Position numbers and translations under genes: made by a program. 64,000 nucleotides of DNA from Diospyros lotus (lineage: Eukaryota > Streptophyta > Magnoliopsida > Ericales > Ebenaceae): assembly GCF_014633365.1 (NCBI RefSeq), contig NC_068352.1, positions 28,057,310 to 28,121,309 of the forward strand, given 5' to 3'. Below the pieces are notes generated by a model. It was not told where the DNA came from and searched no databases. It saw only the letters and a program-made list of their open reading frames with translations. This document shows, piece after piece, positions 1 through 64,000 of this stretch (positions are counted from its first letter, which is position 1; each line of letters opens with the position of its first letter).

Positions 1-204
1 ATTTTTATCAGAAACTACATAACTACATAAACTGAATAATTAGAATTAATAATAAAATTGTAGTTTTATAAGTCAAAAATTATTTGAATTGTACAAATCT
101 AAAAAAGTAAATTAGCCTTTTATAGTTGCTAATAGTTAAAAAGAATTGGGGAATTTAACTTATACGAGTTTAATAGCCTAACTTCTTGTTTTGAATTTTG
201 CAGC

Positions 205-627
205 AATGGATAAAGTGTCGTTGGTCATCATGTGGAATGGGAAATGGATGATGACGATAAGTACATTGAGGGTAATAAGAAGTGTATGATGGCCAACAAA
301 AATGTGACTTTTAGTCAATTGACTGATATTGTTTACACAATGAAGGGAGTTGATAAAACAATGTACAATATCAACATTTATTTTTTAAGTGAACCATCGG
401 GCAATCTTCCAACTACTAAGTTCCCTATCGATGACGACTATAGTGTCAAGTTTGTTATGTGCAAAGGAGGCAGATATAAAGTGATTTATGTTGATATGAT
501 TTGTAAAAATGCTAGAGTTTGTGATGGTAATCAAGATACAGGTGTTGACGTTCCACTTACATCAACACGTAGTCTAATGTGAAATGATGATTTTGATACA
601 TATGGTATGACTGGTTTGTCAAATGAC
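205..627 (+). pseudogene. MULE transposase (mudrA-like), N-terminal part, broken
   Basis: This is the first part of a Mutator-like transposase gene. The frame opens at ATG 205, just after a plausible splice acceptor (TTTTGCAG). It reads a short stretch ending in NGKW, then needs a frame change to continue as the acidic frame covering 232-582, which contains DDDDKYIEG and ends in STRSLM. This layout, a hydrophobic start with W followed by an acidic PB1-like region, is typical of plant MuDR N-termini. A stop at 580-582 and the frameshift make it a pseudogene. The frame stays recognisable up to the insertion of element A and resumes after 14090, so 1-632 and 14091 onward are one gene split by the retrotransposon. 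The MULE terminal repeat is not in view. Upstream 1-204 is AT-rich with no further feature seen. Confidence 0.6.
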
Positions 628-632
628 GCTAC
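628..632. repeat. Target site duplication of element A, left copy (GCTAC)
   Basis: GCTAC directly precedes the TG that opens the left LTR. It matches the five bases at 14086-14090 that follow the CA closing the right LTR. Five bases is the normal size for Ty3/gypsy integrases, and the match fixes both element ends. Confidence 0.95.
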
Positions 633-2571
633 TGACTGCACTCCCACCCTGCAATTAAAACACAAAACAAAACACAATAAAAATTTTATATTTTTTTCTT
701 TGTTTAGGTGAGAGGTTTATACTCGTCAGTGTACGAGTGCAGTTGTACTCCAAATTTAAATTTATATTTTCTGAATGAGTCCAGGTCGTCCACTGAGAGA
801 TTTATTTATGGCAAAATAAAAAGAATATCACACAAGCACACACGCATTTGGATAAATTGGTAACAAGGTTTTTTATGGTTTTTTAAACAACAGATACTAG
901 GAAATAAATTAAGGCAGTAATTGAAATAAACACTTTAAGTGAGAATATAAAATTGGATAGTACTTGAGTTAAGACAATTTCAGTGCCAACCCGTTGATTC
1001 CCAAATTTTTGCATAAAAGATTAGCAACATTAATTTAATTTCAGATATGAGGGTTTGTTATTAAATGCAATTAGAGATGATGATAGTTCTAGGTTAAGCA
1101 ATCCCCATACATGATATGCGGGATTCTAATTTAAGCAACCACCATAAATTTAATTGCAATTAATACACAAAACAACTAAATTAATCATCCGGGTTTGGGT
1201 ATGATAGCGTTTCCAGTTCTAGTAACTCTCATACATGGCATGAAAGCTCTAAGTTAGGCTTACGCTCCAATCCAAACCTAGTGATTTCTCAATAATTAAG
1301 ATACACTCATACTGAAATTTAAATTAATGTTACTTATTTAAAGCGCAGCTTTCTTTGGGAATCATTGGCGTTGGACACTGTCCTTGCCTTAACCCAAGAT
1401 TAGATTTAGCTACTCATTTCCATTTAAAAGTTAATTGACATGAATTTAAAAAACGTAATTTAAATAACAGAATTTAAATGACAAGAAATTTTAAAGACAT
1501 AAACTAACCGTCCATTTAGGCGGTGAATAATTAAATGACAAGAATTAAAATTGCAGAAATTTAAAGGCATAAATTAACCGTCCATTTAGGCGGTAAATAA
1601 TAAAGTAATAATAAATGACATAAGAATTTAAAAGAAGAAAGGAAGGAAGTAAGATCACAAGAGAGAATACTAAAGAAAAGGGGAAAGAACAAGAATAATT
1701 CTCAAAGAAAGAATTATAAGGAAACAACTAAACTTTGATTCAAAAATAATAATCACACTTACAAATGCAATCAAGTGATCTATTTATAGGCCACAAGATG
1801 CAATACAAACCACACAATTTCAATTATTCAACTAGACATAATTATATCTAATGGGCACTCACACACTTAAAGTTAAATGGATTTTAGCTATAATACACAC
1901 CTAATATTAAATGGATTTTAGCTAAAATACATACCTAATAAAGCATTCATAAAGTTAAATGGATTTTAGCTATAATATCCACCTAATAGTTAAATGGATT
2001 TTAGCTAAAAAACACACCTAATAAAGCTCTCACATAAAAAATAAAAATATATTTCTATAAATTGGTTTTTAATCTTCATTAGGATTAAGAATAATCCTTG
2101 GGCCTTCTCCAAATAATATCTTCTATGGGTTGCTCAAATTGGGCCTTAATTCTTCATGGGCTTGAATTCTTCATGGACTTTAATTTTTCATGGGCTTAAT
2201 TTCTTCATGGACTTGAATTCTTCATAGGCTTGATTTCTCCATGGGCTTTAAGTCTTCATGGACTTTAAGTCTTCATGGGGTTGAATTCTTCATGCCTAAA
2301 AAAAAATAAAAATAATTTAATGTTATTAATAAATTATATATTATATATATATATTACATGCATGCATATAATGATGTATATGTATTATATATAATTTTAT
2401 ATATTATTATTATTATTATTAAATTTTACTTTAAAATTTCATTTCATTCATTTTTCAATTTAAACTTGCATATAACCATAAAATATATATTAATATCTAA
2501 TTTAAACTATTTTTAAGATCAAAAGAAGGGTATAATTATAACAAAATTTTTATAAAATTAACCACTAATCA
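633..2571 (-). repeat. 3' LTR of element A
   Basis: This 1939-bp LTR begins TGACTGCACTCCC and ends CCACTAATCA on the plus strand. It matches 12173-14085 almost throughout. It holds a minus-strand TATA box (TATTTATA on plus at 1781-1788). It also holds two copies of a roughly 70-bp unit containing ACCGTCCATTTAGGCGGT (about 1508-1600), a 35-bp unit around AAATGGATTTTAGCTA repeated several times (1890-2035), and a minisatellite of TTCATGGGCTTGAATTC-like units (2100-2295). AT microsatellites follow at 2335-2420. Confidence 0.95.
1781..1788 (-). promoter_or_regulatory. LTR TATA box
   Basis: The minus strand reads CCTATAAATAG here. The same site lies at 13321-13328 in the 5' LTR of element A and at 55127-55134 in element B. 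It is the likely start signal for the genomic RNA; the leader then contains the hairpin repeats. Confidence 0.7.
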
Positions 2572-2588
2572 TATCCCCCAACTTAAAC
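2572..2588 (-). other. Polypurine tract of element A
   Basis: The minus strand reads TTTAAGTTGGGGGATA immediately before the 3' LTR. This is the expected position and composition for the plus-strand primer. Similar motifs recur at 4019-4034 and 6195-6215. Confidence 0.85.
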
Positions 2589-4347
2589 ATTGTTAGTCCC
2601 TTAGCAATCAGATTATACACCTGCCAAACTTTATTCACAATAACTGTATGAATGTAAAAATTTCAAATTCGAAACCGAAATGTATAAAATTAAATAAATA
2701 ATTTAGCATTCTAAATCAGATTTTTTGGTTAAAGGTCATACAATCTCAGGAATGGAAATTAGGATAACCAACACACAGACTTACTCCCTCGAAGTTTTGA
2801 CCTCAAATCTTACTATGGATTTTCTCTCCAATAAAAAGGATTCCTCAAGTGTACACACAAGGGGGTGCACCGTTATAAGAGTAAATGCAGAACAAGTTCA
2901 AAACTCGGTGCCATCCCAAATACAAGGAACGTATTTTCATGAAAGAACAGGGAAATTGACATAGCTTCATGATTGGAATAATGCTCTAGACGAGTAACTT
3001 CTGAATTTAGACATGATTCCCTACTCTAAACTCGAATTCTGAGATCACATGATTTATAGCATAAAAAAGGACCAGACTGGGTTGTAATGGGGCTATAAGG
3101 TTAATACGGGTTGTCAAAGAAAAGGTAGAGTGTGCAAAGGGTGTGTCGGGATTTTTTTTTTTTTTTTTTAGCATTTATTTTGAAACAGTTATGCTGAATA
3201 TCTAAGAGAATTTACCCCATTTTTTTCACTTTTTTTTTTCTTCTTTTTTTTTCTCTTTTTTTTTTCTTCTTTTTTTTTCTTTTTCTTTTTAAATATGAAA
3301 ATAGATAAACAGACTAATTCCCAAAATCACACCAGGTTGGATAAAATTCATATGGTTATGGGTTAAACAAGGGTAACGAAAGAAGTTGTACTACAAATGG
3401 CTCAAATGGGCTAACAAGAGGTTGATTTAAAGAAAAAAATAGGCTCAAAATGAAAGAAATTGATCCCCCTATCATGCTTCTCAGTCATCTAATTCATAGT
3501 TTGAAACCAGTCAAATTCATCCGCTATCATACTAGACATTCAAAGCGAATTGATATTTTGAAGCCATTGAAAAGATAAGATAAACAAGAGAGCATATTTA
3601 GAGTAAGTGTTATTTCACTCAGAATTAACGGTTATTAGGCTCAAACACTTGCTTGGGTAATAGTCTCCACTTCTGTTGAGGGATCATACAATGTACTAAT
3701 TAGCTAATTACTGTTACCTTTGACTTTATGACCGATAACCAATTTCTAAATTTTGAATCCCTGATGAATGTAAATTACTTATTCTCATGCATAAACGTTT
3801 TCAAATGAGAAATCAATGCATTCATGTTTCGTATTGCAAACTTAACCGGCTATCAGTGCATAACTTTAAAGCTTTAGGAATAGCATTATTTAAAACACAT
3901 AATAATTTTTTTTTTTTATAAGAGCAGATAAAGATAATCAATTCCCACAAGACTACAAACTAGTAATTACAAACTCACAGTTAAATATAAACCAGATGAT
4001 TCATGACTAGACCTTACACCCCCCAACTTGAATTGCAGTAATAAATCAGGGTTGTTAGGAATACCTGTAACTCCACAAGTCCATAGATTTGCTGTGAACT
4101 GCTAAAACTTAAACAACAAATGAGCACACCATATATATATATATATTTATATTTTCACACCAAAATAAAAATTTCATACAAGTCATAAGATAAGCAAAAT
4201 GCGTCTCAAGAGTACAAAAAGTACTCCTTACTCAACCATCTTAATAAAGAGCATTTCTCACAGTGATAAATCTAAATTAATCGGACCCCTTTGGCGCTTG
4301 TTACTAATTGCCTTAGACCAGTCTATTCGAGGCTCATGAGGATCGTA
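2589..4347 (-). other. 3' non-coding region of element A
   Basis: About 1.75 kb between the LOG frame and the polypurine tract. I see no supportable gene on either strand. It contains T/CT-rich runs at 3150-3295 and 3906-3920 and a polypurine-tract-like motif (AATTCAAGTTGGGGGGTG on minus) at 4018-4034. A short plus-strand frame at 2725-2964 resembles no known protein and is probably chance. Confidence 0.7.
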
Positions 4348-4917
4348 CTATGGAACATAAGCATGTAATTTCTCTAGCAGCTTATCAATGGTGGATGCAG
4401 AAATGAGAATCTTTCTTGCCGAACGAGAAATGAACTGTTGGTCCACAGCCTGATCAAGAAAAGAGAGTAACCCATCGAAAAAATGGTTAACATTTAAAAG
4501 TCTAATAGGTTTGGTATGGAGATTACTCTTGGCCCAGGAGATTATACAAAAGATTTCTTCAAGTGTTCCAAAACCTCCTGGTAAAGCAATGAAGGCATCT
4601 GACTGATAAATCTTACAAGCCATGCGCTCAGACATAGAAGTCGTTTCTATAAGTTGACCGCGTGTAATCCCGGAAATATGTGGTTCAGCTAAAGGGATTG
4701 GCATTATACCTACCACAGATGAATTTCCAAGATGTACAGCTTGTGAAACATAACCATTCAATCCACGACTTCCCCCTCCATATACCAAATTAATTTTTTT
4801 CTCTCCTAATTTTTTACCAAGTTCGCTCGCTGCAAGTGCGTAACAAATATCGCTCCCAAGTTGAGAGCCACAAAGTACACATATGGTATTGATTCGACGA
4901 ACTAACTGGCCTTCCAT
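4348..4917 (-). CDS. LOG: LOG-family cytokinin riboside 5'-monophosphate phosphoribohydrolase inside element A
   Basis: A 189-residue protein of the LOG family. These enzymes release active cytokinin bases from their ribotides in one step, in the cytosol. Visible motifs: a Rossmann start ICVLCGS (12-18), YGGGSRGLNG (46-55), R98 at the place of the catalytic arginine (MSERMACK), the signature PGGFGTLEE (113-121) with glutamate E121, and the family C-terminal region with LLNVNHFFDGLLSFLD (140-155). It is slightly shorter than plant LOGs (about 210-220 residues) but spans the whole domain. The start is an ATG 20 bases after a strong acceptor (CTTCTTTTCAG). Plant LOG genes have several introns; this frame has none, which suggests capture through RNA. 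It lies downstream of the cysteine-rich protein gene on the same strand. Differences from canonical LOG, such as SRGLNG, leave activity unproven. Confidence 0.92.
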   Translation of the reverse strand: MEGQLVRRINTICVLCGSQLGSDICYALAASELGKKLGEKKINLVYGGGSRGLNGYVSQAVHLGNSSVVGIMPIPLAEPHISGITRGQLIETTSMSERMACKIYQSDAFIALPGGFGTLEEIFCIISWAKSNLHTKPIRLLNVNHFFDGLLSFLDQAVDQQFISRSARKILISASTIDKLLEKLHAYVP

Positions 4918-4937
4918 GTTTGTTCCTTTTGTATGTC

Positions 4938-5042
4938 CTGAAAAGAAGTTTGGCGATCAAAAGTAGCTATACAACAATTCAACAAGAAATAAATACAAAC
5001 AAAAATCATGCGTATGTATAAGTAGTTGTGATTGTGGCTCAC
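4938..5042 (-). other. Candidate intron between the cysteine-rich gene and LOG (element A)
   Basis: On the minus strand a donor GAAGAT|GTGAGC (GT at 5042-5041) and a pyrimidine-rich acceptor CTTCTTTTCAG|GAC (AG at 4939-4938) bound 105 bases. The same sites are in element B at 63523-63627. Use of this intron is inferred only from consensus. Confidence 0.45.
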
Positions 5043-5084
5043 ATCTTCCTCTGGTTTTACGTCCAGAAACGACTTAAACACTTT

Positions 5085-5573
5085 CTATGAAGCGGGGATA
5101 AGCTTCCCATCCAATTTTCTTATAGATTGGCAAACAGGGTCGTTTTTAGTCAGATTCCCAAGACTATAGCGTTGGTGGTCACTTCTGAACTGGGTCCATA
5201 AAGCAAGAAGTTCTCTTTGCACTATTCCACATGGATGTGTCTCAAGAGTCAATCGGATATCATCCAGAGACTCCTTACTCAGTCCATCCTTTATGAAACT
5301 AATTTTATCTTCTCGATTTATGGACGTAAACCCCACAGATTTGCATCGTGTGTTACAGGTCCATCGAGCACATTTGTAACAACCATTCACTCTTTTCGCT
5401 CTTCTTTTCTTCGCAAAACTACTCTTTCCTAAGCCTGGAAAATGCTTAAAACTAGGTGAAGTTTCACCAGCTAATCGAACTTTTGCTTCGATCAGCCAAC
5501 GAATATCTTCAGGAATGTTATTAAGCATCAACAACCTAAGTCTTTCACACCTTGCAACATAAATTTTTTTCAA
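5085..5573 (-). CDS. Carlavirus-like cysteine-rich nucleic-acid-binding protein inside element A
   Basis: An open frame of 162 codons. Its centre resembles the small cysteine-rich nucleic-acid-binding proteins of carlaviruses (Carla_C4 family), which in those plant RNA viruses bind nucleic acid and affect host silencing and gene expression. What is seen: GLGKSSFAKKRRAKR at 47-61, a basic, nuclear-signal-like stretch, followed at once by cysteines 65, 68, 73 and 77 (CYKC then CNTRC), a plausible zinc finger, then FIKDGL at 93-98. The first codon of the open stretch is TTG; the first in-frame ATG is codon 16 (5528-5526), so the true protein may be about 147 residues. The part after residue 100 matches nothing I know. 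It sits between pol and LOG on the same strand. The B copy differs at one residue near the C-terminus. The family assignment is by motif reading, not by search. Confidence 0.75.
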   Translation of the reverse strand: MKKIYVARCERLRLLMLNNIPEDIRWLIEAKVRLAGETSPSFKHFPGLGKSSFAKKRRAKRVNGCYKCARWTCNTRCKSVGFTSINREDKISFIKDGLSKESLDDIRLTLETHPCGIVQRELLALWTQFRSDHQRYSLGNLTKNDPVCQSIRKLDGKLIPAS

Positions 5574-5579
5574 ATCATT

Positions 5580-5699
5580 CTGCGGGAGAGATGGATAGTA
5601 CTTATGAATTTTTTAGAGATAAAGATCTATTTTTTTTTTTTTTAACTATACTAAGAAGAAAGTAAAGAACTATAAACTTTACAAAAGGGATGAGAGTAC
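5580..5699 (-). other. Candidate 5'-leader intron of the accessory genes (element A)
   Basis: On the minus strand the donor is GATCAG|GTACTC (GT at 5699-5698) and the acceptor CTCTCCCGCAG|AATG (AG at 5581-5580), 120 bases apart with a T/A-rich interior. Both sites are kept in element B (62864-62985). Confidence 0.45.
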
Positions 5700-5752
5700 C
5701 TGATCGGAGAATAACACAAAGGAGAGAAGACTGAGCTCAAAAAGGGTGGCTT

Positions 5753-5783
5753 GCCTTATACAGATATGGAGTCTCTTATAGAG
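5753..5783 (-). promoter_or_regulatory. Candidate internal promoter of the accessory genes (element A)
   Basis: Two TATA-like motifs lie on the minus strand: CTATAAGAG (near 5775-5781) and TGTATAAGGC (near 5754-5763). They are followed by a pyrimidine-rich stretch and then the candidate leader intron. The arrangement resembles a plant or plant-virus polymerase II core promoter. The function is inferred. Confidence 0.4.
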
Positions 5784-6535
5784 CAATAACCATCACTATT
5801 TTACACTCGGCTCGAGGCATACCATAATTACAGGGTCAGGCTTGGCGTCTCTTTTTCAACGCTTGGTGCCTCATTTTTCAACATTTGGCAGTGTGCCTTA
5901 TCCTTTATAGGGCAGTGTGATTGCACTGCCCAAGAAAAGATAGCTACCACCAGCGTCAATTTTGTCTCTCTCAATTCAATTTTTTTTTTATTATTATTTT
6001 ATTGTTTTTTTTTAATTTTTTTATTCTTATTCTTATTATTATTATTAATTTTTTTTTTGATTTTTTTTTTTAATAAATGTTTTGTTTTAGGGGCCCAATA
6101 AAATCATACATACCACACAAAACAATATTATCGAGTCTAACAAAATTATTTGCACAATGGATCAGTTTCAAATACCAATAAAATCAAGTACACCTTATCC
6201 CCGAACTTAAATTGCGCATTGTCCTCAATCGACAATAAAAGGATAGAAGATAGGCATACTTGGTGGTCTTCAATGCATGAACTCGTATGCAAAAAAATTT
6301 TATTTAGACTGCACACAGAGAAACACTATTTGAATCAAAGTTAATTAAGTAATGCAGAAAATGAACAACTTATATATATAATTCTTTATTATTTTATTTT
6401 ATTTTTATTTTATTTTATTTTTTTCTTTTTTTATTTAATTTTTTTATTTTTTTTTTCAGATCTATAAACATCCATTTAACCTAAATGGAAAGGTGGTCTT
6501 TTAACGTCAGATTCCCAGACGATAGGAAACTTTCC
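5784..6535 (-). other. Spacer between pol and the accessory genes (element A)
   Basis: Non-coding. It has long T-rich runs on plus (5975-6080 and 6380-6460), and a polypurine-like motif AATTTAAGTTCGGGGATAA (minus) at 6195-6215. Just after the pol stop is an inverted repeat around CCATTTAACCTAAATGG (6471-6487). The stretch near 5810-5960 is moderately GC-rich and may belong to the accessory promoter. No protein frame is supported. Confidence 0.6.
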
Positions 6536-9500
6536 CTACTCATCAGATGATGATGGATCATCCAAATCCACAACTCCTTCATTCTCCTCAACACTACCCT
6601 GGTATGGTTTCAACCTATGACCATTGACTGTTAGAAGTTGTCCTGACTCCGGATTTTCTATCTCAAATGCCCCATATCCTGAGATGGACTTGATTACAAA
6701 GGGGCCGACCCATCGAGACTTCAATTTTCCTGGGAATAGATGCAATCGAGAATCATACAAGAGTACCCGTTGCCCTACCTGAAAGCTTTTTCGAATGATG
6801 TGCCGATCATGTAACTCTTTCATGCGAACCTTGGCCAATCGTGCATTTTCAAATGCTTCATTCCGAATTTCCTCAAGTTCATTCAATTGGAGCTTCCTGG
6901 ATAAGCCTGCTTCAGTTAGACTCTTGTTGATCTTATGAATTGCCCAATATGCTTTATGCTCAATTTCCACCGGTAGATGACAAGATTTACCGTATACTAG
7001 CCTATAGGGAGACATTCCCAAAATTGTTTTGTAAGCTGTCCTGTACGCCCAAAGAGCGTCTACTAGTCTTAAGGACCAATCCTTACGATTAGCAGCAACA
7101 GTCTTTTCCAATATGCGCTTAATCTCCCTATTGGCTAGCTCGGCTTGACCATTGGTTTGGGGATGGTATGGTGTTGCAACCTTATGCAGTACACCATATT
7201 TCTTCATTAATCCTGCCACAACTTTATTACAAAAATGGGAACCCCCATCACTGATGATTGCTCGTGGCATCCCAAATCGACTGAAAATGTTTTCTTTCAA
7301 AAATTTCACGACAGTCCTATGGTCATTTGTTCTGGCCGGGATTGCTTCTACCCATTTGGACACATAGTCAACAGCAAGTAAGATATATTCATGACCAAAT
7401 GAATTGACAAATGGGCCCATAAAATCCATACCCCAACAATCAAAAACTTCTAACACTTGGATCGGATGTAATGGCATCATGTTTCTCCTTGACAGACTTC
7501 CTAACCTTTGACATCGATCGCCATTTGAACAGAACTTGTACACATCCTTGAACAGTGTCGGCCAATAAAATCCACTCTGAAAAATTTTTGCAACTGTTTT
7601 CTTGACAGAAAAATGGCCTCCACATGCAAGAGTATGACTGAAATTGATGACACTTTGTTGCTCATGATCGGGTATGCATCTACGGATGATTTGGTCAGGA
7701 CAATACTTGAAGAGGTAGGGCTCATCCCAAAAGAAGGTTCTGACTTTTCTGAAGAATTTATGCCTATCTTGCTTACTCCAATGGTCTGGGATCAGACCAG
7801 TTGCCAGGTAGTTCACAATGTCGGCATACCAAGGGACAACAGATGATGCACGAATAACATTCACTTTAAACAGTTGCTCATCAGGGAAATTGTCATGAAT
7901 TGGTTCATCAAATTGTGTGAGATCTTGACTTGGAATCCTTGACAAATGGTCAGCCACCACATTTTCTACTCCCTTCTTGTCTCTGATTTCAATGTTGAAC
8001 TCTTGCAGGAGTGAGATCCATCGGAGCAGACAGGGTTTTGCATCTTGCTTTGTGAACAAATACTTCAGAGTAGCGTGATCAGTAAAAATGATCACTAGTG
8101 ACCCTACGAGGTAAGATCGAAACTTGTCCAGGGAAAAGACAACTGCTAGTAACTCTTTCTCTGTAGTGGTGTAATTATTTTGTGCCTCATTAAGAGTTTT
8201 GCTAGCATAATATATCACATGAGGTTTCTTATCCTTCCTCTGCCCTAACACAGCTCCTACCGCGTAATCACTAGCATCGCACATAAGTTCAAATGGGAGG
8301 GACCAATCAGGGGACTGAATGATAGGTGCTGAAATGAGTGCATCTTTCAATTTATCAAAAGCATTTTGACAGGCAGGACTCCATTCAAACGGAACATCTT
8401 GAGACAACAAATGGCACAAGGGTCTTGTTATGGTGCTAAAGGAAGCAATGAATCTCCTATAAAACCCTGCATGTCCCAAAAAACTTCTGATGTCTTTCAC
8501 ATTCCTAGGGATGGGGAGTTTTTGAATTGTTTCAATTTTTGACCTGTCTACCTCCATCCCCCTAGATGAAACGATGTGCCCCAAGACTATGCCCTGTTTC
8601 ACCATGAAGTGACATTTTTCCCAATTGAGTATCAGATTTGTTTCCTCACATCTTGCTAAAACCTTTTTCAGATTCTCCAAACAGGCCTCAAAGTTATTTC
8701 CATAAACAGAAAAGTCATCCATAAATACTTCAACAATCTGCTCAACCATTTCACTGAAAATGCTCATCATACACCTTTGAAAGGTGGCTGGAGCATTGCA
8801 TAACCCAAATAACATGCGCCTGTATGCAAATGTCCCAAATGGATATGTGAAAGTTGTCTTCTCTTGATCTTCTAGTGCAATTTCTATCTGATTGTACCCT
8901 GAGTAGCCATCTAAGAAACAATAGTAGGCTTGGCCTGCTATTCTCTCCAGAACTTGATCCAAGAAAGGCAAAGGAAAATGATCTTTCCTTGTCACAGAAT
9001 TGAGCTTTCTATAATCAATGCACATACGCCATCCTGTCTGGATGCGCGTGGGAATCAGTTCATTGTTCTCATTTTTTACAATAGTGACTCCAGACTTTTT
9101 GGGTACTACTTGTGTTGGACTTACCCACTTAGAATCAGAGATTGGGTAAATTATTTCAGCATCCAATAGCTTAAGCACTTCTTTTCTGACAACTTCTTTC
9201 ATGTTGGGATTTAATCTCCTTTGCATTTGCCTAACTGGTTTTGCTCCTTCTTCCAAGAATATCTTATGAGTACAGATCAAAGGGCTAATACCTTGCAAAT
9301 CTGAAATGGTCCATCCTAATGACTTCCTGTGTGCTTTTAGAACTTCTATCAGTTGTTGCTCTTACTGAGGTGTCAAACTTGAAGAGATCACCACTGGGAA
9401 TGCTTCCCCTTCTCCTAGAAAGATATACTTCAAATCACTGGGCAATGGCTTTCTCTCAGACGTGGACTGATGGCTATCAGGAGCCATGAGCTTACTGTCC

Positions 9501-12043
9501 AAGTTCCTTAATGGCTCTAAACCAGGCATCCATGTAGGCTTCTCACTTTCTTTGCTTATGACTTCCACTTCTTTTATTTCTTCGAGATCTTGATTTCCTT
9601 CTTTGGGTCTTCTCATGAACTCTTCAAAACAGTCATTGGTCAGTGTTTGGATCAAGTCTACCTCCTCCACTTCACTCTCAGTGTCCTGATGTTTGGCTAC
9701 CCTGAAGATATTCATTTCTACAGTCATGTTCCCAAAAGATAGCTTTAACACACCATTGCTACAGTTAATGATGGCATTTGATGTGGCAAGGAATGGTCGA
9801 CCTAAGATGACTGGCACAGGAGGTTGAGGCCCCTGATGCGGCTAGGTGTCCAAAACGATGAAGTCCACTGGAAAGTAGAACTTATCGATTTGAACCAGAA
9901 CATCCTCCACAATTCCTCGTGGAACTTTGACTGATCGATCAGCCAGCTGAAGGGTTACTCTAGTGGGTTTAAGCTCACCTAATCCCAACTGTTAATACAC
10001 ACTGTATGGCAACAAATTGACACTAGCTCCTAAATCCAAGAGTGCCCAATCAACCTTTTGACTTCCTATGATGCATGTAATGGTTGGACAGCCTGGATCT
10101 TTGTATTTGGGAGGAGTTTTCAATTGGAGAATGGCGCTGACTTGTTCAGTCAAGAATGCCTTTTCATGCACATTTGTTTTCCTTTTGACAGTGCACAGAT
10201 CTTTCAAAAACTTTGCATATGAAGGTATTTGTTTGATTGCATCCAACAGCGGGATGTTGATTCTCACTTGCTTAAACATTTCATATATATCTGTATTTTG
10301 TTGCTCTTTTTTCAAATGATTCAACCTTTGTGGAAAAGGTGATTTGGGCCTGTATTGAATTTCTTTCTCATCTTCTTTTTGTTTTTCATTTTTCTCATTT
10401 TTTTCATTTTTCTCATTTTTCTCATTTTTTTCATTTTTTTCCACGGTGGATTCATGATCTTTTGGTTCTTTTTCTTCATCAACATGTTAGTTTATCCTAG
10501 GATCAGTTGGTTTCTCAATTATTCTTCCACTTCTTAGGGCAGTCACTACTTGCACTTGTTCATGAGTGTTGGTTTCACTATTTGAAGCTTCTACCTGGTT
10601 GGTTTGCCTAATTGGGTTAGGATTAGTTTGGGATGGAAACCTCCCGGGTTCTCTCACACTCAATGTTTGTGTTATCTTGGTCAACTGGCTCCTAATGTCT
10701 TCTATGACTCTGTTTGTTTGGTCTTGATTTTTGACAAGCTGAGCAACCTGATTATTGATACCTGTTTGACTTTGGATGAACTGGTGCAAGGTATCTTCCA
10801 AAGATCTCCTATGAGGAGGTTGGTAAGTATTGGATGAAGAACCTTGATTTTGTTGGAAGGTATGTTGTTGTGTAGGGAAGGGAGGTTGAGAATGATTTCC
10901 AGAATCATTTCTCCAAGAAAAATTGGGGTGATTTCTATTATTGGGATGGTATGAATTGTAGTTCTGATTTTTTCCATAATAGGCTCCACTCTGATTTTGA
11001 TTTTGTCTCCCCTCAAAGTTGTGTGAATGATTGTTATTAGTCTGCCCATACAATACCTCCTTGAAAGCAGGTAGGGTAGGACATTCTTCAGTTGAATGAT
11101 CTGTTGCATCACACACAACACACTTTACTTCCACTTGATTAACAGATTGCACCTTTTTAGGTTACATATTTTCAACTTTCTTTGTTAAAGCAGTTAGTCT
11201 TGCATTTAAATCGTCACTCTCACTCAGTTGGTATCTCCCTCTAGGTTGTGGATTTTCTCTTGAATCAAGAGCAGATGTTGGACTAACTTCCCAGTTCCTT
11301 GTATTCTCAGCCAATGTGTCAAAGAAGTGGAAAGTTTCTTCTGGAGTCTTCTCATAGAATTCTCCATTGCACATTGTAGAAACTAGCATTTTCAATTGGG
11401 GAGTGAGTGAATCATGAAAGAAACTGACCACTCTCCATTGCTCAAAAGCATGGTGCGGACAAGTGTGAAGAAGGTCTTTAAACCTTTCCCACGCTTGCGC
11501 AAAATTCTCATTTGGTTTACAGGCAAAGTTCATGATTTGTCTTTGAAGAGTAGCAGTTCTGTTGGCAGGGAAGTATTTTTTTAAGAAAGTTGTTTGCATT
11601 TCTCTCCAAGTTCCTATAGATCTAGGTGGGAGAGTGCTTAACCATATTTTTGCCTTATCTTTCAGTGAGAATGGAAAGAGTTTTAATCTTATGACATCCT
11701 CATTTGCTGTATGGTCCATGCAAATGCTACATACTTCCTCAAATTCTTTCATAAGAGTATATGGATTTTCAGAATCCATGCCATGAAAAGTTGGCAACAC
11801 TTGGATTGTGCCAGGTTTGAAGTTAAACCTATGATGATTGATGGGAAGAATAATGCATGAGGGGGTTGTCTGCCTAGGAGGATGAAGATACTCCCTAAGG
11901 GGTCTGATCATCTCCTGATCAATGGGATCAGGGTCACCGTGGTCACTACCACGTGCAAACATGTTCTGTGGAAGTGGCATGTTCTCATTGTGTTGAGACA
12001 TGAGTGACTGATTTTCTACAGTTTTACCTGACCTAAGTAACAT
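6536..12043 (-). pseudogene. Athila-type gag-pol polyprotein of element A, five premature stops
   Basis: One continuous frame of 1836 codons without frameshifts, starting at ATG 12043 (MLLRSGK). In order: gag matrix/capsid region (FHGMDSENPYT, then LFPFSLKDKAKIW), a zinc knuckle CX2CX4HX4C (CVVCDATDHSTEEC), a lysine/glutamate repeat of NEK units, aspartic protease (LLDLGASVNLLP), reverse transcriptase (VFMDDFSVY), RNase H ([13 protein letters not shown]), integrase zinc finger and DDE core ([19 protein letters not shown], and [16 protein letters not shown] with its glutamate). Stops lie at 11162-11164, 10487-10489, 9992-9994, 9842-9844 and 9362-9364. All five look like C-to-T changes in CAA or CAG codons. 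The integrase zinc finger has lost one cysteine (CSNGDRC here, CSNCNRC in B), and RMPFGL has become RMLFGL in the reverse transcriptase. The product cannot be made whole from this copy. Confidence 0.95.
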
Positions 12044-12149
12044 ACACTATGCACAAATAAAAATAAAGTAAAAAGAAACAGAGTTACCGAATTTATCAGG
12101 AGATGCTTCTTCTTATATTTTTTTTTTCCTTTTTGTTTTTGCCTCAATC

Positions 12150-12172
12150 TCCCCGGCAACGACGCTAAAATT
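12150..12172 (-). other. Primer binding site of element A (tRNA-Asp type, mutated)
   Basis: Directly after the 5' LTR the minus strand reads TTTTAGCGTCGTTGCCGGGG. The B copy keeps TGGCGCCGTTGCCGGGGA, the primer site matching plant tRNA-Asp that is usual in Athila elements. Here two G-to-A or C-to-T changes have weakened it. The leader 12044-12150 has no gene. Confidence 0.85.
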
Positions 12173-14085
12173 TGACTGCACTCCCACCCTGCAATTAAAA
12201 CACAAAACAAAACACAATAAAAATTTTATATTTTTTTCTTTGTTTAGGTGAGAGGTTTATACTCGTCAGTGTACGAGTGCAGTTGTAGTTCAAATTTAAA
12301 TTTATATTTTTTGAATGAGTCTAGGTCGTCCACTGAGAGATTTATTTATGGAAAAATAAAAAGAATGTCACACAAGCACACACGCATTTAGATAAATTGG
12401 CAACAAGGTTTTTTATGGTTTTTTAAACAACAGATATTAGGAAATAAATTAAGGCAGTAATTGAAATAAATACTTTAAGTGAGAATATAAAATTGGATAG
12501 TACTTGAGTTAAGACAATTTCAGTGTCAACCCGTTGATTCCCAAATTTTTGCATAAAAGATTAGCAACATTAATTTAATTTCAGATATGAGGGTTTGTTA
12601 TTAAATGCAATTAGAGATGATGATAGTTCTAGGTTAAGCAATCCCCATACATGATATGCGGGATTCTAATTTAAGCAACCACCATAAATTCAATTGCAAT
12701 TAATACACAAAACAACTAAATTAATCATCTGGGTTTGGGTATGATAGCGTTTCCAGTTCTAGTAACTCTCATACATGGCATGAAAGCTCTAAATTAGGCT
12801 TACGCTCCAATCTAAACCTAGTGATTTCTCAATAATTAAGATACACTCATACTGAAATTTAAATTAATGTTACTTATTTAAAGCGCAGCTTTCTTTGGGA
12901 ATCATTGGCGTTGGACACTGTCCTTGCCTTAACCCAAGATTAGATTTAGCTACTCATTTCCATTTAAAAGTTAATTGACATGAATTTAAAAAACGTAATT
13001 TAAATAACAGAATTTAAATGATAAGAAATTTTAAAGACATAAACTAACCGTCCATTTAGGCGGTGAATAATTAAATGACAAGAATTAAAATTGCAGAAAT
13101 TTAAAGGCACAAATTAACCGGCCATTTAGGCGGTGAATAATAAAGTAATAATAAATGACATAAGAATTTAAAAGAAGAAAGGAATGAAGTAAGATCACAA
13201 GAGAGAATACTAAAGAAAAGGGGAAAGAACAAGAACAATTCTCAAAGAAAGAATTATAAGGAAACAACTAAACTTTGATTCAAAAATAATAATCACACTT
13301 ACAAATGCAATCAAGTGATCTATTTATAGGCCACAAGATGCAATACAAACCACACAATTTCAATTATTCAACTAGACATAATTATATCTAATGGGCACTC
13401 ACACACTTAAAGTTAAATGGATTTTAGCTATAATACACACCTAATATTAAATGGATTTTAGCTAAAATACATACCTAATAAAGCATTCATAAAGTTAAAT
13501 GGATTTTAGCTATAATATCCACCTAATAGTTAAATGGATTTTAGCTAAAAAACACACCTAATAAAGCTCTCACATAAAAAATAAAAATAGATTTCTATAA
13601 ATTAGTTTTTAATCTTCATTAGGATTAAAAATAATCCTTGGGCCTTCTCCAAATAATATCTTCCATGGGTTGCTCAAATTGGGCCTTAATTTTTCATGGG
13701 CTTGAATTCTTCATGTACTTGAATTCTTCATGGGCTTGATTTCTCCATGGGCTTTAAGTCTTCATGGACTTTAAGTCTTCATGGGCTTGAATTCTTCATG
13801 CCTAAAAAAAAATAAAAATAATTTAATGTTATTAATAAATTACATATTATATATATATATATTACATGCATGCATATAATGATGTATATGTATTATATAT
13901 AATTTTATATATTATTATTATTATTATTATTATTAAATTTTACTTTAAAATTTCATTTCATTCATTTTTCAATTTAAACTTGCATATAACCATAAAATAT
14001 ATATTAATATCTAATTTAAACTATTTTTAAGATCAAAAGAATGGTATAATTATAACAAATTTTTTATAAAATTAACCACTAATCA
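12173..14085 (-). repeat. 5' LTR of element A
   Basis: This 1913-bp LTR is the partner of 633-2571 with the same TG and CA ends. Differences are scattered single bases, a shorter TTCATGG minisatellite (13680-13800) and a longer ATT run (13912-13935). TATA box on minus at 13321-13328; the hairpin-bearing repeat is at about 13046-13140. Confidence 0.95.
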
Positions 14086-14090
14086 GCTAC
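14086..14090. repeat. Target site duplication of element A, right copy (GCTAC)
   Basis: Identical to 628-632. The MULE reading frame continues across it. Confidence 0.95.
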
Positions 14091-15100
14091 ACACATGGAT
14101 AATGATGGTGACAATGAAACAAATGATAATGATAATGATAGTAGTGGTGATGGTGATGGTGATGGTGATGAAGGAGGAGCTAGTTCAAAGTACCCAGAAA
14201 TAAGATTTTTAGGTTCATAGTTTGAGGATAACCCTTACATGAAAATTGGGTTGTTCCTAGTGTAGAAAATTATGCAATTGAGGTAAGGTGACCCGAAGTG
14301 TTGATTCCCTACCAGGGTAATATTTTTTTACCAAGGCGCACAATTTAAAAGTAAACAGGAACTGATTTTGGCCTTTAGACAATATTGTGTTCAAGTGAAG
14401 ATGGACTATCGAATCAAACGTTCATGCACTGTTCGATTTGAGATCGATTGCAAAGATGTGAATTTCAAGTTTCTGCTTCGTGTAAAATGCAGACTTGGTT
14501 GTACGTTTTGGCATGTGGTGAAGTTTATCCCAAGTCACACATGTACTTCGGATGTCTACGATTCACATTTTTGAAGTGTGAAGACTATTGCCATAGGAAA
14601 TTTGTTCTCAGAACGAGTGGCAATTGGTAAATATACACCTGAAATACTAATTGGGGAGCTGTTGGAGTAGCATGGTGTGCAGATCATGTATACTAAAGTT
14701 TGGAGGTTTTTATAGCATGTAAAGAGACTCTCTTACGACAATGCAGATGAGTCATTTCAACAGCTACCCTCATATTTTTATATGTTGAAAGAAACAAATC
14801 CCGGTAGTATCACAACAATAGAAACAAATGAAAATAATCGTTTCTTATATTCATTTTTTGCGCTTGGAGCTTCCTTTTAAGGTTTTTGGTATTACATAAG
14901 ATCAGTTGTTGCCGTTGACGCCACCCACTTGAAAGGTAAATACAAATGGGTGATTTTGTTGCCACTTGCAAAGATAGGGAGGAGATGATTTATCCTATCG
15001 CTTTTGGATTTAGAGATGGTGAGTATGACAGATCATGGATTTGATTTTTAAGAAAATTGAGAGAGACTATTCAAGATACCCGGTGTCACAACTACAATAA
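14091..15100 (+). pseudogene. MULE transposase, DNA-binding and catalytic part, broken
   Basis: Continuation of the mudrA-like gene after element A. An acidic Asp/Gly/Asn repeat (14097-14170) is followed by a MuDR-type DNA-binding region (AFRQYCVQVKMDYRIKRS, 14371 on). Then come a stretch with FFALGASF and the transposase core start VVAVDATHLKGKYKW (about 14906-14950), whose aspartate is the first residue of the DDE triad, and IYPIAFGFRDGEYDRSWI with small frame changes. Several stops and frameshifts break it, and the frame is lost near 15085, before the other catalytic residues. It is a decayed transposase. The region 15100-15420 shows no gene. Confidence 0.75.
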
Positions 15101-15422
15101 CCAAGAATTAAAATTTATAAATGTGAGAATGTATTATTAATGTAATTCTATATAGTATTAGTTACTTACAGAATGTTTTCTTTAGAGGTTATGAACTCAG
15201 TGTAACCCTCAGGGGGGTTAAGATTATCGTCCCCCACTTGCGACACTAGGTCCGACCTTTCCACCGCGACATCCATCTTTCTCTTATTTGGTCGGATAAG
15301 ATCAGTGAAATGTGTCTTACAAAATTATGATTTTTTTTTTTGTCTCGCACAGGTCGCTTGCCAATCCTAACCACATCATTTTCTTGCAACTATACATAAA
15401 CTAACTATTATAATATTGTACT

Positions 15423-17160
15423 TTAGATTCTGATATGTAAATGTATAAATTTGGAACTTATTATAGATATAGATGCCTCGTCCTCTTCATCGTGATGACT
15501 AGGATATATCTGATCACTACCTTGGTGCTGCTCATTGTCATCATCGATGTGAACTGGGGAATGGTCAATATGTGGACTGCATTGCGCCCTCTCTAGTTGC
15601 AGCAACCGGGCCCTTATTTGACATATTTCTATGTCAAAATGTGTCATCATTTGACCAATTTCTCGGTCAAAATGTGTCATCATTTCAACCAATTTGGTCT
15701 TCATTAGACTCATTTCCCTATTTACCCTCCTCAACATCTCCAGCATTTAAACTAGCATCTCGATGATCTGCAAAAGGCAAACACACAAATTTAAATAGAT
15801 TAAAGACAATTGCGAAAAAAATAAATAAATAAAATTATTATAATAATAATAATCATACCCCGTGCTCATCTGGTATGTGTTGCGAACTATCAAGGAGTTA
15901 TGCCTACCTTCTTTATCTGTTTCTTTATGTATAACCTCCTCCTCATCCTTCTCCATTCTCTACTCATCTCCACAGACATGTATAAGCTCCTCCTCGTCAC
16001 AACCCTCCTCATCCTCGTCACCATCTCCACCCCCAAATTTGAATACGTACTCTTTGACCGAGTGCTGAGAGTTGAAAGACCTCCAAAAATTCGTTTCCTA
16101 TTTAGCATCAATGGGCTCAAGTGTCAGACTCAATCCTCGTACCTACAACATAATATTATTTAGATAGATATTACCTAAAACAAAACAAAAATAAATAAAC
16201 TTTAGGTTAAGTTACACACTTACTTCATTCGTGAGACAATTGTTGTAATTTTTTATTTGTGGCATTTTTTTTATAACCACTTTCTGCATTTGGGAATGAA
16301 TGCACCGAGTAGTGGAATGACCTATTTATTTTGAATCTATGTGAATTTTTCAATCAACCACAACTGTAAAGAAGAGAGTAAAAAAATTTTATAATAGAAA
16401 ACAAAAAAGAGACAAAAACAAAATAAACATTTAGTTAGTATAGACAAATCATATACAATATTGTAATGTAAAATAATACGAAGAGAGTAACTTATACTTG
16501 AAATGCCCACAGAAAATCATAAATGTTTACTTTTTTCCCAACTCCCCCACTCAACTTGTCCTCGCTCGTGGCCATTTGAATGTAATGTTAACTCTTACTA
16601 TACACGTATGCGCCCTAAGGGAAGGCCTCAAATGCATCTAAATCTTTAGCCATAGTCCACAAAAAATCATCCACACGTGCACGCTCATCTAGGCCCAACA
16701 ATAACAGATTAACCACAACAACGTAAACCAATCTCAGGACATCATCTTAAACCAGGTCATCTCTATTATTAAGTAGGGTTTTGATGTCATCTCCAGACAC
16801 GCCTTTCTGGTGTTGAGGAAATAGTCGCCCACGTAAATTGTCTGGCACACTAGGTCTCGTTTCAAGGATTTCTTTATCAATTGTCCCAAATCGGAGTTCG
16901 GTAATAAGGATGAATTCCTATTTCCTGTACTTGTATGCCATGGCACTGATCTCAAACCATATTTCATCGTAGCGGATACCCAGGAATGTCACCTCTCTAA
17001 CTAGAACATTATATATCAATTGTGGTGTAGTCAAATGGAGTGATTGAGGGATTTCAAGAAATGTCCTAATGGGCCCTCTAGGAATCTATCAAATAGCGCA
17101 TATCGGTTTAGAACTATTCTCATTGTCTCGAGGTGTCAGATCCAGCTGTGAGTAGTAACC
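15423..17160 (-). pseudogene. DUF1985/Ulp1-type MULE-associated protein, broken
   Basis: On the minus strand several interrupted frames read as the DUF1985 domain found in plant Ulp1-like genes carried by MULEs. Visible pieces are LEGPLGHFLKSL, then FEISAMAYKYRK, RGRLFPQHQKG, LRLVYVVVVNLLLLG, FLWTMAKDLDAFEAFP and NIYDFLWAFQ (17100 down to 16500). Stops and short frame changes separate them. Further downstream, 15746-15423 encodes a heptad-rich segment (MLRRVNREMSLMKTKL) that could be the coiled-coil linker of the same gene. I do not see the cysteine protease triad, so the peptidase part is missing or unreadable. The convergent layout with the transposase fits MULEs that carry Ulp1-like genes. 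Confidence 0.55.
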
Positions 17161-18370
17161 CATGTTCCGGATGGTATTGCTTAGTGAGTATGAACATAAG
17201 TAAATTGCCTAATTTATTGGCTAGCTATCTATAAAAAAAATAAAAAAATAATACAAAAATAACAATTGTCTTGGTCAAGAAAAGATTGACAAAGTGTGCA
17301 AGTAGGTGTATTCATTTACTTGTTAAAGTAGCAAATTAAAATAAGATACAAGACCACTAGATATTCAAACTCAATATATTTTGTTTGAAATAATAATAAT
17401 AAAATTATTAATTAACAAGATCTTATTAAAGCAGTGTAAAATGATATATAAGCAGAGATTCAAACTCAAGATCTTGTTGTTCTTGAAGAAATGTAATAGG
17501 CAAATTGAAATAAAAATAAAATAAAATAAACAAATAATATATTTTTTGTTTACATTTTTTAATATTGAAGTATAATAGGACATATGAGTAAATTGAGATG
17601 AAATTAATATTAATTAATAAGACCTTATCAATTATAAGAAAAGAAAAATAAAGAATAAAAATAACAAAATTTGTAATTTTTCTTTTTTTATTTTTCAGAT
17701 TCGGGTTACGTGGTAGATGTAACCAAGATCCAGGTTCAGGCTTCATCAAAGAAGACGAAGCCCGTCGTCCTTGCTGAATACGGTGGAGATAGGGCTTCGT
17801 TCGGAGCCCCATCGACTCTAGCCCAACCGAAGCCCCATCGACGAAGCCTCCATCGAATGATAGGACTTCCTTCGAATCGCTGCCACCCAACCCATCGTAC
17901 TCACCCAACCCAACTACAAAAAAACTGAAACATTGAGACTTACCTCATGGAAAGATGATGCTGCTTTGGGGTTGCAGGCGATTAGCAATGGCGGTGGCGG
18001 CTGTCGGCGGTGGCGGTGGCGGTGGCAGTGGCGGCCGTTGTTGGCGTCGGCGGCGGCGGCCGCTGTTAGCGTCAGGTCTGCAGTCGTCGGGTTTGGCTTT
18101 GAAGAGATGATCAGGGTTTGGGGGAGGGTTCTACTAGGGTGGGTTTCAAATAGTCAGGGTTATTTTAGTCTTTTAGTGTTTTTATTTTCATTTTGAATGT
18201 TTATAAGTTTTGGATTTAAATATTAGGTGGTAGGGTCAAAATTGAAAAAGTGGTTATAGGATGCAAACAATTTGTTTGGATAGGACTAAAACGTTTTTTC
18301 ACATAAAAGGATAAAAACGAATTTATTATTTTTAAAGTGGTTAGTTTGTGCAATTTTCACTTAAAATAAT
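17161..18370. other. Probable distal part of the MULE, non-coding
   Basis: AT-rich to 17690, then a GC-rich block. GAAGCCCCATCGAC-like units occur around 17800-17870, and a GGC/GGT-rich triplet region at 17990-18065. The right edge near 18360 (GTGCAATTTTCACTT) resembles MULE termini but no matching left terminus is in the window. Frames here are low-complexity and not supported as genes. Confidence 0.35.
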
Positions 18371-18824
18371 ACGATTACAACTGGAACTATACTAGATTGG
18401 GCTCAATTGGATTGGGCCTACACATATTCGTCTACTTAAGCTTCTTTAAGCTTGGGCTGACCTACTGTGACGGTTTCTCTTTTTAGAGAATTGAATTAAG
18501 GTTCGACATTTTAGCCCAATCGAAAAAAACCGGCCCAGTTTTCCAAACGACTCCGTGCCCTCTAGTAGCATTTTTAACTCGCGGCAGCACCGGACTTCTT
18601 CTTCGGCTATGACGACTTTTCCGGGCAGGCACGGGGCTGAATTCCAGTCACGATTATTCTTTTTATACATTTTCTGTAATTAACACCACCCTTCTCAAAT
18701 TACGGACCGAACCGAACCTTGATATGACATCAAATCAACAAAGTGAAAACAAGACGACTTTCCATGGGAGCAATTAACACGTCATCGAACTCTGAAATGG
18801 CAAGTAATTTGTGCACCATGAGAG
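18371..18824. other. 3' flank of the CSLH-like gene
   Basis: No gene is supported. Part of it near the stop codon should be the 3' untranslated region of the minus-strand gene. Confidence 0.5.
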
Positions 18825-21800
18825 TCAACTGGAAGAGTTCAATTTGCTCAACTGCACAAACAACATCGCCAGAGCCCCGGACTTGAAAATGGTCGGCAAA
18901 GGAATCCCATATTTCCCTCTACTAAACAGGCCTTTCAAGAACGCCCAAAAAATTAGCACTACACACACACTACAAACAACTTCCCCTATCCCGAATCCAT
19001 CTTCACCGGGGTTAGGGTGGAACCCTAGCAATCCGATGGCCAGGGCTGCTAGGTTTATCAGCAAGATGGTGGTGCCGGGGATGAAGATAGGGGAGTCGTT
19101 GAATGTGAACCTCCCGGCGTTGGCATCAGTGTTGTCGTCGGCAGCGAGCTGGTCTTTCTGGGTGACTTCGAAAATGGTGTCTGATATTCCGAGGAGCTTA
19201 AGGACTACGCTCAAGGCTCCGAAGAACCAGGCGTTCATGGCGACAATCTTCCACATTCTCTGGTTGTTCCACCATGCGCGGATTGAGAGTCCAGTTCGCA
19301 GATACTCAGATAAAGTGTAGAAGTTGTAGATGAGGAAGACGAAAATGATTGTCAAAAAGCCTGATTCTCCCATCTACATTACGAGAAAACATGCATAACT
19401 TATAGTGATAGAAATTTTGATATCTCTTCTTAAAGAAGCTACTTTATTAGAGTTTACTCTTACGGATCATTTAAAAATAGATGCTAGAATGGACCAATTG
19501 ATGAGATTGATCACTATGCAATGATCAATGATCATGGACCCACATCTCATTAAAAGCAATTGTCAATGGTAACATAACATTCGTAATTATAAATTAGTTT
19601 AATAATTTTAATTCAATATACAAATATTAAACTTTTTTACATAATTTATATCCAATGAAACTACGTTTAAAACTTTTTCTAGGCTGACCTTGGGCAAGAA
19701 CTGAGTATCAGCGATGATACAGTAGGCCGGCAAAGCAGCGTAACATAGCTCGGGAATGGACCGAATGGGCCAAAAAATGACGTATAAGTAGGCCAACCCT
19801 TGCCGGAACTGGAGCCTCCCTTTGAGCATAAGGATGGGTGGGCTTTTTGGGCCGAGCAGAACTTCAAGCAATCCAGTGGCCCACCTCTTATGCTGGATCA
19901 TGGCTGCAGGCCCACCAGATGGTGCACAGCCCAAGAATGCTGGCGGGTCGGGTGTGCAGTGGGTGGATCTCCAACCTCTCCCTAGAATGGAAAGCCCGGT
20001 ATGCACGTCTTCTGTTGTAGATCCGTACATCCATCCAACCTTTTGAACGACACAAAGTTTAGAAAAACTTAATAAATTATTCAGAATAAAGTAAATGACC
20101 TCAAAATGGCAACGGGCTGCTTTCTTGGGATATATTTAAGGTTCTATTCGGTGAGGAAGCTCTCACCTCACTGCCCCATTTGGTGCCATACTCATAGCCA
20201 CAGCCAGCAACAGTGTGAGCTGCATCCATGCAACTCGACAAATCCCCTTCCGATGAATCGCCAATCATCAGCCCTGACAGTGTCTCCGCAGCTGATGTGG
20301 TGAACTCTATTGAGCTCCCATAAACGCTCTTCAATGCCTCAATGTTGCGCAGCTTTCCTATCACCGAGGGCACAGGCAAATTATTAAAAAAAAATACTGT
20401 GGTTGAGATTTAACTTTTTTTTGTTTGAATTAAATATATAAATTTAATTTGATAATTATTTTTATTTATAACTGCACTGATTAAGAAACTGGAATAGAGC
20501 GTTTCTCACCGTTGATTTGCTTGTCATCTGGTGATAATCCATAAATGATTTTTCTCCTGTGAAAGCAGTTTGTTCCTTGATAAAAAGGTCCTTGAATTCC
20601 CACTATTCCATACCCCACGTACTGAAACAAGACATTTCCAGTGAATACTAGAACTGTTTTAATTAATAGTTTATTCTAAGTTTTCATTCATTGCAGTTTG
20701 AAAATATGTCGCATACGTCTCATACTTTAAAAATAATAAGTCTATATCTACTGTTCAAGGATTCAATAATTTATTTCTTGTCGTTATGTTTACTTTACCG
20801 TAGGATATCTTTGACATTTTATAATAAATTTATATGAAACCCCTGTCATTTGGCTAACAAAAGGAAGATTAATGCAATATAATTTCAACTTAGAGATACA
20901 TATTTAAGAAAATTTTAGGGATGTTGAGGCTAACTTTCTTTGAAAAAATTACTTAAAATGTATTTTAAAAAGACGCAAACCTTCAACAAAACCTCCAATT
21001 GATTTCCAAATGGGTCGTCCTTCAATCCACCATAGAAGCCTTGAGGAGACTGAACATAGCCACAATCCCTCTCATTCTTGATGCCCATAAAGAAACACAT
21101 GGCGTGAAGAATAATTTGAGAGTTATTAACATACATGTCAGAGTCTAGATTCAGCATGATTGGAGCATTCGTCATCACTCCCGAAACTCTTGTCTGTTAA
21201 TATCATAGTACAAACAATAATATTAGATTAACAATTAACTAAGAAAAGAAACAAAAAAAACCTTTAGATGTTTTTTAATTTCATAAAAAAGTTGACCAAC
21301 ATTCATAAAGAGAAGAAAAAAACAACCTTATTAAGTGACTTATTTTCATAAAAATGAGACTTTTCCATACGTTGGTGATGCTTTTTTTTGATTTATTTAT
21401 AAAGAAGTATTATTAAGTAGACATATATAAATATGGGTTTACAATGCAAATAATTAATATGGAATACAAATCGAAGTTCTTACAAGCACATTCATGGCAC
21501 CAGCTTTGAAATTATGTGAGTGATGAGGGCGTTTTTCTCTGGAAATGTAGATAAGATGTGGCATTGATCCATCTTTTGAAGGATGATCCTTGTTCTCCCA
21601 TATAACCTAATTAATTAAAAGACTTTGAATTAATCAAGTAATTAGCAAGAAAAATATTTTATTGGTTGATTAGATAGAGGCTGCCTTTACCCTTTAGTGG
21701 GGGTACGCACGTAAAGAGAGTAAGATGTCTGTTGGCGACAACATAAATGGACTAAAGGTTCAATGAAATCATTCAGTGTTTTTGCGACTTATATATAATT

Positions 21801-22796
21801 GGTTAGATAGATCGATCATAGATTGATTTGTGGCCAACAAGGTATGGTGAAATACCTTAACTATGGAAGGGTGATTTCCACGTTGTATGTTTGAGAAATC
21901 CTTGAAGTCGCCAACGAGCTCACAAGGAAGAGGCCTTCTGGATGCATCTTCAATGATCTGGCAAAGATGCTCATACTCGCACTGCAAATTAAGACAACAG
22001 AGCGAGAGAGAGAGAGAGAGAGTGGCTTTAGTTAGATTATTATGATGCTTCAAATGACATCATAATAAACTTATATAAATTAATTAACCCACCTGGATCT
22101 TCTTCCTTTCTTGCAGGAACTCTGGCGAAGCATCCTGAGAAGACGAGGACTGACTGGAAAAGTACCGGAAGGGTGCCCGGAGCTGTATGCCGTGCTTCTT
22201 GCAGAAAGGAACCCAGAGCCTGGCAAACTTTGAGGCTTCAACCAGCGAGTAGAAGGTGAGAGGAGAGCCGCCGTCGTCGGAGACGTAGCAGGCCAGCTTA
22301 TGGGGCGGGTAGTCGACGGCCAACAAGGAGAGCACGGTGTTCACAGTGAGGATTGGCGGCTCCAAGACTGGATCAGTTGTTGTCACAAACATGTCCACCG
22401 GAGGGAGCTCCACTTTCCTATCCAATCTACGATCCAAAACCACAACCAAACACACAGTTAGAAAAAGTCTTCTGTGGATAAGATTCCTCACTTCGGTATA
22501 AACTGGAACTTGAGAATTGGGCACGTGCACGTATACCTTTGCAAGAGGCGGTGAGGGTAAGTTTTGAACTCCACTTGGTTCCACTTGGTGCTGACAACAA
22601 GAACCCACACGAAAGTGAACCATGACTCGCAGAGAAAGGCCAGGAGCCAGGCGAATGCTTGGATTCTGGGAGAGAGGAGGCGATGGAGCAGGAGAGAGAG
22701 GAGGAGGAAGAGGATGGCAAGTTCAATGGCTCGAGAAACGTAGTTTCTGCGGGTGAATCTTTGGTAGAGAGGGAGAGTGCTGGAGGGGTTGGCCAT
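18825..22796 (-). CDS. CSLH: Cellulose synthase-like protein, CSLH/CSLB group, nine exons, intact
   Basis: A family 2 glycosyltransferase that makes a beta-glucan backbone in the endomembrane system. Grass CSLH makes mixed-linkage glucan; the eudicot product is less clear. Exons on minus: 22796-22537, 22426-22093, 21981-21856, 21606-21484, 21193-20981, 20621-20510, 20357-20167, 20039-19689, 19373-18825. All introns are GT-AG and phases agree, giving 752 residues, normal for the group. Two N-terminal membrane segments (about 22-40 and 46-68) precede the catalytic loop: DDG 137-139, DSD 298-300 (usually DCD), TED 462-464, QHKRW 502-506. A multi-span C-terminal membrane region follows. The start is supported by [14 protein letters not shown] and good ATG context. 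CSLB is the alternative name. No stops or frameshifts were seen; it looks functional. Confidence 0.93.
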
Positions 22797-22874
22797 TGTC
22801 AGAAGAAATTATCGAAGGAGGCTTGCGCCTTTGATACACACGGTGCGTTAATATGGGGATAGGTATCTGCGCGG

Positions 22875-22883
22875 TATTTATAG
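22875..22883 (-). promoter_or_regulatory. TATA box of the CSLH-like gene
   Basis: The minus strand reads CTATAAATACC about 80 bases upstream of the ATG at 22796. This is a usual distance for a plant gene with a short 5' leader. Confidence 0.65.
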
Positions 22884-22949
22884 GAGATTTGGATGCTTGG
22901 ATGGGTGGCCATTCAGTGAATGTGCGGCCGACAATTAGTATCATTATTT

Positions 22950-23570
22950 ACTGGTAAGGGTGGGTGATGAACTGATGATGAAATCATATCCATATGGGGC
23001 TGCGTTCAAGGCAGCGCAGCCTGAGGCTGATCACGGAACTTATCAATTATTAAATAATTTATTATGTCACGTAAAATATTACAAATTAAAATATATTATT
23101 AAAATTAATACATCAAAACAAAAATAGCCTTAAGTTTTTTTATGTATTTTTATCTTATTCATTTCCCTCAATTTTAGGATGGCAAAATGAATAGGGGCTT
23201 TGGAGAATAGGGAATAAAAAGAAATAATTCACTACTAATTCTTGCAGAATATTAATTGTATAATTATTATTATATATAATAATTAATAATTAAAAAATAA
23301 ATAAATTTGATTACCTTTTCAAAAGTAAAAAAAAAAAAAAGACAATTAGAAGAATGGGGCAGGTGGGTTTCATCTCATTGGCTTTTATGAAAAGTCATTC
23401 TCCCATTTGGAGAGACAAAAAAACAAAAATTAGATCAGACAAAATGGCAGTTTGGCTGCCGCAATCAATTGCGTCTGCAAGAGAAGAAAAAAAGGGACGT
23501 GGGCGGGATAATGTTTCTCCAATTTCTCGAGATATGTATATATATATATTATATATATTTAATTATTATG
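22950..23570. other. Intergenic AT-rich DNA upstream of CSLH
   Basis: No coding frame or recognisable element. An A-run lies at 23328-23341. Confidence 0.6.
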
Positions 23571-23576
23571 CACAGC

Positions 23577-23753
23577 CCCTCTCTCTGTCTCTCTCTCGCT
23601 CTCTCTCTCCCTCTCTCGGCAAAATAAAATATATTTGTATATATGATATATATATATATATATATAATATACAACAGAAGAAGAGAGAAGCAGAAAGCGC
23701 GTGCGAAGCCCTTCTTCTAGCTTCTTCAAGCCGCCTCAGTCCGTCCAGCAAGC

Positions 23754-23815
<62 letters not shown>

Positions 23816-23817
23816 AG
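23577..23817. repeat. CT and AT microsatellites
   Basis: Imperfect CT repeats at 23577-23618, AT repeats at 23645-23668, and a clean CT run at 23759-23798 passing into AT at 23798-23816. Long frames through this region are repeat artefacts. Confidence 0.9.
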
Positions 23818-23989
23818 ATATATGAATATATTAATAGAGCGTATGGAAGCGGTGCACCTAGGAGCCTCCCGGCCATTCCATTCTCGGCATTCAGTAAGTA
23901 TATGATAGATATATATATTATCAGTGATAATCCATTTCTTCTCTTTCTCTTCGTATTCACTGTGTGTATATATATATATAATATATATT

Positions 23990-24370
23990 GACGTGGCATT
24001 ATCTAAAATTATAATAATATCCTTACGCATTAGTGGTCTCACTCGTCACTTGAATTGCCCGAGAGACTGACATGTGGTAAGTCAACAATCCGGTACGGAG
24101 TCCAAAAGATCTGAGCCTGATCGCGAGACTCGTTCCATCTTGATCGAGGTCCTCATCAGGTATAAAAAGCTTTACAGCTCTTACATTTATTACGACTTGC
24201 ATTTATTCTACTGATTTGAGTATCGGAGTCCCACCCGGGAGACCCTAGCCCATCACTCCATTGTCTTGTAGATTCTATCACCGAGATTCGACATCACTAA
24301 GTTTGAAGTTCTATTCCCGAGATTCAATTACAGAGGTGACACGTGGTAGTCGATCTCAAAAAACCAGGTC
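23990..24370 (+). mobile_element. LTR-like fragment, probably Ty3/gypsy
   Basis: A GC-richer block with a TATA motif (TATAAAAAGC, 24161-24170). About 60 bases further on is GAGTATCGGAGTCCCACCC (24218 on), a phrase like that in the R region of many plant gypsy LTRs of the Tat type. No internal coding region, partner LTR or clear ends are seen. 24371-24843 has nothing recognisable beyond a T-run at 24630-24645. Confidence 0.35.
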
Positions 24371-24843
24371 GATCTCAAAAAACCATCATCATATATATTA
24401 TACAATGACGGAGAGAGTGGGTTTGGCATTTTTCAAGAGAAGGAAGAAGATTGCAAGCATTGCAATGTGTTGGTTGAAGACGTTGGACGCAACAGCAAGT
24501 CCGATGAAGGAGTTCACCGTTGCTGTTGCAGGGACCATCGCAGGCAGCTAGCGGCATGCAGCACTCCGGTGCCGAAAAAGTTTTCAGCAACCGGAAGGGT
24601 GCTGTTGCAGGCGGCCAGCGGTGGTTTACTTTTTTTTTTTTTTTTGCATATGGTATAATTCTTGCCATTAATGATGGCAATAAGACATACTTAGAGACAA
24701 AAAATTAATTTGTTCTAAGGATTTACTTACGTTTATGTAAATAAACGCTATTGTCACACCATTTTTATGATACAATTTTTTGGATAAAAATTTTCAGTAC
24801 ACTTCTAATTAAGAAGAAAAACAATATCTTCCTTATACATATA

Positions 24844-25196
24844 TAGGTAAATTGCATCATAGTTACAAATTTTGATCATTATTACAATTTAGTCCTCCTT
24901 TTGATTTTTTTCATCAAATTCTATTAACAAAAATTAATACGATATACATTAATAAAAATCTCAAAATCACTTGAATGTGTGGTTTATATTAATTTTCACA
25001 TTAAGTGGTTTTTAAGTTCGTATTATTATATATCACATCAATTTTTATTTATAGAAGTTCAAAAAAATAAGAAGAGTAACTAAATTATATATATAATACA
25101 AATTAAAGTTTAGTGGCTTTACTAACAAAAATTAAAGCATAGTAACTAGTGTATTATGAAATGCAAAAGTTCAAAACTTGTAATGTAATTTACCCC
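24844..25196. mobile_element. MITE, about 350 bp
   Basis: The ends are imperfect inverted repeats: AGGTAAATTGCATCATAGTT at the left and the complement of GGGGTAAATTACATTACAAG at the right, both followed by CAAATTTTG or AAGTTTTG. The interior is AT-rich without coding. The flanks ACATATATA and ATAAATATA could be a 9-10-bp target duplication, as for Mutator-type MITEs, but the region is AT-simple so this is weak. Confidence 0.55.
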
Positions 25197-26078
25197 ATAA
25201 ATATATATATATATGTATATATATATATGTAAGAGAATTGGAAGATTGCAAGAGATATAGCTAGGAGTAGGGAGTGGTGCCTAGGAAAAGCTGAGGTGAT
25301 GGATTAACTTTTATTGCTCCAAAAGTACTCATCAGGCTTGAAGTCCAGTGATAGAGATGTACACATACAGGATAAGGTATCCCATTCCCATTAATTAGTT
25401 ATCAACGTATCCCTTTCCTAACTGGGGATCATTCACGGCTAATCAGGGTGACTCATCAAGCATAGCATCATATGAATGATCATTAATTAATTGAGGAAGA
25501 GATTAACTTACTAATTAAGATGGATTCATTCCATCCGAGGGCCGGCCCTCCACATAGGTTGTTTAAGCAGCCGCCTAGGGCCAATTCATTTAATTACTTT
25601 TAATTTTTTTATAATTTTAACGAGATCTATAAATTAATAATTAATTATTTTATTAGTTATTATAATTTTAAATTATTTTATTTTTATTTATCAAATAATT
25701 ATTAATATTATTTTTATAAATTATTTTATTTAACAACAAGATATTCCAATCGAGAAAAAAAACCAAAAATAGTGGTGGCAGATGCCCCATTTTTTTCCAT
25801 TACCAAATCCCTAAATCTTGAAAGTCCAAACCCAACCCCATTGTCTTTATCTCCCTCTCACATACTCATCTCTTTGTCGTCTTTAGCCCGCCAATCGTCA
25901 TTGCTCTTCAGTCAACACTAGCGAGAGACCACTATTCTATTTAGATATACACTGCTCTCTAATCTATTATTCTGATTTGAAAATTCTATTTGGCTTTTCT
26001 TTTTTCTAGTTCTAAATTTTATAGTTAAAAAGGAAAAAAATTAGGGACATAAAAAATTATTTTTAATGAGGAAACAAG

Positions 26079-29000
26079 TGTAATACCCCGAGAGCCCAAG
26101 TCAAGTACAAAGAAGGACTTTGGAGAAGGTATAATATATATATCGAGGATAGTAAGGAAGGAAACAACACCAACTGGATACCTTTTGTAACGCCTCATTT
26201 TCTCAGACGAGTTATAACTTGGGATAATAATTTTTTTTTCTTTCAAACTAATGTTAAACCACATCATTCCTCGAATTTGTCTCAAAATTCTCATTCATTT
26301 TTCTCGAAAGAAAATCATTATACACATTAAATGCAAAAGTAATGATTGAACCTGATATCTTAACATCAATCAAAATTCAGATCTTACGTCATCATTCCTC
26401 AACATAACTTAATTCAAAACATAAGTCCTCAACTAACATTAATCCTAAATAAGCTTATACATTTTCATTTCTCAAAACGTTCAGAATTCAAAATAGCAGA
26501 ACTTAAATAAATGGGCTACATTACATACATTTCATTCATCATTTAATTCATCTTACACTTTGCTAAATGTCATTTCATGCCTCATTCATCCCCGTATTTG
26601 CTACCATTTCCATCTGGAACGTTTCAATATTCTAGGGATAATCCCAAGTTAGATGATGAATCATCTAAGTAAGAGCACAAAATATTTTATCATGTATGTA
26701 TGCAATGTCTTACTTTATCGTAGGGGTCAACTGCATTTTTCCTACTATTCTCATTTTTATGGCCACCTCTTTCGAAGCTAGGGTGCATAGGTGCACCCTT
26801 GGTAAAGTAGCGATGTCAGTTCGTATTCCCAACGGACAACATGTATGTGATCAATAATTTCAACGTGTACATATGCATTTCATAGTCATGTCATGTATGC
26901 AATCTACATGATTAATACACATCAGGGCATGTTAGTATGATGAAAACATTCTCAAGGATTGGGCTTTTAAACATAAATCACTTACAAACCAAACATTTTC
27001 CATAAAACTAAATTCAATTTAGAAGTACCACTTACCTTCTCAAGCTTATCGGGCTACCTCGATATTCGCACATTATCTCGAAATTCATACATCATTTCGA
27101 TTTGCGTGCCAAACTCAGAATTTGCACAAGTCACTTCAAGTTAAGTCTCAAAGCATCCTAATCACCACATTTATTTAAATACATATTAAAACCTATTTTT
27201 CTATAATTTTTTGCATTTTCTTTATTTTTCTCTCTATTTCTTCTTATTTTTCCTTAATAAATCCAAACTAAATATTTCTCAAATATTTCACTATGAAAAT
27301 TCATAAAATAATATTCTCGAATTTCTAAAATTTTTTAAGGAATCTTACTTACCTTAACTTAGCCTCTTTGACTGCCTCGGTATACGTGCCATATTCTCAA
27401 AATGCGTGCCCGATCAATTTTTTGGCTTCAAAATACTCCTCTAGCACATAATAATTCCTAAAATTATTTTGGCATTTTTTCAGGATTTTTCTCCACATTT
27501 TCTCTATTTTTCTTTTTTCCTTTCTTTTTCTTCTCTTTTCTTTTCTTCCCTTTTTCTTCCTCCCCTGCCTCTTGCTACGCACACTGCCATGCGAGTACTC
27601 GACCTAGCTTCCCTGGACGCTTCAATGGCTTGCTGCGCCACCTCCGAGCATCCTCGGCCTCCCGCCATCGCGGCCTGCGCGCTTCGCCACGGCCACTGCC
27701 CGCAGCCATGGCCGCACCTAGCTACTGCAATAGCAGTTTCGCGGCTGCCATGGCCGCGCCTCCGAGCGCTTCGAGGACCTTTATTGAACACAAAAGTTAT
27801 TGTTGCACCTTGGTGGGCCATTGACCTGGCCGCTACCGGCCACTCCAGCCAGCTCGAGCTTGCTGGAAACTTGTTCTCGAGCTGCCATGGCCGATCGACC
27901 ATCTCCCTCTCTCTCACTCAATCTGATCTCTCTCTCTCTCCCCGCCAAACTCTTGACCTCCCTCAATCTCTCTGCTATTGCTTTCAGCCTCAAGCTTCCT
28001 CTGCTTTTTCCCCATTTGCTTATTTTTTCTTTATTTATAGGCAATACACCACACACCCAATTGCCTTGGCCATTCCTCGATCCATCCCTAATTGCGTGCG
28101 AAGCTTTCCAAACTTGCAGAGGCGTGGCCATTGCATGCCTAGGTTGCATTACAGAGGCATGGCCTCTCCTATACGCGTACATATATATATAATTATATAT
28201 TACACCATTAAATTATATATTTAAATTAAAGAAAATTACACATAAACCCCAATTTCCTTCATAATTTCACTTAAGCCATTTCTTTATTACAACTATGCCT
28301 TTAAATATCAAATTAATTTGTATTACAATACCGAAAATCCACAATTAATAACTTTAAAGTTACTAGATAATGGCGATTTCGCCCTAGTGTTCTCACCGGG
28401 CTATCGTTTCATCCCGAAACCACTGAAGGGTTGCTCATTACAAAAAAATGGAGCCCCCTCAAGCTTCCGTTGACTTCCAAAAAATCTCTTACAACGATTC
28501 GATTTTGCAGCCTAAATAGTAGTTACATTTTAGTTATACCGAAAACTATATCGGTTCTGATTTCTTTTGATTCTATAAATCCTATCGCGAAACGCTCATC
28601 GAGACCATATCATTTTCCTTAGACAATTTCACTCCAAGGCATTCCCTGCAGCTGATTCGGTACTTAATTATAACTACTATCGAGCCCTTTTTTTGGTATT
28701 CAAACCTTGCTTAAATTACATGGCAACCTTATGTCGAAATGGGGTCTTACACCTTTTGGATCGAATATGGATAAAGAACTCCTAGTTAAACATGCTTGAG
28801 GTACAGTAGCTTAAGGATGGGTAACCCTTGGGAAGTTTGCATAGGCCTATTAGGGTAAGTTAATTCGGTTCTTTCTATTATTCAATGCAAGATGTTACAA
28901 ATGGTATTATAGTTGACCCTTGGAGAAGACGGTCCGATAAGGGTGGTTGGGCTGTGAGGGCCTGAACAAGGAGCCGCTCTTAACAGATTTCTAGGATGAC

Positions 29001-29186
29001 AGCCCCCCAAAGGGGAGAAGATCTAGGACCAATTATAAGGTCACATGACGAGGACGTCATGTGCTCAAGGGAGGAAAATGTAATACCTTGAGAGCCCAAA
29101 GTTAGATTCAAGAACGGACTCTAGAGAAGCTATAATATATATATCGATGATAGTAAAGAAGGAAACAATACCAATTGGATATCTTG
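26079..29186 (+). mobile_element. TRIM-like miniature LTR retroelement, split by a solo LTR
   Basis: A small LTR element without coding. The first repeat starts TGTAATACCCCGAGAGCCC at 26079 and, leaving out the nested insertion, ends GATGTTACA at 28900, about 250 bp. A degenerate tRNA-Met-type primer site (TGGTATTATAG, 28903-28913) follows, then a 178-bp interior, a purine tract AAGGGAGGAAAA and a second repeat from 29079 (TGTAATACCTTGAGAGCCC). The two repeats match for about 107 bases; the second is lost after 29186. Size and layout fit TRIM elements, which depend on other retrotransposons. Confidence 0.7.
26186..28751 (-). mobile_element. Solo LTR 1 (Ty3/gypsy type), 2566 bp, perfect TSD
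   Basis: Ends TGTAACGCC and CTTACA (TG and CA) with exact target duplication CCTTT at 26181-26185 and 28752-28756. No internal domain is present, so it is a solo LTR left by recombination. Read on minus it starts TGTAAGACCCC and has a TATA box (CCTATAAATAAAG, near 28033-28045). It is related to solo LTR 4 (44729-47269) and the LTR at 37942-41302. The GC-rich, CT-rich block at 27480-27900 gives long chance frames on both strands. The exact lineage, perhaps a chromovirus, is not established. Confidence 0.85.
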
Positions 29187-29456
29187 TATTTGATATTGTA
29201 TTGATTTATTTTGTTTACTAGAAAATATTTATTAATTTTTCATCTAAAAATACTAAAAGAGTTAATTTGAAATGAAATATTGCGAATTTTAAACTATTAT
29301 TGTAGTAATTTTAAATATTTTTATATAATAAAATTTTTATTCATATTTATTACATGTAATTTTATTTTTAAATATAAAGGCCTCGTATATAGTTTCACTT
29401 ACGTCTTTAAAATTACAGCGCCGACCCAAGCCCTCGAAGAAAGTTTCAATTCGAAT

Positions 29457-29482
29457 GAGAGAGAGAGAGAGAGAGAGAGATT
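29457..29482. repeat. GA microsatellite
   Basis: About 12 uninterrupted GA units. A GT/GC dinucleotide tract follows at 29535-29552. Confidence 0.9.
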
Positions 29483-29737
29483 AGGTTTATCCAAGTGTTT
29501 GTAAATGGCTACATATATAAACATATACATATATGTGTGTGTGCGCGCGCTATATATTTTGTGCTTGTTACATGAATGATGAAGAAAAGAGAAAAGCAAA
29601 AATCAAGGCATTGATGAAACAATGAATCTGTACTTAATTAGTGCTAAAAAATGATAGGATTGGATTTCGCATGTTAGAACTTTCATCTATCGCACACATG
29701 CAGAAAAATCTTAAGTTTGACTATATGTAGTAGCATA

Positions 29738-30675
29738 GGCTAAGTTCTTTTTTGTTATTTTTAAGTTATTTTTATTTTTTAATTTTTTTAAATAATAAAA
29801 ATACATTTACTTTTTTTATTTTTAAAAATAAGAAAAAAATTATAAAAAAATCAAAATAATAAAATATTATTTTGATTATTCTCGATCAAAATAATCTCTA
29901 AATCCAAAATATGAAAAACACAATCTATTTTTCATGTTTTGATTTTAAAAAAGAAAGAAAAGAAAAGAAAAGAAAAGAAGAGAAGGAAGAAAAAAATTTA
30001 TTCTTAAATTTTAAAAATAAAATTATATATTTATTTAAAATTTAAAAAATATAATATACTTATATTATAATTAAAAATATAAGATAACATATAGTATATT
30101 ATTAAGTATATTACACATATTATGTATAATAATATTTAATATAAATTATCACTCAAATGTCATTAATTTATTATTTTATTTTAATGGTAAAATTTTATTA
30201 AAAATAGTTAATTTTATCATTTAATAATTAAATTTATTAAATAAAAAATTATAAATAATTTTTCTCAAAATTCTAAAATAAACACATTTTATAATTATTC
30301 AATTTTATCATTTATAATCACATTATGTAATATTAATTCATGTCTTTAATTTTTATTTTAATGCTTCCTATTTATAATTATATTATGATTGCACTTGTTA
30401 TTTTTTTTCAAGTTAATTTATTTATTTATTCAAACTTAAATAGTTTTAATTTTTTGAATAGATAAATTTATTTAATAAAATATTATTAAAAAATATTTTC
30501 AAAATTTCAAAAAGAATGCGTTCTTTAATTTTTTATTTTGAAAAATAATTTTTAAAATGATAAAGAGAACACAATTTTAATTTTCTGAAAATAGACTACT
30601 AAAACAAAAAATTAAAAATGAATTTAAAACTCAAAATTAAAAATTAAAAAATAAAAGAGAAAGTAGTCTTAAAGT
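29738..30675. mobile_element. AT-rich inverted-repeat element, copy 1
   Basis: About 930 bp, very AT-rich. Its left end (GGCTAAGTTCTTTTTTGTTA) and the complement of its right end (GACTACTTTCTCTTTTATTT) are similar over about 40 bases. Its interior is shared with 41880-42330 and 37500-37640, so it is a dispersed, non-coding DNA element, MULE-like or MITE-like. Class and ends are uncertain. Confidence 0.45.
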
Positions 30676-30990
30676 TCATGAGTTTAAATTTTTGTTAATA
30701 AATTTATTTTTATTTTTCAAATAAATATATAAATATATATATATATATATAAAAGATATTTTGAGAACTCGTCTTATTAGGAGCACTATATAATACCAAA
30801 ATACTTTATTTACTTGCATAGAAATGCAAAAGATATTGCTAATTAGCTGCATTGCTTTGGGGATGCAAGGCTAGTCATTGATTCACAAGGCCTAAATCAG
30901 CATTATATAAATTCCCAAAAATCCACTGGTCTTCAAATAACTAACATATAAGTACTATTTAGATATTTAGTTGCATTATATTTTAATAAT

Positions 30991-33616
30991 TGTAAGACCC
31001 CCACCCAGGTCCCAAAGAACCAGAACGAGTGCCCTACTAAAATAGAGACAATTTGATCTGGAAGAACCTGTCATGCCTGCCACTGATAAATACCAAGAGA
31101 AAACTAATAGAGAAAACTTGTCATCCCGACATATATAACAAAACCTCAATCGCTATACATCAACTAACCTCTAGGCTTACATAGCCCAGGCATGCATAAC
31201 AAATATCTCTGGCACACCGGCCACAAAATAAACATAAATCATACAGACCCAAATAAACTAAAGGAAATACAGTCTAGAAGCGACAAAATGTACAAAAAGA
31301 AATCCCTAGGCTGACAACTGCTAGGTCTGCATGGCTTTGTACACCGTCTAACCCAAAAGTCGAGACCCACTAGACTCGCCCATGACCGGGTCCTTGCCTT
31401 TACCTGGAATGAAGAGAAACAAGGTGAGTCCAAATGACTCAGTAAGCTCATAAAGAAAGGAAGGCGCAAAAAATAGGCACTAAAAGTACACTTGCCTCTC
31501 AAGTACATAACAGACTAAAACTCATGCATAACATGCCATGTAAGCTCATAAAATGAAGTAGGTATTAACTGAAAAGTAACAATGCTCACATACTAGATCT
31601 TGGGCCCAAATAAGAAATGCACTAGCACCCAAGTCCTGATAAGAAACCTGCTACTGCTACGAAGGCAACTGTCTCTGAACTACGAGCCAAAGCTCGCTCG
31701 AGTGGGAGTGACCACACTCGTTGGCACGCCTAAGCGTCCAAAATAAAAATTGGGCACGCCGAGGCGTCCCTAATAACTCGGTCCGGGAAAGCCCGACACC
31801 GTACAGCTGTATCTCAAAACTGGCGCCAAGATTCATGCAAATGCAATATGTAAGGGGTGGCGTAGTAGACCGAACATGATACAAAACCCCCATAAGCCAA
31901 GCATCCTGCCAAGTCTCGCCCAACTAGTAAAGCACACACCAAATGTAAATGCTCGTGCTTAACAACTAATAAATAAATATCATGGTCGTGTGACATGCAC
32001 TCAAGATTAAATGGACAACCCCAAAATGCATAAACCCGACTCGCACATACAAGACATGCGTTTGAAAATACTATTGTATTTAACTGGTTGGAGCAGGGAA
32101 AGTAGTGTTACAAGACTTACCCTCATTCTCAATGGACACTAGCTAGTGTTTAACTCGAATGTACTTATCTTCATTCCATTTAAAAGGTAGAGAGTAAACA
32201 AACTCTCTGGAATACAGCCAAGAAACACTAGATACATTTATAATATCTATTGACATGTTAAATTATACCTTAATTTAATGAATTATGTCACACAATACAT
32301 ATTATTTACTAACATTATTACTACTATTATTATTAAGAAAGAAAGATAATAATAGAAATAACATTACATGTTCTTTACTAATATTATCTATAATTATTAT
32401 TATTTATTTAAATACCACAAGTTGTATTTATAGACTTTAAGCAACACTTACACATATATATGTATATATATATATATATATATTATAAACACTTATATTC
32501 CCCAAAGCACAAGGACGTGCCTGCCACTTCCAAATTCCAACATAAATTACAATATTATATATATATATATATATACATGCATACTTGGGTGACATTCCTT
32601 CTCGAGCGAGAGCATCACCAGGCTAAAAATTTGTATAAGCTCTTATACTAACAATAATTATTATTATTTACTACTAATAATCTTATCTTTACAATAATAA
32701 TAACTATAACTATAACCATATTAATATAAAACAAAACACACCCAGCGAACACGCCCAGCGAACACACCCATTAATCATCTTAAACTTCCCCCAGTGAGCA
32801 CACACACACAACACCTTCTTGAGCTTTAATAAGCACACACTCACAACACTCCAAAACACTCACTGCACCTATAAACTGCACACACACACACAGAGAGTGC
32901 TGCACTCACAGCCCAAATGCCAAATACACACACTCACAGTGTACTCACTGTGCTCAAGTTATATATATATATATATATATCACTACATGGCCATGGCAGC
33001 CACTCGAACCTATCGAAACTTTCATTCCCAACCTTTAAACACCTCAATACCCCTCACGATCACATGCAAGAAGGCTGTAAAAACCGGATATGCATACAGA
33101 TATGGCCACCGAAACCCACTGCCTCTTCATGTATATATATATATATATCTCCGTTACATATATAAATACACAATAACCCACTTGGACTGCTCAAAGCACA
33201 CACTCACAATCAGACAATCGAGACCCAAGGGAAAAAAAAAGAGGGAAGAGAAGCTTGCCTATTTAGTTTGCAGGAACCCGAAACAAAGGTCACAGCAACT
33301 TCCGTCGTCCTTCTTTGTTTTGCAATCTCTTCTTCCTCTGCTACCTCCTTGCGTCTTCTTCTTCTTCTACACACTCAGCTAATCACTCAACTCTCACCCC
33401 CCTTCCACTCAAATCCTTAGCCGAACACGTGGCCATCCTTTATTAAAATCCACTACAATCCCACCGCCTCAATCGGTTGCATAAAATAACTTAGGAACTA
33501 ATTGGAGCAAATGGAGGTGGGCAACGAGAAAAGTTGCTGGGAACACCTTGTAATTAATTAATTATAATAATAATAATATTAACAATAATAGTAATAAATA
33601 AATTTAGGTCATTACA
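30991..33616 (-). mobile_element. Solo LTR 2, 2626 bp, perfect TSD
   Basis: Begins TGTAAGACCCCCACC and ends GGTCATTACA, with target duplication ATAAT at 30986-30990 and 33617-33621. No internal domain. Its probable orientation is minus (TGTAATGACC start; TATA-like CTAAATAGGC on minus near 33257-33266). It contains AT microsatellites (32455-32483, 32556-32574, 32960-32980, 33131-33149) and an inverted GGCACGCC and GAGGCGTCC motif near 31735-31770. Chance frames at 31239-31508 and 32819-33382 lie within it. Confidence 0.85.
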
Positions 33617-33621
33617 ATAAT

Positions 33622-34204
33622 ACTTATATATTAATTTATTAGATTTTTTATTACCTTAATATAAAGAACAATACATCAATTTTTTAACTGAATTGTTTAA
33701 AGGACAAAAAATAAAAAAAAAATAGTTAGGGTTTTAAATGTTAAATTTAAACTATATAATATTATTATAATAACTCAAATTATAGAGGGTGTAGATGAAT
33801 TTACCCAATTTCAACTATAGCTAATGTTATTAATCAATTTTTTTATCAAAGTTTTAAAATGACGTCATTGAGTTTTAGCAATTGTTTTAAAATAAACAAT
33901 TCGTTAAATTAATTATTGTAATGTATATGGATTTTAAATTTGCAACAGTATCATGTCACATCATTGTACACAAAAATAACATTTCTATTCCAATTATAAG
34001 GCAGAAAAGGACATTAATTAGTAAAAAAAATTTATATATAAAAACTGTATAGAATAACAAGAGAATGTCATCCTCATAATTACAAAAAATAATAAATTAA
34101 ATTACGCATAGAAATTTTATGTACCAGCGTTTTTTTATATATGTTTTTCTAAATTAATTATACTTGTATTAGTAGTATACATTGTGGATATTTTTTTGAG
34201 TAAA
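33622..34204. other. AT-rich unassigned DNA
   Basis: No gene or repeat identified. Confidence 0.6.
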
Positions 34205-36610
34205 AATGGAATTTTTTATTTTATTTTATTTTTTTTTGTAATGTGAGAAACTTGAGGGGTCCCTAATCACAAATAAATTTTGGTTTGGACCGTCTCATTC
34301 TCTCTAAAACTCATGATTTATTTTAACACAACTTAAATGTACGAATAAGTTTGTCGTGAATTGAACTTTGAGGCCTGTCCCCTAATACAGACACAAACAA
34401 TTGTACAATCTTACACATAGACAAAATCAAATCCACAACATCACAATATTCTATAAGTTTTTAAATGTGCGTGATGGACCATCGATATTACCCGTAAGGG
34501 TTTAGAAAAAATGGATGTTATCTATCCCCTTGTTTAATTTATTAGATTAGGATTGGCACCGACCTATTGTCATTATACTTGATAATAACATATGATATTG
34601 ACAATACTTCTATTAAATTTTAATTACAATATTATATTAATTTTTTCATCGTTAAACTTGACGTTTTACTCTTGTGCTTAGTTTTGATGATAAAAAATAT
34701 CAAATGATTTTATTCTCTAAATCAAAGTATATGATTTGAAAATAAAAATCAATTTCAAGTGCTTTATTAAAATAAAAATCAAATTATCTATAATTTTCTA
34801 TAGATAGAGATTTGCTCAAACAAGTTTTAAAGTTTAAAAAATCTCTTAAATGATTTTTCAAATGGTAAATGAAGCAAAATATTTCAAAGGCAAAACACCA
34901 TGTTGCTCCAATCATCATATTGTGTATTTTGATGTTTAACTTCTAAGTCTGGAAGATTAGAGTATTATAAAGAGACGTATAAGAAAATATTTTTATTTTG
35001 AAAAATTATCTCCCGGTATTTTGATAGGTAATATTCTTTGTTGTTAAAATAATTTTTAATGAATTTTTCAATAAATAGAAGATATGTATTTTGATAGTGG
35101 TAAAATTGCTAAATCATGAGTTTGTGCTAAAACCAAAATTATATTTTCTTGTTGTTATGGATTTTGACTTTTTAAATATTTTTATTAAATCTAAATGGAG
35201 GGTATTTTTTTATTTACATTTATGTATTAAAGTAAATGAAAGATAAAATATAAATTAAAAAAATATAAATATGTTGTAATATGATCTGTCGATTAACCTT
35301 TCAAACTATCGACTACATGCTTTCAATCTGTTGACTAACTCTTCAATCTATCGACTAATGCTTTCACTCTATCGACTAACTCTTTTATTTTGTCGACAAA
35401 CAAAATAAATGAATTGCATCTGTAGACTAAGTCTTTATTTTAATTAGCAACTGTCGACTAACCCACTTCATCCATTGACACATTGATTCACATAAAGCCT
35501 TTAATGGTTATTTTTTCAAATTCCAACGGATCCAAACGGTTAAAAACGGTTATATTCTTCTTGAACCTTGTGGGACACCTATAAATATACATCAAGGATG
35601 ATCTAGAGAAAACTAATGGATGGAAATGAAGTAAAGTGATATTTCTAGCTACAAGCTCCAAAGTGTTGATTCATTGTTTTATGCTTCATTATTGTATTTT
35701 TCTCTTCAAGGCTTTCCATTCAAACTTTGTAAATTATCTTTCAAGTCTTGTTTTTATTTTGAGAGATCATTGTAACTAAGAGATTTATCTCTTAAATTCT
35801 CTCTTATTATTCAATTCTTGTATTTCCTATTTTGTGTAGTTAGAGGGTCTATTTGTGTAAGTAGCAGGTTGTAATTTCTAGTTTTGGACTAGAAGGCCTA
35901 CTTGAAGTCAAGTAGAAGATTATGGTGAATTGGTTTGCAAAATTCTTAGTAAGGAGCTAAGATAGTGGATTAGGCTTAGCTTAAGTCAAACCGTTATAAA
36001 TCTTTTGTATTCTCTTGTACTTGTATTTTTTGTTTATTTATTTTTTCAAGTATTTCTATATTCCTTACTTGATTCATATATTTAACCATTCATTGAAAAA
36101 GATTTCATATTTTTTAATCTTGTGTTCTTCATTATCAAGACAAGATTGTCTTCATACGGTTGATATCTCATCGTGCCATTTTAAGGTCTTGAAATTTAAT
36201 GAAGTCATGATTTTCATAGATGATATCTCTTTTTTATCAAAAGAATTTTTTAAAAAAATAATTTTTATATACTAATTCACTCTTTTTCTCTTGATGTGTG
36301 TCATAATATTTTAAACCTAATAAAAGTGGAAATAATTTCATGGCGAGTAACCCGTCAAAACCGTGGCCATTATTAATTTTGTTTTGACATTTTTCAGTTT
36401 GAAAAGTAAGCTTTGAGGTTCACTAAATTATATAATAAAGCATCTCTCTTGTTCAATACAACTGTGTAGATTTAAGTCAGAAATTCCAACTCTTTCATGT
36501 GAAATGGCTTTACAGCGACGAGTCAATAGTCAAAAACAAAGAATTTGGAACAAAAGGGTTGAAAGTTGAAGACTCCTGTAGGATGATGCAAAAGAAAAGA
36601 TAATAGCTTT
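34205..36610. repeat. Tandem duplication, unit 1 (contains a SIRE-like LTR)
   Basis: Sequence on both sides of the LTR at 34659-36310 matches 36628-37495 in order: 34230-34657 with 36628-37052, then 36325-36610 with about 37055-37495. Anchors are GATTGGCACCGAC and TTTCAGTTTGAAAAGTA. The duplicated unit has no gene. Confidence 0.75.
34659..36310 (+). mobile_element. SIRE/Maximus-like copia LTR, copy 1
   Basis: Starts TGACGTTTTACTCTT and ends near 36303-36310. It shares with 48769-50129 a cluster of TCGACTA-type repeats (35285-35480), the phrases TAACTAAGAG and AGAGGGTC/CC, and a TATAAATC-type motif near the 3' side, features I associate with SIRE-type copia LTRs. No internal domain. TTAAAC flanks both sides, a possible target duplication, though the right end is decayed. 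Confidence 0.6.
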
Positions 36611-36627
36611 TAAGATTAAAATGGATT

Positions 36628-37495
36628 TTTTTTATAAGGTGAGAAATTTGAGAGGACTTTAATCATGGATAAATTTTGGTTCAAATTATTTCATTCTCTT
36701 TAAAATTCATGATTTGTCTTGATCTAACTTAAATATATGCATAAATTCGTCGTGACTCAAATTTTAAGACATGTTCTTTAATGTAGATGCAAGCAATTAC
36801 ACAATATTACACATAGATAAAATTAAATTCATGACCTTACGATATTCTATTAACTTTTAAATATGTGTGACGAATCATCTATATTACATATAAGAGTTTT
36901 GTAAAATTGGATGTTATCCATTCTCTTGCTAAATCTATTAAATTAGGATCGGCACCGACGTATTTTCATTATACTTGATAATAACATACGACATGGGCAA
37001 TACTTTTATTAAATTTTAGTTACAATATCGTGTTAATCTTTTCATCGTTAACTGAGAATAATTTCATGACAAATAGCCCGTCAAAACTGTGGCCACGATT
37101 AATTTTGTCTTGACATTTTTCAGTTTGAAAAGTATGCTTTGAGGTTCACTAAATTATACAATAAAGTTTTTTTTTCTTGGGATGCCCTTTCCCCTGGTCC
37201 TATAGCTCGATTCCATAATTTTTGATAAGAAAAATAAATTTGAGTCTGATTCATAATGATCGCATAAAAAGTGAATCCGAATCTAAAAATTCAAATTATA
37301 TATCACTTCTTGCTAACCATTAGACAATAATAAAACTTTTTTTTGTTCAATATAACTGTGTAGATTTAAGTCAGAAATTCCAACTCTTTGATGTGAAATG
37401 GCTATAGAGTGACAAGTCAATAGTCAAAAACAAAGAATTTGAACAAAAGTGTTGAAAGTTGAAAACTCATGTGCGATGATGCAAAAGAAAAGATA
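36628..37495. repeat. Tandem duplication, unit 2
   Basis: Second copy of the 34205-36610 unit without the LTR. It has its own extra insert of about 175 bases at 37165-37340. Confidence 0.75.
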
Positions 37496-37941
37496 GGGGC
37501 TCTTCCTTTGTTGTTTTTAATTTATTTTAAGTTTTTAATTTTTTAAAATATTAAAAATTATAAAAAATTTAAAATAATATTTTATTATTTTGAATATTTT
37601 AGTCAAAAATAATTGAAAACACCCAAATAATGAACACGCAAAAAACACTAGCAACCTTGCCCCCACCCCACCTCAATCTTGCCAGACCCATATCTCTCAT
37701 CTCTCTCCTATCTTTTCTTCACTCTTTTTTTTGGGCATCAACAGCCATTGACACCACCGTTGACTGCACCTCCCCCCCATCGTGACTACAACCATTGATT
37801 GCACATGCCATCGGCAATGTGAGCTGTCGTCGACTACCTCTAGCTGGTTGTTGGTTTTGTGTGCTTTCTTCTATCTTTTCTCAATTCTCCTATTTTCTCT
37901 TCTGGTCGTTGATAGCCATCGCCATCGTCGTCGACCGCACT

Positions 37942-40900
37942 TGTAATACCCCATATTGGCATAAGGTTGCCACATAAGTTAAGTGAATTTAAAATATCAA
38001 AAATTAGCTTGACAGTAAAAATAGGTCGTTGAATCGACCGTAGAGAGTGCCCTGGAACCTTGATGTCTAAGAAAAATGATATGATATTGACGAACATCCC
38101 GAGATAGAGTTTATGGTATTAAAAGAAATCAAAATCAAGACTATTTTTTATGCAGCTGTGATTTAAGCTAAAAAATCGAATTGTCGTAAGAGACTTCCAG
38201 AAAGTTAATGGGACCTTAAGGGGACTCTAGTTTTATGTAAGAATCAACCTGTAAATGATTTCGGGATGAAAAAAAGGTCCTGTGAAGGTGTAGAGATGAA
38301 ACATACTTATCGAGTAAACTTGGAATTATTAATTTTGGATTTTAAGTATCTTGATAATTATTAATTCGATATTTGAGGGTATAATAGCAATTGTGCAAAG
38401 TCTAAAATGAGATTATGAAATTAATTGAGGGTAAGGCCTTAAGGTGGTGTGAGGTATGGTGAGATGATATGAGATATGGTGAAGTCATGTGAGATATGGT
38501 GAGGTTTGGTGAGTTAGTAAGAGTTATGATTGTGGATTTCAAAAGTTAATATATTCTAGTTTTGGACCATTTTAGAGTCTAAGCCTATAAATAGGGCCAT
38601 GGGGTTGTTCTCAAAACCATTCCATTTGAGAGAGATTGAGGTGAGGGATTTGTGCTTGAGAAAGAAGGGAGAAATCTGCAAAAGGAATGAGAAAGGTCGG
38701 AGCAAAATCGAGGTTGTGCATGAGAATCGAGGTGGTCTGAGATACATTCAATGTGAGAGTTCCTAACCGAAGTTTTGTTTTGCTATGATTAGTTTAACTG
38801 CAAACTTGATTTACTATGAGAGTTTTCACTTCAAACTTGGTTTATCGTGAGTGTTCTTACTTAAAACTTGATTTTAATTCGGGTGGTTCGACCCAATACT
38901 TGATTTGTTTTATACAAACGATTTAACCTGCGATAGGTTGATTTCATGTGGGAGATTCGTTCTGAATTTTTTTATATCTGTGCATTGAATTTCATGCATT
39001 ATAAATTCATGCATTGAAAAGTTAATTTTATATGATGCATGTTGCGTATTACAACATTAACATGTTTATGTGTTGTCTATGTGGGATATGGGTTGTTAAC
39101 CTGTGTTGTGGCACTTGAGTGAGAGCACTCGGGATGCGTGCCAAGGATTAATTCTATGTGACCCACTCGGGACGGGGCTGAGATGGACTTCACCCTATAG
39201 TACTCAAGTGACGAGGTTGAGAATGGATACCACCCCGATTGTTGGCTCAAGTGGCAAGGCTAAAAGTGGACACTAGCCAAGGTTCCTTTAAGAAATAACA
39301 TTATTACCTAGATAGGTGGATGTTTGTAATACCCGCAGCATTTGTTAAGCTTGGACAATTTAATGTTCAAAAAGACCCACGAGAATTCGGGAATAAAATC
39401 ATTATTTTAAGAAGAATTGGGTAAAAACGTAATTTATCGAAATATTGAAAATTTGTTTTAGGAGACGTTAAATGGTGAAAGAAACCCCTTTCTAAGAGCA
39501 TTAGGGTTAAAATAAGGAGCTACATGAATGGTTAAAGTTTCAAAAGTTTTAAGGGTCAAAGTGCAAATATACGAAACTATGGGCCAAAGTGTAATTCTTG
39601 AAAACCCATAACAGAGTCGTTAGAGGAACGAATCGACTGGACCGACAGTTAGAAGTAATCATGATAAGGGGATAAGGACGACACATGGCAATATTGGATT
39701 GGTCGAAAATTCTATAAATGGGCCTAAATTCCACCCAAGGCAATTCATAAAAGTTTGAGGCAAGTTTGGAGCTGTGTGAGAGAATTGAGGGAGATGAATC
39801 TATTCTTGAGAGGGGGGATTCTGTAAGAAAAATGAGGAAGATCGGTGAAGAAATAAAGGAGATACAAGCCTCGTTGGGAAAACTATGCGTTATCGGAATC
39901 TGGGCCTGAATCACAAAAAAATAATAAGGTATGTTTTGTTTAAGCTTATAATCCTGTAGAGGGAAGAGATAGGGAGGTGCAATAGAGGTGTCAAATCGGA
40001 GTTAAAATAAAAGAGAAAAGCCCAAAAAATTGAGCTGTAGCGTCACAGTCACCAGAGAAGACGACGCATGTAATACACACGCCGCTTGCTAGCCGCGTGT
40101 GGGGGTGCATGGGCCTTTTTCTGGAGACTCGTGAGGGCGCGTGGAAACCCTTCTTAACCTGAAATTTTCTAGATTTATTCCTCTAATTATTCCCTATAAC
40201 CCTATGTAAAAATATTTAACTTTGGGTTTACGAAAACTTGTATTTTATGCAGAAAATCCTAACCGACAACCATGAATAGTACCAGGTCAAGTAATTGAGG
40301 TGGGTGACTCCTACTCTTGTGAACTCTAGCATTTATTGCATGTTATACTTTCATTTGGGTGGTTTGTATTTCATTTATTACCTTTGGTTTGCATTTTTTA
40401 TATACTTGGACATACATCACTACATTCATGGCTAGTGGTTTGAAATGGGTTGCATCATGTACGTGATCTTGGACCACACCATTCCAGGTTAGGAATGGTT
40501 ATGGCTTTATGATAATATAATGGCCAACGAGGGTGATTGCAACACCCTGGTGTCACTACTATCGGGTTATTTCATGACATATTGCATAGTGTATTTACAC
40601 GCACCACAATATTGGGTCATGTACTTAGATATTAATATCTAACCTGGGTATTTTATACCTCTGAAACATTCCACGTTCCAGGTGCATTAAGTGTATCAAG
40701 TACCCCAGGCTTAAGCAAAGACATGGAGGAAGTGACTATTTAATATTATCCTTATTTTTCTTACTTTCTAATAAATCAAGTCGTTGTAATAATACTACCT
40801 AAGACTTGTTTAATTTATTACAAATTTTTATTTGGGATGTCTCGAGGGCTTCATTTTTTACAAGGAAAGGATAAAGGTTGAGGTATGGTAACTTCCAGGT

Positions 40901-41302
40901 TGTATCACATGGAAAACTTATATTTTGTCCAAATCTTTAAAAAGCATTATTGAAAATAAAAGTTATTATATATTTTGTCTATGTTAGAGGTGTTTAGTAG
41001 TTGTTGTTGAGAGATTGGTCTCTATATATTTTGTTTTGAAGATGTCATGTTAAACGATGGTTAGATTTCTACGTTATGAATAAAGTGAATTTGGTTATAT
41101 GAAATTTGAGATTTCGATTCTGCTTTCGTTGATGTGATGATATTGATAGTCTTACTTTATTCTTTTAAGTTAATATGCTGAGATGGTAGATCATGATTGT
41201 CGGGGTTTAATTTACGTTGAGTGTATGTTGAATGATTGTTGAAAAAGAAAATATTATTGAAATCTCGAGTTAACGCACACTTGGGAAAAGTGGGGCATTA
41301 CA
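37942..41302 (+). mobile_element. Solo LTR 3 (Ty3/gypsy type), with a second LTR inside
   Basis: Starts TGTAATACCCCATATTGG and ends GGGGCATTACA. The flanks GCACT and GCACC are a target duplication with one change. Its first 350 bases resemble the minus-strand start of solo LTRs 1 and 4 (AAGGTTGCC, TCGACYGTAG, GTCTAAGAAAAAT). Its TATA box (CTATAAATAGGG) is near 38585-38596. It is longer than its relatives because another LTR lies within. Confidence 0.7.
39325..40909 (+). mobile_element. LTR nested in solo LTR 3
   Basis: A new LTR start TGTAATACCCGCAGC at 39325, with its own TATA box (CTATAAATGGGCC near 39711-39723), runs to a possible end TGTATCACA at about 40909. A matching target duplication was not found, so the end is approximate. 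The frame at 39549-39914 is an antisense artefact. Confidence 0.45.
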
Positions 41303-42335
41303 GCACCCCCCACTGCCACCGCGACTACAACCATCGACCATGCACACCATTGGTGGTGCGAGCCGCCATTGACCACACCCTAGCTGGTTGCTGATTTTGT
41401 ATACTCCCTCTTATCTTCTCTCTATACTCATCTCTTCTCTTTTCTCTTCTCTTGCTAGATCTAAGGAGATTTGACCGTTAGATCTTGCTAGTTTTTGGAT
41501 ATGTTGGTTGATGGGTGTTTGGGTATTGGGTGATTCCCTCTAATCGTCAGAAACCACCAGTCACAGTGGTCGATGGTGATTGGCAGTGCCGTTTTGAGTT
41601 TGTGGCCAAAAATTAAATATTAGATCTACGTAAATCTAACCATTAAACCTGACCCATTTTTGTGTATGTTAACCCCTTTGGTTTGGAGTTTCTAATGGTA
41701 GGCTTTGATCGTGTGAATCTCCGGCTGATAATGGAGCCAGCGCCGGAGAAGATATAAGGTGTTGGAGAAGAATAAAAGAGAAAAAAAAAAGGAGAAAAAA
41801 AAAAGCAAAAAAGAGAAAAGGAAAAAAAGAAAAAAAAAAGAAAAGGAAAAAAATAAAAGAAGAGAAAAACAGAATTAAAAAATTTATTATTAAATTTTAA
41901 AAATAAAATTATATATTTATTTAAAATTTAAAAAATATAGTATATCTATATTATAACTAAAAATATAAGATAACATATGTTATATTATTAAGTGTATAAT
42001 TTAACATAAATTATTGTTAAGATATATGTTAGTAATTTATTAATCAAATTTATTATTTTTTTAATAGTAGAATTTTGTTAAAAAGAGTTAATTTTATTAT
42101 TTAATAATAAAATTCATTGAATAAAATATCATAATAATAAAAAAGAATTTTTTTTTCAAAATTTCAAAATAAATGCATTTTTTAGTTTTCTATTTTCAGA
42201 AACAGTTTTTTAGAATGATAAAAAGAACACGTTTTTAAAAATTTTAAAACTGACATTCAAAATATAAAAGTAAAAATAAATTCAAAACTCAAAAGTCAAA
42301 ATTGAAATACGAAAAGAATACCACCTAATAATTTT

Positions 42336-43560
42336 TAAGATGAAATATACATAAATAAATTATTTATTTTAAAATAAATAATATCATTGTTACATAATAT
42401 AAAAAAATGTGACATATAATTCTCTATCAATCTGGATTAAATAAGAGTTATGATTTATAAGAAACAAATCACTTTTTTCTTTTATAAAGATTCTTTAAGA
42501 ATAAAATTGAGCACGTATTTAAGATGAAATATAATTATATTTTAGTTATTATGTAATAAAGTATGTGAAACTTATATTGAATATCTTATACGAGGGGGTT
42601 CATGTTAAGAGGAATAATTTTATATTAATAAAAAAATAGAAAAAAAAAGAAAGAAATGAATCCCTCCTAAAATTTAGTGCGTTCAGTTTATAATAAATAA
42701 ATATATTTTGAATTTTTTTAATTGCGTAATCCATCATAATTGGCATAAAAAAATTCATCATAATTTTGGAGATAACTAATAAAAATTATGTTAAAATACA
42801 ATAAAGAATGTTTCATGTGCAAGAGTGACAAATTGGGAAGCCAAAACCATAAAATAATCTGGATACAATCCCATTAAATAATTCATAGATTTTTTATTCC
42901 TTTAACAACGAGGTAAACACTATTATTCAAAGATAAATATAAATACAAATAATGCTAAATCAAACTATTCGTAGTGGTTCGAGTTGACATCATAATTATT
43001 AATATTACTGAGGATGTATCATTCTAATACTTAGATCGTCATGATTGAGAATTAGTTTTCTCTATGCACACTTTTAAAGATTTTCTCTAACATTTGTGTA
43101 TAGTTATATAATATATATATATATATAATAATTCACAATTTAGTTATAAGGAAATTCAAATAGTGACTTATCTTTCACAAGTAAATATCAAATCCTTCGA
43201 TAAATCTTTTCATGTCTCGTGATATAGACATTAGACAATGGACATTAGACAACTTTAGTTATTTTTATGTATTAAGAAAATAATAAATCAATTCACCTGC
43301 ACCCAAGTACAGATAATATTATGTTATAATTATAACGAGGGCACCCTCAATTTGAAAGAATTCTAGTTTGGCAGCACTTTATCCGTGTGGGGATGGTCAC
43401 GGAATTTGACCTTTTGGGGGTCATCCTTTGTGTTTGGAGACATAAAATAAATAAATAAATAATAGGATTGGACCACAAAAGAAACCCAGTGGCTGCCACT
43501 CAAGCAATATATTTTTTTCATCAAAAAGGTAAATATGAATAAATATGAACAAACAATAAA
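42336..43560. other. AT-rich unassigned DNA
   Basis: No gene recognised. Short AT microsatellite at 43112-43128 and an AAAT-type tract at 43443-43465. Confidence 0.6.
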
Positions 43561-43604
43561 AGAATGCACTCGGCGTACTCAGGCAAAATAAGATATGAAG
43601 GCAA

Positions 43605-46600
43605 TTACATACGACCCAAAGCTAAAGATTTAAAATGAACCAAAACATAGGGATACATGGTAAACATTATTTTGTGTATATGTGTTTTAATCCTCGTAAT
43701 GATATTCTCTTCACTGGGAATAATGCCTTCAAAAATAAGCCGGTTGCGAGTGTCCCACAAAAAATAAATTATGCTGTCAAGGGTAACTATTTTAGCTTGC
43801 TTGGCCAAAAAGATCCACGGGCCTCCTTCTTGAGCCATTTGAGGGCACTAACAACTGTAGACATCGATCTAGAAAGACCAAGCAAATCCCTAATACTGCC
43901 CTAAACAAACGAACTGAAGGGGCATTGAAAAAATAAATGACGAACTGATTCTTCCACAGCATTGCATATCGGGCAAGACCGATCAATGTCAAGAAATGTG
44001 ATCTTGTCTCTTGTCAAGAGATTGGATTTGGCACACAGCTAGAGAATAAATGCATGCTTCAGCGCTAGGCACGAGTTCCAGACCACTGATGCCCATGGCT
44101 TAATTTGACCCTTAGGGCGAAAAAAATCATATGTAATAGGAATGTGCACATCAATCCCACAAACCCAACTAGCCAACAAAGAAATCGCTGCAACAATTGA
44201 CCCTTGTCGATGATATATCATGTCCCTAATATCCAGTAACCGTTTAAAAAGAGTTGAGTCATCTTTCTTAGCCGGCCGCTCCCATGTGAATAAGGAAAAA
44301 AGATAATGATGATGGATCTACCTAATTCAAAAAGAGTCATTTTTGCTGTGGATGTTCCAGAGCAATTTGGAAAGGAAGCCCATATTCCAACTTCTAAGGT
44401 CCTTTAGAACGAGCCCACCTTTATTCCTCGAAAGGCAAATGGACGACCATGCCACAAAAGAGGACTTAGAACTCCACAAAAAGAGCCTGCCAATTCTTTT
44501 AATTCTCTCGATGATAGTAGATGGAATGGGAATAATGGACAGTCAGAACCCTTGGATTCCTTGGATAACAGCTCGAATAAGCTCCACCCGGCCCGCATAA
44601 GAGAGAGGGGCCATGTTCCATGCCTTACTGCAATCAGAAATTCTGTCCACCAGCAGGGTAAAGTGACTGATCTTTAACTTAGCGGCAGATAAGGGAATAC
44701 CAAGATACCGAAATGGCATAAAGTATTTTGTAACGCCCCGCTTCTCAGGCGTGTTATATCTTGGGACAATTCCGGGACAATAAATTTTTTCTTTCAAACA
44801 CTAAAGCTAAACCACATCATTTCTTGAATCTGTCCCAGAATTCCCATACATTAATCTCGAAAGAGAATCATTATACACATCAAATGCGGAAGTAAAGATC
44901 GAAACCTGATATCTTAACATTAATCATAAATAAATTCTTACATCTTCAACATTCCTCAAAACGTTCAGAATTTAAAGTAGCAGAATTTAAATACATGGAC
45001 TACATAACATACATTTCATTCTTCATGTACTCTGCTAAGTGTCTTATCATGCCTCATTTATCCTCGAATCTGCTACAACTTCCATTTGGAATGTTTGAAT
45101 ATTACAGGGGCAAAAACCCAAATTAGATGATGAACCATCTAAGTAAGGGTACATAATGCTATGTCATGTGTGTATGCAATGTCTTACCTCGTAGGTGTCA
45201 ACTGCACCCCTCATGCTGCCTACCATTTTTGCAGCCACCTCTTTCGATGCTGGGGTGTATGGGTGCACCCTTGGTAAAGCAGCAGCACCAGTTCGTACTC
45301 CTTACGGCCTCAATGCGAATGATTAATGATATCAATGTGTATTTATGCATTTCATAGTCATGTCATGTATGTAGTCTACGTGATGGGTACATATCAGAGT
45401 ATGTCAATATGATGAAAACATTTTCAAGGAACATAAATCACTTACAAACTAATCATTTTCCATAAAACTAAATCCAACTGGGAAGTACCGCTTACCTTCT
45501 CAAGTTTATCTAGCTACCACGATATTTGTGCCTTGCCTCGTGCATCGCCTCGATTTGCGTGCCAACCTCAAAATTTGACAAATCACTTCAACTTAAGTCT
45601 CAAAATATCAGAATCACCATAATTATTTAAATAAACATTAAAACCTATTTTTCTATAATTTTTGGCATTTTCTTTATTTTTTTTCTATTTCTTCCTAATT
45701 TTCCTCAATAAATCCAAACTAAATATTTTCTCAAATATTTCACTACGACAATTCATAAAATAATATTTCTGAATTTCTAGAATTTTCTAAAAAATTTTAC
45801 TCACCTTAACTTAACATCCCTGGCTTCCTCGGTATGCGTGCTCTAATCTCGAAACATTTGCCCAAACCATTTTTTCGCCCAAAATCTCTGGAATAACAAT
45901 AAAACTCTATTTCCTAATTTTTGAGATTTTTCTAGAAATTTTCTCTATTTTCTTCTATTTTTCCTCTATTCTTTTTTTTTCTTCCATTTTCTTTTTTTTT
46001 TCTTTTTCTTTTCTTTTCTTTTTTCTTCTCTCCTCCTTTCTCTCTTCTTCTTCCTCCCTGCAACCTTCGTGCCTGCAACTTCATCTTCTTTCTTTTTTTC
46101 TTTCTTTCTTCTTCTTCTTCTTCTTCTTCTTCTTCTCTTCTCCTCCTTCTTCTTCCTCTGCACCGCGCCTGCAGCTCTTTCTCGCACACTAGCTCCATTC
46201 GCGCAGAGCTCCCGCCGCCGTCACCTGACTCCGCCCGCCACTGCTGCCGCCACCGACGCCGTGCGCCACTGCCCATGCAACCACCCCTGCGGCCGTTGCC
46301 CATAGCAGCCTCCCTTGCTCGCATCGGCCTGCTGGAGCTCGCGGCCATGGCTATCGCCGCAAGCTTGCGGCCACTCTGGCCGCCTTCGGTCGATCTCAAG
46401 GCAGCCCCCAGCTCACGCGCAGCCTGCCATCACTGCTCAACCCGTCGGCCTCCTCTGCTCGAGCTTGCTGGAAGCTCGCGGCTGCTCTTCTTCTTCCTCT
46501 ATAACTTTCTGTTGCTCTCCCCATTGCTCACAACCTCCCATTTTTATAGCTGATTTCCATTGCCTCACCTCACGCTTTTGCCTATATCTTCTTTGCGTGA

Positions 46601-48385
46601 AGATCACACTACTAACAGCCATCAATTGGCAGGGGCATGGGCTCGAGTTGCAGAGGCGTGGGTTGCAGGGCATGGCTATTAATGCCTTACGCACGAGCAT
46701 ACATAATATATATATATATATGTGATTATATATTGTATTATAAAATTTAGAAAATTATATATTTAAATCCCATTTTTAACCCTAAATTTATTGAAATAAT
46801 TCTCTAGTTGTAATAATATTCTCAAACACTGAATTAATTGACATTACGATACCGAAAACACAAGATTAATAACTCAAGCTTTACTCAATAAAGACGATTC
46901 TGCCCCAGTGTCTTCACCGGGCTATCGTTTCATCCTGAAACCACTGAAGGGTTGCTCGTTAAGCAAAATTGGAGCCCCCCTAGGGTTCCGTTGATTTTTT
47001 CGAGAGTCTCCTACGACAATTCAGTTTTACAGCCTAAATAACAGCTGTATTTTAACTGTACCGAAAACTGTTCCCGATTTGATTTGTTTCGATACCATAA
47101 ATCCTATCTCGAAACGCTCGTCAAGATCATATAATTTTTCTTAGACAATTTCACCCTGAGGCATTCCCTACAGTCGATTCGGTACCTGAAATTGCTATAA
47201 AATCAATTTTTTGGTATTCTAAACTTATTAAAACTATGTGGCAATCTTATCTAAACATGGGGTATTACACATTTAGTGAAGTTTCTCATACTAAGAATCT
47301 GGAAAAGATCATGGTTAGTCACCCCAGCTGTGAAAATGCTAGACGGGCATTAGCATGAAGCCCTGACGTCGCACCAAAATCCCAAAGGCATTCCATGATA
47401 ATTCTAATTGATGGAATGTCACCCCTAGCAAACATCATAAGATCATTAGCAAAGGCTAGATGGGTAATACGAAGGCTGCAACATTTCAGGTGGAAGTTAA
47501 AATCTGATGCCTCTGTTGCTGCTTTAAGGCTCCTAGAGAAATATTCCATACAAATAACAAAAAAAAGGGGGGGGGGGGACAACGGATCACCTTGTCGCAG
47601 ACCTCTTTTGCCCTGAAAGAAACCATGCATGGATCCATTGATGATCAATGAATAAGAAAGAGTAGAGACGCATTTAAGCACCCACCGAACAAAAAGAGGT
47701 GGAAACCCCAGGGTTATAAAAACATGCCTAAGGAAACTTCATGAAATAAAGTCAAATGCCTTACGAAGGTCAATTTTAATGGAGCATCTAGGCGAGATCC
47801 TTTTCCTTGAGTACTTTCTTAAAAGCTCCTGGGTAAGCTAGACATTCTCAGCCAAGCTATGGCCTTGGACAAAATAAGATTGAGCTACATCAACTATGCC
47901 ATCAAGGTGCGGGACCAACCTGGCAGCGAGGATCTTGGCAACAATTTTATAGACCACATTATAGCATGAAATTGGACAGAAATCCCCCATAGATGCTGCA
48001 TGATAAGATTTAGGGATAAGAGCAATGGGCGTGTGGTTGATCTGCTTAAGTAGTATGCTAGTCTCAAAGAATTCCTTAACTGCAAAGGAGAACTGGGGTC
48101 CAACAATGTTCCATGCCTTCTTAAAGAAGCATGCCGAGTAGCCATCAGGGCCAGGGGCTTTGTCATCCCCTATATCAAATAAGGCATTCTTGATCTCCTA
48201 GACATCAATGGGGGTCACCAATTTTCTAGCTTGCTCACTGGAAAGCTTTGCACCAAAAGACATAATAGCTGGGTCGATTGGGTCATTGGGAGCAGCTATT
48301 CCCAAGAGATTTTCATAGAACTTGATAAATTCCTCAACCACCTGAGTATTAACGATAGATCATAGGTCAGCAACATCAAGTATGA
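43605..48385 (-). pseudogene. L1-type LINE, reverse transcriptase and C-terminal region, split and decayed
   Basis: A non-LTR retrotransposon on the minus strand, truncated at its 5' side near 48385. Reverse transcriptase (48300-47275): KAPGPDGYSA, IALIPKS, IDLRKAFD, GLRQGDPLSP and FANDLMMF, where the usual FADD has lost its first aspartate. After the solo LTR at 44729-47269 the frame resumes at 44723 (MPFRYLGIPLSA), followed by the thumb and zf-RVT region. That region includes FLDIDRSCPICNAVEESVRHLFFQC (split here: CPICNAVEES, then RHLFFQC), down to 43605. Stops and frame changes are scattered. The endonuclease half is absent. Plant L1-like LINEs have this order. Confidence 0.85.
44729..47269 (-). 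mobile_element. Solo LTR 4 (Ty3/gypsy type), 2541 bp, inside the LINE
   Basis: Starts TGTAACGCCCCGCTT and ends GGGGTATTACA; flanks TATTT (44724-44728) and CATTT (47270-47274) differ by one base. It is related to solo LTR 1 along its length (for example CCACCTCTTTCGA, GGTGCACCCTTGGTAAAG, AACCACTGAAGGGTTGCTC). TATA box on minus near 46545 (CTATAAAAATGG). The long low-complexity K/R/E frame at 45932-46399 comes from CT-rich DNA and is not a gene. Confidence 0.85.
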
Positions 48386-48768
48386 GAACCAAAAGAGAAA
48401 TAAGGAATCCCAAAAATCTTCGAATGATAAGGTTGTGAGTTCTCACAATAATATCAAAATCAGTGGAGAGAGTTTGAGTGGTCAAGAAGACTTGGAGTCA
48501 GCAAATTCAAACCAAAAGATAGTCCAACAAGATGCGAAGATACCGCATGGATCAACAACATAATTGGTTGAATCAGATTTAAAATCAGATTGAAGCAGTC
48601 TAATAAGATGAGTAGATATTGCACAGTTCAAAAATCAAATTATAACAGTCAAACAAGATAGCTTTTACTGACTTATTCAAAGTTGTTAGTCAAATAAGAT
48701 AGCTTCTGCTGTTAGTTGTTAATGGATAAGTCATAGTTGTTTAGTTTGCTAGTCTATAAATTAGTATA
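48386..48768 (+). mobile_element. Probable 5' part of a copia element, including part of its LTR
   Basis: No coding. TCTATAAATTAGTATA (about 48754-48768) resembles the TATA region of short copia LTRs. It probably continues at 50130 after the SIRE-like LTR and leads into the gag frame at 50294. The exact LTR start is unclear. Confidence 0.35.
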
Positions 48769-50129
48769 TGATATTTTACTCTTAATAATAAAGTGGTTTT
48801 GATAATGACTATATGAAAATCAATCTTTACAATATGGATTATATAAATGAGAAAATAACTTTTATAATATGAAGCAAGGCATGGATTATATAAATGAGAA
48901 AATAACTTTTAATACATGAATTTTGAAGCAAGATATGAAATCCTATAAAAGAATCATTGAGTTTGGTTGAGTGATATTTATTTCAAAATATACTTTTGAT
49001 AATCTCAACTTGCTTTTAAAAAGATCAAAATGAGGTTTTGTTAAAGTTTTCTATGTTTTCAAAAGGATAGTCGACTATGTGTTTCATTCTGTTGACTATG
49101 CCTTAGAATAGTCGACTATGCTGTTAAGGATAGTCGACTATGTATAAGGATAGTCGACTATGCTGATTTGATCTGTCGACTATGTGAGGCATTTGTCGAC
49201 TATTTCTTAATTTGTCGATTATCAAGTAAGGATAGTCGACTATGGGATTTCATCTGTCGACTATGTTTGTTCTGTAAATTCAAAATTTTCTTCACATTTT
49301 CACATCTGTCGACTATACACTTGTATCTATCGATTATGGAATTTTTGTATTAAAAGATAGTCAACTATCACTTTATGTCTGTCGACTATGCTTAGATTCA
49401 TTTGTAAAAATAGTCGACTAACCTATTTTCTCTGTCGACTATGTATTTCACAGAAACTTATAACGGCTAGTTTTTGGCGCATTAAATGCTTACCAACCAC
49501 CCACAACGGTCCAAAATTCAAATGTGCCCACCGTCAACTATAAATAGGTGGTTGAAGATGCATTAAAGGTGGCTGGAAAATCATTGAATATCTTTATCTA
49601 CCGTGCCTTCACTGTTACATAGAGTTTTTGATTTTCACTCTCTGTAATTCCATTTTAGAGGCTTTGATAACTTACTGTTATATTATTTTTTTAAGCCTCG
49701 ATCATTTATTTAAAGAGAGAAATTGTAACTAAGAGTTGTAACTCTTAGATTCTCTATTTCATTGTTTGTATTTTTTTTCTAGCAGTAGCTAGAGGGCCCA
49801 TTAAATTGGGAGGTTGTACACTACCTAGCCAAGCACTAGAGGACTTGCTCATATTGAGTAGGGGGTTTGATAGTGATATTGGTTTAAAATCCTTAGTGGA
49901 TAGCTAAGGTAATGGACTAAGCTTGGAAGGCTGAACCACTATAAATCTGTGTCTTCACTGCCCTTCATCCTTTCTCTTTTATTTTTGCATCCTTGCATTT
50001 TTGACTTTGTTCTTCTGTATTGATAAGATTACAATTTTATTCCTTTTTATACGAAAGTATTTTCACTTCTCAAAAGAATTTTTTTTTATATATACCAATT
50101 CACCCTCTCTCTTGGTGTGTAACACATCA
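48769..50129 (+). mobile_element. SIRE/Maximus-like copia LTR, copy 2
   Basis: Starts TGATATTTTACTCTT and ends GTGTAACACATCA. It is related to 34659-36310. It contains at least a dozen GTCGACTAT or near matches between 49065 and 49445, then TATAAATAGG (49540-49549) and the phrase CTATAAATCTGTGT near the 3' side. No matching target duplication was found. Confidence 0.65.
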
Positions 50130-50244
50130 GCTCAATTCTATCAGTATCAATGTATAGCAAGTGCTCACGGTAGATTGATGTAATTTTTTTGTTACAGAAA
50201 TACAGAAATCTTTTTTTATTCATTTACTTGCTCATTTTTTCTCT

Positions 50245-50257
50245 TGGTATCAGAGCC
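50245..50257 (+). other. Copia primer binding site (tRNA-Met)
   Basis: TGGTATCAGAGCC, complementary to the 3' end of initiator tRNA-Met, lies ten bases after a possible LTR end (GCTCA) and just upstream of the gag ATG at 50294. Confidence 0.85.
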
Positions 50258-50293
50258 ATTTGTGAGCACTCAAATCATTTCAATTTATTCATC

Positions 50294-53200
50294 ATGACGT
50301 CTGTCTCTCTGAATGTGGGAAATTTCATTACCCTCAAACTCACTCAAATCAATCCTTTATGGCGTGAACAAGCATTGGCTTTAGCAGAAAGTTAAGATCT
50401 AGTTGAGAATCTTACCACAGCAGATTCAGCTCCTGTCAAATATACCACTCCAACTTCAAACACAGATGTAGATAATTTTGTGCCAACATTGACAGATTCG
50501 TTCAAAGCTTGGCACAAATCTGATCGTCTTCTTCGTGGATGGATCATTGGTACACTCTTAGAAGAAGCTCTTGGACTTGTTGTTGGCTTAGAAACAACAT
50601 ACTCAATATGGGAAGCTCTAAAAAATTCATATGCACAAGATTCACAAGAGCGAGAATTTACACTACGGCAACAAGTGACATATCTTCGTAAAGATGAAGA
50701 TAAAACCATTGCTGAACATATTCGCACATTTAAAAGTTTGTACGATAATCTTGCAGCCATAGGAAAACCTGTTTTTGACAAAGAAAAGGTATTCTACCTT
50801 CTTACTAGTCTTGGTTGTGACACCCGTAATCTTAAGAGCATGATTAACAATAATAATATCCATATGAAATTCAAAGTTTAGCGCAGACGAAAACTTGAGA
50901 AACAAAACTTTAATAAACTTAAGTAAAGTTTTGAACATAATAAGATTCAGAGTATTTTTCGTGTAAATATAAAGTTTGATACTGAAAACATGGCTTCAAT
51001 AGAAGAGAGAAGGACTTAGCAAACATCATAGCATCCATACCGAGAAAACCGGACTTAAAATGAGACTTGGCTTTGTTCATAAACTTATATAAGGTTTAAG
51101 AACATATGGTGTAGCAATAGTGTACATCTATCATAAGAGTGTAATATTGAAAATCTTTCTAATACAAGAAGAGAGAAACATCATTTTGACTATTAAAATT
51201 TATCTTCAAATAGCCACTAGATTTACATAAATCCTTTTTAAAGGAGCCACCATGTTCCACGTCCTTTCTCCAGTCTCCTCATTCATAATCACCTGGGGGG
51301 AAAAATATGGGATGAGATTCTTGCGAGTCTCAGTAAGTACAAGAGAACTATCATATGTATTTAAACAAGTTATGACATAACATAACATATCATATGGAGA
51401 CACTAGAGGTTCTACCAACTACGGGGGCATGAACCCTCGTGCGTAGCGCTACCGAGCTCCGGTCCCGAAACTTGCGTGAACATAACATAACATGAGGGAC
51501 CACATAACATAATTCATGGTCATGCTTAAACAACATAAATAGTTCATAATGTACTTACCTCAACTTGGTTGGACAAGATTTGAATGTTTAAGGCTTCACA
51601 CCTTACTAGGTTTGTATTTCTGTAGACAAAACGCATATTTTAGTGAACTAAAACTTATGTAATATTATATTGGATTGTAGGTAATCAAATAAGGGGTTCA
51701 CATGTGAAATATAATGGAAAAAGGGGCCTCCACGCGCCCTCACGCGCCCCAAGAAGAGGTGGCGCCTATTTTCGCGTCTTGGGGGCAGATTTGACCCCCT
51801 TTAGTATTTTTGCCATATCTTTCTCATTTTAACTCCGAATCGACTTCCGTTTGAACCTACAAACTCCTATTTCAGTCCTCTACATGATTATGGGAAGAAA
51901 TCATACTTACCTCTCCGATTGGAAGACTTTTATGGCAGATCTTTGCGGCTGTCCACTTTCCAATCAAGTCTCTTTTTCCTTTCTTCTTTGCTTTTTTCTT
52001 TGTTCTTTCCTTGCACTTGCTTTCTTTCCTCTTTTCTTAGCTTCTCGTGGCCTTAATTCCTTCCCTTTAAATAGCCTTTAAATTCCCAAATCCTCAAGAT
52101 TTTACTTGGCCTCCAAGTTGCTCATTTTCCATCCTAGTAATTATTACAACTTTGAATTTTCTTCAATCTTCCAATGCAAGCTTCTTCTTCTTCCAATCCT
52201 AGGTCACCAAATATACCTTCAAGATAAGCTTTATCATCTTCTTCCCTTGCAAGCTAAATCATATCCAATCCTAACCTTCCAACTTTAGACTTTTAGGATA
52301 AAGACTGATCATTACAAACTTTGAATATTTCTTTCTTTGATTTTAGCTTCCCATACAAGCTTCTATTCTCTTCCAATCCAAACTCTCACGTGGCCTCCAA
52401 GATGAGTCTCTACTTCTTTTGTAAGCCAATACAATTCTTACAATTTAAGTCTTCCAAGTCAAGTCTTCCAAGTTAAGCCATTCCAAGACTTTTGTGTAGA
52501 ATTCATCATTACAAAGACTTTAGGGTAAAGTTCATCATTACAACTTCCAAGCTAAGTCATTCTAAGGCTTCTAGTGTAAGCCAATCTCTTTCTTCCAAGG
52601 TAAGCCATTCTAAGAATTTTGGGGCAAAGTTAATTATTACAATTTCCAAAATAAGCCACCTTAAGACTTTAATTGAAATCCGGCCAATAGATTTGTGCCA
52701 CGTCATCGTTGATCTTATCCTTAAACACCCAATAGGATGCTTCCACCTCACAAGGACACTTGGAGAGTGTTCATTGGCTAATCCTTGATATTTTTGGTTG
52801 ATATTTTGGCTAGTTTACCAACATTACACTTGTGCCCAAGTTTTTCCAAGAATTTCGCTTTTTCCCGGACTTAGTATTTACAGTTTTGCCACTACTAAGT
52901 TTTTGTCTTAGGATTTTCGTAACCACTTGAAAGTGTCTCATTTCATCATATATCTGAACTTAAATATCCTTGGTATATATCACAATTGAAAGTTCTTGGA
53001 TATTACATATTTGAACCGAGAAAGGAAATAAACAAAATCTCGGGTGTTACATCGGTCCTCAGTATGAGACTTTTACTGTTGCAATGATGAAGCCAACTTA
53101 CATTGAGTTAGTGTCTCAACTGCAAAGTTTGGACCAATGACGAAGCTGGTTTTCTGGTAATACAGATACCATAACTAGGCATTTCTCTTCTCAACTAGCA

Positions 53201-54301
53201 TTCTATGGTCAACATTAGCGCCATCAACAACAATCATTCACAGGGTATCGTGGTAACTCACAACAATTCACATCAACTGGGCGTGGCTTTCAAGCTCAAC
53301 AACCCAGAAATAAAAACAGAGACTACTCGGATAATTTAGTATCCAACACAAAGCAACGTCGTCCTCCACCTCCTGGTGAACATAGCATGACTCCTGCTGA
53401 AAGATACTTATATTGTGAAGAAAGGTGTCAATATTGTGGTACAATGGGTCATATTGCAAAAATTTGCCGGTGGTTACCTAAGAAGTCTACTCAGAATGAA
53501 GAAATCCCTCAAGCTCTTGCAGCTCTTACCTTGGACAACACTATTTTAGATACAGAGTGGACATCTGACACTGGAGCCTTTAATCACATGACAGGTAATC
53601 CAGGTATGTTGTTTAATATTCACAAATATTTGGGATCTGATTCAGTACTTATTGGAGGTGGATCTTCTTTTCCTATTGCTGGAATTAGTGACACAAATAT
53701 AAAACAAAATGCAACCAATTTATCTCTTCAAAATGTGATGTTAGTTCCAGCCTTGACTAAGAATTTGTTGTCTGTGAGCCAATTAACTTCTCAATTTCCA
53801 GTAAATTGTGAATTTTCTGATGTTGATTTTTGTGTTAAGGAACGGGGAATAGGACAAACAGTGATAAAAGGGAGACGCAAGGGTGATCTCTATGTTCTCT
53901 CCAACTCACCAAAATTGCATTTTCCTTATCGCTTCAAATCTTGTTCAATAGAAGTTTAGCATCAACGTTTAGGATATCCACAGTTTTTGGCTTTACAATT
54001 ATTAAAAAATAAGGGATTAATTTAAGTTGTAGGAGCTACTAAACTTGAGCATATTTGTGATAGTTGTCAGTTAGGAAAGCTCAGTAGATTACCTTTCTCT
54101 TGTTCTGAACATTCAAGCACTGCTATTTTTGACAAAATTCATTGTGATTTGTGGGGTCCTGCTCTAGTTTTATCTATTGGAAAATTCAAATATTATGTTT
54201 GTTTAGTAGGTGATTTTTCTAAATATACTTGGATTATTCCTCTACAACATAAATCTGACTTTGTTGATGCATATTTTATTTTTGAAAAATACGTGGCAAG
54301 G
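50294..54301 (+). pseudogene. Ty1/copia gag-pol, split by a solo LTR and truncated by element B
   Basis: The gag frame starts MTSVSLNVGNF at 50294, has a stop at 50393-50395 (a CAA-to-TAA type change), then reads a UBN2-type gag (SIWEALKNSYAQ, VFYLLTSLG). A solo LTR interrupts at 50816-53051, exactly between TSLG and PQYETFTVAMMKP. Then follow a zinc knuckle (CQYCGTMGHIAKIC), protease (WTSDTGAFNHMTG), the integrase HHCC region (HQRLGYPQ, CDSCQLGK) and the first part of the integrase core (IHCDLWGP, VGDFSKYTWI). Further stops lie near 53140, 53216, 53957 and 54024. Element B cuts it at 54301, so reverse transcriptase and RNase H are missing here and may lie beyond the window. The lineage looks Ale-like. 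Confidence 0.9.
50816..53051 (-). mobile_element. Solo LTR 5 inside copia gag, 2236 bp
   Basis: Starts TGTGACACCCGTAATC and ends CTCGGGTGTTACA. The flanks TTGGT (50811-50815) and TCGGT (53052-53056) are a target duplication with one change, and the gag frame reads across when the LTR is left out. Probable orientation minus (TGTAACACCCG start; TATA-like CTATTTAAAGG on minus near 52062-52072). Repeated AAGCCATTCTAAG/TTCCAAG-like phrases lie at 52440-52680. The region has no gene. Confidence 0.85.
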
Positions 54302-56353
54302 TGATTAGTGGTTAATTTTATAAAAATTTTGTTATAATTATACCCTTCTTTTGATCTTAAAAATAGTTTAAATTAGATATTAATATATATTTTATGGTTA
54401 TATGCAAGTTTAAATTGAAAAATGAATGAAATGAAATTTTAAAGTAAAATTTAATAATAATAATAATAATATATAAAATTATATATAATACATATACATC
54501 ATTATATGCATGCATGTAATATATATATAATATAATATAATATATATATATGTGCCATGTGTAATACATATATATAATATATAATTTATTAATAACATTA
54601 AATTATTTTTTTTTTCTTAGGCATGAAGAATTCAAGCCCATGAAGATTTAAAGTCCATGAAGAATTCAAGTCCATGAAGAAATCAAACCCATGGAAAAAT
54701 CAAACCCATGGAAAAATCAAGCCCATGAAGAATTCAAGTCCATGAAGAAATCAAGCCCATGAAAAATTAAAGTCCATGAAGAATTCAAGCCCATGAAGAA
54801 TTAAGGCCCAATTTGAGCAACCCATGGAAGATATTATTTGGAGAAGGCCCAAGGATTATTTTTAATCCTAATGAAGATTAAAAACCAATTTATAGAAATC
54901 TATTTTTATTTTTTATGTGAGAGCTTTATTAGGTGTGTTTTTTAGCTAAAATCCATTTAACTTTATAAATGCTTTATTAGGTATGTATTTTAGCTAAAAT
55001 CCATTTAATATTAGGTGTGTATTATAGCTAAAATCCATTTAACTTTAAGTGTGTGAGTGCCCATTAGATATAATTATGTCTAGTTGAATAATTGAAATTG
55101 TGTGGTTTGTATTGCATCTTGTGGCCTATAAATAGATCACTTGATTGCATTTGTAAGTGTGATTATTATTCTTGAATAAAAGTTTAGTTGTTTCCTTATA
55201 ATTCTCTCTTTGAGAATTGTTCTTGTTCTTTCTCATTTTCTTTAGTACTTTCTCTTATAATCTTACTTTTTTTCTTTCTTCTTTTAAATTCTTATGTCAT
55301 TTATTATTACTTTATTATTCACCGCCTAAATGGCCGGTTAATTTGTGCCTTTAAATTTCTGCAATTTTAATTCTTGTCATTTAATTATTCACCTCCTAAA
55401 TGGACGGTTAGTTTATGCCTTTAAATTTCTGCAATTTTAATTCTTGTTATTTAATTATCCACCGCCTAAATGGCCGGTTAGTTTATGCCTTTAAAATTTC
55501 TTGTCATTTAAATTCTGTTATTTAAATTACGTCGTTTAAATTCATGTCAATTAACTTTTAAATGGAAATGAGTAGCTAAATCTAATCTTGGGTTAAGGCA
55601 AGGACAGTGTCCAACGCCAATGATTCCCAAAGAAAGCTGCGCTTTAAATAAGTAACATTAATTTAAATTTCAGTATGAGTGTATTTTAATTATTGAGAAA
55701 TCACTAGGTTTGGATTGGAGCGTAAGCCTAACTTAGAGCTTTCATGCCATGTATGAGAGTTACTAGAACTGGAAACGCTATCATACCCAAATCCGGATGA
55801 TTAATTTAGTTGTTTTGTGTATTAATTGCAATTGAATTTATGGTGGTTGCTTAAATTAGAATCCCGCATATCATGTATGGGGATTGCTTAACCTAGAACT
55901 ATCATCATCTCTAATTGCATTTAATAACAAACCCTCATATCTGAAATTAAATTAATGTTGCTAATCTTTTATGCTAAAATTTGGGAATCAACGGGTTGGC
56001 ACTGAAATTGTCTTAACTCAAGTACTATCCAATTTTATATTCTCACTTAAAGTATTTATTTCAATTACTGCCTTAATTTATTTCCTAGAATCTGTTGTTT
56101 AAAAAACCATAAAAAACCTTGTTGCCAATTTATCCAAATGTGTGTGTGCTTATGTGACATTCTTTTTATTTTGCCATAAATAAATCTCTCAGTGGACGAC
56201 CTGGACTCATTCAGAAAATATAAATTTAAATTTGGACTACAACTGCACTCGTACACTGACGAGTATAAACCTCTCACCTAAACAAAGAAAAAAAATATAA
56301 AATTTTTATTGTGTTTTGTTTTGTGTTTTAATTGCAGGGTGGGAGTGCAGCCA
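54302..56353 (+). repeat. 5' LTR of element B
   Basis: This 2052-bp LTR begins TGATTAGTGG and ends GGAGTGCAGCCA. It is longer than those of element A mainly because the TTCATGG minisatellite (54620-54810) is expanded and the hairpin-bearing unit (CACCGCCTAAATGGCCGGTT type) occurs three times (55318-55480) instead of two. TATA box at 55127-55134. Confidence 0.95.
55127..55134 (+). promoter_or_regulatory. LTR TATA box of element B
   Basis: CCTATAAATAG, matching the site in both LTRs of element A. Confidence 0.7.
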
Positions 56354-56358
56354 AATTT

Positions 56359-56376
56359 TGGCGCCGTTGCCGGGGA
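56359..56376 (+). other. Primer binding site of element B (tRNA-Asp)
   Basis: TGGCGCCGTTGCCGGGGA, five bases after the LTR end. It is complementary to the 3' end of plant tRNA-Asp, as is usual for Athila elements. The leader 56377-56489 holds no gene. Confidence 0.9.
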
Positions 56377-56489
56377 GATTGAGGCAAAAACAAAAAGGAA
56401 AAAAATATATATATATATAAGAAGAAGCATCTCCTGATAAATTCGGTAACTCTGTTTCTTTTTACTTTATTTTTATTTGTGCATAGTGT

Positions 56490-59400
56490 ATGATACTTAG
56501 GTCAGGTAAAACTGTAGAAAATCAGTCACTCATGTCTCAACACAATGAGAACATGCCACTTCCACAGAACATGTCTGCACGTGGTAGTGACCACGGTGAC
56601 CCTGATCCCATTGATCAGGAGATGATCAGACCCCTTAGGGAGTATCTTCATCCTCCTAGGCAGACAACCCCCTCATGCATTATTCTTCCCATCAATCATC
56701 ATAGGTTTAACTTCAAACCTGGCACAATCCAATTGTTGCCAACTTTTCATGGCATGGATTCTGAAAATCTATATACTCATATGAAATAATTTGAGGAAGT
56801 ATGTAGCACTTGCATGGACCATACAGCAAATGAGGATGTCATAAGATTAAAACTCTTTCCATTCTCACTGAAAGATAAGGCAAAAATATGGTTAAGCACT
56901 CTTCCACCTAGATCTATAGGAACTTGGAGAGAAATGCAAACAACTTTCTTAAAAAAATACTTCCCTGCCAACAGAACTGCTACTCTTCAAAGACAAATCA
57001 TGAACTTTGCCTGTAAACCAAATGAGAATTTTGCGCAAGCGTGGGAAAGGTTTAAAGACCTTCTTCACACTTGTCCGCACCATGCTTTTGAGCAATGGAG
57101 AGTGGTCAGTTTCTTTCATGATTCACTCACTCCCCAATTGAAAATGCTAGTTTCTACAATGTGCAATGGAGAATTCTATGAGAAGACTCCAGAAGAAGCT
57201 TTCCACTTCTTTGACACATTGGCTGAGAATACAAGGAACTGGGAAGTTGGTCCAACATCTGCTCTTGATTCAAGAGAAAATCCACAACCTAGAGGGAGAT
57301 ACCAACTGAGTGAGAGTGACGATTTAAATGCAAGACTAACTGCTTTAACAAAGAAAGTTGAAAACATGCAACCCAAAAAGGTGCAATCTGTTAATCAAGT
57401 GGAAGTAAAGTGTGCTGTGTGTGATGCAACAGATCATTCAACTGAAGAATGTCCTACCCTACCTGCTTTCAAGGAGGTATTGTATGGGCAGACTAATAAC
57501 AATCATTCACACAACTTTGAGGGGAGATAAAATCAAAATCAGAGTGGAGCCTATTATGGGAATAATCAGAACTACAATTCATACCATCCCAATAATAGAA
57601 ATCACCCCAATTTTTCTTGGAGAAATGATTCTGGAAATTATTCTCAACCTCCCTTCCCTACACAACAACATACCTTTCAACAAAATCAAGGTTCTTCATC
57701 CAATACTTACCAACCTCCTCATAGGAGATCTTTGGAAGATACCTTGCACCAGTTCATCCAAAGTCAAACAGGTATCAATAATCAGGTTGCTCAGCTTGTC
57801 AAAAATCAAGACCAAACAAACAGAGCCATAGAAGACATTAGGAGCCAGTTGACCAAGATAACACAAACATTGAGTGTGAGAGAACCCGGGAGGTTTCCAT
57901 CCCAAACTAATCCTAACCCAATTAGGCAAACCAACCAGGTAGAAGCTTCAAATAGTGAAACCAACACTCATGAACAAGTGCAAGCAGTGACTGCCCTAAG
58001 AAGTGGAAGAATAATTGAGAAACCAACTGATCCTAGGATAAACCAACATGTTGATGAAGAAAAAGAACCAAAAGATCATGAATCCACCGTGGAAAAAAAT
58101 GAGAAAAATGAGAAAAATGAAAAAAATAAAAAAAATGAAAAACAAAAAGAAGATGAGAAAGAAATTCAATACAGGCCCAAACCACATTTTCCACAAAGGT
58201 TGAATCATTTGAAAAAAGAGCAACAAAATGCAGATATATATGAAGTGTTTAAGCAAGTGAGAATCAACATCCCGCTGTTGGATGCAATCAAACAAACACC
58301 TTCATATGCAAAGTTTTTGAAAGATCTATGCACTGTCAAAAGGAAAACAAATGTGCATGAAAAGGCATTCTTGATTGAACAAGTCAGCGCCATTCTCCAA
58401 TTGAAAACTCCTCCCAAATACAAAGATCCAGGCTGTCCAACCATTACATGCATCATAGGAAGTCAAAAGGTTGATCGGGCACTCTTGGATTTAGGAGCTA
58501 GTGTCAATTTGTTGCCATACAGTGTGTATCAATAGTTGGGATTAGGTGAGCTTAAACCCACTAGAGTGACCCTTCAGCTGGCTGATCGATCAGTCAAAGT
58601 TCCACGAGGAATTGTGGAGGATGTTCTGGTACAAATCGATAAGTTCTACTTTCCAGTGGACTTCATCGTTTTGGACACCCAGCCGCATCAGGGGCCTCAA
58701 CCTCCTGTGCCAGTCATCTTAGGTCGACCATTCCTTGCCACATCAAATGCCATCATCAGCTGTAGGAATGGTGTGTTAAAGCTATCTTTTGGGAACATGA
58801 CTGTAGAAATGAATATCTTCAGGGTAGCCAAACATCAGGACACTGAGAGTGAAGTGGAGGAGGTAAACTTGATCCAAACACTGACCAATGACTGTTTTGA
58901 AGAGTTCATGAGAAGACCCAAAGAAGGAAATCAAGATCTCGAAGAAATAAAAGAAGTGGAAGTCATAAGCAAAGAAAGTGAGAAGCCTACATGGATGCCT
59001 GGTTTAGAGCCATTAAGGAACTTGAACAATAAGCTCATGGCTCCTGATAGCCATCAGTCCACGCCTGAGAGAAAGCCATTGCCCAGTGATTTGAAGTATG
59101 TCTTTCTAGGAGAAGGAGAAGCATTCCCAGTGGTGATCTCTTCAAGTTTGACACCTCAGCAAGAGCAACAACTGATAGAAGTTCTAAAAGCACATAGGAA
59201 GTCATTAGGGTGGACCATTTCAGATTTGCAAGGTATTAGCCCTTTGATCTGTACTCATAAGATATTCTTGGAAGAAGGAGCAAAACCAGTTAGGAAAATG
59301 CAAAGGAGATTAAATCCCAACATGAAAGAAGTTGTCAGAAAAGAAGTGCTTAAGCTATTGGATGCTGAAATAATTTACCCAATCTCTGATTCTAAGTGGG

Positions 59401-61988
59401 TAAGTCCAACACAGGTAGTACCCAAAAAGTCTGGAGTCACTGTTGTAAAAAATGAGAACAATGAACTGATTCCCACGCGCATCCAGACAGGATGGCGTAT
59501 GTGCATTGATTATAGAAAGCTCAATTCTGTGACAAGAAAAGATCATTTTCCTTTGCCTTTCTTGGATCAAGTTCTGGAGAGAATAGCAGGCCAAGCCTAC
59601 TATTGTTTCTTAGATGGCTACTCAGGGTACAATCAGATAGAAATTGCACTAGAAGATCAAGAGAAGACAACTTTCACATGTCCATTTGGGACATTTGCAT
59701 ACAGGCGCATGCCATTTGGGTTATGCAATGCTCCAGCCACCTTTCAAAGGTGTATGATGAGCATTTTCAGTGAAATGGTTGAGCAGATTGTTGAAGTATT
59801 TATGGATGACTTTTCTGTTTATGGAAGTAACTTTGAGGCCTGTTTGGAGAATCTGAAAAAGGTTTTAGCAAGATGTGAGGAAACAAATCTGATACTCAAT
59901 TGGGAAAAATGTCACTTCATGGTGAAACAGGGCATAGTCTTGGGGCACATCGTTTCATCTAGGGGGATCGAGGTAGACAGGTCAAAAATTGAAACAATTC
60001 AAAAACTCCCCATCCCTAGGAATGTGAAAGACATCAGAAGTTTTTTGGGACATGCAGGGTTTTATAGGAGATTCATTGCTTCCTTTAGCACCATAACAAG
60101 ACCCTTGTGCCATTTGTTGTCTCAAGATGTTCCGTTTGAATGGAGTCCTGCCTGTCAAAATGCTTTTGATAAATTGAAAGATGCACTCATTTCAGCACCT
60201 ATCATTCAGTCCCCTGATTGGTCCCTCCCGTTTGAACTTATGTGCGATGCTAGTGATTACGCGGTAGGAGCTGTGTTAGGGCAGAGGAAGGATAAGAAAC
60301 CTCATGTGATATATTATGCTAGCAAAACTCTTAATGAGGCACAAAATAATTACACCACTACAGAGAAAGAGTTACTAGCAGTTGTCTTTGTCCTGGACAA
60401 GTTTCGATCTTACCTCGTAGGGTCACTAGTGATCATTTTTACTGATCACGCTGCTCTGAAGTATTTGTTCACAAAGCAAGATGCAAAACCCCGTCTGCTC
60501 CGATGGATCTTACTCCTGCAAGAGTTCAACATTGAAATTAGAGACAAGAAGGGAGTAGAAAATATGGTGGCTGACCATTTGTCAAGGATTCCAAGTCAAG
60601 ATCTCACACAATTTGATGAACCAATTCATGACAATTTCCCTGATGAGCAACTGTTTAAAGTGAATGTTATTCGTGCATCATCTGTTGTCCCTTGGTATGC
60701 CGACATTGCGAACTACCTGGCAACTGGTCTGATCCCAGACCATTGGAGTAAGCAAGATAGGCATAAATTCTTCAGAAAAGTCAGAACCTTCTTTTGGGAT
60801 GAGCCCTACCTCTTCAAGTATTGTCCTGACCAAATCATCCGTAGATGCATACCCGATCATGAGCAACAAAGTGTCATCAATTTCAGTCATACTCTTGCAT
60901 GTGGAGGCCATTTTTCTGTCAAGAAAACAGTTGCAAAAATTTTTCAGAGTGGATTTTATTGACCGACACTGTTCAAGGATGTGTACAAGTTCTGTTCAAA
61001 TTGCAATCGATGTCAAAGGTTAGGAAGTCTGTCAAGGAGAAACATGATGCCATTACATCCGATCCAAGTGTTAGAAGTTTTTGACTGTTGGGGTATGGAT
61101 TTTATGGGCCCATTTGTCAATTCATTTGGTCATGAATATATCTTACTTGCTGTTGACTATGTGTCCAAATGGGTAGAAGCAATCCCGGCCAGAACAAATG
61201 ACCATAGGACTGTCGTGAAATTTTTGAAAGAAAACATATTCAGTCGATTTGGGATGCCACGAGCAATCATCAGTGATGGGGGTTCCCATTTTTGTAATAA
61301 AGTTGTGGCAGGATTAATGAAGAAATATGGTGTACTGCATAAGGTTGCAACACCATACCATCCCCAAACCAATGGTCAAGCCGAGCTAGCCAATAGGGAG
61401 ATTAAGCGCATATTGGAAAAGACTGTTGCTGCTAATCGTAAGGATTGGTCCTTAAGACTAGTAGACGCTCTTTGGGCGTACAGGACAGCTTACAAAACAA
61501 TTTTGGGAATGTCTCCCTATAGGCTAGTATACGGTAAATCTTGTCATTTGCCAGTGAAAATTGAGCATAAAGCATATTGGGCAATTCATAAGATCAACAA
61601 GAGTCTAACTGAAGCAGGCTTATCCAGGAAGCTCCAATTGAATGAACTTGAGGAAATTCAGAATGAAGCATTTGAAAATGCACGATTGGCCAAGGTTCAC
61701 ATGAAAGAGTTACATGATCGGCACATCATTCGAAAAAGCTTTCAGGTAGGGCAACGGGTACTCTTGTATGATTCTCGATTGCATCTATTCCCAGGAAAAT
61801 TGAAGTCTCGATGGGTCGGCCCCTTTGTAATCAAGTCCATCTCAGGATATGGGGCATTTGAGATAGAAAATCCGGAGTCAGGACAGCTTCTAACAGTCAA
61901 TGGTCATAGGTTGAAACCATACCAGGGTAGTGTTGAGGAGAATGAAGGAGTTGTGGATTTAGATGATCCATCATCATCTGATGAGTAG
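56490..61988 (+). pseudogene. Athila-type gag-pol polyprotein of element B, four premature stops
   Basis: One frame of 1833 codons from ATG 56490 (MILRSGK) to TAG 61986. Gag capsid region from about codon 85, zinc knuckle CAVCDATDHSTEEC at about 308-321, protease LLDLGASVNLLP near 665-676, reverse transcriptase with FMDD near 1104-1107, RNase H (CDASDYAVG), then integrase with the zinc cysteines intact (CSNCNRC) and the DDE core ([30 protein letters not shown]). Stops are at 56787-56789 (GAA to TAA by comparison with A), 57528-57530 (CAA to TAA), 58533-58535 (CAG to TAG) and 60960-60962 (TGG to TGA). No frameshifts. The reverse transcriptase, RNase H and first part of integrase are open from 58536 to 60959. 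Confidence 0.95.
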
Positions 61989-62780
61989 GGAAAGTTTCCT
62001 ATCGTCTGGGAATCTGACGTTAAAAGACCACCTTTCCATTTAGGTTAAATGGATGTTTATAGATCTGAAAAAAATAAAAATAAAAAAAATAAAAAAAAAT
62101 TAAATAAAAAAAAAGAAAAAAATAAAATAAAATAAAAATAAAATAAAATAATAAAGAATTATATATATAAGTTGTTCATTTTCTGCATTACTTAATTAAC
62201 TTTGATTCAAATAGTGTTTCTCTGTGTGCAGTCTAAATAAAATTTTTTTGCATACGAGTTCATGCATTGAAGACCACCAGGTATGCCTATCTTCTATCCT
62301 TTTATTGTCGATTGAGGACAATGCGCAATTTAAGTTGGGGGTAAGGTGTACTTGATTTTATTGGTGTTTGAAACTGATCTTGATTTTATTGGTGTTTGAA
62401 ACTGATCTATTGTGCAAATAATTTTATTAGACTCGATAATATTGTCTTGTGTGGTATGTATGATTTTATTGGGCCCCTAAAACAAAACATTTATTAAAAA
62501 AAAAAATCAAAAAAAAAATAATAATAATAAGAATAAGAATAAAAAAATTAAAAAATAATAATAAAATAATAATAATAAAAATTTTGAATTGAGAGAGACA
62601 GAATTGACGCTGGTGGTAGCTATCTTTTCTTGGGCAGTGCAATCACACTGCCCTATAAAGGATAAGGCACACTGTCAAATGTTGAAAAATGAGGCACCAA
62701 GCGTTGAAAAAGAGACGCCAAGCATAACCCTGTAATTATGGCATGCCTCGAGCCGAGTGTAAAATAGTGATGGTCATTGC
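61989..62780 (+). other. Spacer between pol and the accessory genes (element B)
   Basis: Non-coding. It has an inverted repeat CCATTTAGGTTAAATGG (62036-62052), A-rich runs (62070-62160, 62490-62580), a duplicated phrase of about 33 bases (62352-62410, TTGATTTTATTGGTGTTTGA twice), a polypurine-like motif CAATTTAAGTTGGGGGTAA (62326-62344), and a GC-richer block at 62600-62780 leading into the candidate promoter. Confidence 0.65.
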
Positions 62781-62810
62781 TCTATAAGAGACTCCATATC
62801 TGTATAAGGC
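62781..62810 (+). promoter_or_regulatory. Candidate internal promoter of the accessory genes (element B)
   Basis: CTATAAGAG at 62782-62790 and TGTATAAGGC at 62801-62810, followed by a pyrimidine-rich stretch (62818-62856). These are identical motifs to element A. The role is inferred from position and composition. Confidence 0.4.
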
Positions 62811-62863
62811 AAGCCACCCTTCTTGAGCTCAGTCTTCTCTCCTTTGTGTTATTCTCCGATCAG

Positions 62864-62985
62864 GTACTCTCATCCCTTTTGTAAAGTTTATAGTTCTTTA
62901 CTTTTTTTCTTAGTATAGTTAAAAAAGAAAAAAAATTGATCTTTATCTCTCAAAAATTCACAAGTACTATCCATCTCTCCCGCAG
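62864..62985 (+). other. Candidate 5'-leader intron (element B)
   Basis: Donor GATCAG|GTACTC at 62863/62864 and acceptor CTCTCCCGCAG|AATG at 62985/62986 bound 122 bases rich in T and A. They are conserved in element A. Confidence 0.45.
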
Positions 62986-62991
62986 AATGAT

Positions 62992-63480
62992 TTGAAAAAA
63001 ATTTATGTTGCTAGGTGTGAAAGACTTAGATTGTTGATGCTTAATAACATCCCTGAAGATATTCGTTGGCTGATCGAAGCAAAAGTTCGATTAGCTGGTG
63101 AAACTTCACCTAGTTTTAAGCATTTTCCAGGCTTAGGGAAGAGTAGTTTTGCGAAGAAAAGAAGAGCGAAAAGAGTGAATGGTTGTTACAAATGTGCTCG
63201 ATGGACCTGTAACACACGATGCAAATCAGTGGGGTTTACGTCCATAAATCGAGAAGATAAAATTAGTTTCATAAAGGATGGACTGAGTAAGGAGTCTCTG
63301 GATGATATCCGATTGACTCTTGAGACGCATCCGTGTGGAATAGTGCAAAGAGAACTTCTTGCTTTATGGACCCAGTTCAGAAGTGACCACCAACGCTATA
63401 GTCTTGGGAATCTGACTAAAAATGACCCTGTTTGCCAATCTATAAGAAAATTGGATGGGAAGCTTATCCCCACTTCATAG
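62992..63480 (+). CDS. Carlavirus-like cysteine-rich nucleic-acid-binding protein (element B)
   Basis: The same frame as 5085-5573 and equal in length. It differs by one residue (threonine instead of alanine at 161). Basic stretch GLGKSSFAKKRRAKR (47-61) and cysteines 65, 68, 73 and 77 are kept. The open stretch begins at TTG 62992 and stays open a little further upstream; the first in-frame ATG is 63037 (codon 16). A two-codon upstream ATG frame (63 bases before, at the exon start after the acceptor: ATGATTTGA, 62987-62995) could lower translation. Related to the carlavirus Carla_C4 family by motif reading. A silencing-related or RNA-binding role inside a retrotransposon is conjecture. Confidence 0.75.
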   Translation: MKKIYVARCERLRLLMLNNIPEDIRWLIEAKVRLAGETSPSFKHFPGLGKSSFAKKRRAKRVNGCYKCARWTCNTRCKSVGFTSINREDKISFIKDGLSKESLDDIRLTLETHPCGIVQRELLALWTQFRSDHQRYSLGNLTKNDPVCQSIRKLDGKLIPTS

Positions 63481-63522
63481 AAAGTGTTTAAGCCGTTTCT
63501 GGACGTAAAACCAGAGGAAGAT

Positions 63523-63627
63523 GTGAGCCACAATCACAACTACTTATACATACGCATGATTTTTGTTTGTATTTATTTCTTGTTGAATTGTTGTATAGCT
63601 ACTTTTGATCGCCAAACTTCTTTTCAG
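63523..63627 (+). other. Candidate intron between the cysteine-rich gene and LOG (element B)
   Basis: Donor GAAGAT|GTGAGC (GT at 63523-63524) and acceptor CTTCTTTTCAG (AG at 63626-63627), 105 bases, T-rich before the acceptor. Joining the 62864 donor directly to this acceptor would place the LOG ATG first on its message. Confidence 0.45.
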
Positions 63628-63647
63628 GACATACAAAAGGAACAAAC

Positions 63648-64000
63648 ATGGAAGGCCAGTTAGTTCGTTGAATCAATACCATATGTGTACTTTGTGGCTC
63701 TCAACTTGGGAGCGATATTTGTTACGCACTTGCAGCGAGCGAACTTGGTAAAAAATTAGGAGAGAAAAAAATTAATTTGGTATATGGAGGGGGAAGTCGT
63801 GGATTGAATGGTTATGTTTCACAAGCTGTACATCTTGGAAATTCATCTGTGGTAGGTATAATGCCAATCCCTTTAGCTGAACCACATATTTCCGGGATTA
63901 CACGCGGTCAACTTATAGAAACGACTTCTATGTCTGAGCGCATGGCTTGTAAGATTTATCAGTCAGATGCCTTCATTGCTTTACCAGGAGGTTTTGGAAC
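63648..64000 (+). pseudogene. LOG: LOG-family gene of element B, early stop, cut by window end
   Basis: The copy corresponding to 4348-4917. It starts MEGQLVR and then has TGA at 63669-63671 where element A has CGA (arginine 8). The downstream frame is otherwise open and reads ICVLCGS, YGGGSRGLNG and MSERMACK up to LPGGFG at the window end. One C-to-T change thus probably inactivates this copy unless translation starts at a later ATG. The remainder lies outside the window. Confidence 0.85.

Follow-up and report, generated by a model that had tools for sequence, protein, structure and literature searches.

A predicted viral-type nucleic-acid-binding protein gene beside a LONELY GUY gene in an Athila-type retrotransposon of Diospyros lotus

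What a small cysteine-rich protein resembling those of plant RNA viruses is doing inside a plant retrotransposon is the question raised by an open reading frame at 5085-5573 on the minus strand of the window, the whole 64,000-nt stretch of Diospyros lotus DNA analyzed here. An earlier note had described a frame of 162 codons, present in two copies and carrying the basic stretch GKSSFAKKRRAKR, a four-cysteine cluster and FIKDGL, all of which was borne out, with the second copy located at 62992-63480 on the plus strand. The basic, NLS-like stretch lies at 5391-5429 and the cluster, CX2CX4CX3C, at 5343-5381, both on the minus strand, placing KKRRAKR beside the cysteines in the central part of the protein. 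In a 129-row alignment, conservation is at least 90% for KKRRAK and for all four cysteines individually, the last Arg of KKRRAKR being the exception. The frame itself stood, but its length as a measure of gene size did not. The 162 codons of copy 1 are counted from a TTG, the start codon is lost in both window copies, and copy 1 additionally has an early stop; a full-length equivalent of copy 1 would extend to 5630. In 24 of 28 copies compared from the same genome the frame opens with an ATG and encodes 181 aa, a share that is flattered by the sampling, as the 28 are the two window copies plus 26 drawn from the 150 best-scoring ones. The window frame is the surviving part of a longer gene, whose product we refer to as the nucleic-acid-binding protein (NABP).

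The host of copy 1 is element 1 (633-14085, minus strand), a complete Ty3/gypsy LTR retrotransposon with an LTR pair, TG..CA ends and a 5 bp target duplication read by eye (GCTAC at 628-632 and 14086-14090). Self-alignment placed the 5′ LTR at 12173-14085 and the 3′ LTR at 633-2571, with 96.1% identity between them, and 17-bp tandem repeats were observed in both, at about 2140-2371 and 13663-13877. The gag gene is found at 11162-12043 (Pfam Retrotrans_gag, 2.6e-20) and pol, with reverse transcriptase, RNase H and integrase, at 6536-9298 (Pfam RVT_1, RT_RNaseH, Integrase_H2C2 and rve), all on the minus strand; the gag-region frame holds a C-X2-C-X4-H-X4-C knuckle recognized by eye. A purine-rich tract, also found by eye, precedes the 3′ LTR in the sense direction (~2572-2584, minus strand), and a putative primer binding site core, GCGTCGTTGCCGGGG, lies a few bp inside the LTR at 12151-12165 on the same strand. 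At up to 2 mismatches this core occurs twice in the window, once per element, where none would be expected by chance. Its letters are probably of the tRNA-Asp type, the window having no tRNA gene for comparison. Element 2 (54299-64000, plus strand), identified by alignment to element 1 and cut by the window end, begins with a 5′ LTR at about 54299-56353 and is 97.4% identical to element 1 across 8,666 alignment columns.

The LTR pair, the target duplication and gag-pol in gypsy order identify a Ty3/gypsy element and do not single out Athila. The Athila-type label, also given in the earlier note and in agreement with the domains, LTRs and ends found here, is a prediction from size, LTR length, primer-site offset and layout. 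The offset agrees with that of Calypso and Diaspora, members of the Athila lineage whose primer site starts 5 bp inside and pairs with tRNA-Asp, according to the available part of PMC1142308. An env-like gene after pol is usual in the lineage and not defining, Diaspora lacking one. No env-like gene was found in element 1, where the only frames of at least 80 aa on the element's strand between pol and the 3′ LTR are NABP and a LONELY GUY (LOG) gene. In size, in LTR length, in a primer site set a few bp into the LTR and in the room after pol, the element resembles Athila, Calypso and Diaspora as far as PMC1142308 describes them; it differs in that NABP and LOG replace the env-like gene. NABP, in sense orientation between pol and the 3′ LTR, occupies the place of the env-like gene of other lineage members.

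The viral resemblance was examined with Pfam profiles. The window frame matches Viral_NABP (PF05515) at E 1.4e-8 (35.4 bits vs. a cut-off of 23) over residues 20-100 and Carla_C4 (PF01623) at E 4.3e-5 (23.8 bits vs. a cut-off of 20.9) over residues 42-77, and no further Pfam family matches with an E of 1 or lower. In an alignment of 26 members that contains the window frame, 25 match Carla_C4 and 24 match Viral_NABP at a threshold of E 0.1. Eight control sequences (three full shuffles, four shuffles with Cys, Lys and Arg kept in place, and one reversed) gave no match at or above a Pfam cut-off. One of the four Cys/Lys/Arg-fixed shuffles did produce sub-threshold matches to Carla_C4 (0.0085) and Viral_NABP (0.073), which means that composition accounts for some of the Carla_C4 score. 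The earlier note had staked its claim on such a search, and the outcome seen is a Carla_C4 match above cut-off instead of no match and a better one to a plant zinc-finger family. A plant zinc-finger origin was also considered and rejected, with no such family appearing at E up to 1.

Against the sequences of solved structures NABP gave a single match (E 0.89). A first AlphaFold model built from 26 rows was too poor (pLDDT 57.4), and a second model from 129 rows (pLDDT 69.7, pTM 0.36) was used for structure searches. Foldseek found no match to this model in the PDB and 35 matches in BFVD at E up to 10, with 28 of the 35 being named flexivirus proteins, mostly labelled nucleic-acid-binding protein or RNA silencing suppressor. 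Four of the first 32 are unnamed, and the last three are two unnamed proteins and one from a phage. E-values reach 2e-3 at best, none being 0.001 or below, and TM-scores are low at 0.36 or less by query length. The top two matches belong to a grapevine virus and to Cherry mottle leaf virus, and carlaviruses are among the rest; we take the genera to be viti-, carla-, tricho-, prune-, mandari- and allexivirus. We read the BFVD result as an argument for homology to the viral proteins and not as proof of fold.

Judged by these profile matches, the NABP frame is a predicted member of the flexivirus nucleic-acid-binding/silencing-suppressor family (Viral_NABP). The earlier description of it as carlavirus-like holds in its kinship with flexivirus NABPs, but the genus is too narrow, as Viral_NABP scores better than Carla_C4 and the zinc spacing differs. 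Vitivirus proteins have a short zinc spacing of the CX2CX4CX3C kind. Carlavirus spacings are given, in the portions of the sources available, as CX2CX12CX4C (PMC9559581) and CX2CX9CX4C (PMC3689765), and the spacing here is neither. The carlavirus cysteine-rich protein (CRP) is also the product of a 3′-proximal gene beside the coat protein gene of a plus-strand RNA virus, whereas this frame lies in an LTR retrotransposon, and NABP is not a carlavirus protein proper. What it shares with flexivirus NABPs and CRPs are the profile matches over cut-off, a basic stretch immediately ahead of four clustered cysteines, small size and a gene located in the 3′ region, where the viruses also have theirs. 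It differs from flexivirus NABPs in being encoded by an LTR retrotransposon, in its CX2CX4CX3C spacing, and in conserved regions at both termini that lie beyond the profile match (residues 20-100 of 162).

A protein search with NABP returned 519 homologues with E-values no higher than 0.01; the best 120 are listed and are 58-92% identical. Named sources include the eudicots Populus, Xanthoceras, Acer, Orobanche and Rhamnella, with Parasponia and Striga added by a profile of the 63-residue core. The listed homologues are mostly 181-182 aa long, and those that were read have about 20 extra N-terminal residues compared with the window frame. Two Orobanche gene models have NABP and LOG domains in one protein, and a Rhamnella model has, by eye, an integrase-like end joined to NABP. 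No virus is among the names of the best 120 of 572 proteins passing the core profile search, and a search of a viral sequence collection gave 61 pattern matches, none of them a relative. Labels other than plant among those 120 are one bacterial record, one ‘ribosomal protein L37E’ and ‘hypothetical protein’; the Clostridioides difficile entry (P0185) that matches the core is probably contamination.

A contig filed under a ‘Candidatus Nomurabacteria’ MAG, DAIEQH010000041.1 (L029), looks like plant retrotransposon DNA, and we infer that it is likely a binning contaminant of plant origin. On L029 an integrase is followed by NABP, which is 71% identical to homologue P0003 and 75% identical to the window frame. 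Ten LOG queries run against the 983 bp that follow NABP on L029 gave no recognizable LOG, the best match having E 0.032 over 13 residues. NABP can thus occur without an adjacent LOG, and the pair may not be universal. Longest-contig sizes common to NABP and LOG hits (8,723, 2,128 and 4,511) suggest that NABP and LOG share contigs in other plants, though we did not count this as evidence.

The earlier inventory of the element had the NABP frame right and missed the gene adjoining it. In element 1 this is an intronless LOG at 4348-4917 on the minus strand (Pfam Lysine_decarbox, 8.8e-33), which stops at codon 190 with its tail encoded past the stop, at about 4258-4347. The LOG of element 2 (63648-64000, plus strand) is broken at codon 8 and cut by the window end. 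In all 28 copies examined (two window and 26 fetched) the LOG start lies 167 nt downstream of the NABP stop, and LOG is full length at 219 aa in 17 of them, both window copies being broken. The closest solved relatives are Arabidopsis At2g37210 and At5g11950, and the window LOG carries the PGGxGTxxE motif, as do 84 of the 90 other members of its group. Domain and motif predict a protein of the cytokinin riboside 5′-monophosphate phosphoribohydrolase type, a cytokinin-activating enzyme whose gene was apparently captured from a plant.

The LOG search gave 6,088 matches, of which the best 120 (P0243-P0362) were listed; four were dropped by length, leaving 117 rows together with the window LOG. 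In a quick tree, built with no bootstrap, the window LOG groups with 90 other rows, separately from 20 ordinary plant LOGs and 6 Xanthoceras LOGs, with SH-aLRT values of 99 and 100 for the split, also when the tail is removed. The group is defined by this tree, and few of its 90 members outside the window were placed in elements by their surroundings. A C-terminal LxLxL end occurs in 71 of these 90 and in none of the 20 ordinary plant LOGs or the 6 Xanthoceras LOGs, although the Xanthoceras tails do finish with a basic run. Three or more Lys/Arg immediately ahead of this end, counted separately, are likewise found in 71 of 90, and shuffled LOG tails contain LxLxL in 0.9% of cases. We take LxLxL to be a co-repressor motif of the EAR type. 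Three Populus proteins named LOGL10 by their source (P0272, P0275 and P0289) fall in the element-type clade and may be transposon genes.

Steinbauerova et al. are said to have reported a LOG-type gene in Ty3/gypsy elements. The available part of PMC9289625 cites these authors for the YgdH domain in gypsy elements, and itself describes this LOG-type domain in the consensus sequences of gypsy elements from Populus and from two Citrus species. Those elements are like the present one in having a LOG-type gene inside a gypsy element, and Populus LOGs fall in the clade of the window LOG; in contrast, that part of PMC9289625 describes neither a viral-type gene next to LOG nor a LOG tail with basic residues and LxLxL.

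To place the family in its genome we searched 630 Mb in 43 contigs, which gave 953 first-look NABP candidates. The 150 that were scored are 98-100% identical over the query, and 145 of these have no stops. LTR pairs were obtained for four of ten sampled copies, with identities of 99.95%, 99.9%, 98.9% (an overlapping second piece being 100%) and 100%, and target duplications could be read by eye at the flanks of copies with LTR pairs. One of the remaining copies had a partial LTR match (88% over 985 nt), and five had none in the stretches fetched. The element family is recently active and present at high copy number.

Constraint on both genes was assessed by comparing their variants with the mutation spectrum of a noncoding spacer, which shows 281 variants over 393 columns in 28 copies, the counts treating shared ancestry of variants only by a single/shared split. 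NABP has 26 synonymous and 15 non-synonymous variants within the family (omega 0.18, p 1e-7), a value that is biased downwards, the copies having been listed according to their NABP score. LOG has 51 synonymous and 48 non-synonymous variants (omega 0.31, p 8e-9) in 23 of the 28 copies, five having been dropped for indels or truncation. Own-genome NABP compared with that of L029 gives an NG86 dN/dS of 0.25 with a dS of 0.93, and amino acid identity is 73% for NABP vs. 66% for the integrase part of window copy 1, where dS is saturated. Both NABP and LOG show signs of protein-level constraint. In the same comparison, synonymous sites are saturated in the integrase part of pol (6536-9298) but not in NABP, hinting at nucleotide-level constraint or at separate exchange of NABP between elements.

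The viral relatives of the protein suppress silencing and also influence how the host develops. In the parts of the sources available, SPCFV NaBP and CVB p12 are silencing suppressors, CVB p12 being also a transcription factor that induces hyperplasia (PMC12172455), PVH CRP suppressed local silencing (PMC3689765), and a Grapevine virus A protein is a silencing suppressor (PMC4472227). By analogy with these proteins the anti-silencing role that the earlier note suggested for NABP is a reasonable proposal, and we infer that its most likely function is that of a nuclear silencing suppressor or transcription factor. Splice-acceptor-like sites, found by a simple pyrimidine count, lie upstream of NABP in the own genome and in L029, and for this reason we propose that the protein would be made perhaps from a spliced sense RNA. 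It could then enter the nucleus by means of its basic stretch, use its basic and zinc motifs to bind nucleic acid, and blunt host silencing and/or reprogramme host transcription as its viral relatives do. In the same cells, LOG with its basic and LxLxL tail might raise active cytokinin and/or recruit the TOPLESS co-repressor, and the two proteins would jointly favour a proliferative, less silenced cell state from which new copies could reach the germ line. We lean towards this reading, in which a recently active element carries NABP as an accessory gene with a silencing or transcription factor role, paired with a LOG cytokinin/co-repressor module. Extending it to eudicot Athila-type elements in general, as carriers of a two-gene host-manipulation module of NABP and a TOPLESS-recruiting nuclear LOG from which the flexivirus suppressor possibly derives, is a proposal we make tentatively and with considerable doubt.

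Several other explanations were weighed against the accessory role. The resemblance to viral NABPs could be convergent, a basic stretch and a cysteine cluster having arisen independently; the sub-threshold matches of one in four Cys/Lys/Arg-fixed shuffles, a zinc spacing unlike that of carlaviruses and the modest structure scores are in keeping with this, but the Viral_NABP match at 1.4e-8 spans residues 20-100, including part of the protein before the basic stretch, and the structure matches almost solely one viral group with none in the PDB, which makes convergence very unlikely in our view. Equally, the frame could be a captured fragment with no function that is passively carried, as might be suggested by both window copies being broken at the start and by the 11 of 28 copies having no full-length LOG. 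Such a fragment would hardly be expected to have 519 homologues with E-values of at most 0.01 (the best 120 listed being 58-92% identical), an omega well below 1 both within the family and against L029, or 24 of 28 copies at full length, even in a sample biased that way, nor to be more conserved against L029 (73%) than is the integrase portion of the first window copy (66%), and we regard passive carriage as most improbable. Somewhat more weight, short of making it likely, goes to a NABP of the viral family that serves replication of the element, as a nucleocapsid-like RNA chaperone or nuclear export factor, with suppression incidental or absent. The basic stretch and zinc cluster suit RNA binding, NABP is on the genomic sense strand after pol, and L029 retains it without a recognizable LOG nearby. 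The gag-region frame, however, already has a knuckle of its own, Diaspora of the same lineage lives without a gene after pol (PMC1142308, as far as available), and the viral relatives are pathogenicity and silencing factors.

The direction of transfer is a separate matter. The earlier note proposed that the element acquired the gene from a plant RNA virus or that both drew on a common source. Compatibly with the accessory role, the element protein may be ancestral, with flexiviruses having taken their suppressor from retrotransposons, or a lost plant gene may have been the source of both; we consider this possible, though less likely than not. The abundance of NABP in plant elements speaks for it, as does the patchy occurrence of the gene in viral genera (Vitivirus, Carlavirus and some Trichovirus, in the accessible part of PMC4472227). 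Capture of viral RNA by a retrotransposon is, on the other hand, documented in another system. A 2009 report by Geuking reportedly describes such a capture.

We found no report of a viral-type NABP gene in LTR elements in the literature searched, in which subscription journals are thinly covered. PMC7264820 mentions none of lonely guy, lysine decarboxylase, carlavirus or cytokinin, and PMC11963269 none of lonely guy, lysine decarboxylase, carlavirus, zinc finger or silencing suppressor. LOG in gypsy elements is already known, and the viral-type gene beside it is apparently unreported in the literature searched. A betaflexivirus replicase-like sequence in cucumber is described as the only confirmed plus-strand RNA virus sequence in the portion of PMC3136472 available; it is similar in being flexivirus-type sequence in a plant nuclear genome but, going by that portion, is a replicase-region relic of one species, whereas NABP is a conserved gene of a transposon family. 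The m6A demethylase domain of orchid Ty3/gypsy elements (PMC9289625, in part) is likewise an accessory gene gained by gypsy elements, but a different gene in different plants. If the reading we favour is true, plant LTR retrotransposons carry a gene of the kind that serves plant RNA viruses as a silencing suppressor, and this genome has at least 150 near-identical copies of it. NABP would then offer a direct test of how some element families escape silencing, and raises the question of gene trade between viruses and retroelements. Some annotated plant LOG genes, Populus LOGL10 for example, may moreover be transposon genes, which matters for accounts of cytokinin gene families.

Directly after the UAG stop of NABP lies a conserved in-frame stretch, FKxFLDVKPEEDVSHNHNY, at 5022-5084 on the minus strand and at 2348-2410 of L029. 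Nucleotide identity between an own-genome copy and L029 is 88.9% in this stretch vs. 72.9% in NABP, and identical codons are used at 15 of 17 shared residues vs. 84 of 130 in NABP (Fisher p 0.057). In two homologues, P0070 and P0083, the NABP frame continues through the stretch as a fusion. Stop-codon readthrough or an RNA signal is a possible explanation for this conservation. Elsewhere in the window, three cellulose synthase (PF03552) matches at 18825-22623 on the minus strand look like a split cellulose-synthase-like gene, and copia-type gag and Pol_BBD pieces at 50480-53959 on the plus strand are probably the remains of a copia element near element 2.
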